Source of the DNA: Bacillota bacterium
GTDB lineage: Bacteria > Bacillota > Ch66 > Ch109
Direction: 5' to 3'
Assembly: GCA_013178275.1 (NCBI GenBank)
Contig: JABLWZ010000002.1
Location: 124,001 to 188,000, forward strand
DNA length: 64,000 nucleotides
In this document: positions 1 through 64,000 of the stretch, piece after piece
Layout of the letters: each line of letters opens with the position of its first letter
Position numbering within the stretch: the stretch's first letter is position 1
Translations under genes and position numbers: made by a program
The notes under the pieces: generated by a model
Database searches by the model: none
The model's input: the letters and a program-made list of their open reading frames with translations, nothing else
Told to the model about the DNA's origin: nothing

Positions 1-115
1 ACAGTGCAGCCAGTCTACGACTTTCTACGACGTGATAAGCGGCGGCTGGCTGAGGGGGAGGAACGATCCTCCGAAGGACGTCTGTTATGGGAGTTGATAG
101 AGAGGGGGAGGGCCA

Positions 116-520
116 TTGAAGCTCCAGGGAAAACGAGGAACGATACTGCTCGAATTTGCAATGTCAGCCATCGTCCTGATAATCCTGTTCGCGGGGATGG
201 CCAATTGCGCCCTCGTATTGGGAGAGAGGATCATAATGGAGTCTGCCATCAGGGAGGCGGGGAGGGAAGCCGCGGTGAGTGAGAGCCTTTCAAAGGGTAG
301 AAACGTAGGGGAAAACGTCCTCACCAGCGCGGGAATCAACCCTGGCCGCTATGAATTAAGCGTTTACCAGGCGGGCGACCGGCTGATCGCCGTAGATGCG
401 ACAGTAAACTCTCCGGTCCTACTCCCCTTAATCGGAGGATTGGCGGGGGGTAACTGGTCATCGTTTATCCCCTTAAGCGATACTAAATACTTTCGGTTAG
501 AAAATACGCCCAAAAGTTAG
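116..520 (+). CDS. TadE-like/pseudopilin membrane-anchored protein
   Basis: GKRG|TILLEFAMSAIVLIILFAG: G followed by E+5 and a hydrophobic helix; TTG start after gggggaggg; first gene of a Tad-like locus. Confidence 0.7.
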   Translation: MKLQGKRGTILLEFAMSAIVLIILFAGMANCALVLGERIIMESAIREAGREAAVSESLSKGRNVGENVLTSAGINPGRYELSVYQAGDRLIAVDATVNSPVLLPLIGGLAGGNWSSFIPLSDTKYFRLENTPKS

Positions 521-533
521 GAGGGAAGTTATA

Positions 534-1094
534 TTGGTTGATATTACCGATTTGCCGCTGATCATCGGGTGCCTGATACCCTGCATCGTGATCGCGTTCA
601 TAGACTACACCAAGTATATAATCCCGAATAAATTGACCTACCCCATGATAATCATGGGGTTGCTTTACGCAGTCTATACCGGGAATATCTCGGGAGCCTT
701 GCTGGGTGGCGGCGTATGTTTCGCTGCCTTTCTGATCATCGGGCTGTTACAGGGCGCGGGAGCAGGAGATATAAAAATGGTCACAGCCCTGGGAATCTGG
801 TTCGGGATGGAGGCGGCCCTGACAATCATCTTCGTGGCCTCGATCCTGGGGGTTGTCTGGGGGATAGCTAAAATGATCCGCACCAAGGGTAAAGGTGAAT
901 TTCTTGCGTGGACCAAGAACCTTATCGGCGGTCTGGCTCTCACACTCGGCGGAGCGAAAGGGGCGCTCAACCTGCCCAAGCTTCCCGAAGATGACGACGC
1001 GCCAGCGCCAGAAACCGCAATCCCCTTTGGAGCTTTTCTATCAGTAGCGGCAATACTGCTTTGGGTGGGGGCCAAAGGCTCCTGGCTTAATTAG
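534..1094 (+). CDS. Prepilin peptidase, A24 (TadV/CpaA-like)
   Basis: Polytopic; D-Y-x-x-x-x-I-P-N-K-L and GAGDIKMVTALGIWFG motifs of A24 peptidases. Confidence 0.85.
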   Translation: MVDITDLPLIIGCLIPCIVIAFIDYTKYIIPNKLTYPMIIMGLLYAVYTGNISGALLGGGVCFAAFLIIGLLQGAGAGDIKMVTALGIWFGMEAALTIIFVASILGVVWGIAKMIRTKGKGEFLAWTKNLIGGLALTLGGAKGALNLPKLPEDDDAPAPETAIPFGAFLSVAAILLWVGAKGSWLN

Positions 1095-1108
1095 AGAGGG
1101 GGATCTCA

Positions 1109-1993
1109 ATGCCTGGAATACTGTTTATAATCCTGGCCGTTTTCTCGATTCTGATCTGGATATACGATCCCGCCTCATTCTGCACCGCAGACGCCTGCCA
1201 GGAAATACCCGGGCTGCTGGAACGGTCCTGGTATCTCTGGGCCGCTTTCTATTATACCGTGGCGGCAACGCTCATCCTGGCCCTTAAAAGAAATCGGTTT
1301 ATAATGCTGTTCCTGGCGGGCGGACTGGTCTTTCACGCGGGGCTGATAGCCACCGGCTACATCCTTACCAGCTCGGTCTGCTGGCTCTGCGTGAAATTCT
1401 TCGGGTTGGAGACCTGCATAACCCTTATTTATATCATCAGACGAAAAGACTTCGGGCACATAGTAAAACTGGCCTCCGGCACACTATCGGGCGTCATGGC
1501 GGCCTTGGCCCTGGTGATTCTTCTCGTTAATCCGGCAATATCTCAGACCGAAACAATCATTCCGGTGGTAACGCTAGCGTCCGATGAAACCAAAAGCGTG
1601 TCCCTGGCCGAGATAAACCGCGAGCCATCAAAAACAGCGGAGCCCAAGGCAACCGAAAAATCCGAGCCAAAACCGGCGCCCAAAAAGTATCTTGCAGTAA
1701 CCACTCCAGACGGTAGGGCGCTCAGTCTGGACATTACCAAAAAGCCGGCGCTGGTTTATGCTAACTGGTGCCCCCACTGCGACGATGCGCTCCAGGCTAT
1801 AAAGAAGCAGCGGCCAGAGAATCGGCCTTACATGGTGATAACGTACCTGCGCGAAAATGAGACTGAAAACTCTATTAAAAAACTGGAGAAAAACGGCCTG
1901 TCAGGTGAACCATTCTACTTCCTGGAGGTGCCGCCTCCAGAGATTCAATCAGTGCCCGTCCTTTTAACCGGCAAAGGGGTCGAGGAGGCGTAA
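1109..1993 (+). CDS. VKOR/DsbB-like membrane protein fused to thioredoxin-like (WCPHC) domain
   Basis: N-terminal TM bundle with loop cysteines (FCTADAC) and CWLC; C-terminal VYANWCPHCDDAL thioredoxin-type motif. Confidence 0.65.
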   Translation: MPGILFIILAVFSILIWIYDPASFCTADACQEIPGLLERSWYLWAAFYYTVAATLILALKRNRFIMLFLAGGLVFHAGLIATGYILTSSVCWLCVKFFGLETCITLIYIIRRKDFGHIVKLASGTLSGVMAALALVILLVNPAISQTETIIPVVTLASDETKSVSLAEINREPSKTAEPKATEKSEPKPAPKKYLAVTTPDGRALSLDITKKPALVYANWCPHCDDALQAIKKQRPENRPYMVITYLRENETENSIKKLEKNGLSGEPFYFLEVPPPEIQSVPVLLTGKGVEEA

Positions 1994-1995
1994 TA

Positions 1996-2505
1996 ATGCT
2001 GCTAAAACTGTCTTTCCTTCTCGGATGCCTGATCCCATCGGCGGCAATCGCCTTCTACGACTATAAAGACTACCGAATCCCCAACAAGATAGTCCTTTTT
2101 ATGGCTATATCCGGCTGTTTGTTTGTAGTGGCGACCCACAATATCCTTTCAGGGATTTGCGGCCTTCTGGTTTTCGCGGGCTTTCATTTTATCGGGTGGC
2201 GCCTGGGGGTACATGGGGCGGGGGATGTAAAATTCGCCGCTGTCCTGGGGTTATGGTTCGGCCTGTATCCAACGCTGATGGTCCTCATACTGTCGTCATT
2301 TGCCGGGGCGGTGTGGGGGTTGGCAGCGATCATCCGGGCGGTCGGCATCGGGGGGTTAATCCGCCAGATAGTGTCAGGCGCCCGCAGTCTTATAAAACCA
2401 TCTCAAAATAATATCCCCACCCTTAAATATCAGGTCCCCCTCGGGGCATGTATGGCAGCTGCATCGTGGGCAGTATGGTTGGGGATATTGGTTTTTCAAT
2501 TATAA
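1996..2505 (+). CDS. Second A24 prepilin peptidase
   Basis: FYDYKDYRIPNKIV and GAGDVKFAAVLGLWFG motifs; adjacent to pilus assembly genes. Confidence 0.85.
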   Translation: MLLKLSFLLGCLIPSAAIAFYDYKDYRIPNKIVLFMAISGCLFVVATHNILSGICGLLVFAGFHFIGWRLGVHGAGDVKFAAVLGLWFGLYPTLMVLILSSFAGAVWGLAAIIRAVGIGGLIRQIVSGARSLIKPSQNNIPTLKYQVPLGACMAAASWAVWLGILVFQL

Positions 2506-2534
2506 GGAGGTGAATCCGGCGAAAGCCGGCGCGT

Positions 2535-3428
2535 ATGAAGTTTAGAAAAGGCCGCGACTGGAAAAAGATAGCCATAAACTCACTCGCGGTAATAATTGCC
2601 CTGATCGTAGGGGTTTACGGATGGCTGTCCATCAACAAGAGGGTTGCCGAAGCCAGCAAGACCGTATCAATTCCTGTATTGGCTCGGAACATCGATCCCT
2701 ATTCAAAAATCAACCGCGAGGACCTCACCACGATCAACGTTTCAGCGTCAATTGTTGACGCTAACACTGCCGCGAACGCGGAAGAACTCGTAAACAAAGT
2801 GACAATCGCCCCAATATACAAGGACAAGCCGATTGATAAAAGGCTGCTGGTCACCCAAGATTCCTCCGCGGGGAACTACTATGTGGTAGGCGTCAACGTC
2901 GATCCCACGAGGTCTGCCGGGGTTCAGCCGGGCGACCTGGTCAACGTGTACTGGATACAACAAAGTAATACTCAAAATGGGCAGCAGCTTAATAACGTTC
3001 TCATGGCGGCGGGGGTGCGCGTCCTGAAGGTGTGCGATGACAAGGGGCAGCCTATCGACACCAAGCCTTCTGCCGGCAATACGGGTGTTCAGGGCGCGAT
3101 GTCAAGCGTGGTCGCAACCACGGCCAAGCCTCCCTCTATAGTTTATCTCGCTGTAAAACCCGAGGAGGCAAGTCGGGTGGTAGGTGGGGCGTCTCCCAAG
3201 AATGTGAATCTCGCGTTGGTCAAAATCCCCAACGCCAACAGCATTAAAAACACAACGACAACCGAAACACAAGTATTATTGCCAGAAGGGAGTGAAGTTC
3301 CGAATGGGAATACTCCAGTTGGTCAAGGCAACTCGGCCGCAACCTCAGCCGCCCCAATCACTCAAAACCGTGGAGGAAATAGCACAGAGGGCGCGGCAGG
3401 AGCTGATAAACCAGGACAAATTCCTTGA
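2535..3428 (+). CDS. CpaB/RcpC-like pilus assembly protein (SAF domain)
   Basis: N-terminal TM; VPVLARNIDPYSKINREDLTTINV SAF-like segment; position before cpaF. Confidence 0.75.
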   Translation: MKFRKGRDWKKIAINSLAVIIALIVGVYGWLSINKRVAEASKTVSIPVLARNIDPYSKINREDLTTINVSASIVDANTAANAEELVNKVTIAPIYKDKPIDKRLLVTQDSSAGNYYVVGVNVDPTRSAGVQPGDLVNVYWIQQSNTQNGQQLNNVLMAAGVRVLKVCDDKGQPIDTKPSAGNTGVQGAMSSVVATTAKPPSIVYLAVKPEEASRVVGGASPKNVNLALVKIPNANSIKNTTTTETQVLLPEGSEVPNGNTPVGQGNSAATSAAPITQNRGGNSTEGAAGADKPGQIP

Positions 3429-4635
3429 TGTCCAGGAAAAATCAATAGCTGGCAATCAACAGGCTATTGAAAAAACCAAGGAAGAGATCCGGAAAGTAAT
3501 CTCTGCCCTGGACATCGAGATTGACCTATCCGTGGAAGAACTCGTCGAAAAGGTTTACAGCATGAACTGGGGCCTCAACGTGATTGAGGACGCCTACCAC
3601 GACCCGGAGGTCGATGATATTCAGATTAACGGGGACGAAAACATATTTCTAATCCGGCGCGGCGTAATGGAGCAGATGCCGGTTACTCTCCCCCCCGGCA
3701 CCTCCGAAAAGTTGGCAATTCGGCTGACGATGCATGATGCTGGCATCAGCATTGCTGAAAACTGCCGGGCGGAGACCATTCGCGAAGACGGTTCGCGCAT
3801 CATCGTGGTGGCCCCCCCGGTGGGGAGGAATTTCTACATCACCATCCGCAAGCAGGGCAACGTCGATATGTCTGTTGAGAACCTCGAAAAGATGGGAACC
3901 TTGAACCAGAAGGTATGGGAGGCGCTCGGGGTTCTAGTAAGAGGACGTTGTAATATCTTGATTTCCGGCCCGATGATGGCGGGTAAAACCAGCCTATTGA
4001 GGGAACTGGTGGGCTTCTGTAACCCCAAAAACCGGATCATGGTGGTCGGCACCAGGGGAGAGCTTCGGCTGGGCGAACGCTATCCCGACCGAAATATTGT
4101 AGAAATCGAAGCCCGTAAAGAAAAGATGACTTCACTCAAGGATCTCTTTGAGTCAGTCATTTTTAAAATGAGTGCTGCATCCATCATTTATGAAGAATTC
4201 AAGGGATTTGGTGAAACCATCGAGGCTGTCCGATCGGGCACCAAGGGACAAAAAGGCAGTATGGCCACCACCCATGCCGTATCAGCGGAAGAGGCTATTC
4301 GGAGCACCGCGATGATCATGCTGGAGGAGGGGATCAACCTCCCCCTGGACCTCGCGATGCTGAGGGTGGCCCAGGCCTACGACCTGGTGATTCAGATGTT
4401 CTACGACCAATCCGTTGGAATCAGAAAACTGGTGTCTGTAACCGAGGTGCTCAAAAACACCGATAAGGTTCAACTCAGGGAACTGATCCGGTGGGTTCCC
4501 AATGATGCCTATATGGGGGCCGGGAGCTGGGAGTTCGTCCAGATGCCCACTGACACACTGATCGAAAAAATGTACGAGTACGGTATTGAGAGAAGCGAGG
4601 TGGAACGCCTGTGGGGAATAACGCCTACATCATGA
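3292..4635 (+). CDS. CpaF/TadA-family secretion ATPase
   Basis: ISGPMMAGKTSLLRELVGF Walker A, GTRGELRLGERYP, KGQKGSMATTHA; type II/IV secretion ATPase architecture. Start codon uncertain because of overlap with cpaB. Confidence 0.85.
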   Translation: MKFRMGILQLVKATRPQPQPPQSLKTVEEIAQRARQELINQDKFLDVQEKSIAGNQQAIEKTKEEIRKVISALDIEIDLSVEELVEKVYSMNWGLNVIEDAYHDPEVDDIQINGDENIFLIRRGVMEQMPVTLPPGTSEKLAIRLTMHDAGISIAENCRAETIREDGSRIIVVAPPVGRNFYITIRKQGNVDMSVENLEKMGTLNQKVWEALGVLVRGRCNILISGPMMAGKTSLLRELVGFCNPKNRIMVVGTRGELRLGERYPDRNIVEIEARKEKMTSLKDLFESVIFKMSAASIIYEEFKGFGETIEAVRSGTKGQKGSMATTHAVSAEEAIRSTAMIMLEEGINLPLDLAMLRVAQAYDLVIQMFYDQSVGIRKLVSVTEVLKNTDKVQLRELIRWVPNDAYMGAGSWEFVQMPTDTLIEKMYEYGIERSEVERLWGITPTS

Positions 4636-5504
4636 TGATCTTCCTGCCAGTGGCCGTACTGGTATTCATCGCGTTAAAACAAGCGTTGACCTGGCTGCTC
4701 AACCACAACTGGAAGGAGGCCTTTAAAAAGCAGTCCCGGGCCAATGGACAATACGATCGGTGGCTGGACCTCGTGGAACGCGAACTGGCAAAGCGCTCCT
4801 TCGCGACTGGGGGGAGAGCGAACATAATATTGTTCGCCGTAATCGTCCCGATCGGATTTACTATTGGCTTCTACCTGTTTGGGAATATCCCGCTCGCTGC
4901 GCTGTGTGCCACGCTGGTATTCATGCTCGTACAAAGTATCAAGAGCAACCGGGCACACGCGAGAAAGGAAAAAGTAAGCGAGCAGCTGGCATTGGCAGTT
5001 AGGAGTTACGGCAACGAGTACATGATATCGCCCCAATGGGAAAGAGCCTTAGGGGTAATCGCCAAGCGGACACCTAATCCCCTGGGCGGCATATTCGATC
5101 GGGCGTACCGGATGATCCTGGCCAATTACGATACCGATGAGCTACTGGCCAAGATGGCTGCCGAGATTGCCCTGCCTTACGGAAATGTTTTTGTTCAGTT
5201 AATGCGACTGGGGAGGAACGGTACAGCCCACGGAGCTATATTCCTTGAACTTGCCAACCGAATAGTGACCGATAGGGAACTGGATGCTCTCGAAAAGTCG
5301 CAAAACTCCGGCGAGCGGCTGGTGGCGCTAATCATTACAATCGCACCCCTAGTCGAATACTTTATCCTTGCCTCAATATTCCCGGAGACGCGTGAATTTG
5401 TTACAGAAACCGTTGCGGGAAGGCTTGTGATGTTCATCAGTCTCATCAGCGCCATTCTATACGGAGTATTAAAACGTCTGACAGTGGGGGTGGATACTAT
5501 TTGA
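4611..5504 (+). CDS. TadB-like T2SS-F family membrane protein
   Basis: Multiple TM segments, gene order after cpaF, overlap with cpaF end. Confidence 0.7.
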   Translation: MGNNAYIMMIFLPVAVLVFIALKQALTWLLNHNWKEAFKKQSRANGQYDRWLDLVERELAKRSFATGGRANIILFAVIVPIGFTIGFYLFGNIPLAALCATLVFMLVQSIKSNRAHARKEKVSEQLALAVRSYGNEYMISPQWERALGVIAKRTPNPLGGIFDRAYRMILANYDTDELLAKMAAEIALPYGNVFVQLMRLGRNGTAHGAIFLELANRIVTDRELDALEKSQNSGERLVALIITIAPLVEYFILASIFPETREFVTETVAGRLVMFISLISAILYGVLKRLTVGVDTI

Positions 5505-6259
5505 CCAGCATTATAGCGGTTACGGCAAGCATTCTAATAATTTCGTTCTTGGCTGCACGAAAGCTGCTTTACCTGGTATTTAGCCTAAATAACCCGCTGA
5601 GCCTTGACAGGTTAAAGGCCGAGTTTAATTCATTGACCAGCGAAGAACGGATTCAAATAAAATCAGGACTGGCCGGCATGGTCGCCATGTTCTTTTTGGC
5701 GATGGGGTCTAAGTGGATTATCCTTGCCATGGGTCTTGGCGGCGCCACGGGGATGTTGATAGGCAAATTCATCGGCAAAATCCTGATTGAGGGGAAATTA
5801 AACGCAAAAAGGAGGGAGATCAATTTATTCTATAAGGTTGTTGACCTGTTTAAGATGTCAGGTCTATCAACCTATTATTCGCTGTCCCTGGCGAAACCAG
5901 CAGCCCCATCCCTGAAAAAGGCGGTATCTAGTTGTCTGGGTCTGTGGCCTGAGGGCCCAGAAGTAGCCTTCGAGTCCCTCCGGCGAGAGATAGCATTACC
6001 AGAGGCCGATATTCTGGCTACCATGCTTCTTGCGGCTGAAAAGGCAGGAACGAAGAATCTTGACGGAATAATTCGAGCGGAAGTACAGAATCTTGAAAGA
6101 CTGAGGGAGGCGAGAATAAGAAAGAAAATCTCCGACACGCCTATTTACTATGTAATTTATCGCATGTTGCCAATGATGGCTGTTTTCGGGTTAATCCTGG
6201 GCACCTTCCTTCTGAAGATCAACCATGGCGCACAGGGAATAGGGTTAAAATTCTTTTAG
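5501..6259 (+). CDS. TadC-like T2SS-F family membrane protein
   Basis: TM topology, order after TadB-like gene, ATGA-type overlap. Confidence 0.7.
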   Translation: MTSIIAVTASILIISFLAARKLLYLVFSLNNPLSLDRLKAEFNSLTSEERIQIKSGLAGMVAMFFLAMGSKWIILAMGLGGATGMLIGKFIGKILIEGKLNAKRREINLFYKVVDLFKMSGLSTYYSLSLAKPAAPSLKKAVSSCLGLWPEGPEVAFESLRREIALPEADILATMLLAAEKAGTKNLDGIIRAEVQNLERLREARIRKKISDTPIYYVIYRMLPMMAVFGLILGTFLLKINHGAQGIGLKFF

Positions 6260-6278
6260 GATTATAGGAGGTCTATAA

Positions 6279-6497
6279 ATGATCGCGAAGATTAACAACA
6301 AGCTTTTATGGCTCTATCTCGCTCTAAAGAGCGAGAAGGGCAATCAAGTGATGGACGGCATGGGGTATCTGATAATCTGCCTCTGTCTTGCAGGTATCGT
6401 CTATACGGCGATGAGCACCGGCGTCGATTCCGTGGTGGACACGGTTATAACGCGGTTCACTGATGCGATGGAGGGTTGGGGAGAAACTACCCCATAG
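6279..6497 (+). CDS. Flp-like pilin (class III prepilin-like)
   Basis: 72 aa; SEKG|NQVMDGMGYLIICLCLAGIVY prepilin-like cleavage motif plus hydrophobic helix; strong RBS ataggaggt. Confidence 0.6.
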   Translation: MIAKINNKLLWLYLALKSEKGNQVMDGMGYLIICLCLAGIVYTAMSTGVDSVVDTVITRFTDAMEGWGETTP

Positions 6498-6516
6498 AAA
6501 CAATAACCATTGTTTA

Positions 6517-6546
6517 GAGGCGGCATTGCCGCCTCTTTTCGTTTTT
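6517..6546 (+). terminator. Intrinsic terminator/attenuator inside the pilus operon
   Basis: GAGGCGGC-ATT-GCCGCCTC followed by TTTTCGTTTTT. Confidence 0.85.
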
Positions 6547-6562
6547 ATAGGAGGTGTTTTCA

Positions 6563-6748
6563 ATGAAATCAATCTTCAAGAGTTTGTTTAAAGGTGAGAG
6601 GGGCAATCAATCCCTGGATGCTTTGAGCGTGGTAACCATTGCGGTGATCATCGCGGTTATCGTCTCGGCTGCATGTGTGCCGATGCTTGTCAGCACACAC
6701 AACAAAATGGTGGAAGGGGTGCAGTCATTGAATGCGACTGGTTTCTGA
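6563..6748 (+). CDS. Second Flp-like pilin/pseudopilin
   Basis: GERG|NQSLDALSVVTIAVIIAVIVSA; same motif as previous gene; aggaggt RBS then ATG at 6563. Confidence 0.6.
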   Translation: MKSIFKSLFKGERGNQSLDALSVVTIAVIIAVIVSAACVPMLVSTHNKMVEGVQSLNATGF

Positions 6749-7175
6749 GGAACGAGGTTCAAGCCAATCGATTGAGTTCCTGATTATCGGGATGATGTCC
6801 CTTATTATCGTCTGCCTGGCAATCAGTTACAACATCGTGCAGGTGGAGCAGCAGCAGTGTGAGCACCTCTCGAACTACTACCTGGCAAGGATGAGAGTTG
6901 AGGGGTACTTAACCAACGATGATGAGGACGAAATGATAGCCAGGTTTGCCAGCATTGGGATGCAGGTTCAGAGTATCGATGCGCCGAGGGAGTCCCTGGG
7001 AGACCCCCGCATCTTGAGGACCACTGATCCCGATGGCGAAGAGGTTTGGCTCACAATTGTGGCCGCGCCCAACGAGAACCCACTGAAAACAGGGAGTTTC
7101 ATTGGCAGCACCAGCGGTGGGACCTTAACCTTCACGGTAGGGGGGAGGGCTAAGAGTGAGAGAATCGATCCGTAA
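6732..7175 (+). CDS. TadE-like/pseudopilin protein
   Basis: SEERG-SSQSIEFLIIGMMSLIIVCLAIS N-terminus; overlaps previous gene. Confidence 0.5.
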   Translation: MRLVSEERGSSQSIEFLIIGMMSLIIVCLAISYNIVQVEQQQCEHLSNYYLARMRVEGYLTNDDEDEMIARFASIGMQVQSIDAPRESLGDPRILRTTDPDGEEVWLTIVAAPNENPLKTGSFIGSTSGGTLTFTVGGRAKSERIDP

Positions 7176-7770
7176 TCTGATTTTGGGGGAGAAGGGAATC
7201 TCGGGTTCGGTATTCTTCTTGATAACCTTCCAAGTGCTGTTGATTATCCTGCTGATGTCCGTGGAGATACCTCGCGTTGTGGGGAACGCGGACCTGGTGC
7301 TTAATAATGCCGTTTCAGAGGCAGTGAGAGCCTCTGCTTATCTGGTGGATGAAGAGAGCCAGGCCAACCGGGATTTTCGGATAAAGCCGGATGAAGCCCA
7401 CGAGAGGTACAGGACCATCTTGGCCAAAAACCTTAAACTATCCGATGCAACCCTACAGCCGATGAGTGGTTCGCCGCTTTCCGCGGCCCCTCATTACGTA
7501 TTTGTGGTGTTTAACGGCACCAATCCATATGTCGACGCGGGCGCCATTTACGAGGATGGCAGTTTTGTAGGTAATTTCTCCGGGGACCTCCCACAGACGT
7601 ATTCCATCAGCGATTTCGTTATCGTTGACAACAACACCTATAATAGATCCTTCGAGATATCCTCTCCATCCTGCCTCGGCCTGATAAGCATTGAGGATAA
7701 GGCGATCCTGACCAATAATACGAGCCGTTCAGTCAGGTATGCCGTAGCCGAGGTCAAAACAAGGGATTAG
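7156..7770 (+). CDS. TadE/TadF-like pseudopilin protein
   Basis: GEKGISGSVFFLITFQVLLIILLMSVEIP N-terminal helix then extracellular domain. Confidence 0.5.
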   Translation: MRESIRNLILGEKGISGSVFFLITFQVLLIILLMSVEIPRVVGNADLVLNNAVSEAVRASAYLVDEESQANRDFRIKPDEAHERYRTILAKNLKLSDATLQPMSGSPLSAAPHYVFVVFNGTNPYVDAGAIYEDGSFVGNFSGDLPQTYSISDFVIVDNNTYNRSFEISSPSCLGLISIEDKAILTNNTSRSVRYAVAEVKTRD

Positions 7771-7791
7771 ACCCAGAAAGGGATAATAGGT

Positions 7792-10011
7792 ATGTCAAGA
7801 AAACTTCTAATACTAGTCGGGTTCTTGGCCGTGTTCGCGCTCTTTCCAAGGGCAGCGCCTGCTGCAACCTGGGACTACACGATTAAAAACGCGGATACGG
7901 CAACAACAATCGACGTATCTGGTACAAACGCGGTGGTGGATACCGACACCAATGAGATCAGGCTCCCGAAAGCCTCCCCACACGCAGTATCCTTTTACCC
8001 TGATGGTAGTCCCGACTTTGTTGTTACCACACCGACTAAAGTGATACACTACGCGCTCGACATCGCTACAAATACCTATAAAGAGGTCGGAGTGCTTGAA
8101 ATAAACCCACCATCCAACCCGCTTGGAGTCGTAGGAGTATCGCCTTACCCTGATGTGGTCGTATCGACGCAGACCGGGACCTACCATTATTCTTTTGCAG
8201 CCAGCATGGTTCAAAACCCGGCTCTCTCGGTTGCAGGATTGCAGGGGTGTATGTCGATAGGGGCTCGGGACATGGACGTAGCCGGACTGGTCGGCAATTC
8301 TGTGGAAGCATACAGCTTCCAGGCAGGGGCGATGGCAAGAGCCGCTTCACTTGAACCCTCTGCGGCGCTAAACAATCCCGTTGACATCATTCTCTATAGC
8401 GACCGCAAAGGGATGGCCGTTGCCGAGAACGATCGGGTGAGAGTGTTTCTTTATAACGGCAGTTCTTCGCCTGAAGCCACCTTCCTTAATATCACCGGCC
8501 AGAACGGTATAATAGCCCTCGGCGCAGCAGAAGATATGCGGACCGCGTTTATATCCGGGTCGTCTGTTTACGAATGGCAGTTGGACGCAGCCTCAGGAAC
8601 AATGAAAGACGTGCCCGTACTGGCTGTTACATCGGGATTGAAGGCACCATCGCTAGTAGCGCTGCGGCCTAACTCCTACGACCGCATTATCGGTGACGGT
8701 GACACGTTGCGGTATTACAAGTGGAATAGCTCATCCGGCCAACTAGAGTACAACGCGAGCCTTTCAGTGGCCGTTGCAGGTCTGAGTAATCTAGGGAGAT
8801 ATATCCCATCTGCAACCGCGTTGTCTTTACCTTTTGACCCGGGGGCTGACACCCCGTATGTGCGGGTGAGGGCATCGATTGATGCGCCGACAAACACCAG
8901 CATAACCTTCAGCGTGACCGCCGATTCAACTACCTGGGCGACAACCTGGCGAGTGCGCGGAACGGCGGGCGGGACCGTCTGTGAAACAACAACTGATAAC
9001 GGTACCACCTGGACGTCTATCGGGGATAGATCCCAAGTGCTTCCTACGTTCGAGAACAATCAGATATGGGTTACACTCCCAGCTGGTAGATCGGTAAGAT
9101 GGAAGGCAGTGCTGGCCACCAGTGACCCTGAAGCTACGCCCAGAATCGTAACGGTACCTGCAGGCGGAGTAGCGGTAAGGATAGATACGGACGCAGCCCC
9201 GAATGTCCCGATCATGCCCACCTATAGTTCGTGTTTTTCGGTGGCAAGCCCGGCGTTAGAATGGACGTTCTCGGACCCAGACCCTGGGGACTATCAAACC
9301 GCATACCAGGTGCAGGTTGTAAAAACCGATATGGCCCTCTTATACGACACAGACTGGGTAACATCATCTGATGAAGAATGTATCGTGCCGTCGAGTTCCG
9401 CCCCGGATACCCCAAGTCTCTTGTGGGATAGCGGGGATTACAACTTCAACTACCGTGTGCGGTGCAAAGATCGCCTCGGGCTTGAATCGTCCTGGTCAAA
9501 CTACGTGAGCTTTTGTGTTATCGCTTTTGACCGACCCAGGATAGCAGAGATCGTGTCACCCCCGGCGCAGACTTTCCTTGCAGGTACCGAGCCGGTGCTG
9601 AATTTGCCGACAACCCACATCGTAATAACCCCAGGCATGACTTCCACAGCGTTGCCCCCAGTGGGGTTGCCCAGGATAAAGGCAGGGGCTAAAGCAACTC
9701 TGTTGGTTGACAGCATAGGACCGGTCAGCAGCGTTTCGTCGGCTTTTCCGTATTTAACCACTACGTCAACGGTCTGGAACCAGGAGCAAATAGCGACAAA
9801 TGGCGTGAACGGGCGATGGCAATTTGAGTTTTCGACCGACGCCAACCTGGATGTTTGTCCATCTGGTACAGTGGTCGGGATGGATCTGGAGGGTAACGGT
9901 GCATCTGGAGCAACAGAGCTACATACCCCAGACTACTCTGATGGCGTTGCGGTTACTTCGGGCTCAATATACACCGATTGGGTTGTAGCCTTAAAAGGTC
10001 GTTCACTATAA
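7792..10011 (+). CDS. Large secreted protein with repeat-rich beta structure (739 aa)
   Basis: Signal peptide (SRKLLILVGFLAVFALFPRAAPAA); many V/T/S-rich repeats; last gene before terminator of the pilus cluster. Confidence 0.7.
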   Translation: MSRKLLILVGFLAVFALFPRAAPAATWDYTIKNADTATTIDVSGTNAVVDTDTNEIRLPKASPHAVSFYPDGSPDFVVTTPTKVIHYALDIATNTYKEVGVLEINPPSNPLGVVGVSPYPDVVVSTQTGTYHYSFAASMVQNPALSVAGLQGCMSIGARDMDVAGLVGNSVEAYSFQAGAMARAASLEPSAALNNPVDIILYSDRKGMAVAENDRVRVFLYNGSSSPEATFLNITGQNGIIALGAAEDMRTAFISGSSVYEWQLDAASGTMKDVPVLAVTSGLKAPSLVALRPNSYDRIIGDGDTLRYYKWNSSSGQLEYNASLSVAVAGLSNLGRYIPSATALSLPFDPGADTPYVRVRASIDAPTNTSITFSVTADSTTWATTWRVRGTAGGTVCETTTDNGTTWTSIGDRSQVLPTFENNQIWVTLPAGRSVRWKAVLATSDPEATPRIVTVPAGGVAVRIDTDAAPNVPIMPTYSSCFSVASPALEWTFSDPDPGDYQTAYQVQVVKTDMALLYDTDWVTSSDEECIVPSSSAPDTPSLLWDSGDYNFNYRVRCKDRLGLESSWSNYVSFCVIAFDRPRIAEIVSPPAQTFLAGTEPVLNLPTTHIVITPGMTSTALPPVGLPRIKAGAKATLLVDSIGPVSSVSSAFPYLTTTSTVWNQEQIATNGVNGRWQFEFSTDANLDVCPSGTVVGMDLEGNGASGATELHTPDYSDGVAVTSGSIYTDWVVALKGRSL

Positions 10012-10048
10012 ACCTCTGTCGTAATTAACGGCGGGGGTTTTCCCTTTT
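10012..10048 (+). terminator. Intrinsic terminator
   Basis: ACCTCTGTCG/CGGCGGGGGT imperfect stem (several G-T pairs) then T-rich tract. Confidence 0.6.
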
Positions 10049-10148
10049 TATGAGGGGGTGGAAACGACCAATACTACCTGTAGAAAGCTGTTTTATTTTC
10101 TTTGAACTATGAGAAACGGATAAACTCTAGTATGAAAGGGAGGCTTAT

Positions 10149-11018
10149 ATGATGAATTTAAAAAAAGTTTTACTGTTGATGTTAATATCTTCGGTTTTTG
10201 CTGTTACTTTCACTATGACAGACTCGAAACAGGCATTAGCTCAAACTTATACTTACGATTGTGGTAATTATAGTAATTCTAATCGTTATATAAGATTGAG
10301 CGGTTCATTTACTTCATTCAATAGAACACATAACTACTCTTTGCCGTTGTATACAATATCTTCCCGCTATAGCAACCATCACTATTATATTGATTATATA
10401 CTCCCCGATGACGGTTCTACTTGGCAGGTGGTGGGATTCTACTATGTTGACTACTGTTATAGTATTGAAGGTATGCCAAGCTGTGAAAGTACAACATTTT
10501 TATTTGATCAGACTGTAACAACTCCTGGCACCTTTCCTTATCCAACTATTGATCAGGCCGTAAGCGCGGCAAACGCGGCCAAAGCTAGCGCAGAACAGGT
10601 AGCAGACGATACAAATGATATCAGAAATAATTTATTGTCAATCTCCGGAGGAATTGTCCAAGACGCTAACGGGACCGTCTTGCAAGCTGCGCGTGAGGCA
10701 AAAGATCGAGCGGATCAGATTTATAATTTAGTGTCCAACACAAAAGTTTCAATACCTCCTCAAATAATAAATACTCAAGGGGTAGGCGGTGCAACATGTA
10801 CAAGTAGTACATCATACTCATTAATAGTAACTTCTTATCCTGAATCTGGAGTCGTATACAATGCGACATTACTCGGACCTTCAACGGGGGACATCTCTAT
10901 TGTGGGTAACATAATTACGTTTAGCAACCTGACTGATCCGGGTGCATATACCGCGACTATCACTGCAACAAATGATGGTGGGACTTCGTCAAATATATTT
11001 AATTTTTTCAAAGTGTAA
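10149..11018 (+). CDS. Secreted paralogue 1 (variable N-domain / coiled-coil / conserved C-domain)
   Basis: Signal peptide; YILPDDGSTWQVVGF; AAKASAEQVADDTNDIRNNLL; GVGGATCTSSTSYSLIVTSYPESG...GAYTATITATND...FFKV. Confidence 0.7.
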   Translation: MMNLKKVLLLMLISSVFAVTFTMTDSKQALAQTYTYDCGNYSNSNRYIRLSGSFTSFNRTHNYSLPLYTISSRYSNHHYYIDYILPDDGSTWQVVGFYYVDYCYSIEGMPSCESTTFLFDQTVTTPGTFPYPTIDQAVSAANAAKASAEQVADDTNDIRNNLLSISGGIVQDANGTVLQAAREAKDRADQIYNLVSNTKVSIPPQIINTQGVGGATCTSSTSYSLIVTSYPESGVVYNATLLGPSTGDISIVGNIITFSNLTDPGAYTATITATNDGGTSSNIFNFFKV

Positions 11019-11039
11019 CCTTGATGAATGCCCACTTTG

Positions 11040-11155
11040 TTATTACTCCGGCAATTAAATATTTGAATAATACCAGCTTGCATGATGGCTATTACCAGGA
11101 TATTCCAATATATTGCATGCCGATGGTTTTACATGTTTAATTGCCGGAGTAATAA
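11040..11155. repeat. 20-bp perfect inverted repeats flanking 76 bp
   Basis: TTATTACTCCGGCAATTAAA (11040-11059) and its exact reverse complement (11136-11155). Confidence 0.9.
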
Positions 11156-11169
11156 GAGGAGGAATCTCT

Positions 11170-12030
11170 ATGAAAACACTATTTAAAAAGATGGCTTTGG
11201 GAACAACATTTGTAGGAATTTTTGTATTGATAAGTGCAATCCCGGTATTCGGAGCCACCTTTACCTACACCATAGGGTCTTTTCAAACATCTGGTAATAG
11301 CGTTAGCCCTATTTCTGCGGTTGGATATAACAAGACACATGGATTCACAATGTCGTTGCCATGCTCAGTCAGGTTCTCTGGTAGCGGTAGCAGACCTGCG
11401 TATTTTGATTATACATTGCCCGATGATGGGTCGACTTGGGTCGTTACAGGGACGTGGGCCGTCTGCACGAACTATAGCGATGGTATTGGTGCTATGCAAC
11501 CTACATACATAGGCTATGGAAGTTTCACTGAAACCAAGACCACTACTGGAACATTTACTGGCGTGTCTATCCAACAGGCTGTTTCAGCAGCACAACAAGC
11601 TAAGACTAGTGCAGATGAAGCTGTAGAAAATACAAATATCATCATAGATGATCTTCTATCTGAAAGCGGGAATTTGGTACAGGATTCGGAAGGTACGGCC
11701 ATTGAGGGTATCAGAAACCTTCAATCTACGGTCAACAACATCAGTAATAATATTAGCAATAACATTGTCCCAAATATTGATAGTATAAATGGTGTAAATG
11801 GAGCGACATGCACCACCGGTAACGAGTTCACACTAGTTATATCGGCTAATCCCAGTTCAGATGTTACCTACCGGGTGCAGTGTGGTTCGTTCGACTCTGG
11901 GTGGGTAACTGGCAATACAATTACTATCACGGACCTATCCGTTACTGGCGCTTATCAGGCTTTATGTCAGGTTAAACATGATAGTTCTGGTATGACTGCT
12001 CAGAAGGATTTCACGTTTTTTAAGATATAA
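11170..12030 (+). CDS. Secreted paralogue 2
   Basis: Signal peptide; YTLPDDGSTWVVTGTW (as in paralogue 1); NGATCTTGNEFTLVISANPSSDV...GAYQALCQV...FFKI; RBS gaggagg. Confidence 0.7.
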   Translation: MKTLFKKMALGTTFVGIFVLISAIPVFGATFTYTIGSFQTSGNSVSPISAVGYNKTHGFTMSLPCSVRFSGSGSRPAYFDYTLPDDGSTWVVTGTWAVCTNYSDGIGAMQPTYIGYGSFTETKTTTGTFTGVSIQQAVSAAQQAKTSADEAVENTNIIIDDLLSESGNLVQDSEGTAIEGIRNLQSTVNNISNNISNNIVPNIDSINGVNGATCTTGNEFTLVISANPSSDVTYRVQCGSFDSGWVTGNTITITDLSVTGAYQALCQVKHDSSGMTAQKDFTFFKI

Positions 12031-12075
12031 AACGGAGAACACGCGCGTTACTAAAAAGTAAGGAGGTCGAAAGTC

Positions 12076-13071
12076 TTGGCTAAAACCATGATTAATAAGG
12101 TAATCCTCTTAATATTGACTCTTGTTGCTGCTCTATTTATGAATACTCTTGCAGCTTATGCATGGGTTCCGGCTGGGAACGTATCAAAAAGCTTCCCTGT
12201 AGGCTGCACAATTAAGATTAATTCGCAAGGTAAAACCAACTATAATCCTGATAACTCAATCATACTTCAGCCTACTTTGTCTGCGTACAGAATAAATTCT
12301 GATCCTACTGTAACTGCTAATCCCACAGTAACATTTCCGACTACATCTTGTAGCTCAACCGGCACGTATATCATTAGAATTTTTGCTCGGTATTCTGATG
12401 GCTCTAGCGACACAACTCTTTGGACATTCGACCTGAACAACTCATCAGTACACAATGAACATTCCTACGGGAATCAATCAGTAACCATCCCAAGACTTAA
12501 AGGGACAAGCCAGTTGGAGTGGTATTCGATTGATGATGTAAACAGCAGTCAACTGAGCTTCTACAATCGAAGCGACACTGCTACAGGTTCCTTCAGACCG
12601 AATGTAACTAGTTCTTTTAAACAGGCCAGCAATACAGCCGATCAGGAAAGTGTGGATGATATTAAGGTAAATGTAGCCGAAGCGAGGGATGCTGCCAATA
12701 GTGCGAAAGAAAGCGCTGAAGCTGTCATTGAAAATGTTTACGACTCAACTGAAAACAAATCAGTATTAGATTATGTTAAGGAAATTAAGAACTCTCAAGA
12801 CCCCCACCAGTTCGTAATGATTAATAAGATCCAAGGCTTAGGGGGTGCTACCTGTACTTCGTCCGGTAGTTTTGTTTTATTGGTCAATACGACACCAAAA
12901 GACGTTGATATGTCGGTCCGTTGTGAAGGGCCTAGCTCACCTACGATTGCTGTAGATGGGAATAAAATAACATTTAATGGATTAACAGAAAGTGGAGCCT
13001 ATACCGCGACTGCAACGGCAACGAGAGGGGTAACATCTGCAGAAAGTAGTTTTACATTTTTTAAAATCTAA
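12076..13071 (+). CDS. Secreted paralogue 3
   Basis: Signal peptide; unique N-domain; VYDSTENKSVLDYVKEIKNS; IQGLGGATCTSSGSFVLLVNTTPKD...GAYTATATATRG...FFKI; TTG start after aaggagg. Confidence 0.7.
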   Translation: MAKTMINKVILLILTLVAALFMNTLAAYAWVPAGNVSKSFPVGCTIKINSQGKTNYNPDNSIILQPTLSAYRINSDPTVTANPTVTFPTTSCSSTGTYIIRIFARYSDGSSDTTLWTFDLNNSSVHNEHSYGNQSVTIPRLKGTSQLEWYSIDDVNSSQLSFYNRSDTATGSFRPNVTSSFKQASNTADQESVDDIKVNVAEARDAANSAKESAEAVIENVYDSTENKSVLDYVKEIKNSQDPHQFVMINKIQGLGGATCTSSGSFVLLVNTTPKDVDMSVRCEGPSSPTIAVDGNKITFNGLTESGAYTATATATRGVTSAESSFTFFKI

Positions 13072-13158
13072 AATTTTTTAATGAAAAGAAAGGTAGGGGG
13101 AAATCCCTATGCAACATACTATGATTTATCCCTAGCGAATAAAAGGGGGGGAATTTCA

Positions 13159-14079
13159 GTGTTAAAGAAATTGTTCCTGGTATTGATGTGCTGCCTGATG
13201 GTTATATCGTTTAATGCCGGAATAGCTAATGCAGCAGGTATTCCAGTCTTTCAATTTTCAGCAACTTCTCTTGGTTCTGGAAGTCTATACATAAGATATA
13301 ACGATTATGAGTGGTCCGCGTATGTACCGCCCCCAGATCAGGAGGGCATAGGGTATACTTATTATTACAAGATTCTATATACAATGCCCGAGACATATTT
13401 AAACACTGGATACTATATTGCGGCCTACAGTATTTATTCTAGTGGGGATGGGAGTACTACTACTACCTATACTGGGGTCTTGATTCAAGGTCGCGATTCG
13501 GCGACCGGGGCGTGGAGAAACATTCAAAGCTACAGTTTTGGTCGCAATGGCAACACCACTCTTACCAAGACTTTGACAACTACAGAAATGTGTAAGCAAC
13601 TAAGAATAGTTGGATATGTTGATGGCGTAAACAACGTTTATGGCAGAGTTACTGGAACTTTAAATAGTATTGATGTATCTCTTTTGTCAGCGGACCAAGA
13701 TACTGTCCAGGAGGCAAAAAACGCTGCGCTAAACGCTTATGAGGCATGTTACGATTCCGTAGCGGATAAAACCGTAGTTGACTATGTTAAAGAGATCAGG
13801 CAATCCGTTCAACCTGATGTTGAAATTAATAAAGTTCAAGGTCTGGGGGGCGCTACTTGCACCTCATCAACCTCATATACTCTTGTGGTTTCGGTAAGTC
13901 CCTCAACAGGGGCAACCCTAACCGCAACTTGCTCCGGCCCTAGTTCCCCATCAATTAGCATTAGCGGGAATAGAGTTACTTTTAATGGATTATCTGCTCA
14001 GGGAGCTTATACAGCGAATATAGTCGCTACCTTCGGCAGCACATCAACACAATATAGTAATGTCTTTTTTAAAGTGTAA
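13159..14079 (+). CDS. Secreted paralogue 4
   Basis: GTG start giving signal peptide MLKKLFLVLMCCLMVISFNAGIANAAG; VLIQGRDSATGAWRNIQSYSFG; VQGLGGATCTSSTSYTLVVSVSPSTGATLTATCSGPSSPS. Confidence 0.7.
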   Translation: MLKKLFLVLMCCLMVISFNAGIANAAGIPVFQFSATSLGSGSLYIRYNDYEWSAYVPPPDQEGIGYTYYYKILYTMPETYLNTGYYIAAYSIYSSGDGSTTTTYTGVLIQGRDSATGAWRNIQSYSFGRNGNTTLTKTLTTTEMCKQLRIVGYVDGVNNVYGRVTGTLNSIDVSLLSADQDTVQEAKNAALNAYEACYDSVADKTVVDYVKEIRQSVQPDVEINKVQGLGGATCTSSTSYTLVVSVSPSTGATLTATCSGPSSPSISISGNRVTFNGLSAQGAYTANIVATFGSTSTQYSNVFFKV

Positions 14080-14121
14080 TTTGATTCGAACAGGTACCTT
14101 TTTGGAATGGAGGGAACCTCA

Positions 14122-15075
14122 ATGTTAAAGAAAACACTTCTAATCCTGCTGTGCTGCCTGATGGTTTTGACATATAATGTCGAGGTGGTTAATACAGCAG
14201 GTGTGCCGGTATTCCAGTGTACGGTTAGCCCGGCTACAACTATTAGTACGACACATGCGTCTCCTACAAGTTACGATTGGACAACCACAACCCCTGCTTG
14301 TAGCGATGAAGGAGGATGCATTAACTATTATCAATACTATAAAGTATTGCTCATATCATCGAATTACTTTAGCACAGACTACTATATAACATCTTACAAC
14401 CTTACTGTCACAGCATTAAGAAACAGTACAACGTCGTGGGTAGCCATAACAATACAGGGCCGCAACAGCGCGAATGACACATGGGTCGACATTGATACAG
14501 TAAGTCTTAACAGTGGCCAATCTACTACTATAAACAGAGATCTAAGGATGACTAAACAAATCAGAATTATTGGCGTTGGTGGTGATAAGTGGATAAATTC
14601 TGGCGGAGGACGCTTTTCAGGAACATTTAATAGTTATGCGCTTAGTCTTGTCTCCGCAGATCAGAATACAGTAGAACTTGCCCGACAAGCCGCAGTAAAC
14701 GCGAGTGTTAGTGCTCAAAATGCGTATACCGCTGTTTACGACGATGTAGCCGATAAGTCGGTTATAGATTACGTGAAGGCGATAGAGCAAAAGGTTAACA
14801 ATGCAAGTTCGAATGTAAGTATTACGAAAGTACAGGGCCAGGGTGGAGCGACATGCACCTCAACCAGCTCCTTTACTGCCGTTGTGTCTGTAAGCCCTGA
14901 AACGGGGGCAACCTTAACAGCAACCTGCACCGGTCCTAGTTCACCATCTGTAGTCGTTTCCGGGAACAAAGTAACTTTTAGCGGGTTAAATAGCCCAGGA
15001 GCCTACACCGCGACTATTAGAGCAACGATCGGTACCACAACTTCTTCTTACAGCCATACATTCTTCCGAATATAG
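14122..15075 (+). CDS. Secreted paralogue 5
   Basis: MLKKTLLILLCCLMVLTYNVEVVNTAG signal; ITIQGRNSANDTWVDIDTVSLN; VQGQGGATCTSTSSFTAVVSVSPETGATLTATCTGPSSPS. Confidence 0.7.
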   Translation: MLKKTLLILLCCLMVLTYNVEVVNTAGVPVFQCTVSPATTISTTHASPTSYDWTTTTPACSDEGGCINYYQYYKVLLISSNYFSTDYYITSYNLTVTALRNSTTSWVAITIQGRNSANDTWVDIDTVSLNSGQSTTINRDLRMTKQIRIIGVGGDKWINSGGGRFSGTFNSYALSLVSADQNTVELARQAAVNASVSAQNAYTAVYDDVADKSVIDYVKAIEQKVNNASSNVSITKVQGQGGATCTSTSSFTAVVSVSPETGATLTATCTGPSSPSVVVSGNKVTFSGLNSPGAYTATIRATIGTTTSSYSHTFFRI

Positions 15076-15090
15076 AACGCTAATAGCTTT

Positions 15091-15124
15091 GCCCCCGCCT
15101 GATTCGTTGGGCGGGGGTTTCTTA
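15091..15124 (+). terminator. Intrinsic terminator ending the paralogue array
   Basis: CCCCCGCC-(loop)-GGCGGGGG then TTTCTTATTT. Confidence 0.9.
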
Positions 15125-15158
15125 TTTATAGAAAGGAAAAATCGATCGGAGTGATTTT

Positions 15159-15731
15159 ATGAATAATCGTTTTTCTACTGTTTTCATCCTACTCATGCTC
15201 AGTTTGTTAACTGGCTCTATTTATAGCGACCATCCATCAGCCAGGATACCGATACTCATTATCGGCGTTCTATTAATTATTGGTGGAGCTGTCTGTGTGG
15301 TTTACAGAACGATCTTAAACCAAAAGGAGATTGATCAAATTCCTATCGGCCCCCTATTACCGAGGCAGTATTCGATGGATGGGGGCAGCGCCCTGGTTCT
15401 ATGGACGGAAGAAACTGAAAAGATTTTTACAGAGGTTGGTGAGCTTCACTCTGAAGATGTTTTCTGTCCCTGCATGTGCGATGGCTGCTCCTTCTGGGAA
15501 ATAAACAGAGACGTTCTCAAAGATTGTCGGTTTTCGCCATTGTCGCCTTCTTTCACCTACGAGCTTCAAAACCCTGCGGACATCTTCGTGAAGAGGGTGA
15601 CGGGTAAAAATTTGTCCGTGTTTTTGGAGGCCCTTTCTAAGCAAGATTATATGGAATTGCCAGTGGAGGAATTACGGCACCAGGCAGAAGGTTGGCAGCA
15701 GAACCACCTGATAACTGAGATCTATTGTTAA
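15159..15731 (+). CDS. Hypothetical protein with N-terminal TM segments
   Basis: ORF with two hydrophobic helices and a cysteine-containing (CPCMCDGCSFW) soluble part. Confidence 0.5.
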   Translation: MNNRFSTVFILLMLSLLTGSIYSDHPSARIPILIIGVLLIIGGAVCVVYRTILNQKEIDQIPIGPLLPRQYSMDGGSALVLWTEETEKIFTEVGELHSEDVFCPCMCDGCSFWEINRDVLKDCRFSPLSPSFTYELQNPADIFVKRVTGKNLSVFLEALSKQDYMELPVEELRHQAEGWQQNHLITEIYC

Positions 15732-15772
15732 AAACGAAAGCGGGGTGATCGGCTATTTCTAAGAAGAGCATT

Positions 15773-16513
15773 ATGAGAATTTCGGTTGCGCTACTGAGTC
15801 TTTGTGTCGCGCTGGGTGCTTGTTGGTATGGGTTTTATAGCCACTTCCAATCATTGGCGTCAGATTATATAAAACTGATCGTGGGCGGGTACAAAGAGGG
15901 AGCGGTTTCTATGTCTACAGGCAAGGCAGCCTTCATAGCCAATGGGATAAACCCTGGCAGCAGCGCCTCCATACAAGCCATAGATAGTTCTGTTAAAGCA
16001 TACAGCCTAAACTACGCAGTAGTAACCGTAACCCCCGAGGTGCGCCTTCGGAATGGGTCAACAGATATCGGATGGTATCAAGTAGAATTCAAAAGACTTC
16101 CCTTTGGGGGGATCGGAGATTTTACGAGTAACCCTTGTGGGAAATGGGTAGTGACAGACATAAGAGAATCCGAACCTCCTATCAACGGCTCATCGTTTTT
16201 TTGTCCCGACATAACCCCAGGGGTCACCCAGGTATTTAACAACTACGTCAGCGCATTGGCCAAAGGGGATATCCAGGCTTCGGCTACATATCTCGCTGGG
16301 CAAGCACGAAAGAGCCAGGAAGCCAATGCGTCCATATTAAAGAACGGCCCTTTATTCAAATCTATGAGCAATCTTGAACTGAAACCGTTATGGGGCAGCG
16401 GGAACCTGGTGGCCAGCCGGGCCAGTTACGAGATAGACGGGCAAAGCGTTGAAGCCACTGTTGTATTCGTACATCTTTCAACTGGGGAATGGAAAATCGC
16501 TTCAATCAAATAA
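15773..16513 (+). CDS. Hypothetical membrane-anchored protein
   Basis: N-terminal signal/TM then soluble domain; colinear with neighbours. Confidence 0.5.
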   Translation: MRISVALLSLCVALGACWYGFYSHFQSLASDYIKLIVGGYKEGAVSMSTGKAAFIANGINPGSSASIQAIDSSVKAYSLNYAVVTVTPEVRLRNGSTDIGWYQVEFKRLPFGGIGDFTSNPCGKWVVTDIRESEPPINGSSFFCPDITPGVTQVFNNYVSALAKGDIQASATYLAGQARKSQEANASILKNGPLFKSMSNLELKPLWGSGNLVASRASYEIDGQSVEATVVFVHLSTGEWKIASIK

Positions 16514-16537
16514 TTCAGCAATGATTGTTGAAAGGAG

Positions 16538-16663
16538 GTGTCTGGAATCGGCCTGACGATAGTTCTTATAGGGAAGGATGACGAGGTAATAGAAGAGATC
16601 TCCGTTCTTTTCAGGGAAGAAGAATCCCTAGATATAAAGAGCACCAAAAAGTCGGTAGCATAA
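16538..16663 (+). CDS. Small ORF (about 41 aa), start uncertain
   Basis: ...GLTIVLIGKDDEVIEEISVLFREEESLDIKSTKKSVA*; AAAGGAGG just upstream; below the length cut-off of the supplied track. Confidence 0.35.
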   Translation: MSGIGLTIVLIGKDDEVIEEISVLFREEESLDIKSTKKSVA

Positions 16664-16700
16664 ATTGATATTATTAAAACACGTGCAAAGGAGGAATTGT

Positions 16701-17771
16701 ATGCTTTACGGAATCGCCCTAGATTTGGGATATGGCTATACCAAGGGGGTTAACCAGGATAATGACCGGTTCATAACCCCCTCGCTGGTTGGGTCTGGTA
16801 GGAAAATGTACCTGGGAGAGATATTTGGCAGCGGAGATGACAACAATGACCTTTACGTGAGGCTTGAGAGCGGCGGTCGGTCGGCTGAGTATTTCGTTGG
16901 TGACCTGGCGCGCCGGGAGAGCAGGGATGCTAGCCAGGCTTTCGATTCGAACAAGGTTTTCCACCCGCACACCCAGGTGCTTCTGGCTACGGCAGCTGCA
17001 AGACTGATGCCGAAGGATCAGAGGAAGGTTCACCTGGTAAGCGGCCTTCCTTTGGAAGAATACTACCGCCAGAAAGATGCTTTCCAGCAACACCTGGAGA
17101 ACTTTCAGGCCAAGGTTACCTTTATCAAGAACGATAAAGACGTTTACAGCAAGGAGATCAAGTTCGATGAGGTGACCATTTTCCCGCAGGGTGCCGGTGC
17201 TGTGTATCATGCCTTTAAGAAACACCGGGGGTACTTCCAGAAAGGTTACCTCATCGGCCTGGTCGATGTTGGCACCAAAACTACTGACGTGATCGTATTT
17301 GAGGTCGCCGATCGGTTTATTATCCGTCACCAGCTCAGCGCCACTTTCGAAATCGGGACCTCTACTCTATACCAGGAGATCCTGAGCAAGTCCAGCGAGA
17401 TGGTGGGCAGCACATTGGAGAGCAACAAAATACCCATCATCATGGAGAACATGAAAGCGTTTTATCACCGGGGCCAGGACTACGATCTATCGGGCATCGT
17501 GGAACAGGCTCGCAATAATATTGCTCTTTCCATCAAAGACAAGCTGACCGCTCTGTGGGGGAGCGACATCGACTGTTTCCGGGTGGTCTTTCTCGGCGGT
17601 GGGGGCAGCGGTGAACTGAACACCGGATTGAGAGGCATTCATCCTACCACCGTCCTGTTGGAGGACTGCCAATTCGCTAACGCTTACGGTTTTATGGTCG
17701 TCCACAGCATGGTCACAAAGCGTTTGATAACACCCACTGAAAGGGATTCTGTTATCAGCAAGGCTATATAA
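16701..17771 (+). CDS. ParM/StbA-like plasmid segregation actin
   Basis: GIALDLGYGYTKGVNQ phosphate-1 loop, VDVGTKTTDVIVFE phosphate-2 motif, FLGGGGSGEL adenosine motif; aaaggaggaattgtATG. Confidence 0.75.
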   Translation: MLYGIALDLGYGYTKGVNQDNDRFITPSLVGSGRKMYLGEIFGSGDDNNDLYVRLESGGRSAEYFVGDLARRESRDASQAFDSNKVFHPHTQVLLATAAARLMPKDQRKVHLVSGLPLEEYYRQKDAFQQHLENFQAKVTFIKNDKDVYSKEIKFDEVTIFPQGAGAVYHAFKKHRGYFQKGYLIGLVDVGTKTTDVIVFEVADRFIIRHQLSATFEIGTSTLYQEILSKSSEMVGSTLESNKIPIIMENMKAFYHRGQDYDLSGIVEQARNNIALSIKDKLTALWGSDIDCFRVVFLGGGGSGELNTGLRGIHPTTVLLEDCQFANAYGFMVVHSMVTKRLITPTERDSVISKAI

Positions 17772-17833
17772 GAAGGCATAGACAACCCCGAAGCCTTTAG
17801 TATCAAGCATTCGGCTGCCCAAAATCAATAATC

Positions 17834-17945
17834 TGTCTACAGCAGGGTGTCTACAAGCGGGAACCCAATATTGTCAAGGCTTTTAGCCATCAAAATGTAT
17901 GGTTTGTAGACAAACATTTTAATAGCTGTTTAAGCTCGTAGACAA
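17834..17945. repeat. Iteron-like TGTCTAC/GTAGACA repeats (candidate parC centromere)
   Basis: TGTCTACA 17834-17841, TGTCTACAA 17848-17856, TTGTAGACA 17904-17912, CGTAGACAA 17937-17945. Confidence 0.55.
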
Positions 17946-18017
17946 GCCTTAGAAAAAAGAAGCTTGAGCCCCTGAAACTGTTTGCGTTAAACCTGTCAAC
18001 GAAGAAGGTGATAACCA

Positions 18018-18332
18018 TTGGATAAAACAAAGCCTTATTGGTTTCGTTTAAACGAACCTCAGGGGCTGAAGGAATATCTTAATTCCTTAAACGGAACCGA
18101 AAGGTCTAACTATATCAGATCAGCCTTAATGTGGTACTGGCGTTTCGGGGATTTACTCGATTCCATCGACCAAAAACTTGACCAGGTGCTGAAGGTCGGG
18201 ATATCCTGCGTACCACCTGAAGCCCCAGCGCCAGCAAGTGGTGTTAAGTCCGAAGAACCTGTAGAATCAGAGCTTGATGATGATTTCCTCGAAGCCTCCA
18301 CATTTGCGATCATCACAGGCAGCAGGAATTAG
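18018..18332 (+). CDS. Small ParR/RHH-like DNA-binding protein (putative)
   Basis: 104 aa; FRLNEPQGLKEYLNSLNGTERSNYIRSALMWYW resembles a ribbon-helix-helix segment; lies right after ParM-like gene and repeats. Confidence 0.4.
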   Translation: MDKTKPYWFRLNEPQGLKEYLNSLNGTERSNYIRSALMWYWRFGDLLDSIDQKLDQVLKVGISCVPPEAPAPASGVKSEEPVESELDDDFLEASTFAIITGSRN

Positions 18333-18348
18333 AAGGAGGGGAGGAGCT

Positions 18349-18936
18349 TTGAACGACTATAAGAAAGACGCTTTCTCTGTGAACCCATTAAAGGGAGAAT
18401 ACAATTTTCTTGAGGAGTACACAGACAAAAAACTGAAACAGGCATATCTCAACGCGCAGAAGGCATTTTTTACCCTGGGCGAACTCATGGTTATGAGAGC
18501 CCGAGCCAAGAACTTAGCAGAGAATGTAGCCGGGGGGAAGGCCACCTTCGAGAAAGGGATCTTAAAGATATCGATCCCCGAGGTCTTGCCGATTGGCAGG
18601 TATTACACCAGTGAAAGCAAGGCCCACTGGATGGGGATGATTACCCAAGCCTATATGGGTTTAGGGAAGCAAGTTCGTATGGACCATGCGCTTTGCGTTA
18701 TCCGGACTCTTACCCCCAGTGCACAGCAGTGGGACAACGACAATCGATTGGCGGTAAGTCATATCATTAACGCGATCCGCGGCCTGGGGATAGTACCTGA
18801 TGATACCTACGAATATCTGTCATTGCTGCAGGTGGGAGGGGTAGACGAAACTGCTCCCCGGACCGAGATATTGCTGCTAGACATTGGAAGCGTTGGTGAA
18901 TTCCTGGATAGGATAGGTCTTTCCGCATTAAAATAG
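18349..18936 (+). CDS. RusA-like Holliday-junction resolvase fold protein (putative)
   Basis: WDNDNRLAVSHIINAIRGLGIVPDDTYEYL resembles the RusA D-x-DNR...L-x-G-x-G-I-x-x-DD signature; TTG start after ggaggggagg. Confidence 0.45.
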   Translation: MNDYKKDAFSVNPLKGEYNFLEEYTDKKLKQAYLNAQKAFFTLGELMVMRARAKNLAENVAGGKATFEKGILKISIPEVLPIGRYYTSESKAHWMGMITQAYMGLGKQVRMDHALCVIRTLTPSAQQWDNDNRLAVSHIINAIRGLGIVPDDTYEYLSLLQVGGVDETAPRTEILLLDIGSVGEFLDRIGLSALK

Positions 18937-18983
18937 AAGTATTTTCATTTCTGCATTTACATAAGTAAGAAAAATTCTAAAAG

Positions 18984-19120
18984 TCCGTAAAACTACCCCT
19001 AAAAAGAGGCATTTTGCTCCGTAAATCTACCCCTCATTTTTTAGGAAAGAAATCATGCGAAAAACCTTTAAGGTTTACGGAGACGGAAAAGCATCAAGCC
19101 CTTGACGTTAAAGGGGTAGA
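18984..19120. repeat. Short direct/inverted repeats in noncoding region
   Basis: TCCGTAAAACTACCCCT (18984-19000), TCCGTAAATCTACCCCT (19018-19034), inverted TTTACGGA (19074-19081), inverted AGGGGTAGA (19112-19120). Confidence 0.6.
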
Positions 19121-19373
19121 GCTTCAATGCCGCAGGCATAGGTCAAGAGCCAGAGTACAAGGGCTTGTCCGCAATGGTCATGGTCACAACTTTCCAACGC
19201 CAAAAACAGACCAAAAACGGACAAGGTAGAAGCCCGCAGTACAAAGGTCATCTCTAACAAAAAAGTCCACTTCCAACACTCTCGGTAACCATAAACGGGC
19301 GGCCAGGCGCATCTCGAAGTAAAGGAGCCTTTTTCTTTTATGAACGAACGCTTAACTGAAAGGCGGTGATGGC

Positions 19374-20414
19374 TTGGTCTCTAAACGGGCAAAGTCAACG
19401 ACATCAACTGATAACGTACAACGAAAGACGATAAAGCTGACGGAGCGGGACCAGCGAATACTGGAGGACCTCCTGCGATTGCGTACGCTGACCTCACGGC
19501 AGATAAAAAAGCTCTACTTCGGCAGTAAAGGCTCAACAGGCGCTAACCGCATATCCGAGCTTAAACGGGCGGGGCTTATCAAGCCCAATAAGGTAATCCG
19601 CAATGGCCACAAGGACGACACCTGCTACTACATATCTCCCGCAGGTATGCGGGCCATCGGCCAGAAAGGCGACCGCCCGCGGAAAAACTTCGAGATCACC
19701 AAGCGCAGGATCGAAAAGAGTTCACTGGAGCTGCAGGACTACTACATCATGCGGAGCGAGATCTATGCGACCCTATCCCCCGAATGGTACTGGGAGGACA
19801 GTCGCGAGGTAAAGGTCCAGCAAAGACTGAACTTCTCAAGTCTGATAGCGGGCACTCTTCGTCATGGCGATAACACCTATGCCGTCTACCTGATGCTGCA
19901 CAGCCCCGAAGAAACTACACTCAGACGGGTCCACGATGAGATATTCTACAACCGAGCCGCTGGGAGGTTTGAGCAGGCGTTCATCCTCTGCGTGAACGAG
20001 GATACCATCGACAAGATAATCGCCAGCTACCGTCCCGGCCCGATATTCGTTTTGCCCTACCAGCCGGGTCTGAAGATGCTGGCTCTAAACGAGCCGCCCT
20101 ACTCACTGCTGGCCAGGGTTTACGGCGAACACCCCGACAACACGACCACGCGCCGCTACGCCCGGTACGAAACTGTGATCAATGGTGAGTCCTGCCTGGT
20201 TAATCAACTGCTCTACAACAACCTGGACTCCATCTCTGCTATGAGGTACTACACCAAGGACATCTATCTCAAGGAGAAGCTGCGGTTGATAGTCCTGGTC
20301 GAAAAGGGACGATTAGACTACTACACGCGGATCTTCACCCCCGAAAACTACCCCCATTTTGTGTGGGAGACCGTTGATATAGAAGCCCTATACCAAGAGA
20401 AAGTGAGGTTATAA
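19374..20414 (+). CDS. Replication-relaxation family (wHTH) protein
   Basis: LTERDQRILEDLLRLRTLTSRQIKKLYFGSKG...RISELKRAGLI typical N-terminal wHTH. Confidence 0.7.
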   Translation: MVSKRAKSTTSTDNVQRKTIKLTERDQRILEDLLRLRTLTSRQIKKLYFGSKGSTGANRISELKRAGLIKPNKVIRNGHKDDTCYYISPAGMRAIGQKGDRPRKNFEITKRRIEKSSLELQDYYIMRSEIYATLSPEWYWEDSREVKVQQRLNFSSLIAGTLRHGDNTYAVYLMLHSPEETTLRRVHDEIFYNRAAGRFEQAFILCVNEDTIDKIIASYRPGPIFVLPYQPGLKMLALNEPPYSLLARVYGEHPDNTTTRRYARYETVINGESCLVNQLLYNNLDSISAMRYYTKDIYLKEKLRLIVLVEKGRLDYYTRIFTPENYPHFVWETVDIEALYQEKVRL

Positions 20415-20491
20415 CGGTGGTTGATGATCTAAACAAAAAAGGCAATCACCCTACAATTCAACGGGATCGACCGATAAGGAGGCGATAGCGA

Positions 20492-22387
20492 TTGATAACG
20501 TCACTGGTTGTTCTGGCCCTCTCTTCCTTAGGATTCATTACGGCTATGATTTCCCTGCCAACCCCGTTTGCCCCGCTGGTTATAACAGCGGGCATGGGGT
20601 TGATTGCTTTGACGGGGTTCAGCCGCAATCGAACAAGGAAGGTAGGGCTGATATACTTTGCCGCGCTACTTTTCAGTACCGCCTGGGCGATAAGCAGCTT
20701 TGCTCCCGAGATCAACAGCTACCTGATCTCATCATCCAAGGTAGTCGATATACAGCCCAAACCCATGATCCAGATGTTAATGCTGATGCCGTTGATCCTG
20801 GGATCGTTTCTGGCGCCGAAGATTATCGAAGAAGTTAAGGCTGGAGACATACAGCCCCGGCAGGAGACGATAGTCGACCAAGTGTTGAAAACCACAGTCA
20901 ACTACCTGAAATTGAAAAGTGGCAAGGAGCGGGCCCCGGTAAGCGACGTAGGAGCCATGCTCAACTATATCATCAAAAACGTGTCTCCACCGGAGAACCT
21001 GGACCTCGAGTTTTGCATCGACGTTAAAGCCAACAGACCCGTCACCTTGGAGGGGACTTATCGCTACCGCAATACCCTGATAACCGGTCCGCCCGGGTCA
21101 GGAAAAACGGTCACCTTAAAAAACCACATCTTCCAGGACCTCGACCGGATATCGAGTTCGCTTAAATACGGCCGACCGATGGGGCTAACCCTACTCGAAC
21201 CGAAGGGCGACCTGGTGGACGAAGTGGCCGCCCGGTGCCAGGAACTAAACATCCCGTTTCACTACATCAACCCTTTAAGTCCGTTCACGGCCCAGTTCAA
21301 CCCGATGATGGGACCCAGCGACGTTGCGGCTGAATCAACTAGGACCGTTCTGCGAAACATCTTCGGCAAGCAGGAGGCGTTTTTCGCGGTGGTCCAGGAG
21401 ACCGCGGCCCGCAATACCATTCTCCTGGTCAAGCAGCTACAGGGGGATGACCTTGACATGTTAGACGTTCTAAGGTGTCTTCGTGACCGTGCCGAGTTGG
21501 AAAAGATCGTGTCTACCGTGGAGAGGCGGGATGGCGAAAGCGATTTGACCGAGTATTTTAGGAAAGAGGCCATGGGCCGTTCCTCCGAGCACTACCATCA
21601 GTTCACCATGGGTCTGCGCGTGCAGTTAGAGGACCTGGTCGGCAACGATATGCTGAAGCGGGTACTGCTCGGTAAAAGAGGGGTAGACCTCGACAAACAC
21701 CTTGCCGAGGGAGGGGTAATGCTGGTCAACTCGGCCATGGGCCGCCTGGGAAAGCTGGGCGACACGCTGGGTAAATTCCTGGCCATGCACCTGATGAACG
21801 CGGTGTTCCGCCGCCCGGGCAGCGAGCATGAACGGCCGCCGCACTTCCTGTACGTGGATGAGTTCCCGCGCTACATGAACGAAGGTTTCGAGATACTTTT
21901 AAACATCGCGCGTAGTTATCGCTGTGCAACCACCTTGGCCATTCAGGGTTTCTCACAGATGGAATTCAACCTGGGAGAGTCTTTCAGAAAGGTCGTAATG
22001 AACAGTTGCCAGAATAAAATCGTTTTCGGCGGCATGGACGAGGCCGACGCCAAGCTGGCGGAGGCCGAAATGGGACTTATGAAAATCCAAACCAAAGAAC
22101 CTTCTTACGAGTATCGACCACTGATACCCCATGTCTTCCCAAAGGCTTATCGGATCAAGGAAAAGGACGAACCGCGGTACACCTACACCCAACTCATGGA
22201 GCTGCCGCCGTACCATTTCGTCTACCGCATGGTCCGGTTCGGGAATCTTCAGCAGCCCAGCGTGGGGAAATCCAGGCTCATCAAAAACAACACCGTATTT
22301 CAGCCCATGGTTCCAACGGAACCTCCGGCAGACACGCCAACAGCTGCGGTGCCGGTTGTTAACTCTAAACCCACCGGGTTTTTCTAG
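20492..22387 (+). CDS. VirD4/TraD-like coupling ATPase
   Basis: NTLITGPPGSGKTVTLKNH Walker A; LLEPKGDLVDEVA; FLYVDEFPRYMNEGFEILLNIARSYRCATTLAIQGFSQ Walker B region. Confidence 0.75.
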   Translation: MITSLVVLALSSLGFITAMISLPTPFAPLVITAGMGLIALTGFSRNRTRKVGLIYFAALLFSTAWAISSFAPEINSYLISSSKVVDIQPKPMIQMLMLMPLILGSFLAPKIIEEVKAGDIQPRQETIVDQVLKTTVNYLKLKSGKERAPVSDVGAMLNYIIKNVSPPENLDLEFCIDVKANRPVTLEGTYRYRNTLITGPPGSGKTVTLKNHIFQDLDRISSSLKYGRPMGLTLLEPKGDLVDEVAARCQELNIPFHYINPLSPFTAQFNPMMGPSDVAAESTRTVLRNIFGKQEAFFAVVQETAARNTILLVKQLQGDDLDMLDVLRCLRDRAELEKIVSTVERRDGESDLTEYFRKEAMGRSSEHYHQFTMGLRVQLEDLVGNDMLKRVLLGKRGVDLDKHLAEGGVMLVNSAMGRLGKLGDTLGKFLAMHLMNAVFRRPGSEHERPPHFLYVDEFPRYMNEGFEILLNIARSYRCATTLAIQGFSQMEFNLGESFRKVVMNSCQNKIVFGGMDEADAKLAEAEMGLMKIQTKEPSYEYRPLIPHVFPKAYRIKEKDEPRYTYTQLMELPPYHFVYRMVRFGNLQQPSVGKSRLIKNNTVFQPMVPTEPPADTPTAAVPVVNSKPTGFF

Positions 22388-22446
22388 GCCGAAAGTCTTG
22401 TCTGACTCAAACTTGCACCTAACTAATTTTCAAGGAGGTATAAGCA

Positions 22447-23322
22447 ATGAGTTTAATACAACAGCTCAGACCGTATCTTCCCGAAGGCCTGAAAGAAGAG
22501 AACATCAAGAAGTTCGATCGCAGTGACGAGATAATCATGGAGCTTCATGACGCCTGGAGGAACGGAACAATCCTGGAAGGAAGGATTGTCGGATCCGGAA
22601 TCAACGCGGTCGGCAGGATCGTCAAGGTCATCTATCAAGGCATGGAGTTCATAATGCCCGAAGATGAACTGGATCCGTCATCCAGGACCAGGGTGGAGCG
22701 CTTTCTCGGCCGCGAGGTTTACTTCAAGGTAGTCGGGGTTGATCTGAAAGAGAAGAAGGCTGTGTTTTCCCGTAAGGCAGCCATCGAAGACCGCAGCAAC
22801 GCAACCCTGGAATCCATCAAGATCGGCCAGGTCTGGACCGGTAAGGCCGTAATCGTCGACCAGCGCCACGCCATCCTGGATATAGGAGGCGGTATCACCG
22901 CGATCCTTTCCCGGGATGACTTTGCGTACACTCCGGTCAAAGACCTGCGCGAGCAGTTGAAACTCGGTGAGGGTCTGGATGTTAAGATCATCGACATCGA
23001 CTATACTCGGACGAACCGCTTAAAGAATCAGCCGCACATCCAGGTTTCACTGAAAGAAGTACTTAATGACCCGTGGGAGCTGGTTAAAGAAAACATCAAT
23101 TTCGACGAGCTGCGCGTGGGCACTGTGACCGGTCATCTGGTGGATCGGAGAGATCCTCTTGTTTTCGTAAGAATTGATCCGGGTGGAATAATCGTTGCCT
23201 GTCCGGTGTCAAATCGGGCACTGCCGGCCAAGGGTCAGGAGATCATTATAAAAATCAAGAAGATTGATCCGGTGCGCCGCCGTCTTTTTGGGGTATACGT
23301 TGCCAACGTAAGCGCCATATAG
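22447..23322 (+). CDS. S1 RNA-binding domain protein
   Basis: GTILEGRIVGSGINAVGRIVKVIYQGMEFIMPEDEL and LDIGGGITAILSRDDFA repeats of S1-type; aaggaggt RBS. Confidence 0.65.
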   Translation: MSLIQQLRPYLPEGLKEENIKKFDRSDEIIMELHDAWRNGTILEGRIVGSGINAVGRIVKVIYQGMEFIMPEDELDPSSRTRVERFLGREVYFKVVGVDLKEKKAVFSRKAAIEDRSNATLESIKIGQVWTGKAVIVDQRHAILDIGGGITAILSRDDFAYTPVKDLREQLKLGEGLDVKIIDIDYTRTNRLKNQPHIQVSLKEVLNDPWELVKENINFDELRVGTVTGHLVDRRDPLVFVRIDPGGIIVACPVSNRALPAKGQEIIIKIKKIDPVRRRLFGVYVANVSAI

Positions 23323-23397
23323 TAGGCACCGATTGCGGAACCGGGTGAACCAATCCGAAGACAAGCTATATTTAAATCCCGAAAGGGGGTAATCCCT

Positions 23398-24213
23398 TTG
23401 TCAAATCAATTCGTGGTTAACGATGAGAACGCCCACGTATTATTCAAGTTGCGCCCGCCTATGACCACCGATGAGATAGAGATGAGGCTGGTATCACTTG
23501 ACAAAAACGACCTAAACCTGTTGTGTTTTCTACACCGCCACAGCTTCATGACCAGATTCCAGATCGAGCGGTTATTCATCAATTCTACGAAGCAGTCTAA
23601 ACGCCGGCTTAAATTCCTGGACAAGATCAGGGTGGTCAACCGCCTTCGGGTCAGTTGCAGCGTCCCGACTTTTCCGCCCATCTACATGTTGGACATCGCG
23701 GGTGCTCGTTACCTGAATCTGAAAAAGTGGTCACCCGATGTGTTGGACTTCAACTCTATTTGTAAATACCTTCAGCTTGTAGAGATATATCTGCTGCTTT
23801 CGCCTGGGGTTTCTGATTATCGGGTCAGGCCGGTTTTTAAAACCCATCGGGGGTTCTATGTTCCAATGGCGGTTTTCAATTACACTGGTATCAACGGTCG
23901 GGAGAGGAAGTTGATTTTTGATATCTTCAGGCCAGGAGACAACAATGATCTGGATCGAAAAATCGGCTACCTGTGTGCCTTGCTCGACGAACCGACAGGC
24001 CACTTCGATACTCTTCCCGCGGTTGTTCTGGACTGCTGCGATGAGGATCAGATAAGGGCCGCGGCAAGGCATCTTGCTCAGCATGCCAGAAAGGTCGCGT
24101 TTACCACAGATGATCGCCTGTACGGGAGCGATGTGAACAAGTCTTTTCTAGTATGGAATGGAAGAGATATCGAGCCGATGCCCGATCAGGGATTTTTTCT
24201 GCCTCAGCTTTAG
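23398..24213 (+). CDS. Replication-relaxation-like wHTH protein (second copy type)
   Basis: LDKNDLNLLCFLHRHSFMTRFQIERLFINSTKQSKRRLKFLDKIRVV wHTH; similar layout to 19374-20414. Confidence 0.5.
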   Translation: MSNQFVVNDENAHVLFKLRPPMTTDEIEMRLVSLDKNDLNLLCFLHRHSFMTRFQIERLFINSTKQSKRRLKFLDKIRVVNRLRVSCSVPTFPPIYMLDIAGARYLNLKKWSPDVLDFNSICKYLQLVEIYLLLSPGVSDYRVRPVFKTHRGFYVPMAVFNYTGINGRERKLIFDIFRPGDNNDLDRKIGYLCALLDEPTGHFDTLPAVVLDCCDEDQIRAAARHLAQHARKVAFTTDDRLYGSDVNKSFLVWNGRDIEPMPDQGFFLPQL

Positions 24214-24317
24214 AAAAGTCGGAAGCGAACAGGAGACTCAGTCTTTTGGTAATGGAAAAGCATAAAGCGCCTTTATTGGCGCTTGATATCGTATATTTTT
24301 TAATGGGAGTTGGGAAA

Positions 24318-24587
24318 TTATTGGAAACTAATCTCGATTTCTTTTCCTAAGGCCTTGGCGACTTTAGATAAAAATTCAATACTTGGGTTATAATTTCCGC
24401 TTTCAAGGCGGGAAATGGCTGATTGTTTGGTTTTAACCCGGTCTGCCAGGTCTTTTTGACTGAGTCCCTGTTCTAACCGTAGTCGTATGATTTCTCGCTT
24501 TATATCATAGAGAGCCTTGAGATCATCGTACTCTTTTTTTACTTCAGGCGATGCTAATATGCGAGTCTTAACTTCCTCATGATTCAT
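24318..24587 (-). CDS. XRE-family antitoxin (HigA-like)
   Basis: IRLRLEQGLSQKDLADRVKTKQSAISRLESGNYNPSIEFLSKVAKALG. Confidence 0.8.
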   Translation of the reverse strand: MNHEEVKTRILASPEVKKEYDDLKALYDIKREIIRLRLEQGLSQKDLADRVKTKQSAISRLESGNYNPSIEFLSKVAKALGKEIEISFQ

Positions 24588-24591
24588 ATAC

Positions 24592-24948
24592 TCACATCCT
24601 TTCTAAATAATTCTTCATTCTTCTCATCGAAGTTTCAAGGTGCTTTTTAGGTGTTTTTTCCGAGGTCTTCCTGATTGCATGCAGTAAAATAAACTTACCA
24701 CCGGAAAACACGAAATAGAATATCCGAAAATCATTTGAGCTATGTTTTATCCTCAACTCCCATAGGCTGTTATAGTTCCCCTGCATCTTTTTGATGTATG
24801 GAAGGCCGAGCGCCAGACCAAACTCTTTTAGCAAGTCAATTTCCCTAAGAATCTTAGCCTGTTCCTTAGGGGTTAGACCTTGGATAAACTCCATAACCGG
24901 ACATCTATCTTTTTCTTCATAGTATTCAATTTGAAACAAAGAAAACAC
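24592..24948 (-). CDS. RelE/HigB-family toxin
   Basis: LKEFGLALGLPYIKKMQGNYNSLWELRIKHSSNDFRIFYFVFSGGKFILLHAIRKTSEKTP; immediately upstream of XRE gene. Confidence 0.85.
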   Translation of the reverse strand: MFSLFQIEYYEEKDRCPVMEFIQGLTPKEQAKILREIDLLKEFGLALGLPYIKKMQGNYNSLWELRIKHSSNDFRIFYFVFSGGKFILLHAIRKTSEKTPKKHLETSMRRMKNYLERM

Positions 24949-25398
24949 CCCTTCTGTTAATATAACTATATCACATATACGTTATATTGGCAACTTGGAA
25001 AATGGTTATCTCCATGAAGGACATTTCTCCTCAGGACCACGTTCTGTCAAACCACCTAAAATTATATCCACGGCAAGAAAGTAGATCTGGTAATGGAAAA
25101 GGCGCTAAAACCTCAGTTAGGGAAAAAAATACTTCGTGAGGTTAAGTACGTATGATCAGAAGTTATTTTCTATACCTCGGTGATATAGTTGAGCCCATCG
25201 AGATGAATCAAGCGGGAATACTTTGACGAGGAGAATTATATCCTTAAGGAACACAGGCTGTTTTACCCGATCAGATCCCTAAACTTGCTGAGATAAAGGT
25301 CTCACCCGAGAGATGAGGTGTGGTTTCAAATAACTAATGTTAATAATTGCTTGTCAGGCTATAATAATATACAATAAGCGGAATATGGAGGTAATGTT

Positions 25399-25821
25399 AT
25401 GGCAAGGCAAGCGAAAGCGGCTAAGGAAACTGAAGAACCGATTAAGTCAAATCAAAAAACCAGGAGTGGCGTAAGAAAGTGGATTGAGCCGAGCATACTC
25501 ATGTTGTTGATGAAACAACCTACTCATGGTTATGATTTAGCCAATAGTATTAAGGAATTAGATATTAACGAGGATAAACCTGATTTTGGCACGGTTTACC
25601 GTACTTTGCGAGGAATGGAAGACGAAGGGTTAATTAAATCGGAATGGGTTACTGAGGGCCCAGGCCCGGCTAAAAGAAACTATAAAATTACACCCAAGGG
25701 AACAAAAACCGTAGGTCACTGGACAAAGGAAGTAGAAAAAGATATAGATATCCTAAGCCGTTTCCTAATACGGCTTAAGCAATTTACTCCAGATAAATCT
25801 AAGAAAAGGAAGAACCATTAA
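25399..25821 (+). CDS. PadR-family regulator
   Basis: ILMLLMKQPTHGYDLANSIKELDINEDKPDFGTVYRTLRGMEDEGLIKSEW. Confidence 0.85.
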   Translation: MARQAKAAKETEEPIKSNQKTRSGVRKWIEPSILMLLMKQPTHGYDLANSIKELDINEDKPDFGTVYRTLRGMEDEGLIKSEWVTEGPGPAKRNYKITPKGTKTVGHWTKEVEKDIDILSRFLIRLKQFTPDKSKKRKNH

Positions 25822-25830
25822 CATATAACC

Positions 25831-25855
25831 AGGCCCTTATCGGGCCTATTTTTTT
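25831..25855 (+). terminator. Intrinsic terminator of padR-like gene
   Basis: AGGCCC-TTATC-GGGCCT then ATTTTTTT. Confidence 0.9.
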
Positions 25856-26037
25856 GTGAATGCATCCCTCCATTTGTGCCACCCAGGCTTAATGCTTGCT
25901 TCACCTACAAAGGGTTTCAACCTCAGGTCCCCTTATAAAAATGAGATAAATTTTGGAATATTTATCTTTAAAATGTTTAGAATCTTAATATATACTAAAA
26001 ACTATAGCTATAACAATTTGGAATGAGGTGACCTTTA

Positions 26038-26433
26038 ATGGACCAAACTGAATTCTTGAGTGTATCCCAGGTGGCGGATCAGCTCAAATCAAATTATCAA
26101 AAAGTGCTATACATGATCAAGACGAATAAGATGCCGGCTAAAAAAGAAGGTAAGTCCTTTAAAATCCCCGCCAACTACCAGGAATTGATGGCAGAAGGAG
26201 TCAGTACCCCCAAGCGGATTAAAAGGAAGCAGGGTCAAGAAGCTTTGCCCTCGAAAAGGAGAGGAAGGCCGAAAAAGGAGAAAACCGCTGCCAAGGGTAA
26301 AAGCAGTCATTTAAAAGAAGTAACCTCGATACCCCAGAAAGAGGTTAATAAGGAGCAGTTGATCAATAATCTAACCAAAGCAATTTCGGATCTTGTAGAG
26401 TTTCAGGTGAGCAAAATTTTAAGCAAGAAATAA
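26038..26433 (+). CDS. Excisionase-like HTH protein with AT-hook-like tail
   Basis: FLSVSQVADQLKSNYQKVLYMIKTNKMPAKKEGKSFKIP (HTH_17-like) plus SKRRGRPKKEK AT-hook core. Confidence 0.65.
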   Translation: MDQTEFLSVSQVADQLKSNYQKVLYMIKTNKMPAKKEGKSFKIPANYQELMAEGVSTPKRIKRKQGQEALPSKRRGRPKKEKTAAKGKSSHLKEVTSIPQKEVNKEQLINNLTKAISDLVEFQVSKILSKK

Positions 26434-26467
26434 AACCAGGGAATGATGGATCCATTTAAAATTGTAG

Positions 26468-26493
26468 AAAAACCCGGTAGTCAAACCTACCGG
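26468..26493 (-). terminator. Intrinsic terminator downstream of spoVT
   Basis: Minus strand CCGGTAG-GTTTGA-CTACCGG followed by GTTTTTC. Confidence 0.75.
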
Positions 26494-26585
26494 TGTAGTG
26501 TTTAATTATAGAACTTCAATCCGGATTACTCAATTATACTAACCGGACTCTCATTTGGTTCTGTTCAGGAGAAATAAATTTAGAC

Positions 26586-27146
26586 CTAGGTTTCCATCTG
26601 CTTAGCAAGGAAGCCGGCGGCTGTTTGAGCCATCTTTAGCACTATATCGCCCAGTTTAACTCCCGGGTCTTTAGGCATAAGGATCACGGCACCGATAGCG
26701 TCGCCCTCAAGAATAATAGGAGAGATAACCTTTGGGATTGTCCTGTAATTCTCGGTTTCATCCAGGATAGCGATCTCTTCGAAGTAAGGATCACCATTAT
26801 CGTTAATTAATAGGGAATTTTGTTCTTCCATAACTTTCTTGATGGTGGTGTCCAATTTTTTATTAAGAAATTCTTTTCTGGATACACCCGATACAGCGAC
26901 GACAGTGTCCGGGTCACAAATAAGTGCGAGATGTCCTAAACTCTGATGCAGAGAATCTGCGTATTCCTGTGCAAATTCTTCAAGCCTACCCACGATGGAA
27001 TACTTTTTGAGGATTACCCCTCCTTCACGATCAACAAAAATCTCCAACGGAGTTCCTTCCCTGATTCTCAGACTACGACGAATTTCCTTCGGAATTACTA
27101 TTCTCCCTAGATCATCTATCCGCCTGACAATACCTGTCGCCTTCAT
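26586..27146 (-). CDS. spoVT: Stage V sporulation protein T (AbrB-GAF)
   Basis: MKATGIVRRIDDLGRIVIPKEIRRSLRIREGTPLEIFVDREGGVILKKYS plus GAF-like C-terminus; 186 aa. Confidence 0.9.
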   Translation of the reverse strand: MKATGIVRRIDDLGRIVIPKEIRRSLRIREGTPLEIFVDREGGVILKKYSIVGRLEEFAQEYADSLHQSLGHLALICDPDTVVAVSGVSRKEFLNKKLDTTIKKVMEEQNSLLINDNGDPYFEEIAILDETENYRTIPKVISPIILEGDAIGAVILMPKDPGVKLGDIVLKMAQTAAGFLAKQMET

Positions 27147-27309
27147 AGCTATCTCCTTCCAAAACTATTTTGATATATTTAGTATTTAGTCTATTAGAAG
27201 GATTATTCGGTTATTTCTTCTTAAATTGAATCGACAAATGTTTTAAGTTGGCCGCAGGGGAAATAGGAAGAAGAACTGCTTAAGTAATGTTAGATGTTTG
27301 ATCTCTCTT

Positions 27310-27867
27310 TTAGCCTGCCTGCTGTTTTTTCATTATCGAATCGGTTAACCATTTCGAGAAAAGCGCAGTTGATAGGTAAGTAGGAAAGTCGTAAACGTAT
27401 GTTACTTTATACATCAAGTAGATATTAGACAGCACTAGAAACGGTTCCCCAATGAAGGACACTACTGAAGTCAAAACAAGAGAGGCGATGAGAAACTCCT
27501 TCCACCTGGGGAAAAACTGGTAACCCAACATATAAACGACCGGCACCAAGCATAAATCCAGTGACAGGGTTATGCTCGGAATCGAAGGTAACAGTATATG
27601 TCCGTAGCCCCAGTACCCAAGCATTACCCCGATAACATCAACCGCTGTAGTTATACCTGCAATCCAAAAGCCGAAGATGAGGATTTGCGTTAGCCTTTTC
27701 TTGTCTAAAAACCGCCACCACAAAAACCAGGTCCACACAGCACATGCCACTAGAAACCACCACTACCAGGTAAAGAGGGTGTTGTTAAGCCAATACTCGT
27801 AGACCATACCAGTCATTTTTAGCTGGGTCTCCAATACTTGCTCTGTCGTTGGAATCTTCAATCGCAC
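27310..27867 (-). pseudogene. CBO0543-like membrane protein gene with in-frame TAG at codon 35
   Basis: Frame continues upstream of the tracked ORF: VRLKIPTTEQVLETQLKMTGMVYEYWLNNTLFTW*WWFLVACAVWTWFLWW; TAG at 27765-27763. Confidence 0.7.
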
Positions 27868-28358
27868 TCCTCTCGTCAAGCTTTTATCTTATACTCTGCC
27901 TAGATGGGTATTTTTATAAGCTAAGAGGCCAGATGAAGTTAATTATTTCTGGATCTCATTGTCTAGAAAACCTGTATGGATACTCTGCTAAACTTAAGTT
28001 TTTGGTAGAAAGTGAAAGAGGTGATGAGAATACCGAATGCTTACTGGCATAATACACCCGGGGGAAGTTTTTCTACTATTTGTCCTACCGGGATACCGTT
28101 ATGTACCTCAATTCCTATCAAATCCAGGCTTTGACAACATAGCGGGGGCATATGTATCAGATTTATATAGAATCCTGGTACCGCTTAAAGGCTTTTCACC
28201 AATCTATTTAGCAATCATCCTAGTGGTTGCGGTAGCGGCTCTTTTCTACCTTTTCCGAGCAGCAAAATTGGATAGCTGGATAACGCGATAAAAAAAGCAC
28301 AGGTTTCTAGTAAAGATCCATTTTGATCGGCCGCCCAATTGGCTCACGTGCCTCTTAT

Positions 28359-28490
28359 ATGCTTCGAAAAATCCGCAAGGGGATTTTGGTGTTTGATAGA
28401 CCAGGTTTGCTTGTCATAGAAACCGAAGAGGCACAAAAAGTTGATATTCTTCATAGGATAAATCGAAATCTGAGAATTAGCCAAGGCTAA
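28359..28490 (+). CDS. Small ORF (43 aa) upstream of feoA
   Basis: MLRKIRKGILVFDRPGLLVIETEEAQKVDILHRINRNLRISQG*; no clear RBS. Confidence 0.25.
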   Translation: MLRKIRKGILVFDRPGLLVIETEEAQKVDILHRINRNLRISQG

Positions 28491-28514
28491 CTTTTTAATA
28501 GGAGGAGTGTAACA

Positions 28515-28760
28515 GTGATGCTACCTAGATATGCCATTCCTTTATCTAAACTACCGATTGGTTCGTCGGGTAAGATAGTCGACCTGGAACTTGACGGTCT
28601 ATTGAGACGTCGGGTGTTGGACTTGGGTATGGTGCCAGGTACGCAGGTCGAATGTGTTCGTAGAAGTCCCTCGGGTGATCCTACAGCTTATAAGGTCAGG
28701 GGGGCAATGATTGCTCTCCGTAGCGAGAATGCAAAACTTATAACCGTATATCTTAGCTAA
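28515..28760 (+). CDS. feoA: FeoA-domain ferrous iron transport protein
   Basis: 81 aa SH3-like: IPLSKLPIGSSGKIVDLELDGLLRRRVLDLGMVPGTQVECVRRSPSGDPTAYKVRGAMIALR. Confidence 0.85.
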   Translation: MMLPRYAIPLSKLPIGSSGKIVDLELDGLLRRRVLDLGMVPGTQVECVRRSPSGDPTAYKVRGAMIALRSENAKLITVYLS

Positions 28761-28780
28761 TTTATTCTCAAGGAGATGCC

Positions 28781-29560
28781 ATGGATACGAATTGCTTTGA
28801 CCGTTCGTCGATATTGAAGGATGAGTTTGATATAAATCCAGAAGCGGGCCAGTACGTTGTGGCCCTGGCGGGGAACCCCAACGTCGGGAAAAGCACGGTG
28901 TTCAATGCCTTAACCGGCCTACGCCAGCACACCGGGAACTGGCCGGGCAAAACGGTGAACAGCGCTCAGGGAAGCTTCAGTCATAAGGGTAAATCATTTT
29001 TACTGGTGGACCTGCCAGGGACATATTCGCTGATGGCTCATTCGGTGGAAGAGGAAATAGCCCGTGACTTCATCTGTTTCGGGCGTCCAGATGTCACAGT
29101 GGTGGTGGTCGCCGCCTCTTGTCTGGAACGCAATCTGAACCTGGCCCTCCAGGTGATGGAAATAACTTTCAGGGTAGTGATATGTGTTAATCTGCTGGAC
29201 GAGGCGAAAAAAGAAGGCATTCAGGTAGATTTACCGGGTCTGAGCCGGAAGCTGGGAGTACCTGTGGTGGGCACGGTGGCAAGGACGGGGAAGGGGCTCA
29301 GAGAACTGCGTGAAGCGGTGTACAACACCGCGGAGGAGGCTTTTATCCCCAGGCCCTGGAGGTTTACGTACGACCGCGAGGTGGAAGAGGCGGTCGAGGC
29401 GCTTATTCCCAAGATTGTACAGCTCATCGGGTGCGCGATCGATCCCCGCTGGGTGGCGCTTCGCCTGCTTGACGGTGACCGGGCCTTGATCGAGAGAATA
29501 GATGCATATATTTGCAGTAACAAAAATGGTCTGAAGAATAAATTGGAGGCGGCGATATGA
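28781..29560 (+). CDS. feoB: FeoB N-terminal G domain (separate polypeptide)
   Basis: VALAGNPNVGKSTVFNALTGLRQHTGNWPGKTV; LVDLPGTYSLMAHSVEEEIARDF. Confidence 0.85.
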   Translation: MDTNCFDRSSILKDEFDINPEAGQYVVALAGNPNVGKSTVFNALTGLRQHTGNWPGKTVNSAQGSFSHKGKSFLLVDLPGTYSLMAHSVEEEIARDFICFGRPDVTVVVVAASCLERNLNLALQVMEITFRVVICVNLLDEAKKEGIQVDLPGLSRKLGVPVVGTVARTGKGLRELREAVYNTAEEAFIPRPWRFTYDREVEEAVEALIPKIVQLIGCAIDPRWVALRLLDGDRALIERIDAYICSNKNGLKNKLEAAI

Positions 29561-30960
29561 GTTCGGCGGAAGGGGCAAAAACCCTGACGGAAATCTATTC
29601 CGAGGTGGAAAGGGATCATCGCTTTAAGCGGAAAGCGCTGGTCGACCGGATGGTGAGCGATATATACTCCAACGCGGAGCAAATCGCCGGCGAGGTGGTA
29701 ACGAGAGATATTTCCCAGCGAGGCAGCTGGGACGCCAGATTAGACAGCATCCTGACCTCCCGCTGGCTGGGTTTTCCAATCATGGCGGTACTGCTCGGTC
29801 TGGTTTTTTGGATAACCGTGAAGGGGGCGAATGTCCCTTCCGAAATGATCGCAACAGTGTTATTCAGCCTGGAAGAGAAACTCTCGATCTGGTTTCTGGC
29901 TTCTGGGGTCCCTGGCTGGCTGTACGGGGTTCTGGTACTGGGGATGTACCGGACCCTGGCCTGGGTAGTATCGGTAATGCTGCCTCCGATGGCCATATTT
30001 TTCCCCTTGTTCACCCTGCTGGAAGATCTGGGGTATCTTCCCCGGGTGGCCTTCAACCTGGACAGCTTTTTTAGAAAGGCCAAAGCCTGCGGCAAGCAGG
30101 CCCTGACAATGTGCATGGGATTCGGCTGCAACGCCGCGGGGATCATTTCCTGCCGAATTATCGATTCCCCCCGGGAGCGACTGATCGCTCTGTTGACCAA
30201 CAACTTCGTGCCCTGCAACGGGCGTTTCCCGACCTTGATCGCCATAGCCATAGTCTTCATCGGAGGGACATTCGCTTCGATCGGCGATACCATAGCGGCT
30301 TCTGTGGTCATCACCGGCCTGGTTATGTTAGGAATTGCCGTGACGCTTCTGATTTCGCGGCTGCTATCCGCCACTGTTCTCAAAGGTGAGCCTTCATCGC
30401 TGATTTTAGAGATGCCTCCTTACCGTGTGCCGCAGGTCGGGCCGGCAATCTACCGCTCGATAATCGACCGCACGATCTTTGTTCTTGCGCGGGCGGTGAA
30501 GGTGGCCGCACCGGCGGGAGCTGTCATCTGGATACTGGGCAACGTGTACGTCGGAGAGATGAGCGTCATCGGGCACCTGGCCAGCTGGCTGAACCCGCTG
30601 GGTCGGACCATCGGCCTGGACGGGTTTATTCTCCTGGCGTTCATCCTGGGATTCCCCGCCAACGAGATCGTCTTGCCGATCTTGATAATGTGCTACTTGT
30701 CCACCGGCCACATGCAGGAATTCGAGAGCCTGGATGAACTCCGGACGCTCCTGGTGGACAACGGATGGACACTGCTGACAGCCGTCAACGCGATGCTTTT
30801 CTCCCTTCTGCACTGGCCCTGCGCGACCACCATACTGACGGTATTTAAAGAAACCGGCAGCAGAAAATGGACCCTTTTAGCATTTGCGATTCCCACCACG
30901 GTCGCCTTTATGGTCTGTTTCATCGTCGCCCAGTGCGCGCGGCTGTTCGGCCTGGCTTAA
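29557..30960 (+). CDS. feoB: FeoB C-terminal membrane permease part (separate polypeptide)
   Basis: Gate domains and TMs: GYLPRVAFNLDSFFRKAKACGKQALTMCMGFGCNAAGIISCRII; GFPANEIVLPILIM; ATGA overlap with previous ORF. Confidence 0.85.
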   Translation: MSSAEGAKTLTEIYSEVERDHRFKRKALVDRMVSDIYSNAEQIAGEVVTRDISQRGSWDARLDSILTSRWLGFPIMAVLLGLVFWITVKGANVPSEMIATVLFSLEEKLSIWFLASGVPGWLYGVLVLGMYRTLAWVVSVMLPPMAIFFPLFTLLEDLGYLPRVAFNLDSFFRKAKACGKQALTMCMGFGCNAAGIISCRIIDSPRERLIALLTNNFVPCNGRFPTLIAIAIVFIGGTFASIGDTIAASVVITGLVMLGIAVTLLISRLLSATVLKGEPSSLILEMPPYRVPQVGPAIYRSIIDRTIFVLARAVKVAAPAGAVIWILGNVYVGEMSVIGHLASWLNPLGRTIGLDGFILLAFILGFPANEIVLPILIMCYLSTGHMQEFESLDELRTLLVDNGWTLLTAVNAMLFSLLHWPCATTILTVFKETGSRKWTLLAFAIPTTVAFMVCFIVAQCARLFGLA

Positions 30961-31008
30961 GCGATAACCGTGGTATTATTGAAGTGTGCCTTTAGCAGGA
31001 GGAGTAAC

Positions 31009-31476
31009 ATGTGTGAACCAAAGGAACTGTTTCATACCGTCCGCGGTTATGAACTGCAGCGCCAGGAGAACCGATACGTAACCCCCTGTATGGAAGACTA
31101 TATAGAAATGGTTTACCGTTTGTCTGAAAACAACAGCCTGGTGAGGATGAGCGATCTATCTAAAGCCCTTAACGTAAAGCTGCCATCCGCCACCAAGATG
31201 GTGCAAAAAATAGCGGAGTTGAGCTACATCAACTATGAGAAGTATTCTCTGCTCAGATTAACCGACCGGGGGAGAGAACTCGGCGAGTACCTTATCAAAC
31301 GGCACTCCGTTATAGAGCGGTTTCTAAGGCTTATTGGGGTCAAGGAAGGTCTGCTGGAGCAGATAGAAAAGATCGAGCACAATATAAGCGAAGCGACTTT
31401 AGGGCGGCTGGAGCTGTTTATCGGCTTCGCGGAATCGAATCCCGAACTGCTGGACAAATTTAAAATGTTGGACTGA
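31009..31476 (+). CDS. DtxR/MntR-family metal-dependent regulator
   Basis: TPCMEDYIEMVYRLSENNSLVRMSDLSKALNVKLPSATKMVQKIAEL...H...ERFLRLIGV. Confidence 0.8.
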   Translation: MCEPKELFHTVRGYELQRQENRYVTPCMEDYIEMVYRLSENNSLVRMSDLSKALNVKLPSATKMVQKIAELSYINYEKYSLLRLTDRGRELGEYLIKRHSVIERFLRLIGVKEGLLEQIEKIEHNISEATLGRLELFIGFAESNPELLDKFKMLD

Positions 31477-31526
31477 CTTTCGCGGAGGTGATTTTTTGAT
31501 ATACTAGACTGAGACTGTAACAGAAT

Positions 31527-32345
31527 ATGAGGGATTTAACAAAGCAAACAATGATCAACACTTATATCATAGCTGTAATATTAGGCATTGTAGAGGGATT
31601 AACCGAGTTCATACCGGTGTCTTCCACCGGCCATCTGATAATAGCGGGTAACCTGTTAGGTTTTTCGGGAGTCAAGGCAGCGACCTTCGAGGTGTTCATA
31701 CAGCTGGGGGCAATTGCGGCTGTCGTGCTGGTTTACCGTTCAAGGTTTATCGGTCTACTGACCAGGTGGAAAGACACCCGGTTCCTGAACCTGATTCACA
31801 TTATCGCCGCGATGGCCCCGGCACTGTTACTGGGATATCTCCTGCATGATATCGTCAAACACAACCTGTTCTCGGTTCAGACCGTGCTGATAGGGCTCGT
31901 CATGGGGAGCGTTTTACTGTTCGTGGCTGCTTCCAGAGCCGGGGGTCTTCGCAAAACAGATAGCCTGGATGACATAACGGTTTTCCAGGCTTTCATAATA
32001 GGTGTTTTTCAGTGCCTGTCACTTTGGCCCGGGTTTTCCCGCTCGGGGTCTACTATCGCTGGCGGAATACTGAGTGGATTGAGTTTTTCGGCCGCCGCCG
32101 AGTTTTCCTTTATTGTCGCGGTACCTATTATGTTCGCAGCCACTGGTTACGACCTTATCAAGTCATATCACTACTTGTCTTTAAACGATATTCCTTTATT
32201 CGCTATAGGTTTTACAGTGTCTTTTCTCGTCGCGTGGCTGGCGATCGTCTGGTTTTTAAGGGTGCTTAATAAGCTGGGACTATCGCCGTTTGCCTGGTAT
32301 CGTATAGCCATCGCGGCGATTTTCTGGCTTGTTGTGTTAAGCTAA
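31527..32345 (+). CDS. uppP: Undecaprenyl-diphosphatase
   Basis: GIVEGLTEFIPVSSTGHLIIAGNLLGF; GFSRSGSTIAGG. Confidence 0.95.
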   Translation: MRDLTKQTMINTYIIAVILGIVEGLTEFIPVSSTGHLIIAGNLLGFSGVKAATFEVFIQLGAIAAVVLVYRSRFIGLLTRWKDTRFLNLIHIIAAMAPALLLGYLLHDIVKHNLFSVQTVLIGLVMGSVLLFVAASRAGGLRKTDSLDDITVFQAFIIGVFQCLSLWPGFSRSGSTIAGGILSGLSFSAAAEFSFIVAVPIMFAATGYDLIKSYHYLSLNDIPLFAIGFTVSFLVAWLAIVWFLRVLNKLGLSPFAWYRIAIAAIFWLVVLS

Positions 32346-32439
32346 CCATATCTCCAAATCGCCACCTGGGACTGAAATCCGTTTGAATCAAGGCCTTCAG
32401 AGAGTGGGGGTATTGAGTCTGATAATCGCTTAGATTTAA

Positions 32440-33417
32440 TCACCAACCGGGCAGCACCCACGTAGCTCCTACTTCCTGGATGGTCACCTTCTCCAGTCGA
32501 CCGGCGGCAGCCTGACGGAATCGGGCGATTGGTTCATCCATGGGTTCGTTGGAAAGCTTAAAAGCTCCCCAATGCATCGGAATAACCCATTTGGCGGACA
32601 TTTCCTCAGCCATTCTCCATGCCTGTTCCGGAGTAGCGTGCCTGGCTTCGAAGGACTTGGGGGAATAGGCGCCGATACTCATGATCGCCAGGTCTATGGG
32701 TATCCCACTGAGCTGTTGTTTAATCAGCTCCGTGTACGCGGTATCTCCACTGAAAAATATGTTTACGCCATTCTTTGAAAGGAGGTAGCTGTTGGCTTCC
32801 ATTCCTTTATTCCAGGGCAAACGGGCTCCCCAGTGTTTACCTTCTATGGCTTTGACTCTTACTCCGACTAAATCCCGGCTGTCCTGCCAATGCATTTCTT
32901 TTATTGACTGAAAACTCATGTCCTGCCATAAAAGGGTCGTATTTTTGGCGGTTACGGCAGTCGTGCTGGGTGACTGAAGTAGACGCAAGGTAGGGTAGTC
33001 GAAGTGATCGGTGTGAGCGTGAGAGACCAGCAATAGATCGACCGGGCCAACTTCCCAACTGTTTAGCGCCGCGGTTATATAACGCCTTAAACCGATGGTC
33101 TGGTTAAAAAACGGTGTAACCCCTATACGTGTGTCTAATGCCGGGTCGATGATAATTCTGGTACCAAAAAAATTGATTAAAAAGCTTGCGTGACCCAACC
33201 ATGCCACAGTGATATCTCTGTCCGACCACTTTCCCGGGGTGGGTCGAAGCATGGCTGGGGTCGTTGTATGTTCAAACTCTTCCTCAACCCGCCTTATAAA
33301 CACATTGTCTGTAGTTTTTATGCCAATACCGCCCGTCAATAAGAGCATTCCCAGGCCCAATCCCAAGACTTCCCGTCGGGTGTAGCTTTTCTTCAATATC
33401 GGGTTAATGATTCTCAC
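32440..33417 (-). CDS. Metallo-beta-lactamase-fold hydrolase (UlaG/NAPE-PLD-like)
   Basis: WLGHASFLINFFGTRIIIDPAL; LLVSHAHTDHFDYPTL; FFSGDTAY; WVIPMHWGAF. Confidence 0.85.
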   Translation of the reverse strand: MRIINPILKKSYTRREVLGLGLGMLLLTGGIGIKTTDNVFIRRVEEEFEHTTTPAMLRPTPGKWSDRDITVAWLGHASFLINFFGTRIIIDPALDTRIGVTPFFNQTIGLRRYITAALNSWEVGPVDLLLVSHAHTDHFDYPTLRLLQSPSTTAVTAKNTTLLWQDMSFQSIKEMHWQDSRDLVGVRVKAIEGKHWGARLPWNKGMEANSYLLSKNGVNIFFSGDTAYTELIKQQLSGIPIDLAIMSIGAYSPKSFEARHATPEQAWRMAEEMSAKWVIPMHWGAFKLSNEPMDEPIARFRQAAAGRLEKVTIQEVGATWVLPGW

Positions 33418-33586
33418 TTCCCATTTTCACAGATGACAACCGGCGTTTTTGCAGTGATGACGAAATCACTCGGGTGAAAGAAATGCGAATCACGAATTCG
33501 ATGCGATCGTTTCAGGGGTCGTTACGCTATCCAAGCACCATTTTATCATAACGAAAGCAGATACCAGCTGTTTTCAAGGTCCAGCC

Positions 33587-34045
33587 TTAATAAGTGACAA
33601 ATTCCGCCCCGCGTTTATCCGAAACCTCAAGTTCTGTCAGGTGTAGAATAACATTTTCGTATCCAGTGCTGTCCTTTACCACTTCAATTGTGCCGGCAAC
33701 CTTGATCCAGTCGTTGGGCTTTGGCGTCTTCCCATTATAGGTAAACTGAAACCCCGCCTCTCCGTCTGCGCCACAGCAGCCAGGCGTTCTTCGGTAAATG
33801 TAGCGATAAGTTTTCTCCTCATTTTTGTTTACATATTCTTGATACATGCCCTCCAGTTTGATAATTTTGTCCTTATAATCAGCGGGATTCATATATATAT
33901 CGTCGCACTGCTGAATAAACATCTTTTCCCTTATTTCCACCACCTTGGCGCCCGCCGGCATCTTTGGCGGCGGAGCGGCTGTACCGGTTTTAGTCTTAAT
34001 ATCCGCCTCTGCCTTCGGATCACTTTTTTGCGAAGGTGATGTCAA
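33587..34045 (-). CDS. Hypothetical extracytoplasmic protein, possibly 5'-truncated
   Basis: FIQQCDDIYMNPADYKDKIIKLEGMYQEYVNKNEEKTYRYIYRRTPGCCGADGEAGF; no convincing start or signal peptide found upstream before a stop. Confidence 0.5.
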   Translation of the reverse strand: MTSPSQKSDPKAEADIKTKTGTAAPPPKMPAGAKVVEIREKMFIQQCDDIYMNPADYKDKIIKLEGMYQEYVNKNEEKTYRYIYRRTPGCCGADGEAGFQFTYNGKTPKPNDWIKVAGTIEVVKDSTGYENVILHLTELEVSDKRGAEFVTY

Positions 34046-34256
34046 GGTAGGCGAGTTGTTTTGGATGCCATCAGTTGCAGAATGTTTGGTTAGGAAGATG
34101 TTAGGAAGAATTTTAGAAATACGCTACCCAGATAATATGTCCTTGATCAGTTCTATCACTTCATTTAAGTTAAAGGGCTTTTCTATGTAATAAAGAAAAA
34201 TAAAATGTCCCCACAAGGTTGGACACAAAAACAGAAAACTAAGATAAACTGAAAGC

Positions 34257-34577
34257 ATGAGCAGAAAACGAAAACATTACACATCTGAAGAAAAGGCCCG
34301 GATCGTACTGGAACTGATCCGAGAAGCGGGCACTCTCAATGAAGTAGCCCAAAAGTACGAAGTAAGCCCTCAACTCATCAGCCGTTGGAAATCGGAATTT
34401 CTTGAGAATATGGCAGTAGTATTCGACAAGAAAGCCACCGACGTTGAAAAGCTAAAGAAAGAACACGAGGTCGAAAAGGAAGCCCTCGTCAACCAGATTG
34501 GGAGACTTACGATTGATGTTGAATGGCTCAAAAAAAAACAACTACAAATCTCGGAAATGAAGAAAAGAAAGCCTTAA
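34257..34577 (+). CDS. IS3-family transposase OrfA (HTH)
   Basis: MSRKRKHYTSEEKARIVLELIREAGTLNEVAQKYEVSPQLISRWKSEFLENMAVVF. Confidence 0.9.
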   Translation: MSRKRKHYTSEEKARIVLELIREAGTLNEVAQKYEVSPQLISRWKSEFLENMAVVFDKKATDVEKLKKEHEVEKEALVNQIGRLTIDVEWLKKKQLQISEMKKRKP

Positions 34578-35416
34578 TCGAACACGACTCCAAAGTATTG
34601 ACCATTAAACACCAATGCCGGCTCTTGAATCTACCAAGGTCCACGGCTTATCATCAGTCAAAACCAACCGAGCCAAGCGATGATGAAGTCAGTATCAAAA
34701 ACGCCATTGACCGAATCCATTTTTTCGAGCCCTCCTATGGGGTCAGAAGGATCCTGAAAGAACTCAAAAAGCTCGGATATGCCAAAGTCGGTAAACGACG
34801 CATTCGAAGATACATGCAAGAGATGTGTATAACAGCCTTCTACCCTGGTCCAAACCTGAGCAAACGGGATCTTGCAGAACGCACTTACCCCTACCTGCTG
34901 AGAAACGTAAAGCCTAATCGGGTAAATCAGGTCTGGGGAATTGATATCACCTATTGCGGCCTGCCCAACGGCTTTTTATACTTGGTAGCCATTATAGACT
35001 GGTATTCAAGATATATCGTTGGCTGGGCAATCAGTAACACCATCAGCGCTGATTTTGTAAAGCAAACCGTTCAAGAGGCCATAACCGTACATGGGAAGCC
35101 CGAAATCATCAACAGTGACCAAGGCAGCCAGTTTACTTCCAAGGCTTACATAGACTGCATAAAAGGCTACGAGACCATAAAGAACAGCATGGACGGCAAA
35201 GGTCGGGCGACTGACAATGCCATTACAGAACGGTTTTTCAGGAGTTTCAAATGGGAAAGGCTGTATCTGGAATGCCCGGAAACCGTGAAAGAACTCAAAG
35301 ACCTGACGAAGAATTACATTGAGCATTACAACTATTCCAGACCCCATCAAGCACTTGATTATAGGACCCCGGCAGACTATTTCCATAGGACTGATGCGGA
35401 GCTGGCAGCCGCTTAA
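34523..35416 (+). CDS. IS3-family transposase OrfB (DDE)
   Basis: WGIDITYCGLPNGFLYLVAIIDWYSRYIVGW; NSDQGSQFTS; ITERFFRSFKWERLYL; overlaps OrfA at A9 run (34530-34538). Confidence 0.95.
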   Translation: MAQKKTTTNLGNEEKKALIEHDSKVLTIKHQCRLLNLPRSTAYHQSKPTEPSDDEVSIKNAIDRIHFFEPSYGVRRILKELKKLGYAKVGKRRIRRYMQEMCITAFYPGPNLSKRDLAERTYPYLLRNVKPNRVNQVWGIDITYCGLPNGFLYLVAIIDWYSRYIVGWAISNTISADFVKQTVQEAITVHGKPEIINSDQGSQFTSKAYIDCIKGYETIKNSMDGKGRATDNAITERFFRSFKWERLYLECPETVKELKDLTKNYIEHYNYSRPHQALDYRTPADYFHRTDAELAAA

Positions 35417-35553
35417 ATCAAACACGAAACCTGCAAATAAAAGTCAAGAGTTAAAGAGGAAGATTTGAGTAGGAAAAAAGGGACGTGATAAACCAAGCAG
35501 CCGCATTAATTGATATTGTGTCTGCTCTAAAGAAATATTAAGGGTAAGTTGAT

Positions 35554-36771
35554 TTATGCGGCAGAGTTAAGGCAGTTGAGGAATCCTTTCACACGCGCGT
35601 AGTAAATACGCAGAAACTTGTTACAGCCGGCGACCATGTAGACGTAGTAACGCTTACCCTCCGCCCGCTTTCTGTCCAGGAACTGATAAACAGCATCATC
35701 AGCAGGAGAAGTCTGGAGCAAGCTGACCATGATTTGAAACAGTGTTTTACGGAGCGAAGGCGATCCACGCTTGGAGATGCTACGGTCTGTGGATGTAAAG
35801 ATACCAGACTGGAATGGCGGAGCATCGACCCCGGCAAAAGCAACGAGAGACTGTTTGCGCTCAAAGCGGCGCACATCGCCAATCTCCGCCATGAGCTGGG
35901 GACCAAGGACATTACCTACGCCGTACATGGCCATCACCACGGAATACTCTGGCAACAGTGCAGCCAGTCGCTGCATTTCCTGGCGTACAGAGGCCAAGGT
36001 GAACGCAATCGTATTGATCTGCGCAACGGCCTGTTCAACGAGCTGTTTTGTAGCTTCGTTGCACGGCAGCGTAGGGACTTGGCGGCAAGCCGTCTCATAG
36101 ACTTCCGCCGCCTTTAAGTCGCTGCGATGGTATCCCGCCATTGCGCACCACTTGTTGTACCGAGCAGTGAAATTGGCTTTCGTAAGTTTACTGACGCATT
36201 CACAATGCCAGAATTTTGATGCAAAATCCACCCATTTCTCGTGTCCGTCCTGTTTAGCTGGGCTGGAGAACAGGGTATTGGCGCCAGGGAAGGTTTGATC
36301 AAGCAGGGCAATTAGATTGTTCTTTAGAGCAACCTTCGTTTTCATGTATTGGTTGTACTGGCGGTTGCAGGTCTTCAACAACAAACGGATATCGTCCTCA
36401 GGGGTGTATCTTACCAGAGAAACCCAGTTGGTCAAGCCGTAGTTGGCGATTTTCACGGCGTCCGCCTTGTCGGTTTTGATCTTGCGAATGGAGTTGTTGC
36501 CGTAGTCATGTATCAGCTTTGCATGGACTGCGCTGACAAATATCCCAGCTTCATGGAGATAACGAGCAATGGGTTGATAATACCTGCCGGTGAACTCCAC
36601 GATGAGCCGTGTCTCACCGTCCAGGCTCTTCAGGAAGTCTGCCAGCTTCCTGAGTTCACTGGCGGTGTGACGGACCTCAAAGGGTTTGGCCACCACTTCA
36701 CCGAAGGGCCGCATGGCTGCCACCATGCTTTTCCCTTTGGAAACGTCAATCCCAACAGCGTTCATTAACAT
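35554..36771 (-). CDS. IS110-family transposase
   Basis: MNAVGIDVSKGKSMVAAM...VEFTGRYYQPIARYL...KTDKADAVKIANYGL...YGVGNVLGPQLMAEIGDVRRF; RBS ggagg before ATG. Confidence 0.9.
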   Translation of the reverse strand: MLMNAVGIDVSKGKSMVAAMRPFGEVVAKPFEVRHTASELRKLADFLKSLDGETRLIVEFTGRYYQPIARYLHEAGIFVSAVHAKLIHDYGNNSIRKIKTDKADAVKIANYGLTNWVSLVRYTPEDDIRLLLKTCNRQYNQYMKTKVALKNNLIALLDQTFPGANTLFSSPAKQDGHEKWVDFASKFWHCECVSKLTKANFTARYNKWCAMAGYHRSDLKAAEVYETACRQVPTLPCNEATKQLVEQAVAQINTIAFTLASVRQEMQRLAALLPEYSVVMAMYGVGNVLGPQLMAEIGDVRRFERKQSLVAFAGVDAPPFQSGIFTSTDRSISKRGSPSLRKTLFQIMVSLLQTSPADDAVYQFLDRKRAEGKRYYVYMVAGCNKFLRIYYARVKGFLNCLNSAA

Positions 36772-37592
36772 TCCTCCCAAGCTAAAATGATGCGTAATCG
36801 GTATCCATCCATGTCTCATTGCCGATTCAATTTGCTTGGTGACACGAACGCTTCGGATTCCCGGTGGTTCAACCTGCTCAAAACGAACGCTGCAACAAGG
36901 GGATGGCTGACGGTTTCGTGTGCGGACATGATAGTCCAAAGGAGACTGCGCCAGACCAATTACTCCCCCCATTGTAGCTTAGGCATGAGATGGAACAAGG
37001 CTCAACTGGCGTCCATGCCTTGGCCTTAAAATTAATGTAGCAAAGGAGACTTATCTTAAGAATCTGCTTTTCGTGTCTTGACAAGCGGGGACATTACAAA
37101 ACGCCTTCCCTTCTAGCTTCTTTTACTTCCTCCGTCTCTGAATACGCGGACATCATTATCACCGGGACATTATAACAGTATCTAGCGATTAGCTTAAGCG
37201 CTTCAAAACCGCCTATTCCCGGCATCTTTATATCCATAATGACGAGATCTGGAGGAGTGAAAATAATCCTTAATAAGGCTTCATTGCCGCTGGAGTATGT
37301 TTTAACATTAAACCCCAATTCTTTTATTGCCTGTTCTAAAAGAAGCCGAACGCCGAAGTTATCATCTACTACAACAATATGCTTCATTCAAATGTCCTTA
37401 GTTTTTGGGTAACTATTTGTTATTATCGTGTCTTTGAAGAACCCCCAATAGTCAACAAAACTATCCATTTTATGCATATTTCGCAGCAGGATATATATGG
37501 TTCTACATCAAATGTATTAAAATTACCAATTTAGCAATTATAAAAGTGCAGCGTCATTTCTGTATGACACCTAAATAGGAGGAGAAATCACA

Positions 37593-39242
37593 GTGAAAAT
37601 TGCAGAAAAGACCTATGACCAGCTCCTGGCTGAAAATGATCAACTGAGGCAACGACTCTCTATGTATGAAGAGCAGGCAAATATTGTAGATGCTCGAATT
37701 GATGGTTTAGATATAACCACCGAGTATTTAGAAGCGCCGATATGGGTGACCAACCTAAGAACCAAGAGGTTAAGGAAGATTCAAAAAAGCGGACTATTTG
37801 GTGACGATGGCAAAATAATTGATGCCATAGCTGCTTTCGATGACTTCGACGAACGCATACAGGTACAAGAATCCCTTCAGAAGGAGCGCCGGATATTAAA
37901 TGCGGTAATAGAGAACACTGAGACGCAACTGGTATATCTCGATCCGGAGTTCAACTTCATCTGGGTAAACTTGGCTTACGCTAAAGGGTGCAGGCGCCCG
38001 GTCGAGGATTTCATCGGCAGGAACCACTTTGAACTGTTTCCCCATGAAGAAAACGAGGCGATATTCCGTAAAGTGTGCGATACCGGCAACCCGATACTAT
38101 TCAAGGCGAAACCCTTCGTACATCCGGATCGACCCGAACAGGGGGTAACATACTGGGACTGGATGCTGACTCCGATCACCGACTGTTGCAAAAAGGTTAC
38201 CGGACTTGTTTTCTCGCTTACAGACGTCACGGAAATGGTGCGTACCGAGGAAACACTGCGAGAGACCAAGGATTATCTTGAAAACCTTATCAACTACGCC
38301 AATGCTCCAATCATCGTATGGGATTCAATTTTTAAAATAATTCGTTTTAACCGGGCTTTTGAACGTTTAACCGGTTACAGCGCCGATTATGTTATAGGCA
38401 GGTCCCTGGAGATTCTATTCCCGGATGACCGTAAGAAGGAATCGATGGATATCATCGGTCGAACAGCATCAGGGGAATACTGGGAGGTAGTAGAGATACC
38501 TATCCTCCATATAGGCGGGAATGTGCGAATTGTACTCTGGAATTCGGCAAATATTAGCGATGAATCAGGAAAAATCGTGGCAACTATTGCCCAGGGACAG
38601 GACATCACCGAACGTAAGAATGCGGAGGAATCCCTTCGCAAGAGCCAACAACGCGATGAACTCCTTTCCACTGTTGCGAGTCGTCTCTTGTCCAGTGAGG
38701 ATCCGCGGGCTATCATTGAAGAACTTTGCCATAAGACTATGGATCATCTGGGGTGCGAAGTCTTCTTTAACTACATGGAGGATAGGGAAAAAGGCTGTCT
38801 CCACCTCAATGCCTACGCCGGGCTCCCTGGGGAAGAAGCTAGAAAGATTGAATGGCTTGACTATGGTAGCGCAGTTTGTGGACGTGTAGCTTTGGATGGC
38901 CAGCGTATCATAGTGGAGAACATTCATAAAACTTCCGATCCCAGAATGGAACTGGTCAGGTCTTACGGTCTCATGGCTTATGTATGCTATCCCCTGAAGA
39001 TGGTAGATAGGGTTATTGGAACCATCTCCTTTGGGACTCGATCCCGAACAATTTTTACGGATGAAGAATTGCTAGTGATAAGGAGCGTCGCTGATCACAT
39101 AGCTATCGCCATGAATCGTCTTTTAACAACTCGACAGTTAAGGGAGAGCGAGGCTAGGTTGGAGGAATTGGTAAGGGAACGAACCCGAGAACTATATGAT
39201 ACAAATCAGAAAAGGGCTGCAGGTATTCTTTCTCCTGGTTGA
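37593..39242 (+). pseudogene. PAS/GAF sensor histidine kinase lacking its HisKA/HATPase end
   Basis: Tandem PAS domains (VTEMVRTEETLRETKDYLENLINYANAPIIVWD; AQGQDITERKNAEE), GAF-like region, coiled linker LEELVRERTRELYDTNQK, then junction into antisense istA. Confidence 0.8.
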
Positions 39243-40155
39243 ATACCTCTTCAATGGTCTGGTCGGTATGCGGGACCAGCCTGGTCTCTCGGTGTTTGGC
39301 CAATCCCTGCAGGATTAACTGGTTTAGTTCTTCCAGGGAGTCTACTTCTGGCAGTGGAACGAGCAACCGGCGTCGATAATACCCTACATCACCTTCAGCC
39401 TGGCCTTTTTCGTTGGCTTTGCCTACATTGCAGAAGTCGGCTTCGAACAGGTAATGGGCTTTGAAGGCAGAGAAGGTTTCCTGCTCGATGCGATTCTTAC
39501 CCTTTAATACTTTGGTTACCGCCGTCTTCAGGTTGTCGTAGACGATGGTCCGAGGAACTCCACCTAAGTACTGGAACGCTCTCTGGTGGCCTTCCAAGAA
39601 GGCTTCTTGCTTCTCCGAAGGGAGAGCGGTGAGAAAGGTATTACGGCTGCCACTCAGTTTCAGCAAGAAGAGTGAGACTGTCTGCTGTCTGCCTTGAAGG
39701 ATTATATCGGCGTATCCCCAGTCGCATTGGGCGTGACTGCCAAGTTCGAAATCCAAGGGGATGAATACTTCTTGATTCTCTATCCCCAGTTTTTGCTTTA
39801 TGGTTCTTACACAGTGTCTTACGGTAGAGTCGCAACCCCTGAACCCGAACTCTTCGACCAACCGCTCGTAAATTCGGATGGCGGTATGTCGCTGTTTCCT
39901 GGGGCGATCGGCATCCTCCTTCAGCCAGGTGGTGATGGTTTCCAGGAAAGGTCCCATTACCGGTCGGTGTTTGGCCTTGGTGCTGTTGTACTTGGGGATC
40001 GTGGGTACTTCTTCCCGGATCACCTTGCGGACATACTGTCGGGAATGACCAGTCTTTCTCTCGATGCCCTTTATGGAGATGCCTTGGGAGTAGTAAAGTT
40101 TTCTGATATACTCTTTGGTAGCCATCCCAATCATTTCCTTTCCTCCTGTAGCCAT
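39154..40155 (-). pseudogene. IS21-family IstA, C-terminally truncated
   Basis: YYSQGISIKGIERKTGHSRQYVRKVI...AQCDWGYADI...GGVPRTIVYDNLKTAV; homology appears to stop at about EEVFNQEKEYLQPF. Confidence 0.8.
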
Positions 40156-40200
40156 GTTGTTGCATCCATAGCATGTCTTAATGTTAACCCTCCCAATAAA

Positions 40201-41136
40201 CTAACCCCTTATTAGTTTTAGTTTTTCCTTAATTTGGTTCCGGCTAACCTGGGTATAACGGACGGTGGTTTGAATGGCAGGGGTTCCCTTTTGGGTGATA
40301 TAACCTAGATAGTAAGCGATCTCTTCGAGGGCCCAACCAGCCTCCCGTGCCCGGTGGGCGAAATCGTGGCGTAGGTCGTGGAAAGTAATATCCTTGATCA
40401 GTTCCCATTCATCCTTGGTTGCCCTTGCCTTTAGGATTCTAAACCAGTGGTGAATGCCCGCCTCGCTTAGCCGGTCAGCTCGTTGCGAGGTGAAGACATA
40501 AGGGCTTTCAGGGTCACGGCCGCCATGGTTGATGTAATCGTATAACGGTCGACGGGCCTGGTTCAGCAAATCTATTTCTCGTTTCTTCCCGCCTTTGTAG
40601 CCAACGGTAACCCAACCGATTTTAGGACCAATATTGGCATGCTCCATTAACAACCAGGATACGTCACTCACCCGGAAGCCCGCCCAATAACCCAGAGCAA
40701 AAAGCGCCTCCCCGCGGATAGTGCCTTCCCGCTCGACCAGACTGCGTAAAACATAACGCTGGTCTTCGGATAACTCTCGGGGAGCCATGAGCGGTTGCGG
40801 GGGTATTACGACCCCTCGGGCTGGATTCCGCTGCAGCAAGCCTTTTTCTCCAATGAGCCAGTATGCAAAACCGCTTACAGCCGATTTAACCCTTAATTGG
40901 TGGCTCACGCTGTAACCGGAAGTTTCCAGGTGCTCCAGGTACATCTCCAGGGCCGCCTTGGTTAAAAGTTCGGGCTGAAAACGGTCACCGCCTCTTGGCC
41001 TTTCAGCAATCCAGGAAGTGAATTGACGTAAAACTCGTATGTATGCATCCGTCGTTCTTTCGGATTTTCCGGCCAGATACTCTTGGTACTCGGCTAAAAG
41101 TGATTGATCCGGGTAAAGATTTACTACCTTATTCAT
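40201..41136 (-). CDS. Tyrosine recombinase/integrase
   Basis: GYWAGFRVSDVSWL; DITFHDLRHDFAHRAREAGW; TTVRYTQVSRNQI catalytic-region motifs. Confidence 0.85.
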   Translation of the reverse strand: MNKVVNLYPDQSLLAEYQEYLAGKSERTTDAYIRVLRQFTSWIAERPRGGDRFQPELLTKAALEMYLEHLETSGYSVSHQLRVKSAVSGFAYWLIGEKGLLQRNPARGVVIPPQPLMAPRELSEDQRYVLRSLVEREGTIRGEALFALGYWAGFRVSDVSWLLMEHANIGPKIGWVTVGYKGGKKREIDLLNQARRPLYDYINHGGRDPESPYVFTSQRADRLSEAGIHHWFRILKARATKDEWELIKDITFHDLRHDFAHRAREAGWALEEIAYYLGYITQKGTPAIQTTVRYTQVSRNQIKEKLKLIRG

Positions 41137-41359
41137 GGCTCATTCCTCCGTATAAAATTTTCTGTTATGAGATATTGGCTCTCATTATACCCATTTTGGA
41201 TAGTTATTCCTACCATACCATAAGAAACAGGTAACAGAAAGTAACTTCTATTACAAGTTTTCTGTTGCTATTACATTTTTACGGTTTTTTACATCACAAA
41301 AAAGAATTTGGAGAAAATAAGCTTTAGTTGCGTTAGTGTTTAATCTGGAGGAAGGACGA

Positions 41360-42265
41360 ATGAAAATCAAAAATGTTGAGGACCCGGACGTCAGCCCCCT
41401 GCTCAAGTACACCCTGATAGTATCGCAAAAGCATGTCAAGTGGATAACCGACACCTTTAACCTGGAGAAGCTTCCCATCCCGGTCGGCTTCACCGACAAC
41501 GACGTGAACCTGAACGCCCCACGGCTGTACTCGGACATATTCTACCCTTTTTACCTGGAGTACCTGGCCAAGTTTGGTATGATCGCCTACAGCCTGTCCC
41601 TCCCGCTGATAGCACGCTCCGACGTCCGTGAATTCACCTCCAACTCCATCGCCACCTCTACCGAGATTTCCAACCGTGTGGTGGTGCTGATCAACAAGGG
41701 ACTGTACGTCAGACCGCCTTACATCTCGCTGCCCAAGAAGGTTGACTTCGTGAACAGGAAAGGCCTTCTGGGAAGCTGGCTCGGAAAACAGCGGCCGCTG
41801 CTGGCCTCCGAAATACTGAACATCTTCGGCAATCTGCGGAGTAAAGTGGTGATCCATACCCTCTGCCCGGGCCTGGCGCAGGTGGCGGAGCTTAAAGATG
41901 TACGCAAGCACATGCTCAAGGGCAAGGAACTGGCCACAAATCATATCGAGATCCTCAGCTCTTTCTTTCGGGATGAAGACATCCCCGCGTCGTCCAGCTG
42001 GGACGCGGGGATAACCGACTCGGTAGTGGCCCCGTTCTCCGAGAAGCTGATGATGTTCCACGTAACCATGGTGACTACGGCAGCCATCATCGCCAGCTAC
42101 GGGGCGAGCATGGCAGTCACCATGCGTCGCGATCTGGTAGCTGCCTATACCAAGCTGATCGCGGAGACGATGGCCTTCGCCGAGGACGGCATAAACATAA
42201 TGGTCGATAAGGGCTGGCTGGAACAGCCACCGCAGAGCGTCGACCACGTAGGGCTGGCCGCGTAA
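41360..42265 (+). CDS. DUF3231-family protein (5'-truncated relative to paralogue at 56565)
   Basis: KHVKWITDTFNLEKLPIPVGFTDNDVNLNAPRLYSDIFYPFYLEYLAKFG...FSEKLMMFHVTMVTTAAIIASYGASM; aligns with 56565-57632 protein but lacks its N-terminal helix. Confidence 0.8.
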   Translation: MKIKNVEDPDVSPLLKYTLIVSQKHVKWITDTFNLEKLPIPVGFTDNDVNLNAPRLYSDIFYPFYLEYLAKFGMIAYSLSLPLIARSDVREFTSNSIATSTEISNRVVVLINKGLYVRPPYISLPKKVDFVNRKGLLGSWLGKQRPLLASEILNIFGNLRSKVVIHTLCPGLAQVAELKDVRKHMLKGKELATNHIEILSSFFRDEDIPASSSWDAGITDSVVAPFSEKLMMFHVTMVTTAAIIASYGASMAVTMRRDLVAAYTKLIAETMAFAEDGINIMVDKGWLEQPPQSVDHVGLAA

Positions 42266-42360
42266 TAAAGCCCATCCCTTTAAATAGTCTGAGGGCAGGC
42301 TTAATCGGTTCCCTTGAGAAAATAACCTACCCTATACTGGATTGGAGGTAGTATGCCCCT

Positions 42361-43170
42361 TTGAGTGATCAAACCCAATTGATAAGAAACCAGCGTCGAC
42401 CGAAAGGGTGCGTATCTGCTGTAACAACTAACTCCCTTCACCTCAGAAACCCCTGGATAACCGCCTGGTGGTCGGCCGCTTTCCCCGGATACGGACATAT
42501 AATTTTAGGCAGCTATCTTAAAGGCTACATTCTTATACTGCTCGAGATAATACTTAATACGGGTAGTAGATTAAACCTGGCGATTATATACTCTTTCACC
42601 GGCTATTTCAACCTGGCCAAAGAAGTGCTTGAACCCAGATGGACGTTTCTTTACATCGGTTTATACATATATGCTATATGGGATAGTTACCGTACCACTG
42701 TTGATCTGAATAAGTTCAACCTTCTGGCTGAACGGGAAAATACGCCTATTATTCCTTTTAAGATGGACTCATTTGAAATAAACTATTTAGATAAACGGAC
42801 TCACTGGGTGTCTATTGTTGCTTCTATGTTTTTGCCGGGAGCCGGGCATTTGTATATTCACCGCCTAACCACCGGTTTCGCTATTATGGCCTTCTGGGTG
42901 GTCGCTACCTATCTCTCGAAAATATATCTTGCGATTATTTATTTACCTATTTCTTTAGCTAAAGCTACCGCCATAACCGACCCCCAGTGGATGCTCTTTC
43001 TGCCTTCCATTTTCGGATTTGCTATCTACGATTCTTACGTCCATACCGTCGAATACAACCGGCTTTTTGATATAGAACAGTCCATGTTTTTAAAGGATAA
43101 CTACCAGAATCCCATCTTTAAGCTAAAAAGAGATGAGGTGTTTAAAAGTGTACGTAGCGGCGACCTTTGA
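42361..43170 (+). CDS. Polytopic membrane protein, internal duplication
   Basis: Two repeats: AAFPGYGHIILGSYLKGYILILLEIILN and SMFLPGAGHLYIHRLTTGFAIMAFWVV; related to 56040-56531. Confidence 0.6.
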   Translation: MSDQTQLIRNQRRPKGCVSAVTTNSLHLRNPWITAWWSAAFPGYGHIILGSYLKGYILILLEIILNTGSRLNLAIIYSFTGYFNLAKEVLEPRWTFLYIGLYIYAIWDSYRTTVDLNKFNLLAERENTPIIPFKMDSFEINYLDKRTHWVSIVASMFLPGAGHLYIHRLTTGFAIMAFWVVATYLSKIYLAIIYLPISLAKATAITDPQWMLFLPSIFGFAIYDSYVHTVEYNRLFDIEQSMFLKDNYQNPIFKLKRDEVFKSVRSGDL

Positions 43171-43612
43171 ACATTCAACTTTTTTGGAGCTGGCTATATC
43201 AGAGCTGGAGCAGAAGGGTATTACGAGAGAGAATATATACGCCTTCCCGCTAAAACTGCGGGTTAAAGAAAGGAAACTCTTTGACACCATGAGCCGTGCG
43301 GACGGGATCAGCCTGTTCGACGGGATGGCTGCTTGGGGCACGGTTTTTACTGTATTGGGTACTATTTTCGGCTACATGTGGGCCTGGGGGCCAGTGATTT
43401 GGGGGTTGATTGGTATGGCCTTCGGAGCTGCTTTTGGATTCTTCCTGGATTTATTTCTCGTCAGGAGTTTACGTAGGGAAAATGATCAAAAACATCTGAA
43501 AAATTTAAAAGGTCGAATATCCGAAGTGGTGCTTATTATAGAATGCGATCAAGACCAGGTGAAAATGGTGGAACATGTCCTTTGGGATAACCTTGCTATA
43601 GGGGTTAGCTAG
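43133..43612 (+). CDS. Small membrane protein with glycine-rich TM hairpin
   Basis: WAWGPVIWGLIGMAFGAAFGFFLDLFLVRSL; overlaps preceding gene. Confidence 0.55.
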   Translation: MRCLKVYVAATFEHSTFLELAISELEQKGITRENIYAFPLKLRVKERKLFDTMSRADGISLFDGMAAWGTVFTVLGTIFGYMWAWGPVIWGLIGMAFGAAFGFFLDLFLVRSLRRENDQKHLKNLKGRISEVVLIIECDQDQVKMVEHVLWDNLAIGVS

Positions 43613-43619
43613 CAGTAAG

Positions 43620-43814
43620 GCTCGATGAGGGCCAGGGGATGGATCCCAAAATACTTGAAAAATAGGCACCCCATTTATAACCACCAAGGAGAACGGTACC
43701 GGCCTGGGCCTAGCGGTCTGCTACAGTATTGCCGCGCGGCATAACGCTAAAATAGAGGTAGATACCGGTCCTGTCGGTACTACGTTCTATGTAAGGTTCA
43801 GGTGTGGACACTAA
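43620..43814 (+). pseudogene. Histidine-kinase HATPase C-terminal remnant with frameshift
   Basis: LDEGQGMDPKILEK / (frame change in A-run) / GTPFITTKENGTGLGLAVCYSIAARHNAKIEVDTGPVGTTFYVRFRCGH*: G1 and G2 boxes. Confidence 0.8.
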
Positions 43815-44282
43815 ATGTTGCTGTAATAAGGGAAGGGTTTTTGATGTTGTGTCGCTGTTAGACGAAAGACTCAAACAAAAATTGTGGATCGCTACGTAAA
43901 GAAGAATTTTCCTTAGCGTCTATTATTGTCAAAATGTTGGTGGTACACAAGCTAACGTATGAGTAAACAGATTTTTTATCGTTAACAATGTTTAGCGTAC
44001 GAAACCGCGTTTTGTTAGCGGGGCCCCAAGGATAAGTTCTTAGATGAGGGGAGCAGCACAATTTTTTAATCGATGCTCTAGACGAGAATAATAATTCTAA
44101 TTAGTTCCCCCTGAAAAAGTCCAAAGAGAAAAACATCTAGAACCTTGATAAATCTACATTTCATGCCATAAAAGAAAGGAGTTCCTGCCTCTTTTGTAGA
44201 ATTTTGTAAGTACCACCAAACAAAATATACAAAGGAGGAACTCCTATAATAATCATTCGATACATCGACTCCATTTCCTGCT

Positions 44283-44528
44283 GGGTGGTGGTTCTGTGTA
44301 GTACTTAAAGAACCGCAGATAACTTTCTGGGACTTGTTCCTGCCAGTTGAGCTTCAGGGGTTGAGAGAGGAACTAGCCAGAGTTGATATTCTGCTGGACA
44401 CTCCTCAAATACTTGCTCCCTACGCGGAACGATTCAGCACTACCATGGGCCGTCAAACTGTTCCAGTAGAAACTTACTTGCGATTGATGTACTTGAAGTT
44501 CCGTTATCAGTATTCGTCTATAACCTAA
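44283..44528 (+). pseudogene. Transposase N-terminal remnant (ISNCY-like, tentative)
   Basis: FWDLFLPVELQGLREELARVDILLDTPQILAPYAERFSTTMGRQTVPVETYLRLMYLKFRYQ then stop. Confidence 0.55.
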
Positions 44529-44833
44529 AAAAAGATTAGTCCTCAGGACTTAGAATCGGCAAGAAAAGCGAATATCAGTGGTTTTTGAATTCAAGAATTA
44601 TTAATTGATTTCTCACTTTATTTAAAGAAAGGGACTTTATTAGGGGGAATATCTTTCCTCTTGACAATACAACAATGTCTGAATCATCTGACTTTCGCCC
44701 CTGGTTTAAGTATGCTGGTATTAATCCTAATCGCGTAAGAGAGGGTGGGGAAAAAGCCCCCTCTTTTTTTGATTGAATGCATATTTTTTAAGTATTTGTT
44801 AATAATACAATTAATTGTGAGTAGAGGTAATAT

Positions 44834-46465
44834 ATGTTTAAATTGTTTTTAACGATATTACGACGGATTAAAGGTAGGAAGACCAAGATAAAGGAAGGAG
44901 CCCAGTCCCAGTTGGAAACAACTCTTGAAACGGAAAGGAGGCCCATTTCCTCCAGCCTTGAGAAGAATAAAGCGATTGTAAAAGAAATATTCGACCGCTG
45001 CGACGATCTGGTAATACGGGAAATAAGCATCAGCCGGAAAAATCCGGTTAGGGCACTGGTCGTTTATCTTGACCCGATGGTCAACCCCGACCTGCTGCAG
45101 CACAACCTGCTGCACGCCCTGCTCAACGTGGGCGAGGCGCCCTCCAGTGGAATAACCATAACTTGGCTGAAGGAAAAAGTTATCCCGGCCGGGGACATAC
45201 AGGAAAAAAAACGGTGGGTAGAAGTGGGCAATGGTATTGCCAAGGGACTGGTGGGAATTTTTGTTGAGGGTCAGGGCAGCGTTCTTTTAACCAGCATCTT
45301 TGAGGATGTCAGCCGATCCATTTCCCAGCCCACAGCCGAACCTTTGATTAGAGGACCCGCGGATGCTTTTAACGAGGACCTGCGTACTAACATCGCCCTG
45401 CTGCGTAAGCGCCTGCACACCACCCGCCTAGCAGTGGAAAACCTGGAGATCGGTGAACTATCTAAGACAGCGGCAAGCCTGGTTTATTTAAAGGGCTACG
45501 TCACTGACGAACTGATCCATGAAGTTAAAGAGCGTATCCAGCGTATAAAAATAGACGGCGCTCACGCTGGCGGTTATCATGAAGAGTTTTTTCAGGATAA
45601 CCCCTATTCCCTGTTCAACCCCATCGAGCCGACAGAGCGACCGGATAAGCTTTACGGTCACCTCCTGGAGGGCGCGGTCGGATTGATGTTCGAGAATACG
45701 CCTTTTGCCATAATCTTCCCGGTAACCCTTCCTTCCCAGATCCAGAGTCCCGAAGATTACTACAACCACTACTGGTTTGCCTCATTTATCAGGCTATTCC
45801 GATGGGCAGGGTTCTTTTTCGCTATTTTTCTGCCATCGTTTTACATCGCGATCACTACCTACCACCAGGAACTGGTGCCCACTCCTTTGCTGATATCCAT
45901 CATCGCCTCCCGCGAGGGAGTGCCGTTTCCTGGCTTTTTGGAAGCCCTGCTCATGGAACTGGCTTTTGAATTATTAACGGAGGCGGGGGTTCGCCTGCCC
46001 AGGGCTTTTGGCCAGACTATCAGCATCGTGGGGGGGATAGTGATCGGGCAGGCGGCGGTCAACGCCAGTCTGGTGTCGCCGATACTTGTGATAGTAGTGG
46101 CGTTGACGGCTGTTGCCACCTACACCATCCCCTCGATAACTTTATCGAATACCGTACGCATGCTGCGGTTTCCCTTCATGATTGCAGCCGCCTTCATGGG
46201 GTTGTTTGGGGTGGTTGCCGGCAGCATGGTTTTGATCTTTCATTTATGCTCCCTGCGCTCTTTCGGGGTACCCTACCTCTCACCGCTGGCCCCGTTAAGC
46301 ATTAGTGATTTGAAAGACACCTTTATCCGGGCGCCGGCCTGGATGATAATTATGCGGCCAAGGCTGACCGGCTACGTTGAACCTCAACGGCAGCCCCGCA
46401 GTCAAAAGCCCCGCCCGCCTGCCCCCAAGGGCAATCGCAGTTTACGCTGGGGAAGGAAGAAGTAA
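44834..46465 (+). CDS. GerA-type spore germination receptor subunit A
   Basis: EIFDRCDDLVIREI; PVNP-like EPTERPDKLYGHLLEGAVGLMFENTPFAIIFP...; RLPRAFGQTISIVGGIVIGQAAV. Confidence 0.95.
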   Translation: MFKLFLTILRRIKGRKTKIKEGAQSQLETTLETERRPISSSLEKNKAIVKEIFDRCDDLVIREISISRKNPVRALVVYLDPMVNPDLLQHNLLHALLNVGEAPSSGITITWLKEKVIPAGDIQEKKRWVEVGNGIAKGLVGIFVEGQGSVLLTSIFEDVSRSISQPTAEPLIRGPADAFNEDLRTNIALLRKRLHTTRLAVENLEIGELSKTAASLVYLKGYVTDELIHEVKERIQRIKIDGAHAGGYHEEFFQDNPYSLFNPIEPTERPDKLYGHLLEGAVGLMFENTPFAIIFPVTLPSQIQSPEDYYNHYWFASFIRLFRWAGFFFAIFLPSFYIAITTYHQELVPTPLLISIIASREGVPFPGFLEALLMELAFELLTEAGVRLPRAFGQTISIVGGIVIGQAAVNASLVSPILVIVVALTAVATYTIPSITLSNTVRMLRFPFMIAAAFMGLFGVVAGSMVLIFHLCSLRSFGVPYLSPLAPLSISDLKDTFIRAPAWMIIMRPRLTGYVEPQRQPRSQKPRPPAPKGNRSLRWGRKK

Positions 46466-46468
46466 TAA

Positions 46469-47578
46469 ATGCTTGACAAAGGCCGTATAAGCAGCGTGCA
46501 ACTGATGCTGGTTTTGTTCATGGTTGAGATGGCCACCGCTTTTCTCCTTGTGCCGTCTATAGTAGCCCAGGCGGCGGGACCGGACGGCTGGCTATCCATT
46601 CTGGGGGTCGCCACTGCCTACGGTTTAGCCGTGGCCCTGATTTGCGTGGCCCTGGGAAAAAGGTTTCCATTTCAGGTATTTACCGAGTACCTTCCCGAAG
46701 TCTTGGGGCGGGTGCCGGGCAAGCTTTTAGCCGCAGCCTATACAGTTGTTTTTATCCACCTTACCTCGGTGGTGGTGGGCGAAAACTCCCTCTTTATTCA
46801 TACCGCCTTTCTTCGGGAAACCCCTCTCCTGATTATCGACCTTATGATGGTAGGTGCCGCTGTTTATGGGGTATATCTTGGGGTCGAGGTGCTTGCCCGG
46901 GCGAACGAGGTGGTATTTCCAATATTTATACTGTCGATCACCATATTATTAGCCTTGGTGGCCAGAGAGATAGACCTCGACCACCTGCGCCCGGTTCTGG
47001 CCAACGGCCTCCTGCCGGTGTTGAAGGGGGCTATGGTACCCGCCGCCTGGCGGGGGGAAGTATTCTTTCTCCTTCTGCTCTACCCCTACCTCAATCAGAA
47101 GAACGAGGCTCTAAAGTCAGCAGCGGGGACGGTTTTAATATCCGGGGTTTTCGCGGCAGCAGTTACCGCAATAACGATAGGGGTATTCAGTGACCTGGTC
47201 GCCTCCCGCCAGATCTACCCGGTTCTCAACCTGGCCCGCTACATTTCGGTAGCGGGAATCCTGGAGCGCCTGGAACTGTATCTCATCATCATCTGGATGG
47301 CCGGGGTGATTATCAAGCTGGCGGTTTTCTACCACTCCTGCAGCGTTATGGCCGCTTCCACCTTGGGTCTCAAGGATTATCGCGTAACCGTTTTCCCCAT
47401 CGCCCTGGCCACCATTATTATAAGCGGAAGATTATACGAATCGGACTATCTAAAACTGGTGGAGTTTTTATCCAAGTTCTGGCCTTTCTATGGCTATACT
47501 GTAGAATTATTGATTCCCGGCCTTATTCTACTGGTGGCGGTGATAAGAAAAAAGGGAGGGGATCGGGTTGACTTTTAG
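46469..47578 (+). CDS. GerAB/ArcD/ProY-family spore germination transporter
   Basis: About 10 TM; GPDGWLSILGVATAYGLAVAL; operon position between gerA and gerC. Confidence 0.9.
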   Translation: MLDKGRISSVQLMLVLFMVEMATAFLLVPSIVAQAAGPDGWLSILGVATAYGLAVALICVALGKRFPFQVFTEYLPEVLGRVPGKLLAAAYTVVFIHLTSVVVGENSLFIHTAFLRETPLLIIDLMMVGAAVYGVYLGVEVLARANEVVFPIFILSITILLALVAREIDLDHLRPVLANGLLPVLKGAMVPAAWRGEVFFLLLLYPYLNQKNEALKSAAGTVLISGVFAAAVTAITIGVFSDLVASRQIYPVLNLARYISVAGILERLELYLIIIWMAGVIIKLAVFYHSCSVMAASTLGLKDYRVTVFPIALATIIISGRLYESDYLKLVEFLSKFWPFYGYTVELLIPGLILLVAVIRKKGGDRVDF

Positions 47579-48866
47579 AAAAAAATTTAAAATTAAAACT
47601 ATCGTTGGCCTTTTTCTGCTGGTTCTGATTTCCTTAACCATGACTGGGTGTTGGAACCGGCGGGAAATGAACGATATAACACTCAGTACCGCTATTGGCA
47701 TAGACCGGGTGGTGGTGGACGGCCGGCCCTTGTTCCTCTTTTCCGTGCTCGCCGCGAGGCCAGCTGTACCAAGCGGAGGCGCCACGGCCGGGGGCGGCGG
47801 CGGTACTACTGGGCCAAGGGTCGCCGGCGTGGGAACGGTTATCTCTACTGAGGGGGAGACCGTTTACGACGCGATAAGGAACTACTCCATGCGCACCTCC
47901 CGGCAGCTTTTATTGAGCAACACCTTGGTAATAGTCTTCGGGGAGGAACTGGCCAAGGAAGGGATAGGAGAGGTGCTCGACTTCTGCAATCGCCAAAAGG
48001 ATATCCGTGAGCGTACATGGGTAGTGGTCTGCGAAGGTCTGGCCCGCGACGCCCTCCAGTCCCAGCCCGAGGTGGAATCGATAACTTCTGTGGAGTTGGA
48101 TAAGATGATCCCCCTAAATCAATCCCGGGCCTCCAAGGTGGCAATAGCCAACCTGTTCCAAGTGACGCGTGACCTATTGACCCCGGGGAAAGAGGCGGCG
48201 GTAAGCAATATGAAACTGTTCATGCCGCCGGAAACCAGTTCGCCCATCCGCCCGACCGAACCAGCCCAGCCCCCCGGTTCTCCAAGCGGGAAAGGCGGTG
48301 GTGCCGAAATTCAGGCTCAGAACAAGACCTTTGCCCTAAGCGGGGCGGCGGTGTTCCGGGACGACCATTTGATAGGCCGGATGGACGAAGAGGAAACTCA
48401 GGGTATGTTATTTATCAAAAACCAGGCTGTCGGCGGGATTATACCCATTGCCTTCAACGCCCTGGAGAAAAACGCCTCTTTTCTTTATCGGGACGTGAAA
48501 GCAAAGGTTAAGCCGGTAATTAACGAGGACGGCAGTATAATGTTTGAAATCCGCATCAAGGGCAAAGTAGAACTGCAGGAACAAAAGAACGCGGCAATCG
48601 ACATAGCCGAGGAAGACATAAAACATGCCGAGGAACTGATAAACCAGGAAGTTGAGCGCCGCTGCATCAAGGCGGTGGCCAGGAGCAAGGAGTTAAAGTC
48701 GGACGCTTTTGGGTTCGGAGAAAAGATTTACCGATCAAAACCTAAAGCATGGGAGGAGATTCAGAGCCAGTGGGGAGAAATCTTCCCAACAGTTATAGTA
48801 AGCGTAACAGCAGATTTTAAAATCGAGCACCTCGGGTTAATAAACAAGCCAATAGTTATTCAATAA
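47568..48866 (+). CDS. Ger(x)C-family spore germination lipoprotein
   Basis: LTMTGCWNRREMNDITLSTAIGID lipobox and GerC N-motif. Confidence 0.95.
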   Translation: MTFRKKFKIKTIVGLFLLVLISLTMTGCWNRREMNDITLSTAIGIDRVVVDGRPLFLFSVLAARPAVPSGGATAGGGGGTTGPRVAGVGTVISTEGETVYDAIRNYSMRTSRQLLLSNTLVIVFGEELAKEGIGEVLDFCNRQKDIRERTWVVVCEGLARDALQSQPEVESITSVELDKMIPLNQSRASKVAIANLFQVTRDLLTPGKEAAVSNMKLFMPPETSSPIRPTEPAQPPGSPSGKGGGAEIQAQNKTFALSGAAVFRDDHLIGRMDEEETQGMLFIKNQAVGGIIPIAFNALEKNASFLYRDVKAKVKPVINEDGSIMFEIRIKGKVELQEQKNAAIDIAEEDIKHAEELINQEVERRCIKAVARSKELKSDAFGFGEKIYRSKPKAWEEIQSQWGEIFPTVIVSVTADFKIEHLGLINKPIVIQ

Positions 48867-49330
48867 ATACCCTTAAACCGTTGCCGTTACCCGAAAAGGA
48901 TAAATAAACCCGATTAACTTGTGGGAGAAGACGAGAGGGCTGATTCGACAGATATTTCCGCACCTGCATACCCGGGCAGGAACTAAGGAATAGATCAATT
49001 TTATCTGCTGTAATCCCATGAGAAAAAAGCCATTATTTACCGAAAATTTGGCTTGGCGTACAAATTTCTTTTTTGGTACGGTCCCCCCTATTACAGCAAT
49101 TCTGGCACGACCACCAACAATAAATAACTGTATAAAATGGAAATCCGGAAAGTAGCGTAAAAAGAGTCATACGCAATTAAGAGAAATAGCCATTTACTAG
49201 TTTTGCATTTCCAAGGGATCCTATTTTATAATCTTGATTCAGAAAGAAAAAACGTTACTGAAGGACTCTTTAAATGCCCTACAGAGTTTTATCGTTTTCA
49301 TTTATGGGATGTTAGAAAGGAGTGCTTGAG

Positions 49331-49708
49331 ATGTCAAAAAACAATAAGAACAGGATGGAGAATAATCTTAATTATCAGGGAAAAACAAGTAGCAAAATGA
49401 ATCTAATAGAACCTGAAATTCTTTTGTTATTAAAAAATAACCCATCGCATGGTTACGAACTATTTAAAAGGTTATCGGATATGGAAAACGATATAAACGA
49501 TCCTGGAACACTCTACCGCAATTTAAGAAGTATGGAGGAAAAAGGATTAATAAAGTCAGCTTGGTCGACAGAAAAATCAGGTCCAGCTAAAAGAGTATAC
49601 CAAGTTACAAATATAGCATCAGAAGAAATAGAGGAATGGAAAGAAGAAATTAAGAGGAGAATTACGCTTCTTGATGATCTACTAAAAAAAGTCGATCAAT
49701 TGGTTTAA
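49331..49708 (+). CDS. PadR-family regulator (second)
   Basis: ILLLLKNNPSHGYELFKRLSDMENDINDPGTLYRNLRSMEEKGLIKSAWS. Confidence 0.85.
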   Translation: MSKNNKNRMENNLNYQGKTSSKMNLIEPEILLLLKNNPSHGYELFKRLSDMENDINDPGTLYRNLRSMEEKGLIKSAWSTEKSGPAKRVYQVTNIASEEIEEWKEEIKRRITLLDDLLKKVDQLV

Positions 49709-50283
49709 TTCAAGAATTAGATATATATACATATTGTCCAGGCAGGATTAATATAAAGAGCTTTGGATAGGAGGCCTTTATGCTGGGATAAACATTAAGG
49801 CATAAAAACCTCTACCATATTATTTTACCTTTGCGGGAACCCTAACTGATACTAATAGAACCCACTATGAAAATTTAATTTAATTTTAGAGGGATTTATC
49901 GGACAATATTGACAAAAGTTGCCTTACCAAATATACTATTATCAGCACTCAATAGAGACGAGTGCTAACACGGAGTGTTTTAATATTCCTTTTTACTTTA
50001 ATGATATTTATTAATAGCGTTATATCGTTATTGATTCTTATCTTTAGAACTAGAAGGGGGTTTTAAAGCGCTTTTTGTATTCTAATCAATTCTTTTGCAT
50101 TTAATAAAAGTTGAACCTCTTGTTTTCCACATAAGGAAGGAATAAGTCTAAGACCCTTGATTAAGGTTATCCTTTAACATTGAAATGTTTTCTTATGCAC
50201 ATAACTCTGAAATTTAAGATTAATTCTAACATGCGTTAATGGCATAAAACAGTTTTATCTATCGCGAGGAGAGTGAAAGATAG

Positions 50284-51285
50284 TTGATCAAGACCTTTGT
50301 GACAAAATTAGCGGGGAATGACAAACAGTCTTATCGAGAGCTTTTCAAAAGGTATCCGGGAAACCCAATCCTTACATCAAAGGACTGGCCTTATGCTGCA
50401 AACACAGTGTTTAATCCGGCAGCGACAATGTATGACGGAAAGGTTTTGCTACTAGCCAGGGTTGAGGACAGGCGGGGTTTTTCCCATCTAACCAAAGCTA
50501 TAAGTGACGATGGTATGAGCAATTGGGAAATAGAAGAAAAGCCTACTTTGGAGGCTGATCCTGAGAATTACCCTGAAGAGGCGTGGGGAATTGAGGACCC
50601 GAGGATTACGTGGCTTGAGGAAATTGGGAAGTTTGCCGTTGTATATACTGCATACTCAAAAGGGGGGCCGCTGGTCTCGATGGCTTTGACCAGGGACTTC
50701 GAGATCTTTGAAAAGCTTGGTTCTATCATGCCGCCAGAGGACAAGGATGCCGCTCTGTTCCCCAGAAGGATTTGCGGCAAATGGGTGCTCGTTCACAGGC
50801 CAATCCCTGCCCGCCATGAGCCAGGGGCGCATATTTGGATATCGCGTTCGGACGACCTTAAATACTGGGGTCAGCATCACATATTAATCAGAGCCAGAAA
50901 AGGCGGATGGTGGGACGCAAATAAGGTGGGGATTAATACTCCACCGCTGGAAACTTCCGAGGGGTGGCTCGTATTGTACCACGGCGTAAAGCAAACCGCG
51001 GCTGGGGCTATTTATAGGCTGGGACTCGCGCTCCTGGATCTCGAGAACCCATTTAAGGTACTGCGTAGGAGTGATGAGTGGGTATTTGGTCCGCAAGAGT
51101 TTTATGAGAGGAAAGGGGACGTGGACGATGTCGTGTTCCCCTGTGGATGGGTACACAACAAAAATACTGGGGAGATAAAAATGTATTATGGCGCGGCGGA
51201 TACCTGTATCGCCTTGGCGACAGCTAACCTGGATGACCTGCTTGAATACATTAAAAGGTGCCCTAATTACAGGATAAATGAATAA
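50284..51285 (+). CDS. GH130-family beta-mannoside phosphorylase-like protein
   Basis: NPILTSKDWPYAANTVFNPAATMYDGKVLLLARVEDRRG; WGIEDPRITW; GIEDPR and VHRP motifs. Confidence 0.85.
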   Translation: MIKTFVTKLAGNDKQSYRELFKRYPGNPILTSKDWPYAANTVFNPAATMYDGKVLLLARVEDRRGFSHLTKAISDDGMSNWEIEEKPTLEADPENYPEEAWGIEDPRITWLEEIGKFAVVYTAYSKGGPLVSMALTRDFEIFEKLGSIMPPEDKDAALFPRRICGKWVLVHRPIPARHEPGAHIWISRSDDLKYWGQHHILIRARKGGWWDANKVGINTPPLETSEGWLVLYHGVKQTAAGAIYRLGLALLDLENPFKVLRRSDEWVFGPQEFYERKGDVDDVVFPCGWVHNKNTGEIKMYYGAADTCIALATANLDDLLEYIKRCPNYRINE

Positions 51286-51322
51286 AAAAATATAAAAGGA
51301 CTCGGTTAGGAGGGATCACATT

Positions 51323-52369
51323 ATGAAAGCATTGTTTTTGGCAGGCGGAATAGGAACCAGGTTAAGACCCATTACAGAGGATCTACCAAAACCCATGGTG
51401 CCTATAATGGGCAAACCACTTCTCGAAAGGAATATTGAAAACCTAAAGAAATACAACATAATAAATGAAATTGTATTGAGCACCTGCTACAAGCCACATA
51501 AAATTGAAAACCACTTTGGAGATGGAAAGAAGTTTGGGGTAAAAATCAGTTACATATCCGAAGATATTCCGTTAGGCACAGGAGGGGCAATAAAAAATGC
51601 CGAATGTTTTTTTGATGATACTTTTTTGGTGTTTAATGCGGATATAATAAGCGACATTGATATTTTGGATATGATAAGGTTCCATCACGAAAAAAAAGCA
51701 TTAGCCACTATCGCTGTGACCCAGGTTGACGACCCTTCTGCTTATGGGGTTATCGAGCATGATAAAAATGGTTATATTACTGCGTTCAAGGAAAAGCCTA
51801 AGCCCCATGAAACCAAATCAAATCTTATTAACGCCGGTGTCTACATCTTTGAGCGGGAGCTGCTTAATGAAATTTCTTCAAGCAAAGTAGTATCCATTGA
51901 ACGGGAGACATACCCCCAGCTTCTTGAAAAAGGTTTAAAAATGGCTACGTATCACAAGTGTTCTTATTGGCTTGATCTCGGTACACCAGATAAATACATA
52001 AAAGTGCATAAGGATATATTAAAAGGTAAATTGGAAATTGACGGTCTTAACTTTAACGAGAGTATTCAATTCATCAGTAAAACGGCCAAAATACATGAAA
52101 CCGCAAGGCTCTATGGGCCTGTTTATATAGGCGAAAATGTGGAAATCGGCGCTTTCTCTATCATTGGCCCGAGTACCGTTTTGTGCGATGACTCCTATGT
52201 GGGAACTGGAGCTAAGGTTGTGGGTAGCGTGGTTTGGGATCGAGTAAGTGTGGGAAGCGGGGCTTTGGTTGCAGACTCCGTATTGATGTCAAATTGCACG
52301 GTTGATAGAAACAGCGAAGAGTACAATGCCGTATTAACTGAAAACTTCAGCCATCCCATTGCGGTGTAA
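51323..52369 (+). CDS. Nucleotidyltransferase (mannose-1-phosphate guanylyltransferase-like) with LbH repeats
   Basis: MKALFLAGGIGTRLRPITEDLPKPMVPIMGKPLLERNIENL; C-terminal hexapeptide-like repeats. Confidence 0.9.
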   Translation: MKALFLAGGIGTRLRPITEDLPKPMVPIMGKPLLERNIENLKKYNIINEIVLSTCYKPHKIENHFGDGKKFGVKISYISEDIPLGTGGAIKNAECFFDDTFLVFNADIISDIDILDMIRFHHEKKALATIAVTQVDDPSAYGVIEHDKNGYITAFKEKPKPHETKSNLINAGVYIFERELLNEISSSKVVSIERETYPQLLEKGLKMATYHKCSYWLDLGTPDKYIKVHKDILKGKLEIDGLNFNESIQFISKTAKIHETARLYGPVYIGENVEIGAFSIIGPSTVLCDDSYVGTGAKVVGSVVWDRVSVGSGALVADSVLMSNCTVDRNSEEYNAVLTENFSHPIAV

Positions 52370-52391
52370 AAAATAGAGGGGGTTTTCCAAT

Positions 52392-53567
52392 ATGGTTCCG
52401 AACCGGATGAGAAACATTGCTTTTTTAAGCACCTACCCTCCCCGGGAATGCGGTATCGCCACCTTTACCCAGGACCTTGTAATGGAGCTTGGCAGGGTTA
52501 GTCTTCTGAATAAACCCAAGGTTGTGGCGGTGAGCAACAATGATTATAACTATGATGACAATGTCATAATAGGACTTTGGCAGCATGATCGGGAAGATTA
52601 TTTCAAGACTGCTCTTGATATTAATAAAACCAATATTGAGCTCCTGGTGATGGAGCATGAGTATGGCATATTTGGCGGGGAAGCAGGCGAATTTGTCTTA
52701 GACTTCGTCGAAAACCTTCGGATACCTTTGATCACAACGCTGCATACCGTTCTTTCCAGCCCCTCTGCAAAACAAGAACAGGTATTGAGGACACTCGGAG
52801 AAAAGAGCGCGAAGGTTGTCACTATGGCCCAAAATACAAAGCCGCTCCTGGAAGCGGTTTATGGAATCGAGCCTTCAAAAATAGAAGTAATACACCACGG
52901 CGTGCCGTACAGAAACCCTGAGTCGCGGGATAGGCTGAAGGAAAAACAAGGGCTTAATGGGCGTAGCGTAATCAGTACTTTTGGACTGTTGAGTCCTGGA
53001 AAGGGATTGGAGTACGCTATTGAGGCCATCGCCCAGATAGCAAAAGAACACAAAGATATTGTTTACCTTATACTCGGGCAGACACACCCCTGTGTAAAAA
53101 AAGAAGCTGGAGAAGAGTACCGGAAAAAACTCATGGAAATGGTTGAAAAGCTCGGGATTAATGAACATGTAAGATTTGTTGATAAATACCTTTCCAAAGA
53201 CGAAATTATCCGCTATCTGCAAATGTCTGATATTTATATGACGCCGTATCTCAATAAGGATCAGGCGGTAAGCGGTACCCTCGCCTATGCCATCGGATAC
53301 GGCAGGATTGTCATATCTACACCATACAGCTATGCGAGGGAAATGCTTGCCGATGGTAGAGGACTATTGGCTGAGTTCTGTGATGCTAATTCCCTCGCCA
53401 AAAACATCAAATATATACTGGAAAACCCGGAAGCCAAAAAAGAAATGGAAAGAAGGACTTTAAGTGCTGGCAGGACTATGATGTGGAGACATGTTGCCAA
53501 ACAGTATACGAAGCTTTTTATTGGCACAATGGAAGAGTTGAGAATTTCCGGAAGTATGGTTGTATGA
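52392..53567 (+). CDS. GT4-family glycosyltransferase
   Basis: STYPPRECGIATFTQDLVMEL; STFGLLSPGKGLEYAIEAIA; GTLAYAIGYGRIVISTPY. Confidence 0.9.
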   Translation: MVPNRMRNIAFLSTYPPRECGIATFTQDLVMELGRVSLLNKPKVVAVSNNDYNYDDNVIIGLWQHDREDYFKTALDINKTNIELLVMEHEYGIFGGEAGEFVLDFVENLRIPLITTLHTVLSSPSAKQEQVLRTLGEKSAKVVTMAQNTKPLLEAVYGIEPSKIEVIHHGVPYRNPESRDRLKEKQGLNGRSVISTFGLLSPGKGLEYAIEAIAQIAKEHKDIVYLILGQTHPCVKKEAGEEYRKKLMEMVEKLGINEHVRFVDKYLSKDEIIRYLQMSDIYMTPYLNKDQAVSGTLAYAIGYGRIVISTPYSYAREMLADGRGLLAEFCDANSLAKNIKYILENPEAKKEMERRTLSAGRTMMWRHVAKQYTKLFIGTMEELRISGSMVV

Positions 53568-54568
53568 TGAAAGACGATCATATTTTCAGGCTTACCGATG
53601 ATACTGGGATGCTCCAGCACTCAAAATATGGAGTGCCTGATCTTGCCCATGGATATACCACTGACGACAATGCCAGGGCATTGATCATGGCAACAATGCT
53701 CTATGAAAAGTATAGAAAGAAAAAATATCTTGATCTTATATTCAGGTACTCTTCTTTTATACTAAATGCCCAGATTAAGACAGGCAAGTTTAGGAACTTT
53801 ATGAGCTATGACAGAAAATGGCTTGAAGAGGAAGGCTCGGAGGATTGTTTTGGCAGGTGCCTTTGGGCAATCGGGTATGCTTTGTCCAATAAGTATATTC
53901 CACAAGGGGTAAGGTATACCCTACTCCGTGTTTTAAAAAAAGCCCTGCCCAATGTGGTTTCTTTAAACTGGCCCAGAGCCAAGGCTTATTCGATTATAGG
54001 CCTTGCATCCCTTAACTCTGAAGACACACAAAATTTAGTATTTGACACGGCGTCATCTCTTTGCCGTCTGTATGATGAACAAAAGGACGAAAAGTGGAAA
54101 TGGTTTGAAAAAAGTGTAACGTATAGCAACAGTGTTTTCCCCTGGGCACTTTTTGCAGCTCAGAAGATTTTTAATGAAAAAAGGTTTCTTGAGGTAGCCG
54201 AAGAAAGCCTGGATTTTCTTGAAAGTATAACTTTTAAGGACGGTTTTTTTAAACCGGTGGGCTGCAACGGATGGCTTGTAAAAGGCGGGACACCAGCGGA
54301 GTTTGATGAACAACCCATTGAGGCATGTGAAACTGCTCTGACATATCTAGAAGCCTATTCAGTTACCAGGAGGAAGAAATATAAAGCGAAAGCAAAAAAA
54401 TGCCACGCTTGGTATGAAGGGGCAAATTCTAAAGGCATAAAACTCGTTGACGGTGAAACCGGCGGCTGCTTTGACGGTTTGACTGGTAGAGGAGTAAACC
54501 AGAATCTTGGGGCTGAAAGCCTTGTATCTTATTGGATATCTTATCTGGCGCTTTCTGATTTAGATTGA
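53564..54568 (+). CDS. (alpha/alpha)6-toroid-like glycosidase/transferase-associated protein
   Basis: DDTGMLQHSKYGVPDLAHGYTTDDNARALIM...SEDCFGRCLWAIGYAL; ATGA overlap with GT4 gene. Confidence 0.6.
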   Translation: MMKDDHIFRLTDDTGMLQHSKYGVPDLAHGYTTDDNARALIMATMLYEKYRKKKYLDLIFRYSSFILNAQIKTGKFRNFMSYDRKWLEEEGSEDCFGRCLWAIGYALSNKYIPQGVRYTLLRVLKKALPNVVSLNWPRAKAYSIIGLASLNSEDTQNLVFDTASSLCRLYDEQKDEKWKWFEKSVTYSNSVFPWALFAAQKIFNEKRFLEVAEESLDFLESITFKDGFFKPVGCNGWLVKGGTPAEFDEQPIEACETALTYLEAYSVTRRKKYKAKAKKCHAWYEGANSKGIKLVDGETGGCFDGLTGRGVNQNLGAESLVSYWISYLALSDLD

Positions 54569-54585
54569 TAAAAGGAGAGACCAAA

Positions 54586-55950
54586 ATGAGTGCTGTTCAT
54601 GAACAGATTTTCAGACAATACGATATACGGGGTATATTCGGAAAGGAATTGACTTTAAGAGATGCAGAGCTTATCGGGAGAGCTTTTGGAACCTATATTA
54701 AAAGACGGGGCGAAAATAATGCCATTGTCGGCAGGGATACCAGAAGATCGTCCCCCGACCTGTTTAACAGCCTGGTAAAGGGATTTCTTTCTACCGGGAT
54801 AAATGTGAAAGATATCGGGGTGGTAGTATCGCCGATATTCTATTATTCAACAATCCTTTATGGTATAAAGTCAGGGATAATTGTCACCGCTAGCCATAAT
54901 CCGGCAAACTATAACGGCTTTAAGATCCAGTTTGACGGAAGGACGCTATACGGTGAAGAGCTTCAGATTATAAAGAAATTGATTCAAGCCGACGATTTTG
55001 AGAACGGTCAGGGAAAACTGACCTGCCAGTCTCCGGTTAAAGATTATATTGGAATGGTAAAAGAAAAGATAAATCTCACAGGCCGTAAACTGAAGGTTGT
55101 GGTTGACTGTGGCAACGGCACAGCGGGACTGTTTGCGCCGACTCTATTAAAAGAACTAGGCTGCGAGGTGATCCCCCTCTATTGCGACTCAAACCCTGAT
55201 TTTCCAAACCATTTTCCTGATCCAGTAAAGACAGAAAATCTAAAAGATCTTATTAGGACCGTAAAAGAAAGCAGAGCAGACTTGGGTGTAGGCTTTGACG
55301 GCGACGGAGACCGACTAGGGGTTGTGGATAATCAAGGCAATATTATCTGGGGAGATATGCTTATGATTCTTTTCTGGAGGGAAATTATGCCTAAATATCC
55401 AGGTGCTACGGCAATTGTTGAGGTGAAGTGTTCAGAAACGCTGGTGGAAGAGATAAAAAGGCTGGGCGGAAAGCCCATGTTCTACAAAACCGGGCATTCT
55501 CTCATTAAAGCAAAAATGAAAGAGTTAGGTACCGTGTTTACTGGTGAGATGTCGGGGCATATGTTTTTTGCCGATGAATACTTCGGGTTTGATGACGCCT
55601 TGTATGCATGTGCAAGGCTTTTGCGCATAATATCAAAAAGTGGCAAGGCATTAAGCGAACTATTTTCAGACGTGCCCAAAACCTTTGTGACCCCTGAAAT
55701 CAGGATTGAGTGTCCCGAGGAAGAGAAGCATTATTACGTGGGAAAAGCCAAAAAGTATTTTGAAGCAAAAGGTAAAAAAATCATTGATATTGATGGGGTA
55801 AGAGTTCAGTTTGATGACGGTTGGGGATTGGTGAGAGCATCTAATACAGGCCCCGAACTCATTGTCCGTTGTGAGGCGAAAACTTTTAATCAACTAGAAC
55901 AGATAAAGGAGGAAATATCAAAATCTATCCGACCGTTTAAAATAGCCTAA
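54586..55950 (+). CDS. Phosphomannomutase/phosphoglucomutase
   Basis: FRQYDIRGIFGKEL; GIIVTASHNPANYNGFK; GVGFDGDGDRLGVVD; GEMSGHMFF. Confidence 0.95.
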   Translation: MSAVHEQIFRQYDIRGIFGKELTLRDAELIGRAFGTYIKRRGENNAIVGRDTRRSSPDLFNSLVKGFLSTGINVKDIGVVVSPIFYYSTILYGIKSGIIVTASHNPANYNGFKIQFDGRTLYGEELQIIKKLIQADDFENGQGKLTCQSPVKDYIGMVKEKINLTGRKLKVVVDCGNGTAGLFAPTLLKELGCEVIPLYCDSNPDFPNHFPDPVKTENLKDLIRTVKESRADLGVGFDGDGDRLGVVDNQGNIIWGDMLMILFWREIMPKYPGATAIVEVKCSETLVEEIKRLGGKPMFYKTGHSLIKAKMKELGTVFTGEMSGHMFFADEYFGFDDALYACARLLRIISKSGKALSELFSDVPKTFVTPEIRIECPEEEKHYYVGKAKKYFEAKGKKIIDIDGVRVQFDDGWGLVRASNTGPELIVRCEAKTFNQLEQIKEEISKSIRPFKIA

Positions 55951-56039
55951 AACTGTCTAATTTATGGTGTCCTTATGTAATTCCGAGATTAAGAATTTTC
56001 ATTGTGTAACACTAAGGGTGAATTCGTACAGATCGGTGG

Positions 56040-56531
56040 TTGAGTGAGATAAGCAAGCATCGCAGTCCCTGTATGGCCCTTTTGTGGTCGCTGGCTATTC
56101 CAGGCTTCGGGCAACTCTATAATCAGGACTATCTGGTCGGTCTGGTCTTGGTAATGCTGGAGTTCGTCATCAACGTCAAGGCAGACCTTAATCTCGCTAT
56201 ATACTACTCGTTTCGCGGGCAGTTCCTGGAAGTAGATCAGGTAGCCAGAATCCAGTGGCTGCTGTTTTATCCCTGCGTTTACGGTTTTTCAATGTGGCAT
56301 GCGTACAACAGGGGAGCTGAAATAAATCGGTGGTTAGGACCAGAAGAGGCGGGTGTAGGAATCCCTTCGAAGACCCATCTAAACGGATGTCTCTTAGGTT
56401 TTGCAATAGGCGGAACCTTGGGGGTAATTTATAGTTTCTATATAGGGCCGGTACTCTGTGGGCTCATAGGTGGGATTATCGGGGCAACGGTAGGGTCGAT
56501 ATTTGAATATCTCGTAAGGTTGAGGAAATAA
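56040..56531 (+). CDS. Membrane protein related to 42361-43170/43133-43612 products
   Basis: SLAIPGFGQLYNQDYLVGLVLVMLEFVINVKADLNLAIYYSFRGQF matches FPGYGHIILGSYLKGYILILLEIILNTGSRLNLAIIYSFTGYF; glycine-zipper-like C-terminus. Confidence 0.65.
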   Translation: MSEISKHRSPCMALLWSLAIPGFGQLYNQDYLVGLVLVMLEFVINVKADLNLAIYYSFRGQFLEVDQVARIQWLLFYPCVYGFSMWHAYNRGAEINRWLGPEEAGVGIPSKTHLNGCLLGFAIGGTLGVIYSFYIGPVLCGLIGGIIGATVGSIFEYLVRLRK

Positions 56532-56564
56532 TAAATAGAAAAATGTGATGGAGGTAATTAATTC

Positions 56565-57632
56565 GTGGAGCAGCAAACGTTTACTGAGGAGAACCTCTCA
56601 AAAACTCCACCTTTACCAGTAACCCATGAAACACGGCTTTCGTCCTCTGAGATAGCCAATCTCTGGAGGACCTGCATGCTTTATAGCATGACCGCCTGCG
56701 TGATGCAGTATTTCCAGCAGCATGTACAGGACCGGGACATAAAATCTTTAGTACAAGAAAGCTTATCAATAGCTGAAACAGGGGTAAATATCGCCGCCGA
56801 CTTCTTGAAGAAAGACAAGCGTGCAGTTCCAAGGGGTTTTGGTGACCAGGATGTTGACTTGGAAGCACCTGCACTATTCTCGGATGTGTTTTACCTGTAT
56901 TACATTAGCAATCAGGTTAAAGTAGGCCTAAATGTCAGTAGTATGGCCTGCACCATGGCGTCCCGCCCCGACATCCGAGATTTCTACATCCAGTGCATAG
57001 AGTCGACATTAAGGTTTTGGGGAAGGATATCGGATACCTTGTTGAGTAAAGGCCTAATGATAAGGCCGCCCTATGTAGCGACAGTAGAGAAAGTGGACTT
57101 CGTGAAAAAGCAGAGCTTTCTGGGGGGCCTGTTCGGTCAGGAACGGTCTCTTTTGGCCATCGAGATTGAGCAGTTGTATTTCGGCACAATCACCAACGAG
57201 ATAGGCAGGACGCTGTTGACCGGTTTCCGCCAGACAGCAAGGTCTTCAGAGGTGCGCAGCTATATGGAACGGGGTTTAAAATTGGCATCAAAATACATTA
57301 AATTATTCGGAGACAAACTCCGGGAGGGCGATATAAGTTCACCGATGCACTGGGATGCTTACGGGAACGTGACCGAATCGACCGTGCCGTCTTTCTCGGA
57401 TAAACTGATGATGTTCCACACTGTTTTATTGAACGCCTTTGGTATAGCCAACTACGGGGTTTCCCTGTCATCAAGCATGAGAAGCGACGTGGTCACCACT
57501 TATGCTGCTATAATTCCGGAAGTTGCAAGTTACACCGAGGACGGGATTAATATAATGATTGACAACGGCTGGTTCGAGGAACCGCCCCGTGTATTAGACC
57601 GTGATAAGCTGTCTAATGTAAACATACACTAG
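56565..57632 (+). CDS. DUF3231-family protein (full length, two tandem domains)
   Basis: SSSEIANLWRTCMLYSMTACVMQYFQQHVQDRDIKSLVQESLSIAETG...PRGFGDQDVDLEAPALFSDVFYLYYI; repeated pattern in second half. Confidence 0.85.
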   Translation: MEQQTFTEENLSKTPPLPVTHETRLSSSEIANLWRTCMLYSMTACVMQYFQQHVQDRDIKSLVQESLSIAETGVNIAADFLKKDKRAVPRGFGDQDVDLEAPALFSDVFYLYYISNQVKVGLNVSSMACTMASRPDIRDFYIQCIESTLRFWGRISDTLLSKGLMIRPPYVATVEKVDFVKKQSFLGGLFGQERSLLAIEIEQLYFGTITNEIGRTLLTGFRQTARSSEVRSYMERGLKLASKYIKLFGDKLREGDISSPMHWDAYGNVTESTVPSFSDKLMMFHTVLLNAFGIANYGVSLSSSMRSDVVTTYAAIIPEVASYTEDGINIMIDNGWFEEPPRVLDRDKLSNVNIH

Positions 57633-57982
57633 GAGAGCGGGCAAATGTTCTCCAGAGAATGTTTTTCTCTATAAGGATAAAATCATACTTACTTTACGTC
57701 TGGTATAGGTTCTTACAAGCTGAGGCGTTATCGTACAGAATTTGGCTTTTGGTACAGTCTCCCCGGGTACGACTTTTTCCGTGAGATTTAATCCAAGCAA
57801 TAACGATGATCGAAAGTTGTACGGTTAAAATAATTTTTAAAAAGAATCCCGTTTATGCGTATTCCGATGAATTCGACCGCTTATTACGATTCATTTCGAC
57901 CGGTCGTTATGATTTAAAAACGACCAGTTATCGGAGCGAAGCGACGCTGGTATTTTCGGTATAGCACACTGGTCGATTTGAT

Positions 57983-58402
57983 TCAAGGTTTAATATAAGT
58001 TTTACGCATTGTAGGTCCATTAATGGCAATTTTGTGAGCATTGTGAACTAGCCGGTCAAGAATTGCATCCGCCAGAGTCGGATCGGTTAAGGCAGCGTGC
58101 CAGTGGTCAATGGGAAGCTGGCTGGCAATCACGGTTGAACGGGCCTGGCTGCGGTCATCTATCACCTCCAGAAGATCTCTTCCCTGGACGTCGGTGAATG
58201 GGGCAAGGCCCCAATCGTCCAGGATCAGGAGATCGATTTTAGCTATCTTGCCAAGGAGACGGTGGTAGGAACCATCTCCTCTGGCAATCGCCAACTCGGT
58301 GAGCAGCCGAGGGGTTCGGTAGTAACGGGTACTGAGTCCCCCATCTGGGCAGTACCTGGACCGATGGTCTCTGACCAGCTTACAAGTCGGGACGGAGTCC
58401 AT
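57983..58402 (-). pseudogene. IstB helper ATPase, 5'-truncated
   Basis: [59 protein letters not shown]; lacks N-terminal domain and Walker A. Confidence 0.85.
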
Positions 58403-59597
58403 TCCAGGTACTTCTGGTGCTGGGAAGGTCGGTGCTGAAGATTGGTCATATACTCCCCCCGGCGGTAACCTCGCAGGTGAACGCTTACCCGACGACCCTT
58501 GAACAGTATCTCTACCATGCTGGCGGTTAACCTGATGTCGACGCTTTTATGTATCAACTGGTATGGGACGCTGTAGTAGTTATGGTCGATTTCTACGTGA
58601 TAATCGATATTGACCTTAGCCTTCTTCCATTGGGCGAACTCGTAACGCTGCGACGGCAGCGGTTTGAGAGCCGGCTTATCCAGGGTTTCGTAGAGTTCTT
58701 TGCGACTGCCCTCCAGCTTCTGAAAGGGACGCTGGTTAAGTTCAACAAGGATTTCTTTGATAGCCTGGTTCAGTTCTCCCAAGGAGAAGAAGATGCGGTT
58801 CCTTAACGGGGCCAGAATCCAGTTCTCTACGGTCTGAACCGCCTTTTCTACCTTGGGTTTATCTTTAGGTTTGCGAGGTCGGGCGGGAATAACGACTGCT
58901 CCAAAATGGGCAGCCATCTCCTGGTAAGTAGGGTTGATATCGGGTTCGTAGCGGCAGGGATGGGTTACGCCGGTCTTGGTGTTATCGGGAACGATGATCT
59001 GGGTAACTCCGCCGAAGAACTCGAAAGCCCGACAGTGAGAAGAGATCCAGGAGAACATGTCCTGGTTGATGGTCGCTTCGGCGTAGGTGTAGTTACTGGC
59101 TCCCAACACGGCGACGAAGATGCTTGCCATGCTGATTTCGCCAGTCCTGGGGTCGACTATCGGCACGGTCTGCCCTGCGTAATCGACGAACATTTTCTCT
59201 CCCGCTTGGTGTACCTGGCGGAGTGATGCGTTGAGTGTCTTGGTCCACTGGCGGTAAAGCTCACAAAACCGGCTGTACTGGTAGCCGTCGGGATTCTGCT
59301 CCTTATACTCCAGCCACAGGAGCTGTAAAGTAACCCCTTTACGCCGAAGTTCCCGATAAACCCAGTCGAAGTCAATGTCCGTTTTATTGTGGCGGGGGGC
59401 ATCGTTGCCAGGAAACAAAAGGGCATCCAATGAGGCATCATCCAGGCTTTCAGGTAGGGGCCAGGTAAGTCCAGCGTCTTGGCTCTGGCGAGATAATCGC
59501 TTACTGTACTGTGGGATAGGTTGCAGCTCCGGGCGATCTGTCTCAGCCCTAAGCCAGCTTCCCATTTAAGCCGTAGGATTTCTTTGGTTTTACGCAT
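58340..59597 (-). pseudogene. IstA transposase with frameshift near 59476-59482 and missing C-terminus
   Basis: N-part MRKTKEILRLKWEAGLGLRQIARSCNLSHSTVSDYLARAK in another frame than AGLTWPLPESLDDASLDALLFPG...MFVDYAGQTVPIV...[21 protein letters not shown]. Confidence 0.85.
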
Positions 59598-59754
59598 AGA
59601 CAATCTCCTCCTGGCCATAGGTATCCTTCATCTCCTCGAATGCTTTTTCTCGGTGATTACGTCACGAGGAGGAGAAAACCCTTTGGCAATTTGATTGTCC
59701 AGCGTCACGGTTTTATTAAACCCGATTACTACCAGTTCCTACCAGCCGACCATA

Positions 59755-59869
59755 AGTGGTCGGAATGGATTGGAATGACTGGTCGATTTGCTTCGTAATC
59801 GGTGGTCGATTTCAATCGTAACAGGTGGTCGGAATGAATCGAAACGGGTGGTCGATTTGGTTCGGAATA
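59755..59869. repeat. Five tandem 23-bp imperfect repeats at IS21 end
   Basis: Units at 59755, 59778, 59801, 59824, 59847, each starting (a/g)(g/c)TGGTCGRWW; partial inverted counterparts at 57874, 57897 and 57921. Confidence 0.85.
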
Positions 59870-60102
59870 TGCACCGTTTAAGACAGATAGCCATACGGAT
59901 GATGATTAATTACAGACTAAAAAAAGTGCTTACTAGGTTTAAATGACCTGGTTTTTTATTTGTGGCAGGAGGAAATATTTATAACTTAATAACAGAGATG
60001 CTTAAACAAATATCTCGCATTAATCAGAAGGGATTTTTAGATTGGTGTCGAAATATCCTTTAACAGTCTCTTTTTAATTAAGTTATTAAAACCCCAATTT
60101 CG

Positions 60103-60186
60103 ACAAAGGCAAACCTGTTGAAAAGCAGGGACGCAAAGCTATCGGGTCTATGGCATAATAAAGAGCTATTGACGGCCGGGCCGCCG
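60103..60186 (+). ncRNA. GEMM-I / cyclic-di-GMP-I riboswitch aptamer
   Basis: GGCAAACCTGTTGAAAAGCAGGGACGCAAAGCTATCGGGTCTATGGC...GCTATTGACGGCCGGGCCGCC matches the GEMM-I conserved core; G precedes CAAACC. Confidence 0.9.
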
Positions 60187-60230
60187 AAAAAGGAGTTTTT
60201 CCTATTCAGCTATCCTTTTTCGGGATAGCT
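60184..60230 (+). promoter_or_regulatory. Candidate riboswitch expression platform with competing hairpins
   Basis: CCGAAAAAGGA...TCCTTTTTCGG versus AGCTATCC-TTTTTC-GGGATAGCT share sequence and cannot both form. Confidence 0.6.
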
Positions 60231-60286
60231 ATTATAGTCTGTAAGGTTTTAAAAATGCTGAGGAGTAAAAAGGAGGGAAGCGATAG

Positions 60287-63200
60287 ATGACATTGTACAG
60301 GAAGATGATATGGATAATCGGTATTGCATTTGCTTGTGCGATTTTAGTCATGTATCTAGTTTCCCGTACCATTATGCTTAATGGTTTTGATGTAATGGAA
60401 AGAGAAGGCGCGTACAAAGACATTAATAGAGCCTTAAGTACATTAGATTATAACCTTGCTGACTTAAACAGAACAGTAGGAGACTGGGCTGCCTGGGACG
60501 ATACCTATTCTTTTATTGAAATGAGGGATTATGAATATATTAAAGGGAATTTGCCTGATCAAACCTTTGTTGAACTGAAGATTGACCTTATTGTTTATAT
60601 AAACCAGGCTAATGAAATAGTTTATATCAGAGGTTACGATTATCGAAATGCTAAAGATGCCCCTGTATCACAAGGTTTTAATAAACATATCACTGCTGGA
60701 AGCCCGCTGATAAAACATGACAGTGACGGAAATGGTGTAACCGGCATTATCGAGCTTCCCGAAGGGCCTATGCTTGTGGCTTCAAGGCCAATCTTGAACA
60801 GCGAAAGGCAGGGGCTGGCAAGAGGGACCTTAATCATGGGCCGCTATCTTGATGCACATGTGGTTGAAGATATAGCGAAAACAACAAATCTATCATTTCA
60901 AATAAACAGTTTACAAGATTTGGGGCAGTTGAAAGATGAACTTATTACGGCCGATGATTTGAAACTAATTAAGCCTGTAGATAAGAATTATTTAGTTGGT
61001 TATTCGCTGTTAAAGGATATTTATGGTAAACCGATTTTAGCCCTCAGGGCCACTTTTCCTAGGGAAATTTATCAACAAGGTTTATTCATGATCAAGTATC
61101 AAGTCATATTGCTAACAACTATTGGGTTTATTTTTGGTCTTTTAATGTTATTGCTTATTGTCAAGATAGTTTTATCAAGGCTGGCTGATTTAAGCTCGGA
61201 AGTAGAGACTATAGGCCGTAAAGGCGATTTTTCCGCCAGGGTGTTGGTAAAGGGAGAGGATGAATTATCGACCCTTGCCGATTCCGTCAATGGAATGCTT
61301 GAAGCTCTAGATGTTTCAAAAGAAGAGATCCGTAGAAGCGAAGAAAAATATCGGCGCATCGTCGAAGCCGCGAATGAGGGGATATGGATTCTCGATGCCG
61401 ATAACATAACGGTTTTTGTAAATCAGAAGATGGCCGAAATGCTTGGTTATACGGTTGATGAGATGATGAGGGCAAGCCTATATGATTTTATGTTTAGTGA
61501 GGATATTCCGGCGGCTAAAACTAGACTTGAGCAGCGACGGCAGGGTAAAAACGGGCAGTATGACATCAAGTATCGCCGTAAAAACGGAACAGTTCTATGG
61601 GTGATAGTCTCAACTAATTACATTTTAGATCAAACAGGAAAGTTCGCGGGCTCAATCGGGATGATTACGGATATAACTGAACGAAAGCTGTCAGAAGAGA
61701 TATTAAAGAGATACGAACTTTTATATCAAAGGACACGCGACATTATACTTTTTGTACGTCGGGATGGAAAAATTGTCGAGGCTAACCAGTCAGCTGTCAA
61801 CGCTTACGGCTACAGCCGGGAAGAACTGCTTAAGCTTAATATCACCGACCTACGCCCCATGGACGCTCCAGCCGTGGTTGAGGGGCAAATGGCTAGGGCA
61901 GAAAGCGAAGGAATCCTGTTTGAAACGTATCATCGGCGTAAAGACGGAAGCACCTTCCCTGTGGAAGTCAGTTCACAAGGTACAACCTTTAGTAATGAAA
62001 GGGTTTTACTTAGTATAATCCGTGATATCACCACGCGAAAGACGGCTGAGGAGGCGTTGAGAGAATCACAGCAACGACTGGCAGATATAATTAATTTTTT
62101 GCCCGATGCGGTATTTGTTATTGATCTGGAAGGAAAAGTTATTTCCTGGAACAAAGCTGCGGAAGAAATGACCGGTGTAAAGTCAGAAGAGATTATAGGT
62201 AAAGGCAACTACGAATACGCGCTACCTCTTTACGGAAAAAGACTTCCGGTTCTTATAGATTTAGTGTTTAAAACCGATCAAGAGCTCGAGCGTGACTTCC
62301 CCCATGTTGAAAAAAAGGGAAAAACGCTGTTCGGCGAAAGCTTCTGCCCGGCGATAGGAGAATCGGGAGCCTATCTAAGGGCGACAGCTGCGCCTTTATT
62401 TGATTCCAGTGGCAGAGTCGTCGGGGCAATAGAGTCGCTAAGGGATGTAACAGAAAAAAGGAAGACAGAAGAAGAATTGATACGCATCAAAAAAGCGATA
62501 GAGAGTTCAAGCAACGCGATATGGATGACCGATAGCCTTGGTGAAAAGATAATATATTATAACGAATCGTTCTCCAGGCTTTTTAAATACACCGGTGAAG
62601 AGATAAACGAACGGGGGGGGATGGTGACCCTGTATGGCGATCCCGATTTGGCCAAAACTGTTTATACTTCTTTGATAGGGGGTAATTCCTGGTCTAACGA
62701 AATAAAGCTGTTAAGCGGCGATGGAGTGTGTTTCCCGGTGTCTTTCTATGCAGATATGGTTCAAGATGAAGCCGGCAACACAATAGCTCTGGTCGGGATT
62801 GCCTCGGACATCACAGTTCAAAAACAGACGGAGTCAGCGTTGATCGAGTCTAGGCAGCGTATGGCAGATATCATAGATTTCTTACCTGATGCCACGATGG
62901 TTATCGACAATGAAGGCAAGGTAATCGCTTGGAACCGAGCGATGGAGGAGATGACCGGGGTAAATCAGGGTGACATGTTGGGTAAAGGGGATTACGAATA
63001 CTCTATACCGTTTCATGGAGAAAGAGTGCCGATATTAATCGATCTGGTTTTAAAATCGGATGAATCGATCGAAAAGAATTATAAGTTTATCCAAAGAGAT
63101 AGAGGGGTCCTTATCGCGGAAACCCCATTAAACATTAAAGGTAAAGAAGCTGTCATATGGGGCAAGGCGAATATCTTGTACGATACTAAAGGTAATATAG

Positions 63201-64000
63201 TGGGGGCAATTGAATCGATACGTGATGTAACGGAACGCAAACGAGCGGAAGCAGCTCTGGCGGAGGAGAAAGAAAGGCTGGCCGTTACCCTGCGCAGCAT
63301 CGGGGATGGGGTAATAACGGCTGATATAGAAGGCAAGATAATGACCATTAACAAGGTTGCAGAGGAGATCACCGGCTGGACCCAGGGAGAAGTGGAAGGA
63401 AAACCGTTAGACGAGGTGTATCAAATAACCGAAAGTAAAATAAGCTCCAAGAAAATTGAACAAACAGATGTTACTAATAAAATACTGCTTACCAAAGGAG
63501 GCAACAGTAAAATTATTACCGACAGTGCCTCGATTATTAGAGATGAGATCGGTAATTCTATCGGGTACGTCTTGGTTTTTAAAGATATAACGGAGCATAA
63601 GAGGCTGGAGGCCCAGATCGCTTTGTCTCAGAAGATGGAAGCCATTGGGCAGTTGGCAGCGGGTATAGCCCACGAGATAAACACGCCGCTGCAGTATGTT
63701 GGCGACAATACAAGGTTTTTGGAAGGAGCCTTCAAGGATATCTGCACTCTCATAGAGATGTATCACAGATTAACCCAGGATGTGGAAGATAAGCAGCTAA
63801 ACGATGAACTGATGATAATCCAAGAAAAAGAAAAACAAACGGACATAGAATACCTTCTGGGTGAAATCCCGGAAGCGATCAACCAGTCTATGGATGGGTT
63901 GAAACGTGTGAGCCAGATTGTACTCGCCATGAAGGATTTTTCTCATCCCGGCAAGGAAAAATCCTACTCTGATCTGAACCGGGCGATTGAAGGGACGATT
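60287..64000 (+). CDS. CHASE4-HAMP-(PAS)n-HisKA sensor histidine kinase, runs off window end
   Basis: Open frame from ATG (RBS aggaggg) to end, 1238 codons; ADLNRTVGDWAAWDDTYSFIE (CHASE4), HAMP, multiple PAS ending DITERK/DVTEKR/DITVQK/DVTERK/DITEHK, then GQLAAGIAHEINTPLQYVGDN (HisKA H-box). Missing from ORF track, presumably because it has no stop in the window. Confidence 0.92.
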   Translation, partial: MTLYRKMIWIIGIAFACAILVMYLVSRTIMLNGFDVMEREGAYKDINRALSTLDYNLADLNRTVGDWAAWDDTYSFIEMRDYEYIKGNLPDQTFVELKIDLIVYINQANEIVYIRGYDYRNAKDAPVSQGFNKHITAGSPLIKHDSDGNGVTGIIELPEGPMLVASRPILNSERQGLARGTLIMGRYLDAHVVEDIAKTTNLSFQINSLQDLGQLKDELITADDLKLIKPVDKNYLVGYSLLKDIYGKPILALRATFPREIYQQGLFMIKYQVILLTTIGFIFGLLMLLLIVKIVLSRLADLSSEVETIGRKGDFSARVLVKGEDELSTLADSVNGMLEALDVSKEEIRRSEEKYRRIVEAANEGIWILDADNITVFVNQKMAEMLGYTVDEMMRASLYDFMFSEDIPAAKTRLEQRRQGKNGQYDIKYRRKNGTVLWVIVSTNYILDQTGKFAGSIGMITDITERKLSEEILKRYELLYQRTRDIILFVRRDGKIVEANQSAVNAYGYSREELLKLNITDLRPMDAPAVVEGQMARAESEGILFETYHRRKDGSTFPVEVSSQGTTFSNERVLLSIIRDITTRKTAEEALRESQQRLADIINFLPDAVFVIDLEGKVISWNKAAEEMTGVKSEEIIGKGNYEYALPLYGKRLPVLIDLVFKTDQELERDFPHVEKKGKTLFGESFCPAIGESGAYLRATAAPLFDSSGRVVGAIESLRDVTEKRKTEEELIRIKKAIESSSNAIWMTDSLGEKIIYYNESFSRLFKYTGEEINERGGMVTLYGDPDLAKTVYTSLIGGNSWSNEIKLLSGDGVCFPVSFYADMVQDEAGNTIALVGIASDITVQKQTESALIESRQRMADIIDFLPDATMVIDNEGKVIAWNRAMEEMTGVNQGDMLGKGDYEYSIPFHGERVPILIDLVLKSDESIEKNYKFIQRDRGVLIAETPLNIKGKEAVIWGKANILYDTKGNIVGAIESIRDVTERKRAEAALAEEKERLAVTLRSIGDGVITADIEGKIMTINKVAEEITGWTQGEVEGKPLDEVYQITESKISSKKIEQTDVTNKILLTKGGNSKIITDSASIIRDEIGNSIGYVLVFKDITEHKRLEAQIALSQKMEAIGQLAAGIAHEINTPLQYVGDNTRFLEGAFKDICTLIEMYHRLTQDVEDKQLNDELMIIQEKEKQTDIEYLLGEIPEAINQSMDGLKRVSQIVLAMKDFSHPGKEKSYSDLNRAIEGTI

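Follow-up and report, generated by a model that had tools for sequence, protein, structure and literature searches.

A tandem array of secreted proteins with exchangeable N-terminal domains forms the variable part of a Tad pilus and conjugation-like locus in Bacillota

The 64,000-nucleotide stretch of Bacillota DNA analyzed here (the window) carries five tandem genes, A1 to A5, whose products have secretion signals and join differing N-terminal domains to a shared C-terminal domain (CT). The array supplies the variable component of a conserved locus, which also comprises a Tad pilus, a candidate secreted partner (W7792), a ParM-like actin, and a VirD4-like protein. We favor, with moderate confidence, the interpretation that A1 to A5 are modular adhesins serving a Tad-equipped conjugation system of plasmid origin; they most likely act as mating-pair adhesins or surface adhesins whose heads can be interchanged.

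The five open reading frames follow one another on the plus strand with short gaps, at the place given by the initial annotation. With revised starts they are A1 (10152..11018, starting at 10152 or 10149), A2 (11170..12030), A3 (12088..13071), A4 (13159..14079, GTG start), and A5 (14122..15075). G-rich ribosome-binding sites precede all five starts, and in each protein a Sec-type signal peptide can be read at the N terminus, in line with the secretion proposed earlier. In A1, an N-domain of the class that we call NF-A (10227-10553) is followed by a helical spacer (10554-10763) and the CT (10764-11015). A2 has the same arrangement (NF-A N-domain, 11245-11574; spacer, 11575-11775; CT, 11776-12027), and A3 joins a unique N-domain to a spacer at 12658-12819 and a CT at 12820-13068. 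A4 and A5 carry N-domains of a second class, NF-B (13231-13692 and 14197-14661), with spacers at 13690-13824 and 14656-14820 and CTs at 13825-14076 and 14821-15072. The spacers had been described as Ala-rich coiled coils; their helical character is supported by prediction, whereas their Ala content is only moderate (10-20% of 45-70 amino acids in this genome). A terminator-like hairpin of 12 pairs with a T-rich tail (15091..15118, plus strand) closes the array, but it is only suggestive, as the consensus scan that located it found 6 hairpins against 4.8 expected by chance. The array has a GC content of 41.5%, compared with 52-54% in the flanking Tad and W7792 genes, and no CT copies were found elsewhere in the 4.77-Mb genome. 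None of the five proteins matches a Pfam or NCBIfam family above cut-off. An origin from phage receptor-binding proteins was rejected: tblastn searches of phages with A1, A3, and A4 gave no match, PHROG matches are weak, and no relatives were found on viral contigs. A 30% match over 73 amino acids to L118, a large phage structural-type protein, was taken as chance.

The C-terminal similarity noted initially holds for all five proteins, in which a CT of ~84 residues contains 19 invariant columns. All 10 pairwise comparisons are significant (BLASTP E values of 4e-8 to 2e-30; 35-68% identity). AlphaFold2, run on seven sequences, confidently predicts the CT as a seven-stranded Ig-like sandwich (pLDDT of about 90), and Foldseek matches this model to Ig domains. 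The earlier Ig/PKD-like label is therefore apt, and the recommended structural check points to a common fold rather than to its absence. A profile built from 17 family members has remote similarity to the FN3 domain of chitinase A1 (1k85; E value of 6e-4), and Pfam matches to Big_13 (PF19077) fall below cut-off. The CT has the same fold as these bacterial Ig-like and FN3 domains but stands apart as a subfamily that starts with an NGATCT-like motif and closes, at most two residues from the protein end, with an FFK[IV]-like one. A disulfide was ruled out as a defining feature, as the number of cysteines varies from 0 to 3. We found neither a sortase signal (LPXTG plus C-terminal helix) nor SLH domains in A1 to A5; the proteins end in FF-K/R-I/V right after the last strand, and no SLH match was obtained.

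The N-domains fall into the three classes originally described. Those of A1 and A2 are homologous (NF-A; Smith-Waterman z of 19.5), as are those of A4 and A5 (NF-B; z of 26.6), and A3 stands alone, its N-domain being unrelated to those of A4 and A5. No common ancestry of NF-A and NF-B was found by hhalign, and in 399 genomes neither class is credibly matched by anything other than CT proteins. AlphaFold2 models the N-domains as beta-rich with low to medium confidence. The proposal that A4 and A5 carry a galactose-binding-like segment fared less well: Foldseek matches the A5 N-domain to CBM32, CBM6, CBM51, and discoidin domains at about 1e-3 in a medium-confidence region, making it weakly CBM32/discoidin-like, but a profile search of the PDB with NF-B returned no match. 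NF-B is weakly connected to L041 (z of 5.9; profile not significant), and the N-domain of L077 scores 15.9 bits against the A1/A2 profile, compared with 18.0 for decoys, which is not significant.

The array was correctly placed after a Tad-like locus and before a plasmid-like block, and all of these parts form one conserved locus. The Tad pilus genes (116..7770, all on the plus strand) include those for a TadE-like protein (116-520; TadE, 5.1e-5) and RcpC/CpaB (2535-3428; RcpC, 3.2e-8), both over cut-off, and a TadA-type ATPase (3292-4635; TadA family, 8.6e-24, under the curated cut-off); these three neighbors identify a Tad locus. The remaining assignments come from reading and synteny, with no family match: prepilin-peptidase-like proteins (534-1094 and 1996-2505), a thioredoxin/VKOR-like protein (1109-1993), a TadB/TadC-like protein (4611-6259), and pseudopilin-like proteins (6732-7175 and 7156-7770). 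W7792 (7792..10011, plus strand) follows, with about six propeller-like repeats and then a Rha78A-like Ig domain. Beyond the array, also on the plus strand, lie W15773 (15773..16513), a membrane-anchored NTF2-like (DUF4878-like) protein that is conserved beside CT genes in relatives, and a ParM/ALP-type actin-like protein (16665..17771). W15773 was considered as TcpC/VirB8, but it gave only DUF4878/SnoaL-like matches and no PDB match and was left as NTF2-like.

The plasmid-type block (18018..23322, plus strand) contains small open reading frames (18018-18936) and genes for a Replic_Relax-like protein (19374-20414; 0.1 bit under cut-off), a VirD4/TraG-like coupling protein (20492-22387; TraG-D_C, 1.1e-8), and an S1-domain protein (22447-23322). 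On the same contig, the 20 kb immediately upstream of the window contain genes for a VirB4-like ATPase (PF19044, 3.6e-20), a T4SS_pilin/VirB6-like protein, and an SLT+M23 transglycosylase; the upstream region also encodes CpaB, a MinD/TadZ-like protein, and a second TadA-type ATPase. The combination of VirB4-like ATPase and VirD4-like coupling protein expected of a conjugative element is thus present. A relaxase of the MobA/VirD2 type was sought through PF03432, the sole relaxase family searched, which is absent from the 12 genomes with the locus. Because of this absence, and because the Replic_Relax-like gene lies only at cut-off, we term the locus conjugation-like, as its gene content suggests, rather than a proven conjugative element.

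Of 399 genomes of the phylum, the CT profile detected 17 at an E value of 0.01, about 11 of them strongly; Desulfofundulus australicus is among the positives. A5 used alone as query matched nothing in the genome contigs, indicating that the family is highly divergent. In the relatives, the CT lies at the very C terminus of proteins 137 to 983 residues long, and a locus holds one to four CT genes, compared with five here. Nearly all CT loci share the same neighbors: Tad genes, pseudopilin-like proteins, W15773, W7792, and the ParM-like actin. The exception is L074, a CT gene whose neighbors are type-IVa-pilus-like and whose 112-kb contig lacks a VirD4-like gene. W7792 homologues in CT-bearing loci are 37-50% identical, and the full-length protein occurs in 10 of the 399 genomes, every one of which has a CT (Fisher, 8e-16). 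A VirD4-like gene lies 7-51 kb from the CT in all nine measurable genomes, against 0.58 expected within 52 kb, a rough estimate that treats each genome as one even line. The same gene set is found on a plasmid: pMU3262 of Thermoanaerobacterium saccharolyticum (NC_017998), circular, 111 kb, and typed MPF_T, encodes two Tad ATPases, CpaB, and an S1 protein, together with a W7792 homologue and an 861-amino-acid secreted protein with a C-terminal CT.

Given this link to T4SS genes, mating-pair adhesion is the task that we find most attractive for the array. The main rival is that A1 to A5 are Tad-pilus adhesins for surfaces, minerals, or polysaccharides that are not involved in mating, and that the plasmid-type genes are mere neighbors. 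Tad pili are known attachment organelles, and both the carbohydrate-binding-module-like matches of A5 and the absence of PF03432 are in keeping with that view. Against it stand the VirD4-like genes near the CT in nine of nine genomes and the recurrence of the set on an MPF_T plasmid, and we regard it as possible but rather unlikely. Distribution bears on another alternative, in which the variable heads are decoys or shields that guard the pilus or cell against pilus-specific phages or exclusion. Variable heads on a constant stalk would suit such a role, as would the patchy spread of the locus through three families (5 of 18, 4 of 9, and 2 of 20 genomes). This idea has no direct support, however, and predicts the same sequences as adhesion; we consider it improbable.

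We compared genes occupying the same syntenic slot in four species of one family (L041, L042, L043, and L075) with one another and with a copy from another family (L073). The L073 copy is frameshifted, either naturally or through a sequencing error, and its two pieces were compared separately. Their CTs are 84-99% identical, while their N-domains are mutually unrelated in 10 of 10 pairs (Smith-Waterman against 1000 shuffles). In each pair, DNA identity drops from 65-75% to about 25% (background) within one 60-bp bin at the spacer start, which every time places the breakpoint at about -190 nt relative to the NGATCT codons; the spacer and CT DNA beside it is 65-100% identical. Between L041 and L042, homologous DNA and genes lie on both sides of the replaced segment. 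The converse is seen as well. L074 and L075 are 55% identical in the N-domain and 34% in the CT, and the NF-A profile of A1/A2 finds the N-domain of L073 at 39.5 bits, compared with 18.0 for the best of 3400 shuffled decoys, so that related N-domains sit on CTs that are only 30-39% identical, the CT of L073 belonging to another clade. The domain swapping proposed for the window is thus supported by comparison between species, both as a constant CT with unrelated N-domains at a single breakpoint and as a shared N-domain with divergent CTs.

Within the array, A1 and A2 are alike along their whole length, as are A4 and A5, so tandem duplication was also involved. The CT of A2, in contrast, is 63% identical to that of a Desulfofundulus protein and only 37-41% identical to those of its neighbors (37% to A1), and it falls outside A1, A3, A4, and A5 in the CT tree (branch support, 98/96). 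An AU test rejects pairing of the A1 and A2 CTs (p of 0.013) but does not reject monophyly of all five (p of 0.12). Between relatives, whole CT genes are replaced, shortened, or missing (L038 versus L047; L039 versus L044), and array size and content differ between species, one genome being sampled for each, rather than forming five stable genes. Tandem duplication alone, with N-domains diverging fast and CTs slowly and no exchange of domains, would explain the full-length likenesses, and the CT may simply be more constrained; the sharp border in all ten pairs, the opposite pattern in L074/L075, and the foreign affinity of the A2 CT make this account very unlikely.

Recent gene conversion in the array, for which near-identical C-terminal DNA had been suggested as a sign, was ruled out, the best C-terminal DNA identity being 72% over 198 nt. 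A shufflon was likewise rejected: positions 9900-15300 contain five complete genes and no repeated or inverted site family. Domains are exchanged here at one constant breakpoint where no site for site-specific recombination is apparent.

From this anatomy, a working model of the favored adhesins can be drawn. Sec would export each protein; the CT and helical stalk would form the constant part, probably docking on the pilus, W7792, or the cell surface or wall; and the N-domain would be exposed and bind a target. Recombination at the stalk start could fit new heads to an unchanged dock, and arrays would grow by tandem duplication and uptake of foreign cassettes, keeping several heads at once. 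Interchangeable heads may in this way broaden or change the range of cells or surfaces to which the proteins bind. To our knowledge, little is known about how the conjugation machine of a Gram-positive-type bacterium selects the cell that it holds. We tentatively hypothesize that these are head-swapping adhesins that set recipient or partner choice for Tad-equipped conjugative elements in Clostridia-type bacteria and that are diversified by recombination of arrays between families. Exchangeable heads on a constant dock, associated with Tad and T4SS genes and present on a real plasmid, offer a testable candidate for recipient recognition and a source of natural head domains.

The PilV tip adhesin and shufflon of the IncI plasmids R64 and TP114 (PMC9045228) likewise combine a plasmid-linked pilus with a constant part, an exchangeable exposed part, and several variants. 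PilV, however, is a minor pilin whose C terminus is varied by a site-specific recombinase acting on partial cassettes with inverted sites, whereas A1 to A5 are complete genes in which no inverted recombination sites were found and whose products vary at the N terminus and lack a pilin helix. If they set recipient choice, as PilV variants do in conjugation, they would be a counterpart built in reverse, with a variable N terminus and a constant C-terminal dock. As described, the Ig-like protein RSP of IncHI plasmids is likewise secreted and has an Ig domain; its gene lies within a conjugation region, and mating in liquid depends on it (PMC6764697). RSP differs in being one very large protein, encoded on Gram-negative plasmids and exported through the T4SS, whereas the proteins found here in Bacillota are short, modular paralogues with Sec signals. 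The Myxococcus Kil system, used in killing, has interchangeable TadEFG-like Tad-pilus tips with several alternative variable surface domains (PMC12075869). Those tips are minor pilins with pilin helices; CT proteins have cleavable Sec signals, and A1 to A5 show neither the prepilin leader nor the pilin helix of Tad minor pilins (TadE/F/G and Kil tips) but a Sec-type signal and a beta-rich domain. The window proteins are accordingly neither PilV-type proteins nor Tad minor pilins. That they are contact-delivered toxins with variable toxic heads, an idea prompted by constant and variable modules close to a secretion machine, is hardly credible given beta-rich N-domains, no toxin family found, no immunity gene among the array members, and the pilin helices that the killing tips carry and the array proteins lack.

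A joint Tad and T4SS backbone is known from the Sulfobacillus plasmids pL15 and pY0017 (PMC6803676), which, like pMU3262, carry TadA/B/C together with T4SS-type genes. A modular array with shuffling is not described for any of these three plasmids. pL15 and pY0017 also have StbA, a TraG-like protein, VirB4, and a lytic transglycosylase; pMU3262 encodes one long CT protein, and sequence identities are 20-40%.

The array lies within a single large locus that spans window 116-23322 and the 20 kb directly upstream on the same contig (L081, G000:C12:104001-124000). This region carries Tad pilus, VirB4-like, VirB6-like, SLT/M23, ParM-like, and VirD4-like genes, which together make up a conjugation-like locus. 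The contig is 235 kb long and also bears ordinary chromosomal genes. No MobA relaxase (PF03432) was found in 12 genomes with the locus. The gene at window 1109-1993 (+) encodes a membrane protein that carries a CPHC motif of thioredoxin-like type and has a counterpart in nearly all loci encoding CT, the shared C-terminal domain. This protein looks VKOR-like, though its only family match is a weak one to DsbE (0.003). Downstream of the conjugation-like locus, ORFs at window 34523-36972, 39154-41136, and 57983-59618 read as encoding a tyrosine recombinase and transposases of IS3-, IS110-, and IS21-like kinds.

At 17990-24309 of the circular Thermoanaerobacterium plasmid pMU3262 (L119, NC_017998), an 861-aa protein of propeller type that ends in a CT is encoded close to a homologue of W7792, the secreted propeller/Ig protein; both are annotated only as hypothetical proteins. 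W7792-like proteins also vary: one has an unrelated N-terminal half in place of the usual one (L079 9779-11734, genome G261) and another is divided into two ORFs (L078 9326-10727, genome G237), suggesting that the N-terminal half of W7792 may itself be exchangeable.

Some CT proteins are reduced, consisting of spacer and CT without an N-domain (L073 8113-8526) or of CT alone, 144 aa and membrane-anchored (L040 6146-6580). These would be orphan docks, possibly remnants or recombination donors. A further CT protein (L074 9954-11039) adjoins type IVa-pilus-like genes, including a pilin with MTLIEV, where other loci have the Tad set. Within the array, a 28-nt inverted repeat (arms 89%, 60 nt between arms) occupies the A1/A2 intergenic region (window 11040-11155) and could act as an attenuator or be what is left of a small mobile element.
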